IMG/VR virus record: IMGVR_UViG_3300044655_002016
Location: 1 to 39,068 of that record
Source: a virus
DNA length: 39,068 nucleotides
Direction: 5' to 3' (one strand)
The stretch's first letter is position 1; every line of letters starts with the position of its first letter. A model generated the notes under the pieces. That model made no database searches, was not told where the DNA came from, and was given only the letters and a program-made list of their open reading frames with translations. Positions 1-39,068 of the stretch are shown piece by piece. The translations under genes and the position numbers were made by a program.

Positions 1-74
1 CGTTTGATCGACTGAAATCGGGTCACTGCTTCCAATGCTGGATCAATGTCCACATCTACGCGAAAGTCATCCAT
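1..74 (-). CDS. datZ: Partial duplicate of datZ 5' end (contig-end copy)
   Basis: These bases encode the first 24 codons of the HD-domain protein whose complete copy is at 38463-39002. The reading frame runs off the contig edge at base 1. ATG is at 74-72, two bases after the mazZ stop. The ribosome-binding sequence AAGGA lies inside the last mazZ codons. In the closed genome this is the real datZ start, so datZ follows mazZ directly. It should be merged with the right-end copy and not counted as a second gene. Confidence 0.9.
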   Translation of the reverse strand, partial: MDDFRVDVDIDPALEAVTRFQSIK

Positions 75-126
75 GATTATTTATCCTTGTGACTCATTGT
101 GCCGTTGCTATTGAGCTTCCAGTCAC
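1..126. repeat. Left copy of 126-bp terminal direct repeat
   Basis: Bases 1-126 are identical to 38929-39054. The match stops at 127 (g) versus 39055 (a). The simplest reading is that the molecule is circularly permuted or was assembled as a circle of about 38,928 bp, so that the two contig ends join inside the mazZ-datZ junction. A true short terminal redundancy cannot be excluded from sequence alone. Confidence 0.95.
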
Positions 127-463
127 GATTACGGTTAATTTCCAGCTTCTCGCCGATCGCGTCGCTAAGTACGACATTTTTGCGCTTCGCGTAGTCAAGA
201 ATCAGGATAAACAGGTCGGCGACTTCCAAACGGTCACCACCAGAGCGGATCACTTCTCCGATCTCTTCGTACATCTTGAGGAACATGCTGGCGTCGGTCC
301 GGTCCGGGAATGCCTCGTTCGCCCATTTGAATACGGTGTTGGCCAACACGTCGATGTCATGAGGGTTCTCGTCTTCGAGTCGGCGGTTACGGGCACGGAG
401 CATCCGGTTTTCAACTTCCAGATCTCCGATAGTCAAGTCGAGGTCCATTTCGAGTTGGTTCAT
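77..463 (-). CDS. mazZ: MazZ-like MazG-family (d)GTP pyrophosphohydrolase
   Basis: The 128-residue protein carries the MazG-type metal-binding signature: YEEIGE near residues 65-70, followed about 12 residues later by EVADL. The N-terminal 35 residues are predicted coiled coil, rich in Glu, Arg and Asn. In Z-genome phages the MazZ members hydrolyse dGTP (and GTP) to dGMP plus pyrophosphate, supplying the substrate of PurZ. I infer that role here from the neighbours, because sequence alone does not separate MazZ from other phage MazG proteins. The ATG overlaps the purZ stop (ATGA), so the two are translationally coupled. datZ starts 2 bp after its stop across the contig join. It could alternatively be a general MazG lowering (p)ppGpp or dNTPs, but the purZ-mazZ-datZ block makes this less likely. 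Confidence 0.85.
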   Translation of the reverse strand: MNQLEMDLDLTIGDLEVENRMLRARNRRLEDENPHDIDVLANTVFKWANEAFPDRTDASMFLKMYEEIGEVIRSGGDRLEVADLFILILDYAKRKNVVLSDAIGEKLEINRNRDWKLNSNGTMSHKDK

Positions 464-1506
464 AGCGCCACCACATCCTTGTCATCAGGACCGTTACCGA
501 TCCAAGCCACTTTAGCGTTGTTCATGTTTATTTTGGTGGGAGACTCGATCATCTCGATCATTTCAGTCAGCAACTCTTTGTCGGTTACGTAATTGGCGAA
601 GTTCAAGAACAACCGGGTGTTCCAATAACCGCCACAATGGAACAAGGCTTCCTGCATTTGCTGCTGGCTGAACGAGAAGATCCGACGTGGCAACTTGGTC
701 ACTGTCGTCAATTCTGGCTGAAGGCCGATATCTTCCCACTTTAACTCCACTTGATCAGGATAATGAGGTCCAGAGGATCCGTCGCGGTTGCTGACCCTGA
801 TCGGGAAAGTGCGCAACGTGCCGATAACCTGAATGTAGGAAGCCCAACGATAAGGCAACCCACAATCTGCAGCCACTTGCCATGGTGTAACGTCGCGTGA
901 CGTGGTATATGGATATTGGCCATGGTACATCGACAAAGAATAACCCTGAGCGCCTTCGACGATGACTGATTCGGCGGCGGCGAGGGCGTCCCGGTACTCC
1001 TCTGGAGTGGCGATCATACCATAGAGAGCGTCGGCTGTCGAGACCCTGTGGCCGATCGTATTCGGGTTTTGGGGGTTCCGGCGAATTCGCTCGATGTAAG
1101 CTTCACCCACGCCTTTTGCGGTCGACCCCATCTTGGTGCGGCCATCCGACATTTCGAATTCAGCATGATAATCTTCTACGACAGCAGCGTGCGGGTGAAT
1201 CAGAACCTTCTTGCCCTCCAAGTATTGGGCGTACCGGGTGATCTCTTCCTGCAGTGTCTGCAGGTGGATGGCGGATCCGGGTCCGATCAGAATTGTTTGC
1301 ACTGACGGGCTGGTGATCGCGGTCGGGAGTTGCTGCGTCATCACGTGGATTCCGCGTTGCTCGTCAATGTAAGTGTGTCCCGCGTTTGTCGCGAAAGCGC
1401 AGATAGCGGTGTCGTACGATTCGCGCTTGGCCAGATAACCAGCGATCAAACCTTTACCAGTGGAACCATACTGGAAATCCAGTACCATATCGATCTTATG
1501 AGGCAT
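460..1506 (-). CDS. purZ: PurZ, 2-aminodeoxyadenylosuccinate synthetase
   Basis: At 348 residues this is a shortened member of the adenylosuccinate synthetase (PurA) fold, which is usually about 430 residues in bacteria. The P-loop reads DFQYGSTGKG (residues 10-19): Ser15 and Thr16 stand where PurA has the Asp-Glu of GDEGKG. Loss of that catalytic Asp is the hallmark reported for phage PurZ. Other PurA blocks are present: NAGHT with His44 at residues 41-45, MGSTAKGVGEAY in the IMP-loop region, and EGAQG followed by HGQYPYTTS. PurZ condenses dGMP with aspartate to give 2-aminodeoxyadenylosuccinate, which host PurB converts to dZMP. AAGGAA lies before the ATG. It follows dpoZ by 14 bp and overlaps mazZ by 4 bp. 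A housekeeping PurA is unlikely given the Ser and the setting. Confidence 0.93.
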   Translation of the reverse strand: MPHKIDMVLDFQYGSTGKGLIAGYLAKRESYDTAICAFATNAGHTYIDEQRGIHVMTQQLPTAITSPSVQTILIGPGSAIHLQTLQEEITRYAQYLEGKKVLIHPHAAVVEDYHAEFEMSDGRTKMGSTAKGVGEAYIERIRRNPQNPNTIGHRVSTADALYGMIATPEEYRDALAAAESVIVEGAQGYSLSMYHGQYPYTTSRDVTPWQVAADCGLPYRWASYIQVIGTLRTFPIRVSNRDGSSGPHYPDQVELKWEDIGLQPELTTVTKLPRRIFSFSQQQMQEALFHCGGYWNTRLFLNFANYVTDKELLTEMIEMIESPTKINMNNAKVAWIGNGPDDKDVVAL

Positions 1507-1520
1507 TTTACAGTTTCCTT

Positions 1521-3350
1521 TCAGTTTTTACTTGCTTCATACCAATTAACACCGTAGTCAGCGCTGGCCGCGATCGGCACCCGCATCTGGATAGGCGAAT
1601 CTTCACCGTTGAAGTTGGTATAGTTCTTGACGATCACGTTTTTCACGTCATCGTCCATCGGCATCGAAACGCCAATCTCGTCGTGCACTGACAACATCAG
1701 TCGCGCAGGTAGCCCCATCTCCCGGATTGCGGCATCCACCATAATCAATCCGGCTTTGTGAATGTCAGCCGCGTACGCTTGGTATAGGAACCCAGCGGCC
1801 TTATGCGACCCTTGCCCTCTCGGGAATCGGAGGCGGCGACCGATCTGGGTCTTGACGTACCCCGACTCTTTTGCTACGTTCTCGGCACGCTTCATAAATT
1901 CCTTGACCGCTGGGAGCTTCCGGTGGTACAATTCGAACACCGCCACTGCCTCTGGTCCCGGTACGTACTGCATTTTACCCTTGTACTCTCGCACCTCGTA
2001 TGGCATACCCATCATGAACCCGAGCTTGCCTTGACCAGCGCCGAAGGACAGACCGAGATTCAGCTGCTTCGTGTTCGGAGCGCCAGCAAAAGCCGGATTC
2101 CTCGGGATTCCCGTCATGTCGGAGACGACTTGATGATAATCTAGCGCTGGATTCTCTCGGTAGGCGGCAATCACAGCAGGGTCATTCTGGAGATGAGCAC
2201 CACAGCGGAAATCGACTTGAGAATAGTCGGCACAGAGCCAAGTGTGGTCACGGTCCGGCATGAACATGGCGCGAAGGATGGCCGCGTTGTCTTTGTCCCG
2301 TTTGGTGATCTGCTGCAGCGCCGGATCGGTCGAAGACAGCCGTCCCGTTACAGTCCCAGCGTCCGCATCGTTTCGAGTCTGGTTGAACGACGTGTGGACG
2401 TATCCGTCCGGGTCTGCACTCCCGATTACGTGACCTCGGATAAACGTGTCGCGAAGCTTGATCGTCTTGCGGAGTTCCAGAATCTTCGCGGCCAACGGGT
2501 GCTTAATTTCCCGCATCGCGTTCTGGTCCAGTGATGGGCCTTTTCCTCCCTTTGTCGGTCCCACGAGCGTGCCGTCGATCAACTTCCATTGGAAGCGGTT
2601 GACTGGCTCAGGCTTGAAGAAGTCGCGGATCTGGGGCGACGAGTTGACGTTGAACGGAGCGCCGACGATCTCGTCCACTTCGCGCTGCAACTCCAGTTCT
2701 TTCGCGTCCAGCGCTGGGATCGCGGCGTGCGCTGCTTCCAGATCAACACGGACCCCGTGCCAAGACATATCGGCCAAGACGGGGAGCAGGTCCATTTCGA
2801 GCTTGGACACTCGCTGGAGGTCTTGACGCTGGATCTCGGGCAGGTGCTTCTCGTAGATCCGAAGTGCGTCGAGAGAGTCTGAGATGCCGTAGGGGGCGGC
2901 GATATCGGGGGGTACCTCGGAGAACCGAGCGAGTACCTCGGCGGCGTTTTTCCATCCCATCGCGGCACGGATAGCCTCTAGATGCTCGTCCTTCTTCGTG
3001 TCGATCCCGTTGGCTCGGGCGACAGACGCGAGAGCGTAAGACATGAGGTGCTCGTCAATCAAGCACTGATTAACCATTGTACAATACCAGTCAACCCCTC
3101 TTGGGTCGATTCCGAGTACTCGGGTACACTGGACTTCGAATTGGGCGTTATGTGCCACCACTACCCGGTCGACCAGCAAGTCACGCAGGAATGGGACAAC
3201 GTTGGGGGTGGTCCGGAGATCCCAATACCAACCCTCTTGGCCAACAGCGACTGAGACGCCAATGACGCGGAAATCTGGATGCCAATAATTCAGCCCACTG
3301 GTCTCGTAGTCGAAACCGATAGGCGCTTTTGGTGGAATTCGTGGGAACAT
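1521..3350 (-). CDS. dpoZ: DpoZ-type family A DNA polymerase with 3'-5' exonuclease
   Basis: This 609-residue enzyme has a DnaQ-like proofreading domain and a Klenow-like polymerase domain, but no 5'-3' exonuclease. Exo I is FDYETSG (Asp14, Glu16), Exo II is HNAQFEV (Glu72 where Asp is usual) and Exo III is YGISD (Tyr154, Asp158). Polymerase blocks are TGRLSS (335-340), motif A DYSQVDFR (Asp375; Asp380 replaces the usual Glu), motif B KQLNLGLSFG (Lys428; Leu432 and Phe436 replace the usual Phe and Tyr) and motif C HDE (556-558). Family A polymerases beside purZ are called DpoZ and can prefer dZTP. Placement upstream of purZ supports this, but preference for Z is an inference. No good ribosome-binding site precedes the ATG, and tandem terminators lie just upstream. 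Confidence 0.88.
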   Translation of the reverse strand: MFPRIPPKAPIGFDYETSGLNYWHPDFRVIGVSVAVGQEGWYWDLRTTPNVVPFLRDLLVDRVVVAHNAQFEVQCTRVLGIDPRGVDWYCTMVNQCLIDEHLMSYALASVARANGIDTKKDEHLEAIRAAMGWKNAAEVLARFSEVPPDIAAPYGISDSLDALRIYEKHLPEIQRQDLQRVSKLEMDLLPVLADMSWHGVRVDLEAAHAAIPALDAKELELQREVDEIVGAPFNVNSSPQIRDFFKPEPVNRFQWKLIDGTLVGPTKGGKGPSLDQNAMREIKHPLAAKILELRKTIKLRDTFIRGHVIGSADPDGYVHTSFNQTRNDADAGTVTGRLSSTDPALQQITKRDKDNAAILRAMFMPDRDHTWLCADYSQVDFRCGAHLQNDPAVIAAYRENPALDYHQVVSDMTGIPRNPAFAGAPNTKQLNLGLSFGAGQGKLGFMMGMPYEVREYKGKMQYVPGPEAVAVFELYHRKLPAVKEFMKRAENVAKESGYVKTQIGRRLRFPRGQGSHKAAGFLYQAYAADIHKAGLIMVDAAIREMGLPARLMLSVHDEIGVSMPMDDDVKNVIVKNYTNFNGEDSPIQMRVPIAASADYGVNWYEASKN

Positions 3351-3368
3351 GCTATTGATCTATCGTCT

Positions 3369-3397
3369 GAAAAAACCCCCAGCCCGAAGGCTGGAGG
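3369..3397 (-). terminator. Rho-independent terminator upstream of dpoZ
   Basis: On the minus strand the stem CCAGCC (loop TTCG) GGCTGG is followed by GGG and six T residues. It lies between the ssDNA-binding-type gene and dpoZ, and is the second of two adjacent terminators. It should attenuate transcription entering the Z-genome operon. Confidence 0.85.
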
Positions 3398-3398
3398 C

Positions 3399-3432
3399 AA
3401 AAACCCCGCTGGCAACTGCAAAGTTTGCGGGG
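3399..3432 (-). terminator. First of tandem terminators before dpoZ
   Basis: On the minus strand CCCCGC pairs with GCGGGG around a loop of about 17 nt and is followed by TTTTT. A small inner hairpin (GCAAA/TTTGC) strengthens it. It starts just after the stop of the gene at 3451-4218. Confidence 0.75.
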
Positions 3433-3450
3433 GAGGGGGGAGGAAATGGT

Positions 3451-4218
3451 TTAGAGTTCGCCTCGGTCGGCGGTCGTTGGGTGGTCGGATCCGTCCGCTT
3501 CGAACACGGTCTCGTGGGCAACGCGGAAATCCTGAGTCTTGAGCACTTCGTACATCTTCTCGGCTTCGCGATAGACACGCTCGGGAGTGTAACCAGCGGG
3601 TTGCACGACGAAGTTGAAGAACTTTTGACCCTTCTTGTTCTCGTCACGGAACGTGGTAATCTTGTAGACCCGGCTAAATCGGTCACCACCAGCGATCTGG
3701 ATCATAGCGTTCCATTTGCGTGAGACCTTGGATTTGGTCTTGGCCATGGAAATCACGATCTGCTCGATCTCGCCACTTTCCAGCACGTGGATACCGTACT
3801 GCACAGGGGTATCAACAATCTCGATGTGCTCGGGGTTCTCGCCCTCAGCGACTGCCTGAGCTTTCCGGTCTTCCGCGTCCTTCTGGTTGTTGAACGAACC
3901 GAAGAATCCACCACCTTGGTCTTGATCTTTCCAGACCAGATACTCCATACGGTAGTAAACGGGAACGAAGTACATCATTTCGCCGATCACTGCTTGGGTG
4001 ACGCTGTTGAACAGGTAGCCCTCACGAGCGTCGTCGTTCACTTCCTTGATAGGAGAGAGAGCTTGGACGATTTCGAGTCGGGGGAGAACGATGTCGGAGG
4101 CTTTGACCTCTTCCGATCCACGAGCGGAGCCTTGATTCAGATAGGCTGGTGCCTCTTGCGAGAATGCCAGTGCGCCTTCTTCTTTCACTGCGACTTCAGT
4201 CTTCTTGGTGGTAGCCAT
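3451..4218 (-). CDS. Putative phage single-stranded DNA-binding protein
   Basis: This 255-residue protein starts at ATG 4218, eight bases after AAGGAA. A longer upstream reading frame lacks a ribosome site. A Lys/Thr/Glu-rich N-terminus of about 30 residues precedes the block ASDIVLPRLEIVQ, which recurs in phage proteins often annotated as ssDNA-binding or recombination-associated. A beta-rich middle region follows (MYFVPVYYRMEYLVW), then basic and aromatic residues around SKVSRKWNAMIQIAG and an acidic C-terminal tail, a trait shared with many SSBs. It is encoded between a coiled-coil protein and dpoZ, which fits a replication role. The assignment rests on resemblance and position; I see no diagnostic catalytic motif. 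Tandem terminators follow it. Confidence 0.45.
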   Translation of the reverse strand: MATTKKTEVAVKEEGALAFSQEAPAYLNQGSARGSEEVKASDIVLPRLEIVQALSPIKEVNDDAREGYLFNSVTQAVIGEMMYFVPVYYRMEYLVWKDQDQGGGFFGSFNNQKDAEDRKAQAVAEGENPEHIEIVDTPVQYGIHVLESGEIEQIVISMAKTKSKVSRKWNAMIQIAGGDRFSRVYKITTFRDENKKGQKFFNFVVQPAGYTPERVYREAEKMYEVLKTQDFRVAHETVFEADGSDHPTTADRGEL

Positions 4219-4291
4219 TTTGATTTCCTTAAAAACAGGGGCGGTTGAAAATCTGTCCGGTGTGCCCCGATCCACGTGGACAGACGATTTT

Positions 4292-4696
4292 TTAAGCTTT
4301 TACGATCGACGCACGGATAAAGGGCTGGATGTTGAAGATGTCGTCAGGGATGTCAACCCCCTCGGAGATCATTCGACGGAACAGCGCTTTGAGGCTCGAC
4401 GCGTTATAGGTCTCGGTGATCATGTTATCGTAACCGCAATCCCGGAGCCAAGTCATGGCGGTTTCCTTCTGACCTTCACGGGTCGACGCGTAGATGTCGG
4501 CGGCAAGCTGAACACGCCCAAGACCTTCGATCGTGACGTTGCGGAGTTCCATCGACCCCATCAACTCGGGGATTTTCTTGGTACGGATCAGGTCCAATTC
4601 CTTGTTGATATCAGAAAGATCTGTCTCCAGCTTGTCTTTCTGACCCTGCAGTTCTTTCATTCGTGCACATTGGCTACGGAGATCGTCCATGCTCAT
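4292..4696 (-). CDS. Coiled-coil early protein, function unknown
   Basis: The protein has 134 residues from ATG 4696, which has AGGAA eight bases upstream. A TTG seven codons upstream overlaps the previous stop and is less likely. Residues 1-50 form a predicted coiled coil of alternating Lys/Glu/Leu. The rest is a compact domain with the recognisable stretch REGQKETAMTWLRDCGYDN and ends VKA. Proteins of this shape are found beside phage ssDNA-binding and helicase genes, but I cannot name a function. Between its stop and the next gene (73 bp) is a CTGTCC/GGACAG inverted repeat followed by ATTTT, which may be a weak terminator or operator. Confidence 0.7.
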   Translation of the reverse strand: MSMDDLRSQCARMKELQGQKDKLETDLSDINKELDLIRTKKIPELMGSMELRNVTIEGLGRVQLAADIYASTREGQKETAMTWLRDCGYDNMITETYNASSLKALFRRMISEGVDIPDDIFNIQPFIRASIVKA

Positions 4697-4713
4697 TTTA
4701 CTATTTCCTATGT

Positions 4714-5070
4714 TCAAGCGTCAACAAAAGTCGCGGCGTCAAAATTAACGACACGATACCTACCCTCTTCCCGACGCCACACAAGGAATCGAGGGGTTTT
4801 TTCAGCAACACCCAAGGCCCAACCGATACCGAAGATGGCGGTCGGCTGGCCAGTGGTGACAACGTAGTCTGCGTACTCGTCATACTCGTCTACAAAGCGT
4901 TTTACGTCTTCGTTCCACATATCCAGCACGCTTGATTTGCCGTACATTGGCATATCGTGGCTGGTGATGAACTGGAGTTCACCAAATTGCATGGCAGCGG
5001 AGTAATCCATAACGATCGGACCCGCATCGCCACGAATGACCTGTTCCTTAATGATCCACACTTTGCTCAT
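4714..5070 (-). CDS. Hypothetical early protein (118 aa)
   Basis: This gene has its own promoter immediately upstream (5099-5127) and a usable ribosome site, AGGAT, seven bases before the ATG. The 118-residue product is acidic in the middle (WNEDVKRFVDEYDEYADYV) and then has the glycine-rich stretch AIFGIGWALG. There is no membrane segment, zinc site or nucleotide-binding motif. I do not recognise the family. Being placed between the SNF2 helicase and replication proteins, and having a promoter of its own, it may be needed in amounts different from the helicase, but no more can be said. Confidence 0.75.
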   Translation of the reverse strand: MSKVWIIKEQVIRGDAGPIVMDYSAAMQFGELQFITSHDMPMYGKSSVLDMWNEDVKRFVDEYDEYADYVVTTGQPTAIFGIGWALGVAEKTPRFLVWRREEGRYRVVNFDAATFVDA

Positions 5071-5098
5071 TTTTTGATCCTATCGACTAGATGGTTCT

Positions 5099-5127
5099 AT
5101 TGTACCAGACCCGGCCCCCGGTGTCTA
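5099..5127 (-). promoter_or_regulatory. Sigma70-type promoter TAGACA-N17-TACAAT
   Basis: On the minus strand -35 TAGACA (5127-5122) and -10 TACAAT (5104-5099) are 17 bp apart. The predicted start near 5092 leaves a short leader to the ATG at 5070. The -35 box overlaps the stop of the SNF2 gene. Confidence 0.75.
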
Positions 5128-6897
5128 GTCCCTCACGAGCAGGTCTACGATGCTGTTACCATCACGGATCTTTGTCGTCACGTACGTTTCCACGTCCATT
5201 TTCCCGCGAATCGACTCGACAATCACCTCGTCAATCGTTTTCTCGGCAATCAGGTCCACAATCGTCACCGTGTTTTTCTGGCCGATTCGGTGGGCGCGAT
5301 CCTCAGATTGTGCTCGGTCGATGTAAGCGTTCGTGCCAGAATAGTAAACCATCACGTCGTTCTCGCCCGAAATCAGGGTCAGTCCCAGACCTGCAGCGGT
5401 CGGGTGGCCGATGAAGAAGCGGAGCGTCGCATCGTTACAGTACCTGTCCTCGATCCGTGAGCGGTCCTCCATCGCGGTACCACCGTAGTAACACTCGACC
5501 GACTCGGACCCGTACTTCTTGATCAGCAGATCCCGGATCGCCTCGATTTCGTGCACGAAGGTGCTCCAGATGATGAACTTGGATCCGTCGAAGTTGTCCT
5601 CGACCAGTTCGAACAACCCGTCCATCTTGGGATTCTTGTCCAGCGGGATCAATTCGGTGGTGATCGTCTCGACTGGCTGGCCCTCGATCTCTTTCCACTC
5701 GATTTTGCCTTTCGGTAACCACCCTCCCACGATTTGTCGGGCACGCAACACCTTTTCGAGCACGTTTTCCGTCTTGATGTATGGTGCATTCGGGTCCGCA
5801 CTGGCTCCCTTCGCCACGATTTTCAGCAGTCGCTTTTGCTCGGGCGTGATTTCAACGAATCGCTCAGTCATCACCTTGGGCGGCAGGTTCAGTACCTCTT
5901 TACCGACAACACAGGTATAGGGAGCCAGCATCGACATCAATTCATCGACGTTCTGGTATCCGACGATCTGCTTGTTCTCGTAACCACCTTTCACAAGGTA
6001 ACGAGTTTTGAAGGCCCAATAGTCTCCCATCCCGATAATGTTCGGGTCGAGGAACTCGAATTGTGACCACAGGTCGTGGATCCCAAGGGCGATCGGCGTG
6101 CCGTTCAAGATCAGTCGGTACTCGCCCATCTGCCCGAGTTGAATCGTACGCTCGGTCCGCTTGGCGTCGGGGTTCTTGATTCGACTGGACTCGTCGCAGA
6201 CCACGAAAATGCGCTTGTTGGAGGCGAAGAACTTGCAAACCGAATCGTACAAACCAGCGGAGATCCCGAGACCCTCGACCGAGACAGCGAGAACTTGAAG
6301 CTCGTCTTTGGGCTTCGCGTCACAGAAATCGTCGTACCAAGCGGCCTTAGGTTCAAAGCTCTTGAACACGTAGGGTCGGGTGGCGAACTTGACGAATTCT
6401 TTGCGCCACACGGAGCGGAGGGTGGAGGGGCAAATGATCACGACCGCATCGATCTCCCCGGCGATCCATCGAGCCATCGCGAGGTGAATGGTAGCAAAGG
6501 TCTTTCCCGTGCCCATCTTGGCGAACCAAGCGGACGCCTTGAGACCCCACGCGGTATCGAGCATCGTCAACTGGTGGTCCATCGGTCGGTACCCGGTCTC
6601 GGACTTGGTGAAGTCGTAGACGTGCTGCGGGAACGGTACCTTCTTCGGTGCAGCGGTGAGCTTCTGGTAGTCGGCAATCGCGTCAAGCGCTGGAGCGTCG
6701 AACTCGAAAGCATACCGATTCTTGACCGATTCGAGGTGTGCGATATTGCTCTTCACGAGCGGCAATCGCCAAGTCTTGGTCTTCGGTTCAAAACGACGAG
6801 ATGGGAACTCGCGTGCAACGTCGGCCAGATAGAACGGCACGGTCATCACGAGGCGGCGCGTTTTCGGGTCGAACTTTATCTTAATACGCTCATTCAT
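5125..6897 (-). CDS. SNF2-family DNA helicase/translocase
   Basis: The 590-residue protein shows superfamily 2 motifs in order: motif I KMGTGKT (residues 127-133), motif II DESSRIKN (235-242), motif III LNGTP (264-268) and motif VI QSEDRAHRIGQ (530-540), the last being typical of Swi2/Snf2 ATPases. The N-terminal 100 residues resemble the HARP-like module that precedes the helicase core in SMARCAL1-type annealing helicases, though this is only a visual impression. Phage SNF2 proteins probably remodel forks, anneal strands or displace proteins during replication or recombination. It overlaps the upstream winged-helix gene by 4 bp (ATGA) and ends the run of overlapping small genes. No nuclease domain is fused to it. 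Confidence 0.92.
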   Translation of the reverse strand: MNERIKIKFDPKTRRLVMTVPFYLADVAREFPSRRFEPKTKTWRLPLVKSNIAHLESVKNRYAFEFDAPALDAIADYQKLTAAPKKVPFPQHVYDFTKSETGYRPMDHQLTMLDTAWGLKASAWFAKMGTGKTFATIHLAMARWIAGEIDAVVIICPSTLRSVWRKEFVKFATRPYVFKSFEPKAAWYDDFCDAKPKDELQVLAVSVEGLGISAGLYDSVCKFFASNKRIFVVCDESSRIKNPDAKRTERTIQLGQMGEYRLILNGTPIALGIHDLWSQFEFLDPNIIGMGDYWAFKTRYLVKGGYENKQIVGYQNVDELMSMLAPYTCVVGKEVLNLPPKVMTERFVEITPEQKRLLKIVAKGASADPNAPYIKTENVLEKVLRARQIVGGWLPKGKIEWKEIEGQPVETITTELIPLDKNPKMDGLFELVEDNFDGSKFIIWSTFVHEIEAIRDLLIKKYGSESVECYYGGTAMEDRSRIEDRYCNDATLRFFIGHPTAAGLGLTLISGENDVMVYYSGTNAYIDRAQSEDRAHRIGQKNTVTIVDLIAEKTIDEVIVESIRGKMDVETYVTTKIRDGNSIVDLLVRD

Positions 6898-7133
6898 GAT
6901 GCTTCATCCTCTGGATGTGGACAGTTCTCGGGTACTGTGACCACGCACCAGATCGCGGGGTACTGTCCTCGTACCTTCTCGCCCCAGCGGTCTATATACG
7001 CATCGGCCATGGACTCCAGCGATCGACGGATCACGGCATCGGACCGACCAGTAAGCGTGTGTAATTCAGCGATGGTTAGCCCGTCAGTATTTTTCAACAG
7101 GGACCGGATTATCGGATGGATCGATTCGCTCAT
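6894..7133 (-). CDS. Small winged-helix DNA-binding protein
   Basis: The 79 residues show a helix-turn-helix pattern: GLTIAELHTLTGRSDAVIRRSLESM (residues 18-42) matches the helix 2-turn-helix 3 spacing of winged-helix domains, followed by a wing-like strand, QYPAIWCVV. It may regulate early genes or bind replication intermediates. It is joined by ATGA overlaps to both neighbours, so it is translated from one long message. A second winged-helix protein of similar layout is encoded at 7608-7976, which suggests an old duplication, but the residues are not close. Confidence 0.7.
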   Translation of the reverse strand: MSESIHPIIRSLLKNTDGLTIAELHTLTGRSDAVIRRSLESMADAYIDRWGEKVRGQYPAIWCVVTVPENCPHPEDEAS

Positions 7134-7378
7134 GGTTCGCTACCTTCCGAATGTGTCGGCTGATACCTCGGCATCGACAAATTTTCCAATTGCAGCGCTC
7201 TTTCGGCTGAGACCATGATGTCGGTCATGTCTTCTTGTCGGGTTTTGTGCCCGCGTGCTCCCGGCTGTAGTGCCTTTTTGATCAGGTGTTGAAGTGCGGG
7301 ATTCTTTACTTCCCACGCTTGCAAGATGTCGTAGACGTCGATTTTGACGCCTTTGATGGTTCGAGTATACTTGCTCAT
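7130..7378 (-). CDS. Small conserved phage protein (QHLIKKAL..GxRGHK family)
   Basis: The 82 residues contain VYDILQAWEVKNPALQHL followed by IKKALQPGARGHKTRQEDM. This arrangement recurs in many small phage proteins encoded among early genes of tailed phages, of unknown function. The C-terminal half is helical with a proline-rich tail. The gene overlaps both neighbours by 4 bp. There is no sign of a membrane segment or catalytic site. Confidence 0.75.
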   Translation of the reverse strand: MSKYTRTIKGVKIDVYDILQAWEVKNPALQHLIKKALQPGARGHKTRQEDMTDIMVSAERALQLENLSMPRYQPTHSEGSEP

Positions 7379-7611
7379 GACGGTTCTCCAAGTCGGTATA
7401 AATATTCACCAAACTGCCAATCTTTCCCATCGAGTGGGGTAGCCGCTTCGATTTCGTCGCGGATGGCGTAGGCCACGAATTGTTGCTCCATGGCGTATTG
7501 GTACATCTCCCATTCATAAAAGCGGAGGGCGTTCTGCATGGCAGTGTACCAATCGCATTTTCTTCGGAACTGATCGCGTCCGGCTTTACTGTATTCAGGT
7601 GGGTGAGTCAC
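7375..7611 (-). CDS. Hypothetical protein (78 aa)
   Basis: A 78-residue protein rich in aromatic residues and charged helices (FYEWEMYQYAMEQQFVAYAI). It has no known motif. Start ATG 7611 overlaps the stop of the upstream winged-helix gene and its own stop overlaps the next start, both as ATGA. Its position in this tightly coupled chain is the only evidence for expression. Confidence 0.65.
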   Translation of the reverse strand: MTHPPEYSKAGRDQFRRKCDWYTAMQNALRFYEWEMYQYAMEQQFVAYAIRDEIEAATPLDGKDWQFGEYLYRLGEPS

Positions 7612-7976
7612 GCTATACCTCCGAGGTTAAAAACAAAATTCATGCGGGTCTTGGCTTTCTTGGACCGGTAGTAATCGCGAACGACTGCGTTTCGGTGCTT
7701 CTTCGGTGGGCGCTTCTTGTGCTCTCCGTGGCCAGCAGCGTAGATCGGTCGGGGATAATCGCGCTGACCTTCGGCTTCGGGTGCCCAATCGATAATGTGG
7801 ACCCGACGCTCTCCGAGTGGCTTTTTCCGCAAAGAAGGCTGGCGCATTCGGCGAAGCGTCTTGTTGATGATATGGGCCGGAATATCTAGCAATTCCTCCA
7901 TGTCCTGTCCAGTCATCGGCCCATACTCGTGGAGTACTCGCAGGATTCGCTCTGGGATGTCTCCCCATTCAGTCAT
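7608..7976 (-). CDS. Winged-helix protein with basic C-terminal tail
   Basis: Of 122 residues, the first 60 form a winged-helix pattern: MTGQDMEELLDIPAHIINKT as helix 2-turn-helix 3, then the wing ERRVHIIDWAP. From about residue 75 the chain is very basic (KKRPPKKHRN, YRSKKAKTR), suggesting nucleic-acid binding. The start overlaps the upstream stop by 8 bp. GAGGAG seven bases before the ATG is a strong ribosome site. It may be an early regulator or anti-host factor; no closer assignment is possible. Confidence 0.7.
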   Translation of the reverse strand: MTEWGDIPERILRVLHEYGPMTGQDMEELLDIPAHIINKTLRRMRQPSLRKKPLGERRVHIIDWAPEAEGQRDYPRPIYAAGHGEHKKRPPKKHRNAVVRDYYRSKKAKTRMNFVFNLGGIA

Positions 7977-8121
7977 CTTCCGGCTCCTCCGCGTCCGGGT
8001 GACCGAACGGTAGACTCATTCGGCTCCGGTGCTGACGGTCCCGAAATTGCTGCTCGGCACGCTCGTCCTCCAAATCGAAGTCACGGTCATCGTCATCGGA
8101 TTGTGTGCGAGTTCCAATCAT
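7969..8121 (-). CDS. Small acidic protein (50 aa)
   Basis: Only 50 residues, beginning at ATG 8121 with GGGAGAAAG upstream and an ATGA overlap with the preceding gene. The frame is open further upstream but that would overlap the neighbour deeply. The product has a run of acidic residues (DDDDRDFDLEDE) and an acidic C-terminus around a short basic stretch (RDRQHRSR). Acidic mini-proteins in phage early regions are sometimes DNA mimics or host-protein inhibitors, but there is no direct support for that here. Confidence 0.6.
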   Translation of the reverse strand: MIGTRTQSDDDDRDFDLEDERAEQQFRDRQHRSRMSLPFGHPDAEEPEDD

Positions 8122-8288
8122 TTTTCTTTCTCCCGTGCCTCTTGGCGTCCACGCTCGATCAATCGTCGTGCTTCGGCTCGGTCTTCGATCCGCTCGGACT
8201 CGATCATCTTCATGATTGAATAACTGCTCCACGTACCGCGTTCATAGTGGAACCCGGCGTTGATGTACTCGGCTTCCGTGTGATTCAT
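8118..8288 (-). CDS. Small helical protein (56 aa)
   Basis: The start ATG 8288 overlaps the stop of the preceding gene (ATGA), with GGAAGA upstream, giving 56 residues. The second half is a charged amphipathic helix with IEDRAEARRLIERGRQEAREKEK character; I see no known domain. It belongs to the chain of coupled early genes. Confidence 0.6.
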   Translation of the reverse strand: MNHTEAEYINAGFHYERGTWSSYSIMKMIESERIEDRAEARRLIERGRQEAREKEK

Positions 8289-8545
8289 TTTGGTGTCTTC
8301 CCGGTGCGGTGGAGGTAGGCGGTGGCGAGACATTGAGTAACGTCAAGCCCGAGATTGTCGGCGACCATGATCAAGTCGATCATCATGCTTCCAAGTCCGA
8401 TCGCATTTTGTCGGGCGTGCGCCTCATCGGGCGTGGCCTTCAGTTGTCCGGTGGCCTTCAGGTGATCGAGAATCATCATTTCAAGCTCTCGGAACTGGTA
8501 AACTCCAGCGGGATTCATGATCAGGTGTTCGCGGTCGTGGGTCAT
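8285..8545 (-). CDS. Small protein, possibly MazG-like helical fold
   Basis: The 86 residues are mostly helical. The C-terminal part, MMIDLIMVADNLGLDVTQ followed by CLATAYLHRTGK, is reminiscent of the last helices of MazG-type pyrophosphohydrolases (ExxD ... LG-D/V-xxAL). The upstream acidic EExxE element is not clear, so an active enzyme is doubtful. It is coupled by ATGA overlaps to both neighbours. The genome already carries a better MazG-family gene at 77-463. Confidence 0.65.
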   Translation of the reverse strand: MTHDREHLIMNPAGVYQFRELEMMILDHLKATGQLKATPDEAHARQNAIGLGSMMIDLIMVADNLGLDVTQCLATAYLHRTGKTPK

Positions 8546-8775
8546 TTTCCAATATCTCCAAGGTGGATGGGGGTGGCTTCGTGGGCTTCACGCAGATAAG
8601 TGGTGAGGCGTTTGATTCGGGTTTCGTGGTATTTCACCATCGATTCGGCGTACTCTTTAGCGCTTTGAGCTTCGAGCAATCGGCGCTTTGTGTCCTCAAG
8701 CTCTCGCAGTGCGATCGCCTCAGCGCTCGGCGTGCCGTACACGCTTTTCAGGTATCGTACGATTTCGGTTAACAT
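8542..8775 (-). CDS. Coiled-coil protein (77 aa)
   Basis: A 77-residue protein, mostly one long helix (residues 20-65: LRELEDTKRRLLEAQ and following). It is the first gene of the overlapping chain that ends with the SNF2 helicase. Its leader contains the repeated element CAATAGCCAATAG (8807-8795), seen before several early genes, and AAGGA precedes the ATG. Function is unknown. Confidence 0.7.
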   Translation of the reverse strand: MLTEIVRYLKSVYGTPSAEAIALRELEDTKRRLLEAQSAKEYAESMVKYHETRIKRLTTYLREAHEATPIHLGDIGK

Positions 8776-8817
8776 TTCGATGTCCTTGATTTAACTATTG
8801 GCTATTGAGTGGGGGTC

Positions 8818-8836
8818 GGCCCCTTTCAGGGGGGCC
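8818..8836 (-). terminator. GC hairpin after the K/A-rich gene
   Basis: GGCCCC and GGGGCC form a 6-bp stem with a 7-nt loop in the 75-bp gap after the gene at 8851. No T-run follows, so it may be a weak or Rho-assisted terminator or an mRNA-stabilising 3' hairpin. Confidence 0.5.
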
Positions 8837-8850
8837 AGTCCTTGGACGCC

Positions 8851-9675
8851 TTAGGCGGCGACCGCTTCGGCTTTTGCTGCACGCTTCGCGTCGCGCTTCG
8901 CGTCGCGTTCGGCTTTCGCGATTGCTTTCGCGGCGATATCTTCGGCGGGGATCGCGTAACCACCAGCGTCGCGCACTTCGACCACTCGGGCAATGGTGAT
9001 CAGACCCTTCTTCAAGGCACCACGCAAGCGATTGCGGAGGTTCATCGACTGTTGACCGACGTTCAGTCGGGCGTAGGGGTTGTGCTCCAGTTGCAGCAGT
9101 TCCATGGCCATGTGGACCACGTTGGTGGCGGTCACCGCGTCGAGGGCTTGGGCGAGTTCGTCGTTGGAGCGGAGCAGACCAGTGGCGGACTTGACGTAAT
9201 TCTTCTTCGCGTCACGCAGAGCGGCCATCTTGCTTTGTGGACCCAATTCGGCCAGTCGTGCTTCGCGTGCTGCTTTTGCGTCGGCTCGGGCTTGCGCCTT
9301 GGCTGTGGCGGCTTCGGCTTTCGCAGCGGCCTTCGCTTCTTTCGCGGCCAGTTTTTCGGCGGCAAGTTCGGCCTTGGCTGTGGCGTTCGCAGCTTTCACG
9401 GCGTCGCGTTCGGCCTTGGCTGCAGCGGCTTGTGCTTTGCGCTCTTCGGCGGTTGTAGTCATCTTTTCAGCATCTTGTGCGCTCATGAGGGATTCCTTCA
9501 CAGGGGTTTGGTTAAAAATCGAGAACCCCGATTGTACCGCACCTCCAGATGTCGTGTCAAGGGGGGCAGCAGCGGGTGCTGCTTCGGTATTGCTCGGTTT
9601 CGCGTGCCGTGCGTGCTTCGGTCCGCCAAGCTGCTTGATTGGGCGGGGGGCTTTCGGGGTCGGGGTGCGTGCCAT
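8851..9675 (-). CDS. Ala/Lys-rich early protein with GQQSMNLRN domain
   Basis: From ATG 9675 (GGAGA upstream) it encodes 274 residues. Residues 1-60 are Pro/Lys-rich. About residues 70-165 form a low-complexity Ala/Lys/Glu helix. The C-terminal domain contains NPYARLNVGQQSMNLRN and a basic, alanine-rich end. A second in-frame start, MSAQDAEK at 9486, has AAGGAA and its own promoter (9531-9560) located inside the coding frame, so a 211-residue form is likely and may be the main product. The C-terminal domain is shared with the product at 10571-11221. The composition is histone H1-like, suggesting DNA binding, but function is unknown. Confidence 0.75.
   Translation of the reverse strand: MARTPTPKAPRPIKQLGGPKHARHAKPSNTEAAPAAAPLDTTSGGAVQSGFSIFNQTPVKESLMSAQDAEKMTTTAEERKAQAAAAKAERDAVKAANATAKAELAAEKLAAKEAKAAAKAEAATAKAQARADAKAAREARLAELGPQSKMAALRDAKKNYVKSATGLLRSNDELAQALDAVTATNVVHMAMELLQLEHNPYARLNVGQQSMNLRNRLRGALKKGLITIARVVEVRDAGGYAIPAEDIAAKAIAKAERDAKRDAKRAAKAEAVAA
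9531..9560 (-). promoter_or_regulatory. Sigma70-type promoter TTGACA-N18-TACAAT (internal)
   Basis: On the minus strand -35 TTGACA (9560-9555) and -10 TACAAT (9536-9531) are 18 bp apart. The promoter lies inside the longer form of the K/A-rich gene and would start a message about 40 nt before the internal ATG at 9486. Confidence 0.75.
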
Positions 9676-9728
9676 GGTGGTTCTCCAGTGTTCAAGGTTG
9701 AATGAGTTCTCGCTGGTCTTCAAGATCC

Positions 9729-9758
9729 GGACCGCCGAAGCGAGTAATTCGGCGGTCC
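9729..9758. other. 11-bp perfect stem-loop in intergenic gap
   Basis: GGACCGCCGAA and TTCGGCGGTCC are perfectly complementary around an 8-nt loop. The hairpin fills the only gap between the gene at 9777 and the K/A-rich gene start at 9675. There is no T-run on the minus strand. On the plus strand GTGGGGTTTT follows, so a plus-direction terminator is possible. Confidence 0.7.
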
Positions 9759-9776
9759 GTGGGGTTTTCGTGCTGT

Positions 9777-10019
9777 TCACTCGTAGATTGTGATGTAGTA
9801 CACCGTGCGAGTGTGGCCACAGGGGACACCCCAAGCTCGGTATTTGCGAAGCTGTCCACGAAGGCTCCATCCCTTGCACTCTTTCGCGCCTTTTTGACGG
9901 GCGACTCGGAGGCAAAGATCACGGTCCTTTCGCGCCTGTGCAGTGGCTTGCGCCAGCGTCAGGGTGGGGTCGAGGTCCATGTACTGCAGCGGGTCGAAGC
10001 GGACTTCTTGATTTGCCAT
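9777..10019 (-). CDS. Hypothetical early protein (80 aa)
   Basis: The start ATG 10019 is chosen because AGGAGA lies eight bases upstream; a second ATG two codons earlier is too close to it. The 80-residue product has a helical, basic centre (QARKDRDLCLRVARQKGAKE) and an aromatic C-terminal end (VYYITIYE) with three cysteines in the molecule. No family is recognised. A perfect consensus promoter stands directly upstream (10070-10098), so it is probably strongly expressed early after infection. Confidence 0.75.
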   Translation of the reverse strand: MANQEVRFDPLQYMDLDPTLTLAQATAQARKDRDLCLRVARQKGAKECKGWSLRGQLRKYRAWGVPCGHTRTVYYITIYE

Positions 10020-10069
10020 TTTCATTTCTCCTATTAGCTATTGGTACCAGCGGGATTGCCAGTATTTTT

Positions 10070-10098
10070 ATTATAACAGGGGGTCGGACATCTGTCAA
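10070..10098 (-). promoter_or_regulatory. Perfect consensus sigma70 promoter TTGACA-N17-TATAAT
   Basis: On the minus strand TTGACA (10098-10093) and TATAAT (10075-10070) have the optimal 17-bp spacing. The leader that follows contains CAATAGCTAATAGGAG before the gene at 9777-10019. This is the strongest-looking promoter in the window and marks host RNA polymerase use. Confidence 0.9.
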
Positions 10099-10109
10099 CC
10101 CCCCTTCGG

Positions 10110-10400
10110 TCAGGTGTTGTTCGGCTGCAACACGTTGTCGCGTCGCCCGATCGCGAGACAGGCGAGTTCGATTCCGAGGGTGAAGTCCTCCATCCGCTGC
10201 AGCAATTCGCGCTTCGGTATCGAGGCCAGTCCGAGTCCGGTCGAGGCTCCGAGCACGCCACGACCTTTATGATCAACGAGTCGGAATCGGCCTTCGTATC
10301 CGGCATCGAGTTGGTATTGAGGGAGGGCTGCGACTTTCGCGGCTGTGTTCAGGCGGTCGAGTTGCAGGGCGAGATCTTCGAATTTGATGCGTCGTGCCAT
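10110..10400 (-). CDS. Small conserved early phage protein (96 aa)
   Basis: Starting at ATG 10400 (GAAAG upstream; a TTG start ten codons earlier overlaps the previous gene), it gives 96 residues. The layout MARRIKFEDLALQLDRLNTA ... YEGRFRLVDHKG ... IPKRELLQRMEDF matches a widespread family of small phage early proteins with a conserved Pro-Lys-Arg-Glu-Leu helix near the C-terminus. Function is unknown. It begins 10 bp after a 34-codon membrane peptide gene and ends before the consensus promoter at 10070-10098. Confidence 0.75.
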   Translation of the reverse strand: MARRIKFEDLALQLDRLNTAAKVAALPQYQLDAGYEGRFRLVDHKGRGVLGASTGLGLASIPKRELLQRMEDFTLGIELACLAIGRRDNVLQPNNT

Positions 10401-10410
10401 GGTCGTGCTT

Positions 10411-10515
10411 TCAGTAAAAGAGGGCGTCAAGGGAGTGCAACAGGAGGGCGCACAGGGCGAGACCGATCGCGATTGCGGCCAGTACGTCGGGGAGGGTGGG
10501 CTTGGAATCGGACAT
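10411..10515 (-). CDS. 34-residue single-span membrane peptide
   Basis: ATG 10515 to TGA 10411 encodes 34 residues beginning MSDSKPTLPDVL. Residues 10-29 (about 20 residues of Ala, Ile, Leu, Gly and Cys) form one membrane-spanning helix, and the C-terminus is LFY. It ends 10 bp before the next ATG, so coupling is likely. The ribosome site is weak (GAAAG). The short length makes it tentative; an intact hydrophobic span in an otherwise gene-dense arm is the argument for a real gene, perhaps an early inner-membrane protein such as a superinfection factor. Confidence 0.5.
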   Translation of the reverse strand: MSDSKPTLPDVLAAIAIGLALCALLLHSLDALFY

Positions 10516-10531
10516 TTGGGGCTTTCGGAGT

Positions 10532-10547
10532 TGTTTCACGTGGAACC
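10532..10547. promoter_or_regulatory. parS-like ParB-binding site 2
   Basis: TGTTTCACGTGGAACC differs at two positions from the bacterial parS consensus TGTTTCACGTGAAACA. It lies between a hairpin after the gene at 10571 and the 34-codon ORF. Confidence 0.6.
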
Positions 10548-10561
10548 CCCCTCTCGGGGGG
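10546..10561 (-). terminator. GC-rich hairpin after K/A-rich paralogue
   Basis: Six C (minus strand), loop GAGA, six G, then only TT. It starts 10 bp after the stop of the gene at 10571-11221. The short T tract makes termination efficiency uncertain. Confidence 0.55.
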
Positions 10562-10570
10562 CTGGGTATC

Positions 10571-11221
10571 TTAGGCGGCTACAAGGGCGGAGCGGATCTG
10601 GTCGGCGGTCACGACGCCGTTTTTCAGGGCGGTCCGTGCCTTATTCCGCAGGTTCATCGACTGCTGGCCGGGATTGAGGTGCAGGTAAGGGTTGGAGCCA
10701 AGACCCAGAGCGGCCACGAGACCCGCCACGACCGCTTCGCGGGGGTAGGCTCCGCAGATCTCGGCCAGATCGTCGCCACAGCACGGTTGGCCATTCGGCG
10801 CGACGACGTATTTTTTCACGGCAGTCCGCAGGGCCAGCATCGGACCCACGTAGCCGGACTTCGGAGTTTCGGCGAGTTGCTCGGCGACGTAGGTATCTGG
10901 GTCCACCCCGAGGGCTTCGGCGTCGATCCGGAGAGCGGCAACGTAGGCGTCGTGCTCGGCCTTCTTCGCGTCGACCGACTTGGCCATCGGCTCGGGCTTG
11001 GAGGGCTTGACGACTTTCGGGGTCGTGGCGGCTTTGAGCGCCTTCTTGCTGGCGGCTTTGCGCTGCTTTTCCGCCTTGGCTTGTGCCGCGATCGTCTCGG
11101 CGGACTTGTTCAGCGCCTTCACGGGCTGGCGGGTCTTGCGGGTGCGCTTCGCGGTCTCGGTGGCTTGATCTTGCAGGATTGCTTCGAAGCTGGTGGTCTG
11201 GGCTTTGGTGGTGCGTGTCAT
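10571..11221 (-). CDS. Lys/Ala-rich early protein, paralogue of 8851-9675
   Basis: The 216-residue protein has a Lys/Ala/Thr-rich N-terminal half with histone-like composition (for example KAEKQRKAASKKALKAATT), followed by a domain holding GPMLALRTAVKKYVVA and, near the C-terminus, NPYLHLNPGQQSMNLRN and ARTALKNGVVT. The last block is shared with the product of 8851-9675 (NPYARLNVGQQSMNLRN, ALKKGLIT), so the two are paralogues. AGGAG lies before the ATG, after the repeated leader element. There is a Cys pair (PCCGDD) but no zinc site. The domain may bind DNA or RNA or be a host-takeover factor; no function is known to me. Confidence 0.8.
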   Translation of the reverse strand: MTRTTKAQTTSFEAILQDQATETAKRTRKTRQPVKALNKSAETIAAQAKAEKQRKAASKKALKAATTPKVVKPSKPEPMAKSVDAKKAEHDAYVAALRIDAEALGVDPDTYVAEQLAETPKSGYVGPMLALRTAVKKYVVAPNGQPCCGDDLAEICGAYPREAVVAGLVAALGLGSNPYLHLNPGQQSMNLRNKARTALKNGVVTADQIRSALVAA

Positions 11222-11259
11222 GATGGGACTCCTATGGGCTATTGATTGATTGAGATTCT

Positions 11260-11298
11260 ATTGTAGCACGGGCTTGGCTGGTCTGCTGTCACCCGTGC
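11260..11298 (-). promoter_or_regulatory. Possible promoter -10 with upstream inverted repeat
   Basis: On the minus strand TACAAT (11265-11260) abuts the right arm of the inverted repeat GCACGGG-N19-CCCGTGC (11298-11266). No good -35 is present at the proper spacing, so the inverted repeat may be an activator or repressor site. It serves the K/A-rich gene at 10571-11221, whose leader includes CAATAGCCCATAGGAG. Confidence 0.5.
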
Positions 11299-11309
11299 GA
11301 CATGGGGGC

Positions 11310-11537
11310 TTAGGCCATGACGTTGAATCGGTGGTGAATGCCGTGCTCCAGCGCTGACTGGCCGAAGAAGACCGGGAACCAACGCCCGTCGTCGTGCTGA
11401 ATCAGCACGTAGCGGACATCAGCAGCGCCGAAGTGTCCGGTGTCTGGTCCGAAGACCCGCTGGACCGCCTTGATCGCGTTTTCGCGGGTGGCGTATGTCT
11501 TGTTAGCTTGGGGGATGAAGTGGTGTGCTGTGGTCAT
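11310..11537 (-). CDS. Hypothetical early protein (75 aa)
   Basis: A 75-residue protein with the leader CATAGTCCAATAGGAG before its ATG. The sequence contains a helix (ATRENAIKAVQRVFG) and a two-strand stretch (VRYVLIQHDDGRWFPVFFG), suggesting a small alpha/beta fold similar in size to phage host-modulating proteins. No family is recognised. It is the second gene after the first early promoter and shares the leader design of its neighbours. Confidence 0.75.
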   Translation of the reverse strand: MTTAHHFIPQANKTYATRENAIKAVQRVFGPDTGHFGAADVRYVLIQHDDGRWFPVFFGQSALEHGIHHRFNVMA

Positions 11538-11567
11538 GGTCGGTGCTCCTATTGGACTATGGGGGGA

Positions 11568-11846
11568 TTAATCGGCGGTGCAGGCGTTTACGACGCCGTT
11601 GATGTCGATGAACAGGGTGACCTGTTCAAACATGTACGCCTCGACTACGACGATCACGCCGTACGTGTCGATCTCGATGCTTTCGATCGCCTCGTGGGAG
11701 GCCATCACGCCCTGTTCCAGCAGAGCGGCTTCAAGGGCGACGTCGGCCTCGTCGCTTCGAGTCTGCGGACGGATATAGGCACGGACGGCGAGAGCCAGTG
11801 CTTGGGGGTTGATCGCGTCGCGGTCGGTGTTGGTGTCTTGGGTCAT
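11568..11846 (-). CDS. First early leftward gene, hypothetical (92 aa)
   Basis: A 92-residue acidic protein (many Asp and Glu; helix ALEAALLEQGV, then the strands IDTYGVIVVVEAYMFEQVTL). It is preceded by AGGAG and the repeated leader element and is the first gene after the promoter at 11904-11932. Its position suggests a very early function, such as host takeover. No motif is recognised. Confidence 0.75.
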   Translation of the reverse strand: MTQDTNTDRDAINPQALALAVRAYIRPQTRSDEADVALEAALLEQGVMASHEAIESIEIDTYGVIVVVEAYMFEQVTLFIDINGVVNACTAD

Positions 11847-11903
11847 GTCGTGCTCCTATCTGGCTATTGAGGACCGAAGCCCTGTGCCTCGATCCATACC
11901 TGT

Positions 11904-11932
11904 ATTATAACATGGCGAAGGACCGCCTGTAA
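11904..11932 (-). promoter_or_regulatory. First early leftward promoter TTACAG-N17-TATAAT
   Basis: On the minus strand -35 TTACAG (11932-11927) and -10 TATAAT (11909-11904) are 17 bp apart. It drives the early arm starting with the gene at 11568-11846. Confidence 0.75.
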
Positions 11933-12013
11933 TCCCCTCGTGTAAGCTTCGCGTCAGGCGTTGTAACAAAGTGTAACAAGATCCGAAGACCGGGAGAGGA
12001 CCGCCATCTGAAT

Positions 12014-12034
12014 AAAAAGCGCGCCTAGGCGCGC
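12014..12034 (-). terminator. Terminator-like palindrome facing left
   Basis: On the minus strand the perfect palindrome GCGCGCCTAGGCGCGC is followed by TTTTTATT. It would stop leftward transcripts coming from the control region before they reach the first early promoter. Confidence 0.6.
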
Positions 12035-12221
12035 ACGCGTAGCAAGCAACGTGCCAGCAAGACCGAAAGCAAAAGGCGTGCCAACTTCGTGAAACATCTC
12101 GTGGAACAAATGACAAGGAAGGTATCTCGGAGGGCAAGGAAAGGGGGTCGAGATGCGTCGGCTATGTCAATACCGGCTCCGACAAGGGGTCTGAGCAACA
12201 TGGAGCGAGGAGGTCGAGAGG

Positions 12222-12237
12222 TGCTTCACGTGAAACA
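12222..12237. promoter_or_regulatory. parS-like ParB-binding site 1
   Basis: TGCTTCACGTGAAACA matches 15 of 16 positions of the bacterial parS consensus TGTTTCACGTGAAACA. It is located in the non-coding control region. No parB gene is seen in the window, so host ParB would be the binding partner. Confidence 0.75.
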
Positions 12238-12437
12238 AGGCGGGGCGAATGTTGTAGCGACGCCACACTAGGAGCACGGAGCGCCAGCCGTGGACCGCTC
12301 CACCCCCCTCCACGGGTCTGAGGCGTGATCGGCAAGCAGCACGAAGCGAAGTTAGCGCCCACTAACTGACCTACTCCTTCCCCCCCTCTGGGGTCTACTC
12401 CTCTAGCTGGTGGGGGGTCTCTCCCTCGGGACCACTA

Positions 12438-12575
12438 CCCCACTCCACCCCCTCCTATTTTTTTATGTAGTGGAGGGGTAGGAGGCGGAGAGGGTAGGAG
12501 GCGGGGGGGAGGATGGGGGACGTGTGGAGCGTGACGAACCTCATGGACGAGAGATAGGAGTGGGGTGGAGTGGGG
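12438..12575. repeat. Long imperfect inverted repeat, C-rich/G-rich arms
   Basis: The 21-nt C-rich arm at 12438-12458 is complementary to the 22-nt G-rich arm at 12554-12575 with a single one-base bulge. The loop of 95 nt holds a run of seven T (12458-12464) and strongly G-rich DNA. A smaller inverted repeat, CCACTAC/GTAGTGG (12432-12438 and 12467-12473), is nested at its left side. It is a candidate origin, packaging site or structured RNA. Confidence 0.75.
12476..12504. repeat. Tandem G-rich 13-mers
   Basis: GGGTAGGAGGCGG occurs at 12476-12488 and 12492-12504, a 16-bp period, followed by a run of seven G. The tract could form a G-quadruplex on the plus strand. Confidence 0.85.
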
Positions 12576-12834
12576 GGGTCTGCTGGAGTGGGTCAAGATC
12601 GGAGGTCTGTCGCAGCAGTGATTGACGGATGGGGTCCGTGTGTGGTAGGGCGACGGGTGCTGCTCGGGGTCCGCTGTCGGGGGTTCGCGTGAAGTGATTC
12701 GCGGGACGCTGGCCGCTATTCGTGAAGGCGCGACCTTCGGCTTGCGGCACGATTCGCAGGGCCGGGTGGGTATACGGCGGGGGCACCCCTCGAAGAGGCC
12801 TCTGCCCTGGACTTGTACAGGGGGGTTCTTCTAC

Positions 12835-12998
12835 ACCGGAAAATATCGAGGATATGCCTTACCACAGCCCGTGTCCTACAGCCCTCGGGCCTAGTCATGA
12901 GGCTCACCGGATGAGCTACCCCCATCTTTTCTCCTGAAACGTCGGCCATATGCCTCTTTCTCCGGAACAAAAAATATATCGAGAATATGCCTTACCAC
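12835..12998. repeat. Paired operator-like repeats
   Basis: The segment from CCGGAA through an ATATCGAG(G/A)ATAT core to GCCTTACCAC occurs at 12835-12865 and again at 12962-12998. The core of the first copy, ATATC-GAG-GATAT (12843-12855), is a perfect inverted repeat; the second (12976-12988) has one change. The copies are 133 bp apart and stand upstream of the first late promoter, suggesting sites for a regulator or looping protein. Confidence 0.7.
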
Positions 12999-13017
12999 CT
13001 ACTACGATCCACAGGAT

Positions 13018-13046
13018 TTGACGAGCGCGTTCCCGTGTGGTATACT
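13018..13046 (+). promoter_or_regulatory. First late promoter TTGACG-N17-TATACT
   Basis: -35 TTGACG (13018-13023) and -10 TATACT (13041-13046) are 17 bp apart. The A of the terS ATG (13053) is seven bases after the -10, exactly where transcription would start. Confidence 0.8.
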
Positions 13047-13052
13047 CACGTA

Positions 13053-13526
13053 ATGGATCAACTCTCAACCCTGCAAGAAGATGTCGTCATCGACGTACCC
13101 GCTGTCGTGGTCGAGGAGCCGGAGCTTCCACCGCTGTCGGTAGATGAAGATTCTTTTGCGTTGGCTGTCGTCGAATGCGGTGGGAATTTGTCCAGCGCTT
13201 ACCGAATGGTGTTTGGTGAAGACGCGAAAACACCAATGGCGCGAGGACGGGCCTTACTCGCAAAGCCCCAGATCGCGGCGCGAATCCAAGAATTATCCGA
13301 GACGATCAAAGAGTCGACGCTCGTCTCTCTGGGTACGCACTTGCAGGAACTTTCCATCATCCGCGATATGGCGAAGGTGCAGGGCCAACTCAAGATCGCG
13401 CTTCAAGCCGAACGGTCACGGGGCGAGGTAGTCGGTCTTTACAACAAATTCGAGCACGGTGATCGCGGTAATGGTCCAGTCAACGTGCAAATCAATCTGG
13501 TCAGCAAATACGACGTTAATATATGA
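13053..13526 (+). CDS. terS: Terminase small subunit
   Basis: The start MDQLSTLQ at 13053 gives 157 residues. A longer form from 12987 would read through the promoter and is rejected. Residues 30-75 hold a Terminase_2-like helix-turn-helix layout (ALAVVECGGNLSSAYRMVFG, then a helix ending AARIQEL), followed by a helical oligomerisation region (ELSIIRDMAKVQGQLKIALQ). Small terminases recognise pac/cos DNA and load it on the large subunit. The gene overlaps terL by 4 bp. No ribosome site is present, and the predicted transcription start is the ATG itself, so leaderless translation is possible. Confidence 0.85.
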   Translation: MDQLSTLQEDVVIDVPAVVVEEPELPPLSVDEDSFALAVVECGGNLSSAYRMVFGEDAKTPMARGRALLAKPQIAARIQELSETIKESTLVSLGTHLQELSIIRDMAKVQGQLKIALQAERSRGEVVGLYNKFEHGDRGNGPVNVQINLVSKYDVNI

Positions 13527-14866
13527 GCGAGTTCAAACTCACAGAGCGTCAAGAGGCTGCAATGGCGGTCCTCTCCGGACCAGCCACTCACGGGATGTTG
13601 TTCGGCGGTTCCCGTTCCGGAAAGACGTTTCTGCTCGTGCGAAACATCGTACTACGTGCGTTGAAAGCAAAGCGTTCCCGTCACGCGATCCTGCGTTACC
13701 GTTTCAACCACATCAAAGCGTCGATTATCCTTGACACGTTCCCCAAGGTCATGGAGATCTGCTTCCCCGGCGTTGAGTATACGTTGTCGAAGACTGATTG
13801 GTTCATTACCCTCCCCAACGGCTCCGAGATCTGGTTTGGCGGTCTGGACGACAAGGAGCGCACCGAGAAGATTCTGGGTCAAGAATACGCGACCATCTAT
13901 TTCAACGAGTGTTCACAGATCCCGTCCGGCTCCCGCTCAATAGCGATCACCCGACTGGCACAACTCGCCGAAACCACCCCCGGCAATTACCTAGTCCCTC
14001 GTGCGTTCTATGATATGAACCCCACGGACAAGATCCATTGGGCCTACAAGTCGTTCATCCAAAAAGTCGATCCTGAGACGAAAAAAGAACTGCCGGACCC
14101 CGAAAATTATGTATCCTTTCGGATCAACCCCGAAGACAATTTGCAGAACTTGAGTTCGAACTACCTCGACACCCTCAAGTCGCTCAGCCCCCGATTGCAA
14201 AAGCGTTTCCTACGTGGTGAATTCAGTGACGGCACGCCCAACGCGTTGTTCAACGATGAAATCATCGAGACTTGGCGAGTGGTCAACGGCGAAATCCCCG
14301 ACCTCGTGCGCGTTCTGGTTGCGGTGGACCCATCTGGATCTGGAGACGACGCTGGGTCCGAGGCGGACGCGATTGGTATTGTGGTCACTGGACTCGGTAC
14401 AGATGGAAATGCGTACGTACTGGAAGACCTGACAGTGAAGGCGGGACCGTCCACTTGGGGCAAAGTTGCTGTCGATGCGTACATTCGCCACGAGGCCGAT
14501 GCGGTGGTGGGAGAAGCGAACTACGGTGGCGCAATGGTTCAACACGTGATCCGCACCGCTGCCGCTGCCCGAAACGCCCGAGTGAACTACCGAAAGGTAA
14601 CCGCTACTCGCGGTAAAGTGGTCCGTGCTGAACCGATCTCGGCGTTGTACGACCAAGGCAAAGTGCGCCACGTCGGCTACTTTCTGGATCTTGAAGACGA
14701 ATTGTCCGGGTTCACGACCAACGGATACGTTGGCGATAGCTCCCCAAACCGGGCCGACGCGTTAATCTGGGGCATTTCCGAATTGTTTCCCGCTATGGTC
14801 TCCCCAAACAAACCGGGTGAGCATAGTTCTATTATTATCATGCCGTCAGTACATCACTGGCGTTAA
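13523..14866 (+). CDS. terL: Terminase large subunit (packaging ATPase/nuclease)
   Basis: At 447 residues it has a canonical length. Walker A is GGSRSGKT (28-35). Walker B reads ATIYFNEC with catalytic Glu129; Asn128 replaces the usual Asp, which is tolerated in several terminases. The RNase H-like nuclease domain begins with VAVDPSGSGDD (Asp269), continues with VVGEANYGG and ends with the NRADALIWG acidic site. It powers DNA translocation into the prohead and cuts the concatemer. It follows terS by ATGA overlap. Together with P22-type portal and coat, this indicates a headful or cos packaging podovirus. Confidence 0.95.
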   Translation: MSEFKLTERQEAAMAVLSGPATHGMLFGGSRSGKTFLLVRNIVLRALKAKRSRHAILRYRFNHIKASIILDTFPKVMEICFPGVEYTLSKTDWFITLPNGSEIWFGGLDDKERTEKILGQEYATIYFNECSQIPSGSRSIAITRLAQLAETTPGNYLVPRAFYDMNPTDKIHWAYKSFIQKVDPETKKELPDPENYVSFRINPEDNLQNLSSNYLDTLKSLSPRLQKRFLRGEFSDGTPNALFNDEIIETWRVVNGEIPDLVRVLVAVDPSGSGDDAGSEADAIGIVVTGLGTDGNAYVLEDLTVKAGPSTWGKVAVDAYIRHEADAVVGEANYGGAMVQHVIRTAAAARNARVNYRKVTATRGKVVRAEPISALYDQGKVRHVGYFLDLEDELSGFTTNGYVGDSSPNRADALIWGISELFPAMVSPNKPGEHSSIIIMPSVHHWR

Positions 14867-14877
14867 CGGAGAAAATC

Positions 14878-16932
14878 ATGGCAAGAGTCACTCGCGAACA
14901 ACGTCACCACGCTGTCCACCAAGAAGCGTTGGTTGAATTCGATAACATTCAGTCCGCACTACGCGACGAAAGGCTACAGTGCCTCCAAGATCGTCGTTTT
15001 TATTCGATTGCTGGCGCTCAATGGGAAGGTCCGTTGGGCGACCAATTCGAGAACAAGCCGAAATTCGAAGTCAACAAAATCGCACTGTCCGTGCAGCGGA
15101 TCTTTACCGAATACCGGAACAACCGAATCACGGTTGATTTTGTGAGCAAAACGGGAGAGAAGGGTGACCGACTCTCCGACGTTTGCGACGGTCTGTATCG
15201 GGCCGACGAGCAAGACAGCGTAGCGAATGAAGCCTACGATAACGCCTTCGAAGAGGCTGTCGGTGGTGGTTTCGGTGCGTGGCGTTTGAAGACTGAGTAC
15301 GAAGACGATGAAGATCCAGAGGACGACCGTCAGCGGATCCGGATCGAACCGATTTTCGACGCGGATTCTTCAGTGTTCTTCGATCTGGAAGCCAAACGCC
15401 AAGACAAAGCCGACGCGAAACGCTGCTTCGTGCTGTACAGCATGACCCGCGAAGCGTACAAAGATACTTGGGGCGACGACCCAGCAAGCTGGTCGAAAGA
15501 GATCCATCAGTACGAATTCGACTGGCTCACCCCCGACGTGGTATACGTGGCTGAGTATTACCGAGTCGAAGAAGTCTCGGAGACAATCCGGATTTTCCAG
15601 TCGATCGATGGTAGCGAAGACCGTTACACTCCCGATGAACTGACTGAAGAAGTGATGATGCAACTTGAAGCGATCGGTTCGACCGAGGTACGGCAGAAAA
15701 AGATCAAGCGTCGCCGTGTTCGTATGTACATCATGTCCGGATCCAAGATTCTCGAAGATTGCGGGTATATCGCAGGTAAATGCATTCCAATTATTCCTGT
15801 GTATGGCAAGCGCTGGTTCATCGACAACGTTGAACGTTGCATGGGTCACGTGCGTATGGCCAAGGACGCACAACGGTTGGCGAATATGCAGCGATCCAAG
15901 TTGGCTGAGATCTCGGCGCTTTCCAGTGTTGAGAAGCCGATTATGACTCCTGAGCAAGTGGCTGGCCATCAGGATTTATGGGCACAAGACAACCTAATGA
16001 ACTACCCCTATATGCTCATCAACCCTGTGACAGGCGCTGACGGGTCTCAGGCACCATCTGGTCCAGTGGGGTACACCAAACCCCCCGCCGTACCCCCCGC
16101 GATGGCTGCGCTGCTATCTGTCACAGAGCAGGATATCCGGGACGTGCTCGGGAATCAGGAGCAGGGCGACAAGATCGTCAGCAACATTTCCGGCAAAGCC
16201 GTCGAAATGGTCCAGCAACGTCTGGACATGCAAACGTTCATCTACATGTCTAACATGGCCAAGGCGATCCGTCGATGCGGTGAAGTTTGGCTCGGTATGG
16301 CTAAGGACGTGTACGTCGAACCCAAGCGCAAGATGAAGATGATTAACGCTCAGAACGATATGAGTTCCGTTGAGTTGCAGCGTCCGACTGTTGACGAGGA
16401 CACTGGTGAGATTAAGATGGAAAACGACTTGTCGGATGCGAATCTGGACGTTACAGTCGATGTCGGTCCATCGTTCACTAGTCAACGTGCCGCTATCGTT
16501 CGTTCACTCACCGGGATGATGGCCATCACCCAAGATCCACAGGCCCAACAGGTACTGCAATCTGTCGCGATCATGAACATGGAAGGCGAAGGCTTGAGCG
16601 ATGTTCGTAATTTCTTCCGCAAGAAGATGGTCGAGGCTGGTGTTGTCCAGCCGACCGAAGAAGAAATGATGCAGATGCAAGCTGCGATGGCGAACCAGCA
16701 GCCAGATCCGAACGCGATATTCCTGCAAGCCGCTGCCGAAGAAGCCACAGCCAAAGCTGCTGGAGCACGGGCCGGAGTCGTGAAAACGGTGGCCGACGCT
16801 GAGTTGGCTCGTGCCAAGACCATTCAAACATTGGCAGGTGTTGACCAAGCTTCTCAGAAGTTGGCAATAGAATCGGCCCAAGCGCTCGGCGGGATGTTGA
16901 AAGAAGCAGCAGGACCAGTCGCTGGAGTATAA
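14878..16932 (+). CDS. Portal protein, P22 gp1-like
   Basis: A 684-residue portal with the P22-type architecture: an N-terminal clip/stem region with DRRFYSIAGAQWEG and a NKIALSVQRIFTEYRNNR helix, a large wing, and a long Gln/Ala-rich C-terminal helix (barrel-like) near residues 590-680. P22 gp1 is 725 residues. Portal dodecamers form the vertex through which DNA enters and leaves. GGAGAAAATC precedes the ATG. The gene follows terL by 11 bp, the classic terL-portal-scaffold-coat order. Confidence 0.93.
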   Translation: MARVTREQRHHAVHQEALVEFDNIQSALRDERLQCLQDRRFYSIAGAQWEGPLGDQFENKPKFEVNKIALSVQRIFTEYRNNRITVDFVSKTGEKGDRLSDVCDGLYRADEQDSVANEAYDNAFEEAVGGGFGAWRLKTEYEDDEDPEDDRQRIRIEPIFDADSSVFFDLEAKRQDKADAKRCFVLYSMTREAYKDTWGDDPASWSKEIHQYEFDWLTPDVVYVAEYYRVEEVSETIRIFQSIDGSEDRYTPDELTEEVMMQLEAIGSTEVRQKKIKRRRVRMYIMSGSKILEDCGYIAGKCIPIIPVYGKRWFIDNVERCMGHVRMAKDAQRLANMQRSKLAEISALSSVEKPIMTPEQVAGHQDLWAQDNLMNYPYMLINPVTGADGSQAPSGPVGYTKPPAVPPAMAALLSVTEQDIRDVLGNQEQGDKIVSNISGKAVEMVQQRLDMQTFIYMSNMAKAIRRCGEVWLGMAKDVYVEPKRKMKMINAQNDMSSVELQRPTVDEDTGEIKMENDLSDANLDVTVDVGPSFTSQRAAIVRSLTGMMAITQDPQAQQVLQSVAIMNMEGEGLSDVRNFFRKKMVEAGVVQPTEEEMMQMQAAMANQQPDPNAIFLQAAAEEATAKAAGARAGVVKTVADAELARAKTIQTLAGVDQASQKLAIESAQALGGMLKEAAGPVAGV

Positions 16933-16985
16933 TTTTACGGTAACCACCCAGCCGTTTCAATTGGGTGAGAGCAATGGAGTTAGAT

Positions 16986-17909
16986 ATGGGTAAAAGAAAG
17001 ATTATCATCGAGCAACCCGAGGAAATCGAGTCCGATGACGTAGCGGTCATTGAGGATACCGAAGAAGTCGCTGAAGAGACAACCGAAGAAGTCGCTGAAG
17101 AGCAAAATACCGAAGAGACAACCGAAGAGACAACCGAAGAAGTTGCTGAAGAGACAGTCGATGCGGACGAAGAAGAGCTTGTAATCTCGATCGCTGGTGA
17201 AGACCCACCTGAAGAAGAGGAAGATCATAAAAACGCACCGGGATGGGTCCGCGAATTACGCAAGTCCAGCCGCGAAAAAGACAAGAAGATTCGCGAGTTG
17301 GAAAGTAAGCTGCAAGCCGTCAGCGGACAGGCCGCGCCTAAAATTCCAGCGCTTGGAAAGAAGCCCACTCTCGACGATCATGATTACGATCCAGACGCGT
17401 ATGAAGCTGCGTTGACCGATTGGTTTGATCGAAAGCGGGTCCACGATGCCCATGAAGCTCAAGTACTGGCACAACAAGAAGAGTCACAACGAGCATGGGA
17501 AGCGAAGCTGGCCGGTTACGGAAAATCTAAAACCGAATTGAAGGTGAAAGATTTCGACGATGCTGAGTCATATGTCCAAGAGAAGTTCAACGTAACTCAG
17601 CAGGGCATCATGCTTCAGGGTCTGGAAAATCCTGCCCTGATGGTTTATGCTCTTGGTAAGAACCCAAAGAAGGCCGCAGAGTTATCTGCGATCACAGATC
17701 CTGTCAAATTCGCAATCGCCATCGGCAAACTGGAGTCCACCTTGAAAGTCACCCCTCGCAAAACCGCACCTCCTCCAACGAAGTCCATCACGGGTAACGG
17801 ACCTGTATCCGGCTCGATCGATTCGACCCTGAACCGACTGCGTGCCGAAGCGGAGAAGACAGGAGATTACACGAAGGTCATGGCCTACAAGAGGCAGAAA
17901 AAGGCGTGA
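16986..17909 (+). CDS. Scaffolding protein, P22 gp8-like position
   Basis: The start MGKRK at 16986 is preferred for its GGAG spacing; earlier in-frame GTG and ATG lack this. The 307-residue protein has an extremely acidic N-terminus with imperfect repeats of EETTEEVAEE (about residues 20-65), a helical central region (SREKDKKIRELESKLQAV) and a basic C-terminal helix (RLRAEAEKTGDYTKVMAYKR) like the coat-binding helix-turn-helix of scaffolds. It sits between portal and coat, as expected. A hairpin CACCCA/TGGGTG with GTGAG (16954-16967) stands before it. No protease domain is seen. Confidence 0.85.
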   Translation: MGKRKIIIEQPEEIESDDVAVIEDTEEVAEETTEEVAEEQNTEETTEETTEEVAEETVDADEEELVISIAGEDPPEEEEDHKNAPGWVRELRKSSREKDKKIRELESKLQAVSGQAAPKIPALGKKPTLDDHDYDPDAYEAALTDWFDRKRVHDAHEAQVLAQQEESQRAWEAKLAGYGKSKTELKVKDFDDAESYVQEKFNVTQQGIMLQGLENPALMVYALGKNPKKAAELSAITDPVKFAIAIGKLESTLKVTPRKTAPPPTKSITGNGPVSGSIDSTLNRLRAEAEKTGDYTKVMAYKRQKKA

Positions 17910-17914
17910 GATAG

Positions 17915-17943
17915 TTGACAGAACGTCTTCGGTAGTGTAGAAT
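17915..17943 (+). promoter_or_regulatory. Late promoter TTGACA-N17-TAGAAT before coat gene
   Basis: TTGACA (17915-17920), 17 bp, TAGAAT (17938-17943). The start at about 17950 leaves a roughly 120-nt leader to the coat ATG that includes CCAATTGGGTGAG (18010-18022), similar to the motif before the scaffold gene. The sequence TTGACAGAACGTCTTCGGT is shared with 24212-24230. Confidence 0.8.
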
Positions 17944-18073
17944 TCGTCTGAAGTGGTATCGCCAACCCTATATCGGCAGATGACAGATTCAGAGCTACCG
18001 CCCGGCTCCAATTGGGTGAGTAAATCGGCGGGGGCGACCCCTAAATCATTTTCTCATTCAAAAGGAGCCAATC

Positions 18074-19354
18074 ATGGCAAACGCATTTAGTAAAGAAGAA
18101 CGCGTCGCGTTCGAAGATCTCCTCGAAGGTTTCCAAGACGCACTGGTCTTGTCTCGCAACGTTTCGGTCTATAACACTGACCAAACAATGATGGAGCGTG
18201 CACGCAACACCATCTGGCGTCCACAGCCCTATATCGCTCAGTCGATCAACAGCACTCCCGGTACTCCAATTCCCGGTTACCAAAACATGACTCAGTTGGC
18301 CGTTCCCGCCACTCTGGGTTTCAGCAAGACCGTGCCTTGGACCATGACCACTCTGGAATTGCGTGACGCTCTGCAAGAGGGCCGTTTGGGTCAGTCCGCT
18401 CGTCAGAAGTTGGCTTCCGACATCAACGTTGCCGTCATGAATGTGGCCGCTGCTCAAGGCACTTTGGTTGTTCCCGTTGCTGGCGCTGCTGGTGACTACG
18501 ACGACGTGGCTTTGTGTGATTCGATCATGAACGAGCAGGGCATTCCTACTGAAGATCGTTATCTGGCTTTGTCCAGCCGCGACTACAACGGTTTGGCTGG
18601 CAACTTGGCCGCTGCTACTCGTTCGTTCACTGGCAACAAGTCGGCAAATGCCTACGAGCGCTCGTTCGTTGGTATGGTTGCAGGTTTCGACACCTACAAA
18701 CTCGACTACGCCAATCGTATCGGTGTTGCCGCTGGCGGTGCTACCACTATCGACACCAACGGTGCAGGTTCGCAAGCGAACTACGCTCCCCAAGCGACTT
18801 CGAACTCGGTCGGTGGCCAGATCAACGTGGATAACCGCTTCCAGACCGTCACCGTGTCGAACACTGGTGGTATTGCCGCTGGTGATTGCTTCACGATCGC
18901 TGAAGTGTACGCCGTGCATCACATCACCAAGCAGTCCACTGGCCAACTGAAGACATTCCGTGTCATCAGCGTGACCGACGGCACTACCATGGTGATCAGC
19001 CCCCCAATCATCGGTGCTCAAGGTACTCCAACTGACGCTCAGTTGCAGTACAAGAACGTGGAAGTGGCTATTGCCGCCGACGCTGCCGCACTGACTTGGC
19101 TGAACACTGGCGCTTCCAACATCAACCCCTTCTGGCAAAAAGATTCGATCGAGATTCTTCCCGGTCGTTATGCCGTGCCTTCCGACGCTGGTACTGCAGT
19201 GATGCGTGCAAGCACCGACCAAGGCATCGAGTTGGTGATGCAGAAGTTTTATGACATCGATAGCATGACCATCAAGTATCGCCTTGATACGCTGTTCGGC
19301 GTTGTGAACAAACAACCCGAAATGTCCGGCATTTTGTTGTTCAACCAGCCTTAA
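18074..19354 (+). CDS. Major coat protein, P22 gp5-like
   Basis: The 426-residue protein is close in length to P22 coat (430 residues) and shows its layout: an N-terminal helix (FSKEERVAFEDLLEGFQDAL), the RARNTIWRPQPYI loop, a P-domain-like core and an Ig-like inserted region rich in Thr and Val (residues about 230-320: QTVTVSNTGGIAAGDCFTIA). It forms the T=7 shell with the HK97 fold, as known for the family. AAAAGGAG lies before the ATG. The gene is isolated by a promoter upstream and a terminator downstream, which fits its need for high expression. Confidence 0.93.
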   Translation: MANAFSKEERVAFEDLLEGFQDALVLSRNVSVYNTDQTMMERARNTIWRPQPYIAQSINSTPGTPIPGYQNMTQLAVPATLGFSKTVPWTMTTLELRDALQEGRLGQSARQKLASDINVAVMNVAAAQGTLVVPVAGAAGDYDDVALCDSIMNEQGIPTEDRYLALSSRDYNGLAGNLAAATRSFTGNKSANAYERSFVGMVAGFDTYKLDYANRIGVAAGGATTIDTNGAGSQANYAPQATSNSVGGQINVDNRFQTVTVSNTGGIAAGDCFTIAEVYAVHHITKQSTGQLKTFRVISVTDGTTMVISPPIIGAQGTPTDAQLQYKNVEVAIAADAAALTWLNTGASNINPFWQKDSIEILPGRYAVPSDAGTAVMRASTDQGIELVMQKFYDIDSMTIKYRLDTLFGVVNKQPEMSGILLFNQP

Positions 19355-19369
19355 TCGGCGATTTGGAAT

Positions 19370-19391
19370 GGGGGGCTTCGGCCCCCCTTCT
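19370..19391 (+). terminator. Rho-independent terminator after coat gene
   Basis: GGGGGGC, loop TTCG, GCCCCCC, then TTCT. The 7-bp stem ends 16 bp before the next ATG. The short U tract suggests partial read-through to downstream genes. Confidence 0.85.
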
Positions 19392-19407
19392 AGTATAGGA
19401 GTGAGCT

Positions 19408-19605
19408 ATGCCGTTGGTTAAAGGTTATTCCAAGCAGTCTATCAGCAAAAACATTTCCAAAGAAATGAAGTCTGGTAAGCCTCAAAAACAAGCTGTTGCT
19501 ATCGCTTTGAGTACCGCTAAAAAGGCGGCAAAAGGCGCCGGTAAGTCCATGCCTACCCGAGGTAGTCGCACGGCGAAGAATAAAGCAAGTCGAGGAATGA
19601 AATGA
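19408..19605 (+). CDS. Small basic virion-region protein (65 aa)
   Basis: The 65-residue protein is highly basic (Lys, Arg, Ser) and contains SKEMKSGKPQKQAVAIAL, the core of a small family (DUF6496-like) often found next to phage coat genes. AGGAG precedes the ATG and the stop overlaps the gp4-like gene. It may bind DNA or act as a head accessory, but its role is unknown. Confidence 0.75.
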   Translation: MPLVKGYSKQSISKNISKEMKSGKPQKQAVAIALSTAKKAAKGAGKSMPTRGSRTAKNKASRGMK

Positions 19606-20084
19606 GTTACACGAAGCGCCAGTTCGTGACTGCAGCGTTCGAAGAAATCGGACTGGCTTCTTACGTGTTCGATCTGCAACCGCAAGATCTTCAAACTGCG
19701 TTGCGACGCCTAGATGCGATGATGGCTGAGTGGAACGCTAAAGGCATTCGACTCGGTTACCCGATCCCGTCCAATCCTGATCAAAGTGATTTGGATGAAG
19801 AAACGTTTGTCCCAGATTCGGCAAATGAGGCGGTTATTACCAACCTTGGAATTCGAATTGGTCCCGGATTTGGTAAAACGGTATCTATGGACACTAAATT
19901 GGTAGCCAAGCAAGGTTATAACACTTTGTTGTCCCGTGCTGCGATTCCTCCCGTACAACAACTCCCAAGCACCATGCCGTCCGGTCAGGGCAATAAGCCA
20001 TGGCGTGTCTACGACGATCCATTCATCCGTCCGCCTCTTGATCCGGCCACTGCTGGACCTGATGGCCCGATTCAGTATAATTAA
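19602..20084 (+). CDS. Tail accessory adaptor, P22 gp4-like
   Basis: A 160-residue protein of P22 gp4 type: the N-terminal helices TKRQFVTAAFEEIGLASY and QDLQTALRRLDAMMAEWNAKG are characteristic, followed by a loop with NEAVITNLGIRIGPGFGK. P22 gp4 is 166 residues, binds the portal dodecamer and starts tail assembly; some members have muramidase activity. Start overlaps the preceding stop (ATGA). The position before the gp10-like gene supports the assignment. Confidence 0.88.
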   Translation: MSYTKRQFVTAAFEEIGLASYVFDLQPQDLQTALRRLDAMMAEWNAKGIRLGYPIPSNPDQSDLDEETFVPDSANEAVITNLGIRIGPGFGKTVSMDTKLVAKQGYNTLLSRAAIPPVQQLPSTMPSGQGNKPWRVYDDPFIRPPLDPATAGPDGPIQYN

Positions 20085-20093
20085 GGAACAGTC

Positions 20094-20549
20094 ATGCCAT
20101 TGATTTATCAACTCCCCCTGCTGAGTCAGGTATCTAGCGGTGACCAGTTCCCGGTATATACCCCTGCTAACGGTGATGCTCGTCGTGTGTCGGTAGGAGC
20201 GTTGCTGCAGTTTTTCCAGCAATCGTTCGCGTCTCCCACTGTTTCCACTCAGTTGGCGACTCCCGGTACCGGGTTCAATATCGCGATCCAAACACCTGTT
20301 AGTCAACAACAATGGTTGATCATTCAACCTGCTGGTACGTTGGCCGCTGGTACCGTCACACTGCCGTTGAATACTCAAACACCTGACGGGACACAAGTAC
20401 TAGTTACTTCGACGCAAATCATTACCAGCTTCACATTAGCTTTGAATGGCGCAGCCGCAGCATTCGGTGCACCCACTACATTAGCCGCGAACGCATTTTT
20501 CACAATGCGTTTCTATCAAGCCACTAATAGTTGGTATCGCGTTGCCTAA
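20094..20549 (+). CDS. Putative minor structural protein (151 aa)
   Basis: The 151-residue protein starts with PLIYQLPLLSQVSSGDQFPV, resembling N-terminal adaptor segments of phage tail proteins, and continues as beta-rich Thr/Gln/Ala sequence. No catalytic motif is seen. It lies between gp4-like and gp10-like genes, an insertion relative to P22. It may be a head decoration or tail accessory protein. Confidence 0.6.
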   Translation: MPLIYQLPLLSQVSSGDQFPVYTPANGDARRVSVGALLQFFQQSFASPTVSTQLATPGTGFNIAIQTPVSQQQWLIIQPAGTLAAGTVTLPLNTQTPDGTQVLVTSTQIITSFTLALNGAAAAFGAPTTLAANAFFTMRFYQATNSWYRVA

Positions 20550-20551
20550 AT

Positions 20552-20836
20552 ATGACCACCAAAGACTCAAGACTTGCTCGGATCGGAGTTGTTGGCTATA
20601 ATAAGCCAAAGCGAACTCCTGCACATCCAACCAAGTCCCATGTCGTAGTGGCGAAATCTGGTGATCAGGTAAAAACCATTCGGTTCGGTCAGCAGGGAGT
20701 GTCAGGGTCTCCTAAAAAAGAAGGCGAATCGAAGGCGGACAAAACCCGTCGAGAGTCTTTCAAGGCTCGGCACGCCAAAAACATTGCCAAGGGCAAAATG
20801 AGTGCTGCGTATTGGGCTAACAAGGTCAAGTGGTAA
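20552..20836 (+). CDS. Small basic phage protein (94 aa)
   Basis: From ATG 20552, two bases after the previous stop and without a ribosome site, it encodes 94 residues. Features are GYNKPKRTPAHPTKSHVVVA, IRFGQQGVSG and a C-terminal SFKARHAKNIAKGKMSAAYW block, an arrangement that recurs in small basic proteins of many aquatic phages. It may bind nucleic acid or virion components. Expression probably depends on coupling to the upstream gene. Confidence 0.8.
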   Translation: MTTKDSRLARIGVVGYNKPKRTPAHPTKSHVVVAKSGDQVKTIRFGQQGVSGSPKKEGESKADKTRRESFKARHAKNIAKGKMSAAYWANKVKW

Positions 20837-20839
20837 ACC

Positions 20840-22252
20840 ATGCAAATCCCGATTTTCAATGGAGTTTTTACCGATGGTGGTCCAGATCTGCGTACCAGTT
20901 ACCCGGTAAATTTAGTACCTGTTCCGAAGCAATCCGGAGTCAGCAATGGTTTTCTACGTCCCGGTGACGGCGTTGTGGCCAACGGGACTGGTCCGGGCAT
21001 CGATCGTGGCGGTATCAACTGGAATGGTGTTTGTTATCGTGTTATGGGCACTAAACTCGTTTATGTGGCCAGCAGTGGTGATGTTACCATTTTAGGTGAT
21101 GTTGGTGGTCCAATTGATCAATTGGTTATTTTCGATTACAGTTTTGATCATCTAGCCGTCACCTCTGGTGGTCAGATTTATTTCTGGAATGGGACACTCA
21201 CAGTCGGAAATTATCCCTCGGTGTCAATTGGGCCGATTATCGATTTTTGTTTTATCGAAGGTCGGTTCATGCTGACTGATGGTATTCGATTGTTCGTCAC
21301 CGATATTGGTGATCCATTCACTATCAATGCTTTTGCTTTTGAAGAGCCAATCGCGGACCCAGATCCGGTGACATCCCTATTGAGGCTACGTAACGAAGTT
21401 TATGCGGTTAACCGTTACACTATTGAGGTATATGGCGGGGTCATCACTCCAGTACCTTTTCCGTTCGCCGTTATTGACGGTGCTCAGATACAAAAGGGTT
21501 GTGTCGGGGTTCAGGCGTGCTGCCTCTATGTCGATAACATTGCCTTCTTAGGATCTGGTCGTAACGAAGCTCCCGGTATCTATTTGGGCGTCAGTGCTAC
21601 GACCAGCAAAATCAGCACACAAGAAATCGATGAATTGCTGCTGAATTACACTGAGGCACAACTGGCAACCGTTAAGCTTGAAGCACGTAATGATAAAGCA
21701 CATCAACATTTGTACGTCCATCTTCCGGATCGTACATTGGTTTACGACGCTTCCGCTTCTCAAGTGCTCGAGACTCAAGTTTGGTATTCATTAGTTTCAA
21801 CAACAGTCGGATTCGCCCAATACCGTGCTCGCAATTTGGTTTGGGCTTATGACAAGTGGTTAGTCGGGGACCCACAGTCGAGTGCGGTAGGCTACTTGGT
21901 CCAAGATATTGGTTCCCATTGGGGCGCTATTGTGCGTTGGGAATTCGGTACGATGATTGTTTACAATGAAAGTAACGGTGCGATATTCAACGAGCTTGAA
22001 TTAGTCACCCTGACTGGTCGTGTAGCGTTAGGGATCAACCCGATGGTTTCCACTAGCTATTCATTCGACGGCATAGGATGGAGTCAGGACAGATCGATTA
22101 CGGTTGGAACCACCGGGAACACCACCAAACGGTTAGTGTGGTTGCGTCAAGGCCATATGCGTAATTGGCGTATTCAACGATTTCGTGGTGATAGTCAAGC
22201 GCATTTATCGTTTATACGGCTTGAAGCTCAAATTGAGCCATTGGCGCATTGA
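20840..22252 (+). CDS. Packaged-DNA stabilisation protein, P22 gp10-like
   Basis: The 470 residues match P22 gp10 (472 residues) in length and in the opening MQIPIFNGVFTDGGPDLRTS, followed by a beta-propeller-like series of repeats (LDQLVIFDYSFDHLAVTSGG, YFWNGT, VYDASASQVLETQVWYSLVS). Gp10 hexamers plug the portal-gp4 channel after packaging. Order after the gp4-like gene is as in P22, with two extra genes between. Confidence 0.9.
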   Translation: MQIPIFNGVFTDGGPDLRTSYPVNLVPVPKQSGVSNGFLRPGDGVVANGTGPGIDRGGINWNGVCYRVMGTKLVYVASSGDVTILGDVGGPIDQLVIFDYSFDHLAVTSGGQIYFWNGTLTVGNYPSVSIGPIIDFCFIEGRFMLTDGIRLFVTDIGDPFTINAFAFEEPIADPDPVTSLLRLRNEVYAVNRYTIEVYGGVITPVPFPFAVIDGAQIQKGCVGVQACCLYVDNIAFLGSGRNEAPGIYLGVSATTSKISTQEIDELLLNYTEAQLATVKLEARNDKAHQHLYVHLPDRTLVYDASASQVLETQVWYSLVSTTVGFAQYRARNLVWAYDKWLVGDPQSSAVGYLVQDIGSHWGAIVRWEFGTMIVYNESNGAIFNELELVTLTGRVALGINPMVSTSYSFDGIGWSQDRSITVGTTGNTTKRLVWLRQGHMRNWRIQRFRGDSQAHLSFIRLEAQIEPLAH

Positions 22253-22254
22253 TC

Positions 22255-23475
22255 ATGGCAACACGAAAGTTAAACTTAACTCGCGATCAACTCGCGATGT
22301 TCTTGACCGACCAACAGCAGATCAAACAGTTCGAGTTGTTGTTCTCCACTGTGGATGAATTACAGGTTATCGTAGGCACTGACTTTGAATATCAGGCGGA
22401 CACGGCTTCCGCTACCGCGAATGAGGCACTGGCTCAGATCAGCAGGCTTGCCCAATCCTTGGAATTGTTGACTACAGCGCCAGTCGTTGAGAACAACAAT
22501 TCGGTGGTGACGGATTACATCGACTTTGATGCAAAAGCACCACACGTAGACCGCATCCGCAGGATGGCTTGGAATGATGACGACCAGACCATCGAGATTG
22601 GCATGGAGTACGGCGTAATCCAGCAAATCGGCATGGAGACATACGCTAGGGTGGAGAACACTACCGGAGTGACCATCCCCAATGGCACGGTGGTCGGCTT
22701 TGTTGGCGTCGGCGCAAATAACACACTGTCGGTCTCCCCCTACTTGGCTGATGGTTCAACCCCTACGCTTTACATTTTGGGGGTGATGACGCACGACCTA
22801 CCAGATAGTGGTGAGGTAGGGTATTGCACAGTCTGGGGTCATGTGCGCGGCGTAAACACCAGCGCCTTCAGTATTGGTGACATTCTCTACGCGTCCCCCA
22901 CAGTCGCAGGCGCATTCACGGCCACCAAGCCAACAGCACCTGACAATGTGGTGCCAGTGGCTGCGGTGCTCAAAGTCGGAACAACGGATGGCGAAGTCTT
23001 TGTCCGCCCCACCATCGAGCAACAGCAATACTACGGCCAGTTTCTCAAGACCACAGACCAAAGCCCTGCGGCCACCAATACGGCATACGCCATCACATTT
23101 GACAGCGCGCCCATTGCCAACGGCATCAGCATCGGGACACCAGCATCGCGCATTGTCGTGTCTGAGTCTGGTCTCTACAACTTTGCGGCCACCTACCAGC
23201 TTACATCCACCAGCAGCAGCACCAAGAACATTTGGCTCTGGTTTCGTGTCAATGGAACTGATGTTGCAAACTCGTCGATTCTGACTACCCTCAGCAGCAA
23301 CAACGAATACAAAGCAGTCGCTCGTAGCGACTTTTTCTCACTGGATGCGAACCAGTACGTCGAACTGATGTGGGCGTCAGATTCAACCGCTGTTACGCTG
23401 GACGCTGTAGCATCCACAGCGTTTGCGCCAGGCTCGCCAGCCCTCATCCTGGCCGTCACTCAAGTTCAACAGTAA
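22255..23475 (+). CDS. Tail protein with C1q/TNF-like C-terminal domain
   Basis: Starting at ATG 22255 (a TTG two codons before is less likely) it encodes 406 residues. The N-terminal 90 residues are helical (LTRDQLAMFLTDQQQIKQFE), the middle is beta-rich with a repeated Gly/Asp/Val texture (VWGHVRGVNTSAFSIGDILY) and the last 140 residues (NTAYAITFDSAP, SGLYNFAATYQL, NIWLWFRVNGTDVANSS) resemble a C1q/TNF jelly roll. Its location after gp10 is that of the P22 needle gp26, whose Sf6 version ends in a TNF-like knob, but no long heptad region is present. A needle-like plug or receptor-binding role is an inference. Confidence 0.65.
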   Translation: MATRKLNLTRDQLAMFLTDQQQIKQFELLFSTVDELQVIVGTDFEYQADTASATANEALAQISRLAQSLELLTTAPVVENNNSVVTDYIDFDAKAPHVDRIRRMAWNDDDQTIEIGMEYGVIQQIGMETYARVENTTGVTIPNGTVVGFVGVGANNTLSVSPYLADGSTPTLYILGVMTHDLPDSGEVGYCTVWGHVRGVNTSAFSIGDILYASPTVAGAFTATKPTAPDNVVPVAAVLKVGTTDGEVFVRPTIEQQQYYGQFLKTTDQSPAATNTAYAITFDSAPIANGISIGTPASRIVVSESGLYNFAATYQLTSTSSSTKNIWLWFRVNGTDVANSSILTTLSSNNEYKAVARSDFFSLDANQYVELMWASDSTAVTLDAVASTAFAPGSPALILAVTQVQQ

Positions 23476-23484
23476 GGTGAAACC

Positions 23485-23820
23485 ATGACCGTTACCATCA
23501 AAGTCCTGATCCCGGCCAAGCAAGCCGAAAACGCCCAGACCACGCAATATACTGCAGTGAACTGCAAGACCATTATCGATAAGTTTACTGCCACCAATAC
23601 CAGTGCCAGCAATGTGACTATTAGTGTCAACCTTGTGACCAGTGGTGGTAGTGCAGGTACATCTAACCTGATCGTCGATACTCGTGCCATTGCTCCGGAT
23701 GAGACCTACACTTTCCCGGAGTTGGTCGGCCAAGCGTTGGAGCCAAGTAGTTTTATCTCCACCATCGCTAGTTCAGCCACAGCGCTGACCATTCGCGCTT
23801 CTGGCCGCGAAATCACTTAA
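23485..23820 (+). CDS. Beta-rich minor structural protein (111 aa)
   Basis: A 111-residue Thr/Ser/Ala-rich protein with alternating strands (ASNVTISVNLVTSGG, TALTIRASGREIT). This texture is usual for small phage virion proteins that decorate heads or tails. AAGGTG precedes the ATG. No further assignment is possible. Confidence 0.6.
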   Translation: MTVTIKVLIPAKQAENAQTTQYTAVNCKTIIDKFTATNTSASNVTISVNLVTSGGSAGTSNLIVDTRAIAPDETYTFPELVGQALEPSSFISTIASSATALTIRASGREIT

Positions 23821-23831
23821 AGGAGAATGGT

Positions 23832-24215
23832 ATGAATGATTACGGAATCGTGATGGTTGAACCACAATTCATCACCCCTGCCGAAAACCGCAAGAACACC
23901 CGAGTGGTCATCACTGATTGGATGCTTGGCCCTGAAGATCCATCGAACGAACCCAGCGCCAATCGTGTTTATTGGGCTAAGTTAGGTAACGCGTTGCAGA
24001 TAGACGAAAAAGATGCTCGTCGTCGTCGGTGCTCGAATTGTGAATATTACGACAACACTCCTCGAACTCAAGCCAAGATGGATCGTATCCCACGGAATGA
24101 ATGGGACGAGAATGCCGGGTTTCGTGGCTTTTGTCACAAGTTCCGGTTCATTTGCCACGACATGCGAAGCTGCCAAGCATGGGAAGAGAAGTCATTCGAA
24201 TCTGAGGGGGATTGA
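23832..24215 (+). CDS. Cys-rich protein with CxxC and HC motifs
   Basis: The 127 residues include RRRRCSNCEYYDN (CxxC), GFCHKF, FICHDM and SCQAWE: five cysteines and two histidines in the C-terminal half. Such a pattern could bind zinc or an Fe-S cluster; it recalls small HiPIP-like phage proteins in the same genome position, though I cannot confirm. AGGAG eight bases before the ATG is good. The stop lies just after the -35 region start of the promoter at 24212. Confidence 0.65.
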   Translation: MNDYGIVMVEPQFITPAENRKNTRVVITDWMLGPEDPSNEPSANRVYWAKLGNALQIDEKDARRRRCSNCEYYDNTPRTQAKMDRIPRNEWDENAGFRGFCHKFRFICHDMRSCQAWEEKSFESEGD

Positions 24216-24240
24216 CAGAATGTCTTCGGTGTGCGAAAAT
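24212..24240 (+). promoter_or_regulatory. Late promoter copy TTGACA-N17-GAAAAT
   Basis: TTGACA (24212-24217), 17 bp, GAAAAT (24235-24240). The spacer GAATGTCTTCGGT differs by one base from that at 17921-17933, so the two are copies of the same promoter. It would drive the gp14-like and ejection protein genes. Confidence 0.65.
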
Positions 24241-24297
24241 TCGTGTGCTGAGCCTATCGAGCAGCCAGCGGCTCACTCCCCCGTATTCGGAGAAACG

Positions 24298-24756
24298 ATG
24301 CTGCAGGTAGCCGTCACTGAAGGGATCACGAAGGGCCATCTTCTGGAGGTCTATTCGGACCCGTATATCACAAAGGTCGGTCACGACCAACGTCCAGCTG
24401 CCCCTATTAACCACCCAGCCGTCACCTACCTGTCTTCTTGGATCGGTGGCGATTTTGCTGGTGCGTTCATGGCTATTCGGTTTTCCGATATCGAAATGGA
24501 GCTTCATGCATTCTTGAAGCGGTCTTCCATTTGGCATTCCCGCGAACTCGGCCATGCTTTTTTGGCTTGGGCTTTCGCTCACCCTATTTTGCGAGTCACT
24601 GCGTATGTGATCGAAGGCTTGGAATCAGCCAAGAATTATTGCTTGAAACTTGGGTTTAGAGTCGAGGGTCGTCGTCGTCACGCTTGCGTCCAGAATGGCG
24701 CTGTGAAAGATGTGCACGTCCTTGGTATGACCCGACAGGATTGGAGAACAATATGA
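24298..24756 (+). CDS. GNAT-fold protein, P22 gp14-like (DUF2824 type)
   Basis: From ATG 24298 (GGAGA upstream) it encodes 152 residues. The C-terminal half, including GHAFLAWAFAHPILRVTAYV and LESAKNYCLKLGFRVEGRRR, has the pattern of a GNAT N-acetyltransferase core (strand, Asn-x-x-Ser/Ala helix, GF/EG turn). Proteins of this kind occur in P22-like phages at the place of gp14, annotated as head assembly protein or DUF2824. The acetyl-CoA pyrophosphate loop (Q/RxxGxG/A) is only vaguely present near SRELGHA. Whether it is a structural protein or an enzyme is undecided. Confidence 0.7.
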   Translation: MLQVAVTEGITKGHLLEVYSDPYITKVGHDQRPAAPINHPAVTYLSSWIGGDFAGAFMAIRFSDIEMELHAFLKRSSIWHSRELGHAFLAWAFAHPILRVTAYVIEGLESAKNYCLKLGFRVEGRRRHACVQNGAVKDVHVLGMTRQDWRTI

Positions 24757-25502
24757 GTTTTGTCGGTGACTTGATCGGCGACGTCTTCGGTGGTATCACC
24801 GGAGCAAAACAAGCTGGAGAGGCGGCAGAGCGTGCGGGAGCTACTCAGGCCGCTGCAGCACAACAAGGTATCGAAGAGCAGCGTCGGCAGTTCGACAAAT
24901 TCGTCGAGTTGATGGCTCCATACGTTGCAGCAGGTACTGGCGCTCTCGGTGGCCAGCAAGCCTTGCTTGGACTCGGTGGCGCTGGGGCACAGCAGCAAGC
25001 AATTGCCGGAATCGAAGGTTCTCCACAATTTCAGGCCATGATACAACAGGGCGAAAACGCCATTCTTCAGAATGCTGCTGCCACTGGCGGTCTTCGTGGT
25101 GGTAATGTTCAAGCCGCACTTGCCCAATTCCGTCCTCAAGTTCTCAGTGATTTGATCAACCAACAATACACTCGGCTCGGTGGCTTGTCGACAATGGGCC
25201 AAAATGCAGCAGCGGGTCAAGCGGCGGCGGGCCAAACACTCGGGTCGAACGTGTCAAACCTATTCGGTCAACAAGGTGCGGCAACGGCTGGTGGTCAAAT
25301 AGCGCAAGGTGCTGTCCCCGGTCAAACGTTCGGACAGTTATTACAGATTGCTGGTACTATTGCTGGTGCGATGGGTGGTTTCGGCGGTGCTGGTGCTGGT
25401 GCTGGTGCTGGTGCTGGTGCTGGTGCTGGTGCTGGCGCTTCCAACTTGGGTTACATGGGTGGTGGCCAAGGTCTTCGCCCAAGCGGTTCCATTTTCGGCT
25501 GA
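24753..25502 (+). CDS. Ejection (DNA-transfer) protein, P22 gp7-like
   Basis: The start MSFVGDLIG at 24753 overlaps the preceding stop (ATGA), with GGAG upstream, giving 249 residues. The protein is Ala/Gln/Gly-rich: N-terminal GDLIGDVFGGITGAKQAGEA, then helices rich in Gln (AAAAQQGIEEQRRQFDKF) and near the C-terminus a (Gly-Ala) run encoded by a hexanucleotide repeat. Size, composition and position match P22-type ejection proteins that leave the virion and help form a channel across the envelope. The similarity is compositional, so the specific name is tentative. Confidence 0.75.
   Translation: MSFVGDLIGDVFGGITGAKQAGEAAERAGATQAAAAQQGIEEQRRQFDKFVELMAPYVAAGTGALGGQQALLGLGGAGAQQQAIAGIEGSPQFQAMIQQGENAILQNAAATGGLRGGNVQAALAQFRPQVLSDLINQQYTRLGGLSTMGQNAAAGQAAAGQTLGSNVSNLFGQQGAATAGGQIAQGAVPGQTFGQLLQIAGTIAGAMGGFGGAGAGAGAGAGAGAGAGASNLGYMGGGQGLRPSGSIFG
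25386..25439 (+). repeat. GGTGCT hexamer microsatellite in coding frame
   Basis: Eight perfect GGTGCT copies are followed by one GGCGCT copy. They encode a Gly-Ala run near the C-terminus of the ejection protein. Copy-number changes would alter the run by two residues without a frameshift. Confidence 0.95.
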
Positions 25503-25511
25503 GGCTAAATC

Positions 25512-26936
25512 ATGGTACAACCTATTAATTACATGGCTCAGATCCCTCAGGTCAATCTGGCGCAAAGCTTGGGCGAGGGGTTGAGGCTTGGTGCCGGTAT
25601 TCGCGAGATGCAAGAAAAGCGAGAGGCCGCTCAACAGGCCGCTCAAATGAAGCAGCAGTTCGCGACAGATCTGGCCGCTGCACAAGCCAATCCAACTCAA
25701 TCGACTTGGGCGAACATGATCACCAAGTACCCTCAATTCCGGGAGGCGTTCGGTGATGCGGCGAAGATGTATGGTCAAGAGCGTGTCGATAACGAGTTCT
25801 TTTCCGGAGCTAAGGTTTCGAACGCGTTGGAAAAAGGCAACGTTGACGCTGCCTCTGCTGAACTTGACTTAATCATCGAAGCACGCAAGAATTCAAAACA
25901 GCCTGTCGGTGTTTATGAACAGATTCGCGAATCGCTGAAATCCGGGGACATCAAAGGTGCTCAGTCTGGTACCAATTTCGCGTTGGCGGTTCTGAATCCC
26001 GACAAATTCAAGAAGATCGCTGATGCGACTGGCGTTCAGGTGACTGAAGGCTTCGAAGTCATAACTCCCGAAAAGGTCAAGACTCTGGGTCTCCCAGCGG
26101 GTAATACCTATCAACGCAACACGAAGACTGGAAAAATCGAGTCTTTGGGCGCGACTGGTGAACGCTTCGAGATTATGACTCCATCCAGCGTGAAAGCAAT
26201 GGGTCTCCCGGCTGGCAACACTTACCAGAAGGATGTAAACACTGGCAAGATCACTGCTGTCGGTGGTGGCGGTGTCACGGTTAACTTGCCTCCCCAGATC
26301 GGGTCGATCCCCCCTGACTACCGGATGACCTACGACGGCAATAAACCAGTCGCCATGGAAGTGATCCCCGGTTCGAAAACGGCTCGTGAATTGGAAGCTG
26401 CTGCTGGTAAAGGCGCTGCTGCTGCTGAATCTGCAGTCACAGCTTCGACGATTGTGCTGGATGATGTGAAGGCGCTGCGGAACGCTATCAAGAAGCAAAA
26501 GGTGGTCGATCCAGTCACCGGGGTTACGGGCGAGGTCGCCAGCAGTGTTGCTGGCTCTGCCCGAAAATCTGCTGAAGGTTTGGTTCGTACAATTCAAGCC
26601 AACATCGGTTTTGACCGCTTGAACCAAATGCGTGCTGAATCCCCGACTGGTGGTGCTCTTGGTAACATTACCGAACAGGAATTGAAATTCTTGCAAAGTG
26701 TGCTGGGTTCTATCGATCTGAACCAGAAGGACGCGGATATTATTCGTAACCTTGATCGTCTGGAAAATATTTACAATGGTATTTTGAAGAAGGCCGCTGC
26801 CTACCCGAACGCTGCGAAGTACGGCTTCGGTGGTGGCGCTCCAGCAGGTGGCGGTACAACGCCAGCCGCTCCTCCTGCAGGTGGTGGCGGTACAACTCCG
26901 GGAATGCCATCCGGATTTAGATTGTTGCCGGGGTAA
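25512..26936 (+). CDS. Internal virion/ejection protein, gp20-like position
   Basis: A 474-residue protein, helical and Ala/Gln-rich in the first 100 residues (REAAQQAAQMKQQFATDLAA). In the middle it carries a duplicated unit: FEVITPEKVKTLGLPAGNTY and FEIMTPSSVKAMGLPAGNTY, each followed by Q-x-T/D-x-x-TGKI. The C-terminus is Gly/Pro-rich. It lies between the gp7-like and the 790-residue gene, as the middle ejection protein does in P22. The duplicated unit suggests a repeat-based binding module. No enzymatic motif is visible. Confidence 0.75.
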   Translation: MVQPINYMAQIPQVNLAQSLGEGLRLGAGIREMQEKREAAQQAAQMKQQFATDLAAAQANPTQSTWANMITKYPQFREAFGDAAKMYGQERVDNEFFSGAKVSNALEKGNVDAASAELDLIIEARKNSKQPVGVYEQIRESLKSGDIKGAQSGTNFALAVLNPDKFKKIADATGVQVTEGFEVITPEKVKTLGLPAGNTYQRNTKTGKIESLGATGERFEIMTPSSVKAMGLPAGNTYQKDVNTGKITAVGGGGVTVNLPPQIGSIPPDYRMTYDGNKPVAMEVIPGSKTARELEAAAGKGAAAAESAVTASTIVLDDVKALRNAIKKQKVVDPVTGVTGEVASSVAGSARKSAEGLVRTIQANIGFDRLNQMRAESPTGGALGNITEQELKFLQSVLGSIDLNQKDADIIRNLDRLENIYNGILKKAAAYPNAAKYGFGGGAPAGGGTTPAAPPAGGGGTTPGMPSGFRLLPG

Positions 26937-26939
26937 AGG

Positions 26940-29312
26940 ATGAAAATTTACAAAGTCCAAGCTCCTGACGGTAGTGTCCTCAGCATTGAGGGTCCAGAAG
27001 GTGCGACTCCAGAGCAAATCGGGCAAGCGGCTCAAGCTGCCTTCGCTCAACGTGCTCAGGTATTCAACGTCCAGACCCCTGAGGGTCGTGGCGTAGAGGT
27101 CGATGTGCGTTTTCCAAGTGCAGAAGCACAGCCCACTGCCCAACAACCACAAGCCGCAACTCCAGAAGTTACTCCAGTGGTCGAGGACACTTCAGCCGAA
27201 GGCCCACAGACTACTGCGACCGGGCTGATGGGCGCGATCACTCGTGGAGTGGCTCCCGTGGCCGGAGGAGCGGCTCTCGGGGCTATGATCGGTGCTCCCG
27301 TAGGTGGTGTCGGTGCGATCCCCGGAGCGATCGCAGGTGCTGGCGCTGGCGCTTTGGCTACAACACTTGGTGACCCAATCGTCAGTACTATCAACAGTAT
27401 GCTCGGGACCAAGTACACGCTGCCGACTCAGGCGATGGAAGACTTGCTGACCCGTATTGGTGTCGCACAACCGAAGACAGAGGCGGAACGAATTGTTCAA
27501 TCGACTTCTGCAGGTGCTGCCGGGGCGGGGGGATTCGTCGGGGCAGGTAAGGCAATCCAAGCTGCTGCAGGTGCTGCCGCTCCCGTGACTCGCGAAGTTG
27601 GCCGAATGTTGGCCACCAAGCCCGTGGCCCAAGTCGCTGGCGGTGCTGGAGCGGGTGCTGCTAGTCAGATAGCACAGGAGGCGGGTCTCGGACCCATCGG
27701 GCAGGTCGTCGCGGGTATCGGTGGTGGCATGGCGGGTGCTCGTGCCGTAGCTCCTCGTGCCCCCGTTCAGCTGCCCTCGGATCTCGCGGAGGCAGAGCGT
27801 GCCGGAGTTCGGGTTATGACCTCGGACGTGGTGCCCCCTCGTACTTTTGCATCCAAGTGGTTGCAGACTATCGGGGAGCGGATCCCGTTGGTCGGCACTG
27901 GTCCCGTGCGCCAACAGCAGCAGGAACAACGGATTCAAGCAGTCAAAGACATCGCGTCGGATTTCGGGATAGACGATCCACAAGTGCTGTCGACCAAGAT
28001 CATGAAGGATCTGGCCACGAAGCGTGGTGACGACCTGACTAAATACGTTGGTGCGAAAGAAGAAGTAATCAGCAAGATCTCCCGTGCTCAATCTAACGCA
28101 GTGCTCGGCCAGAAAATGATCGACGAAGCGGATGAATTGACACAGAAGGCGGGTAAGCTTTACGCTGATCAAGCGAATCTCGTGAACCGCGTTAACAACC
28201 TGACCAGGCGTGACCTCGGGTGGGCTGGCCAACAACGGATTGACCGTTTGAACGTTCGAATCGCCGAATATCGCAAAGCGATCGAAGAAGCTAATACGGC
28301 GGCTGTTGAGAAAAGACAACTCGGTCAAGTCATGGTCGACGATGTATCCGGTAAAGCGGTCGACGTGAGTCGTACCGTGAACGCGATCGACAACGAAATC
28401 GCCACTTTGACCGGGATGCGTTCGGAACAGATGCAGCCAGCGATCAACATCCTGCGTGACTGGAAAGCGTCGATCCAAGGCCAAGATTTGGCGAACGTGG
28501 AGTTGTTACGGAAGCAGCTGAGCCAGAGTTTCAAAGCCCCCGAGTTGACCAACATTCGTGGTATCGGTGACAAAGCCGTCTCGAATGTTTATAAGTCGCT
28601 GACCAACGACATGGGCGACTTCATTCAGCAAAACGGTGATCGCCGTGACTACATGAAATGGAAAGTAGCTAATAACCGACTGGAAGAAATGAGTGGTGAT
28701 TTGAAGCTTACCACATTAAAATCAGTGCTCGGTGAAGGTAAAGCGATACCTGAGACCGTTAACCGATTGCTTTTCAGTTCGAAACCCAGTGAAGTGGCCC
28801 AACTCTACCGAAGCCTGACCCCCGCTGGTCGTGCGAACGCTCGTTCAGCGATCGTCACTCGGGCATTCGAGAAAGCTATTAAAAATGATGATGTGAGTCC
28901 AGAGCGATTCGCGACTCAGGTCAAAGATCTCGGCAAGTCGATCAATATCTTCTTCTCGGGCGACGACCTCAACCGGATCCAAGGCTTGGCTCGTGTGATT
29001 AACACCACTCGTCGCGCTTCCGAAGCAGCGCTGCTGCCCCCTTCAGGTGTTCAGAATTTTTATGCAATGCTCGGCGTCGGTGGTGGTGCTCTCTCGGGTG
29101 GTTTGCCGGGTGCAGTGAAAACCGCTGCTCTTATGGGCACTGTCGGTGGCGCTGCTCGACTTTACGAATCGGCCCCCGTCCGCAACCTGTTGATGCAGAT
29201 TCCCCGCACTAAACCCGGTAGCGCTGAAGAAGCCGCACTTATTAAACGCTTGATGTCCACTCTTGCTGCTGAACAGCGAGTGCCAGTCCCCGAAGAACAG
29301 GAGAACCAGTAA
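26940..29312 (+). CDS. Large ejection protein, P22 gp16-like position
   Basis: At 790 residues this is the largest ejection-type protein. An N-terminal small domain (KIYKVQAPDGSVLSIEGPEG, ATPEQIGQAAQAAF) is typical of phage injection proteins; residues about 95-150 and 190-270 are strongly Gly/Ala-rich hydrophobic stretches (GAALGAMIGAPVGGVG, AGAGAGALATTLG) fit for membrane insertion; the rest is charged helical. It should be ejected with the DNA and cross or line the inner membrane. P22 gp16 is about 609 residues, so homology is by position and style only. Confidence 0.78.
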   Translation: MKIYKVQAPDGSVLSIEGPEGATPEQIGQAAQAAFAQRAQVFNVQTPEGRGVEVDVRFPSAEAQPTAQQPQAATPEVTPVVEDTSAEGPQTTATGLMGAITRGVAPVAGGAALGAMIGAPVGGVGAIPGAIAGAGAGALATTLGDPIVSTINSMLGTKYTLPTQAMEDLLTRIGVAQPKTEAERIVQSTSAGAAGAGGFVGAGKAIQAAAGAAAPVTREVGRMLATKPVAQVAGGAGAGAASQIAQEAGLGPIGQVVAGIGGGMAGARAVAPRAPVQLPSDLAEAERAGVRVMTSDVVPPRTFASKWLQTIGERIPLVGTGPVRQQQQEQRIQAVKDIASDFGIDDPQVLSTKIMKDLATKRGDDLTKYVGAKEEVISKISRAQSNAVLGQKMIDEADELTQKAGKLYADQANLVNRVNNLTRRDLGWAGQQRIDRLNVRIAEYRKAIEEANTAAVEKRQLGQVMVDDVSGKAVDVSRTVNAIDNEIATLTGMRSEQMQPAINILRDWKASIQGQDLANVELLRKQLSQSFKAPELTNIRGIGDKAVSNVYKSLTNDMGDFIQQNGDRRDYMKWKVANNRLEEMSGDLKLTTLKSVLGEGKAIPETVNRLLFSSKPSEVAQLYRSLTPAGRANARSAIVTRAFEKAIKNDDVSPERFATQVKDLGKSINIFFSGDDLNRIQGLARVINTTRRASEAALLPPSGVQNFYAMLGVGGGALSGGLPGAVKTAALMGTVGGAARLYESAPVRNLLMQIPRTKPGSAEEAALIKRLMSTLAAEQRVPVPEEQENQ

Positions 29313-31721
29313 ATGTCCGCACTCTCGATCCAGCCCACCTTTCCGATCTTCACCGAGACGGATGGTTTGCCGCTTGAAGCCGGGTATATCTGGATTGGCA
29401 CGGCCAACCTCGACCCCCAAGGCAACCCAATTAATGTATATTGGGACGCAGCACTCACCATCGCAGCACCTCAGCCAATACGCACCCTCAACGGCTACCC
29501 ATCACGCAACGGCACACCTGCACGCATGTACGTGAACAGCGACTACAGCATCAGGGTGCAGAATAGCAAAGGCAGTCAGGTCTACAGCGCACCAGAGGCC
29601 ACCGAGCGCACTAGCAGCGCATTGGTCTCATTTCAACAATCAGGAACTGGCGCAGTCGAGCAGACAGCACAAGACAAAATGCGTCAACTGTTCACTGTGC
29701 TGGACTTTGGTGCGGTTGGCAACAACAGCACCGACGACACCGTGAACATTCAAAGAGTCATTGATGCAACGCCAACTGGCGGCACTTTGATTTTTAACGC
29801 TGGGTACACCTTCTATTGCGGCTCGCGTTTGGTCATCAACAAAGCAATGACCATTTCGGCGTATGGTGCAACCGTGCGCTTCAACGGAACGCGAAGCGGT
29901 GGCCTACAAAACGATGCGGTCAGCATTACGGCCAGCAACGTAAAAATCTTGGGCGGTACATGGAAAGAAGTTGCGCCGACCACAAACAGCGGGGATTACG
30001 GAATTACGTTTTACGGCGTCGAAAACGACTCAGTAACGCCACCAACCTACATTGAAAACGTAGGCATTCAAGACGCCACTATTGTCGATTGGCAAGGCGA
30101 GAGTGTGATTTTTAGAATGTGTCAAAACTTCTATGTCACAAACTGCGACATTTCAAATATTGGTTACGCTGGTGTTCAAGCGCTATCAAGTAACCAAGGC
30201 GTGATTTCCAATAACAGGATTGGTGACATTCACCCCACCGGTGTTGTTGGCTCTTTCGATAACGCCTACGGCATTGCAATCACATGCAACAGCAACGGTA
30301 ACACCGTTGGTCGCCCGCTGTCCCATGACGTGGCCGTAACTGGCAATTACGTTTACAACGTCAAAACATGGGAAGGTATTGATACGCACGGCGGTTACAA
30401 CATTTCGGTTGTTGGAAATACTGTTCGTAATTGTCGAGCTGGTATTGCGCTTGTCTCCTACGTAGGTGGCGCTACAACTGCGCAAGATGCGGGCGCTAGA
30501 CGTTGCGCTGTAACTGGGAACACGATTGAAAATGACCCCTTGATTTACCCATCGCGTGATGGCATGAGTTATGGAATCGTGGCCGACGGAGATGTTGGTG
30601 TCGGCGGTGATACGGGCGATGGTGTTGTTATCAGCGGCAACACATTGACGTATTGCGGCGGCAAAAACTCGACTGAATCGCTTGGTGCAATTGAAGGAAT
30701 TCTGATAAACGCCCTTGTGGTGTCTGGAAACAGCATCAGCGAATCCGGCTCAAACGCAATCATGCTGTTCTCGTGTGCAAATTCTTTGGTGGACAGCAAT
30801 TCAATTTGGGAGATTGAGCCATTCAATGCAGCATCGTTCCCCGCTGCAACTGCAACATTTAGCGGCAACCCCACAGCGGCAGACACAATTACGCTGAACG
30901 GTGTTGTTTGCACGTTTGTCGCAACTCCAAGCGCCATCAACAGCAACACCGCAATTGATGTGTTGATTGGTGCAAGTCAAGCCGACACCATCACCAACTT
31001 GCAGACAATTCTTGCCACCGCAAGGGATACGGGCACAGCATCGGTGATGCCAAACGGATTGCTGCAATTCACATCGTTCAGCAATGACGGCACTGCCTTT
31101 GTGGTGACCTATCGTTACCCAACACGAATGCTGTCAACAAGTTGGACAGTCAGCGAATCGAGTAGCGTTATTTCGTGGAGTGGTGCGAACTTGTCTATCC
31201 CCTCGGATGATCGCGGCGCGGGTATCCGAACTGAAACGCTGAGTGGAAGCGCAGTAGCCCCAACTGGTCAAATCAGCAACAACTTTATACGCAATCCGTC
31301 GGCTTCCGGTATTGCGATCCGTGGCATCTGCGCGGTTTCTGACACAGAAATAAGTTATCGTGGCAACGCATTGTCTGGTGTGGGCGTGTTGTATGACTTG
31401 GAAGGCTCGGCGGTCCTAACATGCGGCAGCGTTTCAAATCTGTTTGAAAATTCTGTCACATACGATCTGCCAAGCATTGCTGCTGGCGCAACGTATGAGT
31501 TTTATATCCCGCAACCAACTGCAATAGCCATAGGTGCGTCCGTGAGCGTTTTTCCAAGCAGGTATTTAAATGGCTTAATCATGAGTGTGCAACCTCAGTC
31601 GGATGCGTCTATTGTTCAGTTGTATAACCCGACTGCCGGTGCAATCAATTTGGCAAGCACCCGGTTTACATACAAGTACGAGCAATTGCGCAATGATGGA
31701 AATTACGGCGAACTAAATTAA
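29313..31721 (+). CDS. Tailspike with P22-type head-binding domain
   Basis: The 802-residue protein starts with a P22 tailspike-like head-binding domain (PTFPIFTETDGLPLEAGYIW, then NPINVYWDAALTIAAPQPIR, residues 1-115). A linker with FTVLDFGAVGNNSTDD begins a right-handed beta-helix of pectate-lyase type (repeats such as NVKILGGTW, GVISNNRI, VAVTGNYVYNV, ISVVGNTVRN). Such spikes bind and often cleave surface polysaccharide and set host range. The C-terminal 250 residues differ in texture, with a Thr/Ala-rich section around PAATATFSGNPTAADT. ATG follows the previous stop with no gap; the AGGAG is within the preceding gene. Confidence 0.88.
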   Translation: MSALSIQPTFPIFTETDGLPLEAGYIWIGTANLDPQGNPINVYWDAALTIAAPQPIRTLNGYPSRNGTPARMYVNSDYSIRVQNSKGSQVYSAPEATERTSSALVSFQQSGTGAVEQTAQDKMRQLFTVLDFGAVGNNSTDDTVNIQRVIDATPTGGTLIFNAGYTFYCGSRLVINKAMTISAYGATVRFNGTRSGGLQNDAVSITASNVKILGGTWKEVAPTTNSGDYGITFYGVENDSVTPPTYIENVGIQDATIVDWQGESVIFRMCQNFYVTNCDISNIGYAGVQALSSNQGVISNNRIGDIHPTGVVGSFDNAYGIAITCNSNGNTVGRPLSHDVAVTGNYVYNVKTWEGIDTHGGYNISVVGNTVRNCRAGIALVSYVGGATTAQDAGARRCAVTGNTIENDPLIYPSRDGMSYGIVADGDVGVGGDTGDGVVISGNTLTYCGGKNSTESLGAIEGILINALVVSGNSISESGSNAIMLFSCANSLVDSNSIWEIEPFNAASFPAATATFSGNPTAADTITLNGVVCTFVATPSAINSNTAIDVLIGASQADTITNLQTILATARDTGTASVMPNGLLQFTSFSNDGTAFVVTYRYPTRMLSTSWTVSESSSVISWSGANLSIPSDDRGAGIRTETLSGSAVAPTGQISNNFIRNPSASGIAIRGICAVSDTEISYRGNALSGVGVLYDLEGSAVLTCGSVSNLFENSVTYDLPSIAAGATYEFYIPQPTAIAIGASVSVFPSRYLNGLIMSVQPQSDASIVQLYNPTAGAINLASTRFTYKYEQLRNDGNYGELN

Positions 31722-31732
31722 AGGAAATCAAA

Positions 31733-31954
31733 ATGGCTCTTGAAATCAACAACCAATACTGCCGAGTGGAAAACCTCGGCGGCGGCAAAAACCAACTGGT
31801 GTTTGTTCTGCGTGGCTATGAAAACTCAGCCGCAGAAAAGATCGTCAGCGAAAAAGGATTTGTGTTCAAGCCCGAGGGCGACAATCGTTGGGACGCACAA
31901 GCCTACGCGCATTTGAAATCTTTACCGCAGTACGCGCAAGCGGTTGATTGCTGA
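31733..31954 (+). CDS. Small hypothetical protein (73 aa)
   Basis: The 73 residues form a probable alpha/beta mini-domain (NNQYCRVENLGGGKNQLVFV, then DNRWDAQAYAHLKSL). The leader AAGGAAATCAAAATGGCT is also found before the gene at 3451-4218 on the other strand. It follows the tailspike and may be a chaperone or accessory for it; nothing more is supported. Confidence 0.65.
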   Translation: MALEINNQYCRVENLGGGKNQLVFVLRGYENSAAEKIVSEKGFVFKPEGDNRWDAQAYAHLKSLPQYAQAVDC

Positions 31955-32001
31955 TTTAAAAAGCACCTCACCCCAGCAGATTGAAAAACTGAGGAATAAA
32001 A

Positions 32002-33009
32002 ATGGCAACTAAATACTGGGTTGGCGGCGATGGAGTTTGGAGTAGTTTGACCAACTGGAGAACAACATCTGGCGGGGCCATTATTACAACTCCACCTGGC
32101 TCTGCCGATGCCGCAAGGCTTGATTCAAATTCTGGTGCTAGTGTTGTTACCGTTGATAGCAACATTACTGTTCAGACCCTGACCTGTTCAACTTTTACGG
32201 GCACGCTTGCTTTTGGCACAAACACCATTTCTCTGAACAGTACGGGAACAATTTTTACTGGCTCTTTGACTATGACAGTCACTGGCACACCTTTGATTAT
32301 TGCAACCAACAACAGCGCAACAGCAAGGACTATTAACGCTCAAGCAGTAAGTGAAGCTAATAGTATTTCTTTTAGAATTACTGCGGGAACTGGTACTCTT
32401 GCTTTTTCATCTAATGGTGCAGTCCGTGATTTAGATTTTACTGATGGCGTAAACCCAACTGGTTATGGTGGGGAACAAACAGGTAATACTAGTTTTACAA
32501 TTTACGGTAGTTTCACAGCATCAACCAACATGACCAAAGCTGCTGGCACTGGCGTAATGACGTTTGCAGCTACTTCGGGCATAAAGACAATCACCACCGC
32601 AGGGGTGATATTTGACAATCCTTTTATCTTTAACGGAATTGGTGGAACGTTTGCTTTTCAAGACGCATTGACTCAAGGTTCAGCCAGAGCGTTTACCATT
32701 ACCAATGGTACAGTGCAGCTTAAAAACGGCGTGACTTCTACCGTGGGCGCATTCGCTACTAGCGGAACAAACCAAAAGTTCTTGCAATCGACCTTGGCAG
32801 GAACTCAGGCTACGCTCTCGCAGGCCGGTGGTACAGTCAATTCCATTTACTTGACCATCAAAGACATCAACGCAACTGGCGGTACAACCTGGAACGCTTA
32901 CACCACCAACAACAACATTGATGCAGGCAACAACCTGGGGTGGGATTTCTCATTCCAGATTGGCAGATGTATTTACACCCGGCGCAAAAACAAGCGCATT
33001 CTTCCATAA
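32002..33009 (+). CDS. Adhesin-like beta-solenoid tail protein
   Basis: A 335-residue protein opening with KYWVGGDGVWSSLTNW, a motif found at the start of phage and bacterial surface beta-solenoids, followed by Thr/Gly/Asn-rich repeating strands (SLTMTVTGTPLIIATNNSAT, TFAATSGIKTITTAGV). It ends in the basic GRCIYTRRKNKRILP, which looks unlike the rest and may reflect a frame change near the end (about 32950). It is likely an accessory fibre or capsule-binding protein. Base use (A/T-richer codons) differs from the head genes. Confidence 0.65.
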   Translation: MATKYWVGGDGVWSSLTNWRTTSGGAIITTPPGSADAARLDSNSGASVVTVDSNITVQTLTCSTFTGTLAFGTNTISLNSTGTIFTGSLTMTVTGTPLIIATNNSATARTINAQAVSEANSISFRITAGTGTLAFSSNGAVRDLDFTDGVNPTGYGGEQTGNTSFTIYGSFTASTNMTKAAGTGVMTFAATSGIKTITTAGVIFDNPFIFNGIGGTFAFQDALTQGSARAFTITNGTVQLKNGVTSTVGAFATSGTNQKFLQSTLAGTQATLSQAGGTVNSIYLTIKDINATGGTTWNAYTTNNNIDAGNNLGWDFSFQIGRCIYTRRKNKRILP

Positions 33010-33018
33010 GGAGTTATC

Positions 33019-33372
33019 ATGTCCACCAATTCACAAATCGCATTCACTCCCCTCGGTAATACTATTGCCGTAGCAGCAGCAGCAACAGCGCCGTCGGGTA
33101 TTCAAGCCCCAGTGTTTACGAAGTTCGACCCACAGAACGTTGGTCAATACCGCTTTGTTAATGGCGGTGTGACTACTGTTTTTATAGGCACTGGTGCTAC
33201 CGCAGCAGAAGCCATGGCCAACTCCGTTGCACCAGTCGGTGGGTCTCCCGCTGCAGCCATTCCGCTGCTTCCCGGTGCGGTTGAAATCGTCCGCTTTAAT
33301 AAAGACACTTATTTCAGCGGTTACGCAGCGTCAGGTACAACTGTTTACGTCACTCCGGGTCAAGGCATTTAA
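33019..33372 (+). CDS. Beta-rich small structural protein (117 aa)
   Basis: A 117-residue Ala/Gly/Val-rich protein (NTIAVAAAATAPSGIQAPVF, YRFVNGGVTTVFIGTGATA, YFSGYAASGTTVYVTPGQGI). The pattern of short strands with Gly turns is that of decoration or spike-like proteins commonly encoded before lysis genes in aquatic phages. AAGGAG precedes the ATG and the stop overlaps the next ATG by one base. Confidence 0.65.
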   Translation: MSTNSQIAFTPLGNTIAVAAAATAPSGIQAPVFTKFDPQNVGQYRFVNGGVTTVFIGTGATAAEAMANSVAPVGGSPAAAIPLLPGAVEIVRFNKDTYFSGYAASGTTVYVTPGQGI

Positions 33373-33551
33373 TGAACCAAATCGACGCAACTGAGGCACG
33401 GCTTTCGACACACGAAGAGGTTTGTGCTATCAGATATGACCAGATCAATGCTCGGCTCAAGCGCATCGAGGGCATCATGATAAAGACCGCCGGGTTGATG
33501 TTGGTCAGCATGGCGGGAACGATCTTTGCTGCGATATGGGTAGTTAAATAA
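33372..33551 (+). CDS. 59-residue coiled-coil/TM lysis-region protein
   Basis: The ORF begins at ATG 33372 inside the previous stop (TAATG) and ends at TAA 33551, giving 59 residues. Residues 1-35 form an amphipathic helix (EARLSTHEEVCAIRYDQINA, RLKRIEG) and residues 37-57 a hydrophobic span (AGLMLVSMAGTIFAAIWVV). This helix-then-TM design is like XhlA-type holin helpers. The position at the start of the lysis cassette supports a role in membrane permeabilisation; it is small but well supported by coupling. Confidence 0.75.
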   Translation: MNQIDATEARLSTHEEVCAIRYDQINARLKRIEGIMIKTAGLMLVSMAGTIFAAIWVVK

Positions 33552-33563
33552 TCGGAGCAAATT

Positions 33564-34010
33564 ATGCTTGCGGAAATTGCAGCAGCGAACGCTGCATTTG
33601 CGGTCATCAAGGGCGCACTTGCCAATGGCAAAGAGTTGCACCAGCTTGGTAGCCGGGTCTTTGACTACTTCGACAACAAAGCCAAGATTCAAGAGAAAGC
33701 CACCCAGAAGGGTGGTGGCTCGGACCTTGAGGAGTTCATGGCGCTTGAGCAACTCAGGCAACAAGAAGAAGAACTCAGGGAGCGCATGGTCTATGCTGGT
33801 CGTCCGGGCATGTGGAATGACTGGGTGAATTTCCAAGCCGCCGCAGCCAGAAAGCGTCGAGAGGCGCAGGAAGCGGCCAAGCGTGAGGCAGCACGCAGGG
33901 CGGCAAGACTGGTCCAAATGGCTGAGTACATCGCCATCGGCATCGCCTCGTTGATCCTTGCCGCGCTATTGATCGGCGGCATCGTCATTTACATGAAGCA
34001 CCTGCGATGA
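33564..34010 (+). CDS. Membrane-anchored helical protein (148 aa)
   Basis: The 148 residues are largely charged helices (LEQLRQQEEELRERMVYAG; ARKRREAQEAAKREAARRAA) with a C-terminal membrane span at about 120-143 (YIAIGIASLILAALLIGGIV). Proteins of this layout are found upstream of holin genes in many freshwater and marine podovirus genomes. It could be a spanin-like or fusion partner, but no lipobox is present. It overlaps the next gene by 4 bp. Confidence 0.7.
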   Translation: MLAEIAAANAAFAVIKGALANGKELHQLGSRVFDYFDNKAKIQEKATQKGGGSDLEEFMALEQLRQQEEELRERMVYAGRPGMWNDWVNFQAAAARKRREAQEAAKREAARRAARLVQMAEYIAIGIASLILAALLIGGIVIYMKHLR

Positions 34011-34624
34011 GCGACGAGAAGCTAAACGCCAACTCAACACTCGACAAGGTGCTCGGGTATGTGGACTCGCCGTTCAAGCTGTTCGCCATCCTCATCATGG
34101 GCGTGGTGGCCTTCGCTGGGTACTTCCTGTGGCAGAACCAGACCTTCATGCTGGATGCCTACAAGGAGTCCAAGAAGTTGCCGGAGATAAACACAGCCAG
34201 AGCAGACGAGGCCAGTGCTTTGCTGTTCAAACACACGGGTGCAATCGTAGTTGCCGTTTTCAAAGTCAACCCATTGTTCAACTCTCGAGTATTGTACAAG
34301 GCATATACCAAGGACGGGCGCGACAAGAGCATTGAGGACATCGACGTTGGACTATTCAGCCAAAACGCGTCGAACAATAGTGATGTTGTCAAACTGATGA
34401 CCAACGAGATCCCGTGCGGTGAATATCGGTATGCGCAATCGGAAGTCGGTCTGTGGTATATTGAAAAGGGTGTTGCCTTCACCTGTCGGATAAGCGTACC
34501 GCCGGACAATCACAGGTTTGTAGGTCAAGTCACAATCGGGTGGGCGCAACCTCCAGAGGACTTACAGCAAACCAAATTCATGCTGGAGATCGCCAGCGCC
34601 ATGTTAACAAAGCGAGGTAATTGA
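34007..34624 (+). CDS. Inner-membrane protein with periplasmic domain
   Basis: Of 205 residues, a single N-terminal span (FKLFAILIMGVVAFAGYFLW, about 23-42) is followed by a soluble domain with two cysteines (EIPCGEYRYAQ and AFTCRISVPP), which could form a disulphide in the periplasm. The domain has a mixed alpha/beta character. It overlaps both neighbours and stands just before the holin. It may take part in lysis or exclusion; no known family is recognised. Confidence 0.65.
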   Translation: MSDEKLNANSTLDKVLGYVDSPFKLFAILIMGVVAFAGYFLWQNQTFMLDAYKESKKLPEINTARADEASALLFKHTGAIVVAVFKVNPLFNSRVLYKAYTKDGRDKSIEDIDVGLFSQNASNNSDVVKLMTNEIPCGEYRYAQSEVGLWYIEKGVAFTCRISVPPDNHRFVGQVTIGWAQPPEDLQQTKFMLEIASAMLTKRGN

Positions 34625-35034
34625 TGTTCCCATTAACCGCAATTCTTGGCATCGGCGAAAAGCTGATTGACAAACTCGTACCCGATCCAGAGGCCAAGGC
34701 CAAGGCACAACTCGAACTGGCGAAGATGGCGCAGGACGGTGAACTTGCCAAGATGGCAAATGAGACTGACTTGTACAAGACCGAGCAGAACAACTTAACA
34801 GAGCGCCTCAAGGCCGACATGGGGTCTGACTCGTGGCTGTCCAAGAACATCCGACCCATGACTCTAATTTTCATCTTGGTGGCGTATTCTACGTTTGCCA
34901 TGATGTCTGCGTTTGATCTTGAAACCAACCAAGCCTACGTCGAGTTGCTGGGGCAGTGGGGTATGTTAATCATGTCCTTCTACTTCGGCGGTCGAACACT
35001 TGAAAAAATTATGGATATGAAAGTTAAAAAATGA
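34624..35034 (+). CDS. Holin, 3-TM (gene-transfer-release type)
   Basis: From ATG 34624, which overlaps the preceding stop by one base, the protein has 136 residues. The features ETDLYKTEQNNLTERLKAD, then SWLSKNIRPMTLIFILVAY and MLIMSFYFGGRTLEK match the GTA_holin_3TM family. An N-terminal amphipathic segment (FPLTAILGIGEKLIDKLV) completes the pattern. Holins permeabilise the inner membrane at lysis. It directly precedes the endolysin with a 4-bp overlap. Confidence 0.88.
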   Translation: MFPLTAILGIGEKLIDKLVPDPEAKAKAQLELAKMAQDGELAKMANETDLYKTEQNNLTERLKADMGSDSWLSKNIRPMTLIFILVAYSTFAMMSAFDLETNQAYVELLGQWGMLIMSFYFGGRTLEKIMDMKVKK

Positions 35035-35468
35035 ACTTGACGCCACACTTCACACTCGACGAGTTGACCGTCTCCGAGACTGCGGAACGTAATGGATGGG
35101 ACAACACGCCCACCGATCAGGAACTTGAGAATCTCAAGCGCCTCTCTGATATGCTGGAACAGATTAAAGTGGTGCTCGGTGGTAAACCGATCATGATCAA
35201 TTCAGCCTTTCGGTCCAAAAAGGTCAACGACGCCGTGGGTAGCCGCGATACCAGTCAACACCGGATCGGGTGTGCCGCCGACATTCGTGTACCCGGAATG
35301 ACCCCCGACGAGGTGGTACGTAAAGTTATCGCTAGTGGTATCGGATTCGATCAAGTGATTCGGGAGTTCGACCGATGGACCCATATCAGTGTTCCGAATA
35401 GCACCGATACGAGTCCAAGGCGGCAAGCGTTGATCATTGATAAGGCCGGTACTCGTCCATTCGCTTGA
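35031..35468 (+). CDS. Endolysin, peptidase M15-like
   Basis: The 145 residues contain the M15 zinc-peptidase pattern: SAFRSKKVNDAVG, SQHRIGCAADI (His77, Asp84) and WTHISV (His118). This is the D-Ala-D-Ala carboxypeptidase/L-Ala-D-Glu endopeptidase-like fold that cuts peptidoglycan crosslinks. There is no signal sequence, so it depends on the holin. It is the last gene of the rightward arm and its stop touches the stop of the convergent primase gene. Confidence 0.9.
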   Translation: MNLTPHFTLDELTVSETAERNGWDNTPTDQELENLKRLSDMLEQIKVVLGGKPIMINSAFRSKKVNDAVGSRDTSQHRIGCAADIRVPGMTPDEVVRKVIASGIGFDQVIREFDRWTHISVPNSTDTSPRRQALIIDKAGTRPFA

Positions 35469-38030
35469 TCAAGATTCCTCTTCTTCCTTGGAGTGCTTCG
35501 GGAATTTGAGGGCGTTTTTGGCCGCTATCACTGCTGGCCACAGGTGGGGTTGAGATTCGCGGGAAAGATCGTATGCGTAGCTCGACCCGTGCCATCCCTT
35601 CGATGGTCGCACCTTCTTGAATCCGATCGTCTCCAGCACTTTTCGGACCCGGATCACGTCGATCCCGGATTGTCGCGCTGGCTCCAGTCCAATGATAACG
35701 CTAAGAATTGCACTGAACGATCCAGCACGGACAGTGAACCCTCCGGTCTTCTGACCCGACATGTACTCGTCCCGGACATGGAACACTTCGGCGAAGCTGT
35801 CCGGATCCGTAAGGGCGTTTCGGATTCGTGGATACCAAGGTTCAGCGTCTTCAACGGTGACTTGGCGATCCGCTTGTTCCATCATAGCCAGTTCGCGTGG
35901 AACCGTAAACCAATCTTCATGGTTTTCGTACGCCTCCACTGCCTCGGCCCACAACTGATCGACATCCTCTTCCAATTGCTTGGCTTTGACTGGTCCTTCC
36001 ATCGCGACCGCTACTGGCCAGAATCGACGAGCACCCGTGGCGTCGGCAATGTAGCTTCCACCTAATTCGTTCGTCGTGCCGATAAACACACAAGTGCGGG
36101 GATAGGATTTAACATCGCGTTCGTAACTCAGCCGCACATCGTCGACTGTGGTTGTGAGAATCGCCTTCAATGACTCGATCTCGGCGCGTCGCATTGTGGC
36201 CAATTCCGACATCTCGACTACCACTTTTCCGCTGATCGCGGCCACCAGATCTTTCATCGCGGTGTTGCCGTGTACTGTACCTGAAAACTCCGTGTAGAAC
36301 TGGCCTCCAACGATTCGGGCGGCTCGGGATTTGCCGACGCCTTGGCGACCTTCGAAGATCAACATGTGGTCAGCTTGACAGCCGGGTTCCATAGCACGAG
36401 CAACGGCAGAGATCAGCCATTTACGGCCAACGGCACGGGTGTACTCGTCATCTTTTGTCCCCATATAGTGCGGGAGCCATGTTGTTAGGCGTTCCACGCC
36501 GTCCCAACGCTTCGCCTTCAAGAATGCCCTGAGCGGGTTCACCCGGTAGGATTCAGCGAGGAATTTGATCACTTGTGCCGTGTGGGTCTGCTTGACCCAA
36601 GAGTCACCGAGTGAGTGGTATTTCACCATCAGTGCGATCTCTTCCGCTTCGGACGCTTTCGGACTTGTCACGTCTCCGACTTTTCCGCACCGGATCCGGT
36701 GATCATAGTCAGCGATCCAGTACATTGGGGAGTCTCCGGCTTCTTGCATCTCGCGGGTCCGGTTGATCAGGCCGACCAAGTTGCCTTTCTCATTGTTCTC
36801 TCCGATTGTCTCTTTCAGGAATCGGCGGCGCTCCTCTTTCAGGAATCCTTCCAGTGCGTGAACCCGTGCTCGGGTACATAGCTTGGCCACCTTCTTGATG
36901 ATCCCTGTCAATTGCTTTCCGGTGGCGCTGGCGGCTTGAAGCAGTTCGGCGTCGGGCTTCTCGCTGTCGCTGTCGCACCATTCTTTCAGTCGGGCGAAGA
37001 TGGTGTCCGGGTCTTTATAATTCGGGTCTATCTTCTCGCGGAATTCTTTCCAGCGATACGAAGAGCAGGAATTGTGGAGACAACGGTAGACAGGACGGTT
37101 ATTGACCAGTCCGACCATCGGGGTCTGGTGGTTCGCATCGAACACGCATTTCGAGAGCAACCATTTCTGGCCCTCGTTACCGAACATTGGGCGGGGACCA
37201 CTCACGACGGTTTGGCCACGATCGGTCAGCCACTTGACCATATCCCCGATATACTCACCCGTCATGTCCTTATATTCTTCGGATTTGGCGTCACGAAGAG
37301 CACGGGCGATATTCTCGATCTGTGCCGTTGTTACGACCCCGAGTACGTTCGGGACTTTCGCAAGACTGGCGACCCGGTGTGGGCGTTCAGAAGTGTGTGA
37401 CCCCTTGCTGCTGACTGTGCCATATACCTTCCAGATCCGTGACGCATTATGGACAGTGGTGTCGACCTGTACTTTGTCGTCGGTGAAGATCGATGACAAC
37501 ATTTTGGTGGCGAATTCGATGTCGATTTTAGTCGCGTCGTCGTTCGGCTCGTCGATCCGGTACATCAAGTGCCAGCCATTGCCGCTGCTGGCGTGGATCG
37601 GCTCAGGCCATCCAAGGCTGGTCAACCATTCGGCGGTCCGGATCGCGGTATCCTCGGCCATCGCCAATTCGCCATTTGTCGACGAGATCCCCGTCGGGCG
37701 TACCGGGTCAAAGTCCAGTAGGAACCAACGGCGGCGCTCAATTTCACTGTCCGTCGTGGTCGTGTGCGAGATCCCGATTTGGTTTTCCATCCGGGCCATC
37801 AGGGACGGCTTCACCGGGTTCACTGTCGCGTAAATCGCTTGGTGCTTCCCGTTTTCCCTCGACAGCACAAGTGCGGCTTTTGACGTGTCGTTAAAATATC
37901 CGCTCAACGTCCCCGCTTTAGTCTTGGGGATCCGTACCTCAAACACCTCTCCCGGCTCGTGGATCAAATCGAGCGCCGACTTGATCATCACTGCAGGTTT
38001 TACGTCTTTATATAACTCTTTCAGTTCCAT
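35469..38030 (-). CDS. AEP primase-VirE-like helicase fusion
   Basis: The start ATG 38030 has GAGG seven bases upstream; ATG 38033 and GTG 38036 are alternatives. About 853 residues. The N-terminal half is an archaeo-eukaryotic primase: LLDFDPVRP (catalytic DxD, near 104-108), SSGNGWHLMYR with His near 154, and NASRIWKVYG. A Cys/His zinc element follows (CVFDANH ... YRCLHNSC, near 295-322). The C-terminal half is a VirE/SF3-like helicase: GRQGVGKS (near 561), VVVEMSEL, GTTN and the arginine finger GARRFW. It primes and unwinds the Z-genome. It overlaps the nuclease gene. Confidence 0.9.
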   Translation of the reverse strand: MELKELYKDVKPAVMIKSALDLIHEPGEVFEVRIPKTKAGTLSGYFNDTSKAALVLSRENGKHQAIYATVNPVKPSLMARMENQIGISHTTTTDSEIERRRWFLLDFDPVRPTGISSTNGELAMAEDTAIRTAEWLTSLGWPEPIHASSGNGWHLMYRIDEPNDDATKIDIEFATKMLSSIFTDDKVQVDTTVHNASRIWKVYGTVSSKGSHTSERPHRVASLAKVPNVLGVVTTAQIENIARALRDAKSEEYKDMTGEYIGDMVKWLTDRGQTVVSGPRPMFGNEGQKWLLSKCVFDANHQTPMVGLVNNRPVYRCLHNSCSSYRWKEFREKIDPNYKDPDTIFARLKEWCDSDSEKPDAELLQAASATGKQLTGIIKKVAKLCTRARVHALEGFLKEERRRFLKETIGENNEKGNLVGLINRTREMQEAGDSPMYWIADYDHRIRCGKVGDVTSPKASEAEEIALMVKYHSLGDSWVKQTHTAQVIKFLAESYRVNPLRAFLKAKRWDGVERLTTWLPHYMGTKDDEYTRAVGRKWLISAVARAMEPGCQADHMLIFEGRQGVGKSRAARIVGGQFYTEFSGTVHGNTAMKDLVAAISGKVVVEMSELATMRRAEIESLKAILTTTVDDVRLSYERDVKSYPRTCVFIGTTNELGGSYIADATGARRFWPVAVAMEGPVKAKQLEEDVDQLWAEAVEAYENHEDWFTVPRELAMMEQADRQVTVEDAEPWYPRIRNALTDPDSFAEVFHVRDEYMSGQKTGGFTVRAGSFSAILSVIIGLEPARQSGIDVIRVRKVLETIGFKKVRPSKGWHGSSYAYDLSRESQPHLWPAVIAAKNALKFPKHSKEEEES

Positions 38031-38466
38031 CATCACCCCTCTGGGTCAAACCCTTTAAAATTATTGGAAGCGTCTGTATTAATTCTTGTTCTTCAAACAC
38101 CACTATCGCCCATTCTTGTAACTGTTCCAGCGTCACTGGTCCAACCAAGAGTGAGTGTACTTTTCCATCTAGCAGGTAGCATCGCGTACCGACCAAGATT
38201 AAAAAATGCGTAGGGACACGATGAGCATAGCGTCGCATCCAGTTATATTGGGAGGGTTCCACCTCGAATTTTGGAACCGCTCGATGTTCAGCCGCCTTGA
38301 GTTCAAGCCATCCAGTTTCGTAGATCGGCTTGAACTGGTCCAGCATCACATAAGACAGATCGGGGACTCCCGGATTCAAGTGGTTTTCCACGTGAATGGC
38401 CACGAGCCAGCGACCTGCCATTTTGTCGCACAAGCGTTTACGGAATTCGAGTTCCAGCTTGTTCAT
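38008..38466 (-). CDS. VRR-NUC-like nuclease
   Basis: The 152 residues show the VRR-NUC/PD-(D/E)XK arrangement: GVPDLSYV (Asp of motif II), GWLELK (Glu-x-Lys) 20 residues later, then EPSQYNWMRRYA typical of the family. Such stand-alone nucleases are small phage Holliday-junction or flap nucleases. The gene overlaps datZ (ATGA) and the primase (23 bp), so it is part of the same message. It may resolve concatemers before packaging. Confidence 0.85.
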   Translation of the reverse strand: MNKLELEFRKRLCDKMAGRWLVAIHVENHLNPGVPDLSYVMLDQFKPIYETGWLELKAAEHRAVPKFEVEPSQYNWMRRYAHRVPTHFLILVGTRCYLLDGKVHSLLVGPVTLEQLQEWAIVVFEEQELIQTLPIILKGLTQRGDDGTERVI

Positions 38467-39002
38467 TGTGACACGTAGGTCTGGATTTTGTCGTTAACGT
38501 GCTCGAACACGTGCGTTGGCCAAGCGGCACGGGCGGATAGCAGTTTGACCGACATCTGAGCACGCAACCCGTCAGTGGCAAAAATGGCAACACGGTCCAC
38601 GCCGTAACGTTCGATGAACCGGATCCCGTCCGCCAGATCGCAGAGCTTGACCAAGGCACGTACCTTTTCGTCTACCTCGTACTTGAACTGTGGGGGCGTC
38701 AGGCGCTCTTCCAATTCCTTGATACCAGTCAGGTACTTTTTTGTGTGGGTCGGGATATCGCCACAAAATACCTCAGGCAAGTCGTGGAACAGTGCCGGAC
38801 CCAACACACCATGAGCAGAACCGAAGTATACCTCGGGAGCGGTGATACTGATATGGTAGGCCAGCAGCGCTACATTCGCCGAATGCTCAGCGATCGACTG
38901 CGTGCGGGTCGTGTCGATCATGTGCCAGCGTTTGATCGACTGAAATCGGGTCACTGCTTCCAATGCTGGATCAATGTCCACATCTACGCGAAAGTCATCC
39001 AT
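38463..39002 (-). CDS. datZ: DatZ-like HD dATP triphosphohydrolase
   Basis: The 179-residue HD-domain enzyme shows His40 (EHSANVALLAYHI), His73-Asp74 with Glu77 (FHDLPEVFCGDI) and a late acidic site near Asp122-Asp125 (LCDLADGIRF). DatZ members convert dATP to deoxyadenosine and triphosphate, clearing the competitor of dZTP. Length and motif spacing fit DatZ, although 5'-deoxynucleotidase (YfbR-like) relatives share the pattern; the purZ-mazZ context decides. The first 24 codons are repeated at bases 1-74. It follows mazZ by 2 bp in the closed genome and is coupled to the nuclease gene by ATGA. Confidence 0.88.
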   Translation of the reverse strand: MDDFRVDVDIDPALEAVTRFQSIKRWHMIDTTRTQSIAEHSANVALLAYHISITAPEVYFGSAHGVLGPALFHDLPEVFCGDIPTHTKKYLTGIKELEERLTPPQFKYEVDEKVRALVKLCDLADGIRFIERYGVDRVAIFATDGLRAQMSVKLLSARAAWPTHVFEHVNDKIQTYVSQ

Positions 39003-39054
39003 GATTATTTATCCTTGTGACTCATTGTGCCGTTGCTATTGAGCTTCCAGTCAC
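38929..39054. repeat. Right copy of 126-bp terminal direct repeat
   Basis: Identical to bases 1-126. Supports circular closure of the map; see the left copy. Confidence 0.95.
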
Positions 39055-39068
39055 AAGGATAAATAATC
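39003..39068. repeat. Fold-back inverted repeat at contig end
   Basis: The last 19 bases (39050-39068) are the exact reverse complement of 39003-39021, around a 28-nt loop. In the other copy of the repeat only the first 5 bases (gtcac, 122-126) of the right arm exist and normal mazZ sequence follows. The last 14 bases are therefore probably an assembly or amplification fold-back artefact. Confidence 0.85.

Follow-up and report, generated by a model that had tools for sequence, protein, structure and literature searches.

Here we describe a viral genome in which the genes for 2-aminoadenine (Z) DNA are joined to a P22-like virion module. The window, meaning the whole stretch of 39,068 nucleotides that was analysed (IMG/VR record IMGVR_UViG_3300044655_002016), is a near-complete viral genome, very probably that of an uncultured podovirus of P22 type whose DNA has Z in place of adenine. 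The Z genes are present, intact and in order, with the family membership and active-site residues detailed below, and the virion module is likewise read directly. Full replacement of adenine in virion DNA is a prediction.

Bases 1-126 are repeated exactly at 38929-39054, and this 126-bp end overlap indicates either a circular contig or a terminal repeat. The final 14 bases (AAGGATAAATAATC) repeat 75-88 in inverted orientation; a biological inverted repeat was ruled out here, the 14-bp snapback copy being an assembly tail. A megablast search for close DNA relatives with bases 1-25000 gave no match among 50,697 phages. The features discussed are the following.

77-463, minus strand: mazZ, MazZ-1/DUF550 type, 128 aa (PF04447, 30.5 bits; cut-off 23)
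460-1506, minus strand: purZ, 348 aa (NF038379, 316.3 bits)
1521-3350, minus strand: dpoZ, family A DNA polymerase with 3'-5' exonuclease domain, 609 aa (NF038380, 831.8 bits)
3451-4275, minus strand: Pam3 gp34-like protein (PF23977, 8.9e-58), annotated as ssDNA-binding in phage Lydia
4292-5070, minus strand: Pam3 gp33-like and gp32-like genes (PF23984, PF23992)
5125-6897, minus strand: SNF2-type helicase (PF00176, phrog_62)
8851-9486, minus strand: Z-linked domain protein copy 1, 211 aa from the ATG at 9486 (motif LNVGQQSMNLRN; family profile match)
10571-11221, minus strand: Z-linked domain protein copy 2, 216 aa, paralogue of copy 1 (motif LNPGQQSMNLRN)
12987-14866, plus strand: terminase small and large subunits (phrog_51, phrog_979)
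14878-16932, plus strand: P22-like portal (PF16510, 533.5 bits)
16965-17909, plus strand: scaffolding protein (phrog_648, 1.7e-60)
18074-19354, plus strand: P22-like coat protein, gp5 (PF11651, 297 bits)
19602-22252, plus strand: tail accessory genes, gp4-like (19602-20084) and gp10-like (20840-22252) (phrog_637, phrog_578)
24684-31721, plus strand: DNA ejection/transfer proteins and beta-helix tailspike (phrog_598, phrog_770, phrog_2234, PF13229)
35469-38036, minus strand: primase-helicase with VapE-like domain (PF05272, 4.6e-68)
38008-38466, minus strand: small replication gene (phrog_2165, 5.4e-15)
38463-39002, minus strand: datZ, dATP triphosphohydrolase, 179 aa (phrog_7076 'dATP triphosphohydrolase', 1.2e-23)

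A preliminary description of this DNA had proposed a Z genome, with dpoZ, purZ and mazZ consecutive on the minus strand and datZ completing the set across the contig join. The three consecutive genes are in place. The fourth is also present, but it is not split at the join and lies whole near the end of the contig; once the end overlap is closed it follows mazZ at a distance of 2 bp. All four genes are open and full-length, at about the lengths of their homologues. They stand in a minus-strand run of SNF2 helicase, the three Pam3 gp32-34-like genes, dpoZ, purZ, mazZ, datZ, the phrog_2165 gene and the primase-helicase, and each of the 12 close metagenomic relatives has the same order from dpoZ to the primase. 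The proposed Z genome is supported alike by family scores, by active-site residues and by gene order, and at the sequence level the family and PDB matches of the four proteins are far beyond chance.

PurZ passes the curated NCBIfam cut-off of 300 bits, whereas PurA models give it 47-143 bits against cut-offs of 368-700. Its best PDB matches are the characterised enzymes 6tnh, 6fko and 7odx. Ser (S23) replaces the catalytic Asp of PurA, and T273 (in the loop TTVT), V241 and N305/F306 are conserved. A phylogeny had been suggested as a check on whether this protein belongs with phage PurZ rather than PurA; in the tree the PurZ/PurZ0 group (27 rows) has support 100/99 and the window falls inside it, within a 10-row clade at 100/100.

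DpoZ likewise exceeds its curated NCBIfam cut-off (500 bits), and its best PDB match is 7pbk (E 3.9e-91). In the tree it groups with all known DpoZ-2 in a phiVC8-type clade of 22 rows (support 100/99), separate from DpoZ-1 and from the PolA of non-Z phages. The signature residues L455, F459 and G548, together with R440, whose roles are taken from PMC8599892, are invariant across the clade, the window included. Motif B reads KQLNLGLSF, and of the three phiVC8-type insertions the third seems shorter than that of VP5. Both proteins are homologous to the PurA and PolA families, as would be expected had an ordinary PurA and PolA been captured from a host. The scores and trees, with both proteins in Z clades and Ser at the PurA Asp position, rule out such a capture, to which we assign a negligible probability.

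The best PDB match of MazZ is S-2L MazZ (7ody, E 2.8e-13), with the metal ligands E35, E38, E50 and D53 and the guanine-contact residues I56 and D60 conserved (S-2L numbering). DatZ matches S-2L DatZ best (6zpa, 3.7e-9) and retains R19, W20, H34, H66, D67, E70, D75, K81, K116 and D119, which include the HD metal ligands. Of its base-contact positions, W20 is conserved, M replaces I22 as it does in ZP6, and H replaces P79, leaving dATP selectivity uncertain from sequence.

From these genes we infer what the four enzymes do and that virion DNA contains Z. MazZ, a pyrophosphohydrolase, would convert (d)GTP to (d)GMP and so supply dGMP. PurZ would join aspartate to dGMP to give succino-2-aminodeoxyadenylate, and host enzymes would complete the synthesis of dZTP. 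DatZ would remove dATP, and DpoZ would copy the genome with dZTP preferred to dATP.

The pathway could be present yet degenerate or partial, so that the DNA mixes A and Z. The two DatZ substitutions are in keeping with this, as is the exo II motif of DpoZ, where the window has Glu and known DpoZ have Asp. Moreover, S-2L Z genes expressed in E. coli replaced only part of the adenine (PMC8342488). However, the four genes are open and near homologue length, metal and phosphate ligands are conserved, and the set is retained in 12 related contigs. Of the 12 sequences in the window's DpoZ clade, 10 have the exo II Glu, which therefore does not represent decay of this genome. A partial pathway is accordingly very unlikely, and replacement of adenine is the preferred reading. 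Proofreading by DpoZ has been proposed as an aid to Z selection; judged from the exo II Glu, proofreading may differ in the window.

The P22-like morphogenesis genes noted in the preliminary description are real: portal, coat, scaffold, gp4 and gp10 families are present in order. No gp26 needle was found in the window, and a gp9 head-binding domain scores below cut-off (Head_binding, 19.2 bits against 24). The combination of the full Z set with such genes had been called rare. It is indeed absent from the known Z-podoviruses compared here (VP5, ZP6 and BUCT555), but at least 8 of the 12 close metagenomic relatives carry a P22-like portal and/or coat. The Z pathway itself has been described before; what is new is its occurrence in a P22-type genome, a combination that recurs among these relatives. 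P22 goes unmentioned in PMC12884076 and PMC8515928, and a search of freely accessible main texts for 2-aminoadenine in P22-like phages returned only an unrelated cyanophage paper.

Salmonella phage P22 shares the portal, coat, scaffold, gp4, gp10 and ejection protein families with the window, but the replication genes of the window are of the VP5/ZP6 type, unlike those of P22. P22 is not known to make Z-DNA. The closest portal relatives are the uncultured MW202867 and MW202475 (Manatee Spring) and Pseudomonas phage PfAn1 (71, 62 and 52% identical, respectively), which also have the coat and gp10-like genes in common. PurZ, DpoZ, MazZ, DatZ and the Z-linked domain were not found in these three; MW202867 has an annotated adenine-specific DNA methyltransferase.

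The Vibrio phages phiVC8, VP2 and VP5 (Enhodamvirus) and Alteromonas phage ZP6 (Mareflavirus) are, like the window, 38-40 kb podoviruses with an SNF2 helicase, gp33/34-like genes, DpoZ, PurZ, a MazG-like gene, DatZ and the Z-linked domain. Identity to the window is 38-44% for PurZ and 35-36% for DpoZ. Their MazG-like gene is of the MazZ-2 type whereas that of the window is MazZ-1, a primase lies between dpoZ and purZ unlike in the window, and the portal, coat and tail genes of the VP5/ZP6 group do not match. The siphovirus S-2L, a cyanophage, shares PurZ, MazZ-1 (the closest solved structure) and DatZ, but it has PrimPol instead of DpoZ and lacks the Z-linked domain. Acinetobacter phage SH-Ab 15497 and Salmonella phage PMBT28 share DpoZ-2, PurZ, a MazZ-1-type domain, DatZ and the Z-linked domain. 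They differ in their siphovirus virion and in a MazZ that has an additional domain fused at its N-terminus, and zinc-ribbon-like Cys clusters precede their Z-linked domain.

The two Z-linked paralogues share a domain with the motif LNxG[QM]Q[RS]MN; the preliminary description did not mention them. Copy 1 has a Lys/Ala-rich N-terminus, the conserved domain near its C-terminus and a promoter-like site directly upstream, at 9560. Among 50,697 phage records those with the domain are the same 57 that have both PurZ and DpoZ-2; none was found in plasmids. The domain has two matches in phiVC8 and one in SH-Ab 15497. From metagenomic contigs no shorter than 35 kb, one set was picked by the domain, with PurZ and DpoZ present in 32 of 32, and another by DpoZ (37 contigs). 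The domain is present in all 33 DpoZ-picked contigs with PurZ. The other four lack PurZ, DatZ and MazZ but retain DpoZ, SNF2, gp33-like and gp34-like genes, and three of them lack the domain (Fisher p 5e-4, for records that are not independent). The domain thus tracks the Z pathway beyond the polymerase alone. Since these four score 765-775 bits for the DpoZ family, such a score by itself is no proof of Z-DNA.

Sequence searches of PDB with the domain gave no match, Pfam gave only single stray matches, and viral-library matches are uncharacterised phage proteins. The model of the copy 2 domain has a mean pLDDT of 83.5 (core above 95). Foldseek against PDB found nothing below E 1; VIA-align gave Z of at most 5.7, with top folds that differ between the two models. 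A resemblance to the SAP-type DNA-binding fold (FAN1 Z 5.0, PIAS-1 Z 4.3) seen with one model was not reproduced with the phiVC8 model. A 'histone-like' label for the whole family was rejected, since the proteins of the window and BUCT555 are basic (pI 9.7-10.1) and those of VP5, ZP6, SH-Ab 15497 and PMBT28 acidic (pI 4.6-5.8).

The domain might be a mere passenger of the shared replication module, unrelated to Z-DNA. The replication genes of DpoZ-2 phages are related to one another, and their co-inheritance could by itself yield 57 of 57; moreover, the domain matches no function or solved fold. Against this stand its absence from three of the four PurZ-less contigs and the wider spread of the gp34-like neighbour (138 phage records, many without PurZ). 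The domain is also retained in both podoviruses and siphoviruses, where its gene occupies differing positions. We regard a passenger as possible, if somewhat doubtful. The two paralogues, whose link to the Z pathway is shown by co-occurrence, probably have an accessory function in the Z way of life and may, for example, bind Z-DNA or help to replicate it. The chances are about even that the family is an unrecognised, near-universal component of DpoZ-type Z phages, kept mainly where dZTP is made and acting on or with Z-containing DNA. Earlier notice of this family, or of P22-like Z phages, may exist beyond the openly available main texts.

This genome adds a P22-like virion type and a deep DpoZ branch to the Z-genome phages, and its related contigs join the same Z module to different virion modules. 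The four PurZ-less contigs are a caution that the polymerase by itself does not identify a Z genome. With a gene family that accompanies the pathway so closely across phages, further needs of a Z genome become testable in phiVC8 or SH-Ab 15497.

The preliminary description had claimed a four-gene 2-aminoadenine (Z) cassette, and this is correct. All four genes have family evidence and lie on the minus strand in the order dpoZ-purZ-mazZ, with datZ across the closed ends:

1521-3350, minus strand, dpoZ, family A polymerase gene, first of the cassette row
460-1506, minus strand, purZ, with a 4-bp overlap with mazZ
77-463, minus strand, mazZ, after purZ
38463-39002, minus strand, datZ, next after mazZ across the closed ends

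A small phrog_2165 gene and then a primase-helicase follow datZ on the same strand. The source record is one single virus contig and datZ is whole within the window. Bases 38929-39054 exactly repeat bases 1-126. The final 14 bases (39055-39068), which lie past this 126-bp end overlap, repeat 75-88 in inverted orientation and come from an assembly snapback.

DpoZ scores 831.8 bits against NF038380 (cut-off 500) and PurZ 316.3 bits against NF038379 (cut-off 300), while PurA models score on this PurZ far under their own cut-offs. The best PDB sequence matches are phiVC8 DpoZ (7pbk), phiVC8 and S-2L PurZ, S-2L MazZ (7ody), and S-2L DatZ (6zpa). Specificity residues of Z enzymes have been identified in the literature (PMC8342488, PMC8065100, PMC8599892). 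The window retains Ser23, Thr273 and Val241 in PurZ; Glu35, Glu38, Glu50, Asp53, Ile56 and Asp60 in MazZ; Leu455, Phe459 and Gly548 in DpoZ; and every metal and phosphate ligand in DatZ, which deviates with Met at I22 and His at P79.

In the PurZ tree the window falls in a ten-member clade with metagenomic contigs (support 100/100), inside PurZ and separate from PurZ0 and PurA, the PurA outgroup being on long branches. Its PurZ thus groups with phage PurZ and not PurA, which bears out the preliminary description. In the DpoZ tree it lies inside a 22-row DpoZ-2 group (100/99) of three parts: known isolates with two contigs, two bacteria-binned contigs (one Verrucomicrobia), and a 12-row clade containing the window. 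Exo II of the window DpoZ (residues 67-74) has Glu where nine reference polymerases have Asp; ten of the 12 sequences of this clade, window included, have this Glu. The forms are HNAQFE or QNAQYE (window and relatives L001, L003-L007, L010-L012). Motif A is canonical (DYSQ) in the clade, unlike in other DpoZ-2. A Verrucomicrobia-binned contig (L051, L260) carries PurZ, a separate deep-branching DpoZ and, twice, the Z-linked domain described below. In a Candidatus Gottesmanbacteria-binned contig (L053) PurZ and polymerase group with Ochrobactrum phage OH; the contig may come from a Z-phage that infects a CPR bacterium, or may have been binned wrongly.

The P22-like morphogenesis genes also reported in the preliminary description are present on the plus strand: portal (PF16510, 533.5 bits), coat (PF11651, 297 bits), scaffold, gp4, gp10, ejection proteins and a beta-helix tailspike. 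The three known Z-podoviruses examined, VP5, ZP6 and BUCT555, gave no match to the portal, coat or scaffold, and the nearest portals are from phages lacking Z genes. The closest such P22-like relative (L030) has an annotated adenine-specific DNA methyltransferase at 15252-16514, so that a related virion module goes with another type of adenine modification. The Z module is common to twelve metagenomic relatives (PurZ identity to the window 64-97%), eight with a P22-like portal or coat; most of the remainder are fragments. One 44.9-kb contig (G002; L002, L262-L264) combines the Z/replication module (65-71% identity) with different, non-P22 terminase, portal and major head genes but retains a gp10-like gene, which points to exchange between replication and virion modules. 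By gene content the window joins the Z-genome phages already described, here with a P22-like genome.

Of greater interest is a protein domain family linked to Z, present in two paralogues:

8851-9486, Z-linked gene copy 1
10571-11221, Z-linked gene copy 2

Two near-perfect minus-strand sigma-70 promoter-like sites lie at 10098-10070 (12/12 with extended -10) and at 9560-9531 (11/12), the latter directly upstream of the first Z-linked gene. The C-terminal part of both paralogues is a domain in common with ZP6 gp37 and VP5 gp34 (phrog_8941, unknown function). Searching 50,697 phage records by tblastn with ZP6 gp37 gave matches in 57, exactly the 57 whose Z-phage polymerases head the DpoZ list. 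In the PurZ list these 57 are joined by S-2L, which lacks DpoZ; lower down come PurZ0 phages and a small number of divergent phages, which lack the domain. Profile searches found none in S-2L, Ochrobactrum phage OH, Ghobes, the examined part of Vallejo, or three non-Z P22-like relatives. Plasmids gave zero matches. Matches occurred in 2 of 780 bacterial genomes, both MAGs also having a PurZ contig, the same contig in one.

Two viral-contig scans, by the domain and by DpoZ, covered the best 80 matches of each; contigs may be incomplete. Among the domain matches, 32 records of 35 kb or longer were tested and every one had PurZ and DpoZ, and eight shorter fragments had neither. Among the DpoZ matches, 37 records of this length were tested; PurZ was found in 33, and all 33 carried the domain (20 outside the domain-scan sample). 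The four others (G854, G855, G857, G859; L300, L304, L306, L310; 39-42 kb) have DpoZ scores of 765-775 bits, over the curated cut-off, and retain SNF2, gp33-like and gp34-like genes. With G854 searched up to its last 331 bases, tblastn found no PurZ, DatZ or MazZ in them; the domain was absent from three and a weak match in one. The association of domain with PurZ among DpoZ-scan records (Fisher p 5e-4) is a guide only, as the records are related. Either these four are phages with A-DNA whose polymerase resembles DpoZ, or their Z is supplied by an unknown route. The module's gp34-like gene, by comparison, was found in 138 records, which include many Pseudomonas and Bordetella phages that the PurZ list does not contain. 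Since PurZ-less DpoZ contigs mostly lack the domain and the gp34-like gene is widespread outside that list, the domain is tied more closely to the Z pathway than to either the polymerase or the module.

AlphaFold gave two confident models of the domain (mean pLDDT 83.5 and 88.9), both consisting mostly of helices. A weak SAP-domain resemblance appears in one and is absent in the other, so no fold is assigned. The accompanying regions differ, being Lys/Ala-rich in the window and zinc-ribbon-like Cys clusters in SH-Ab and PMBT28. A nucleic-acid role for the Z-linked domain proteins is plausible.
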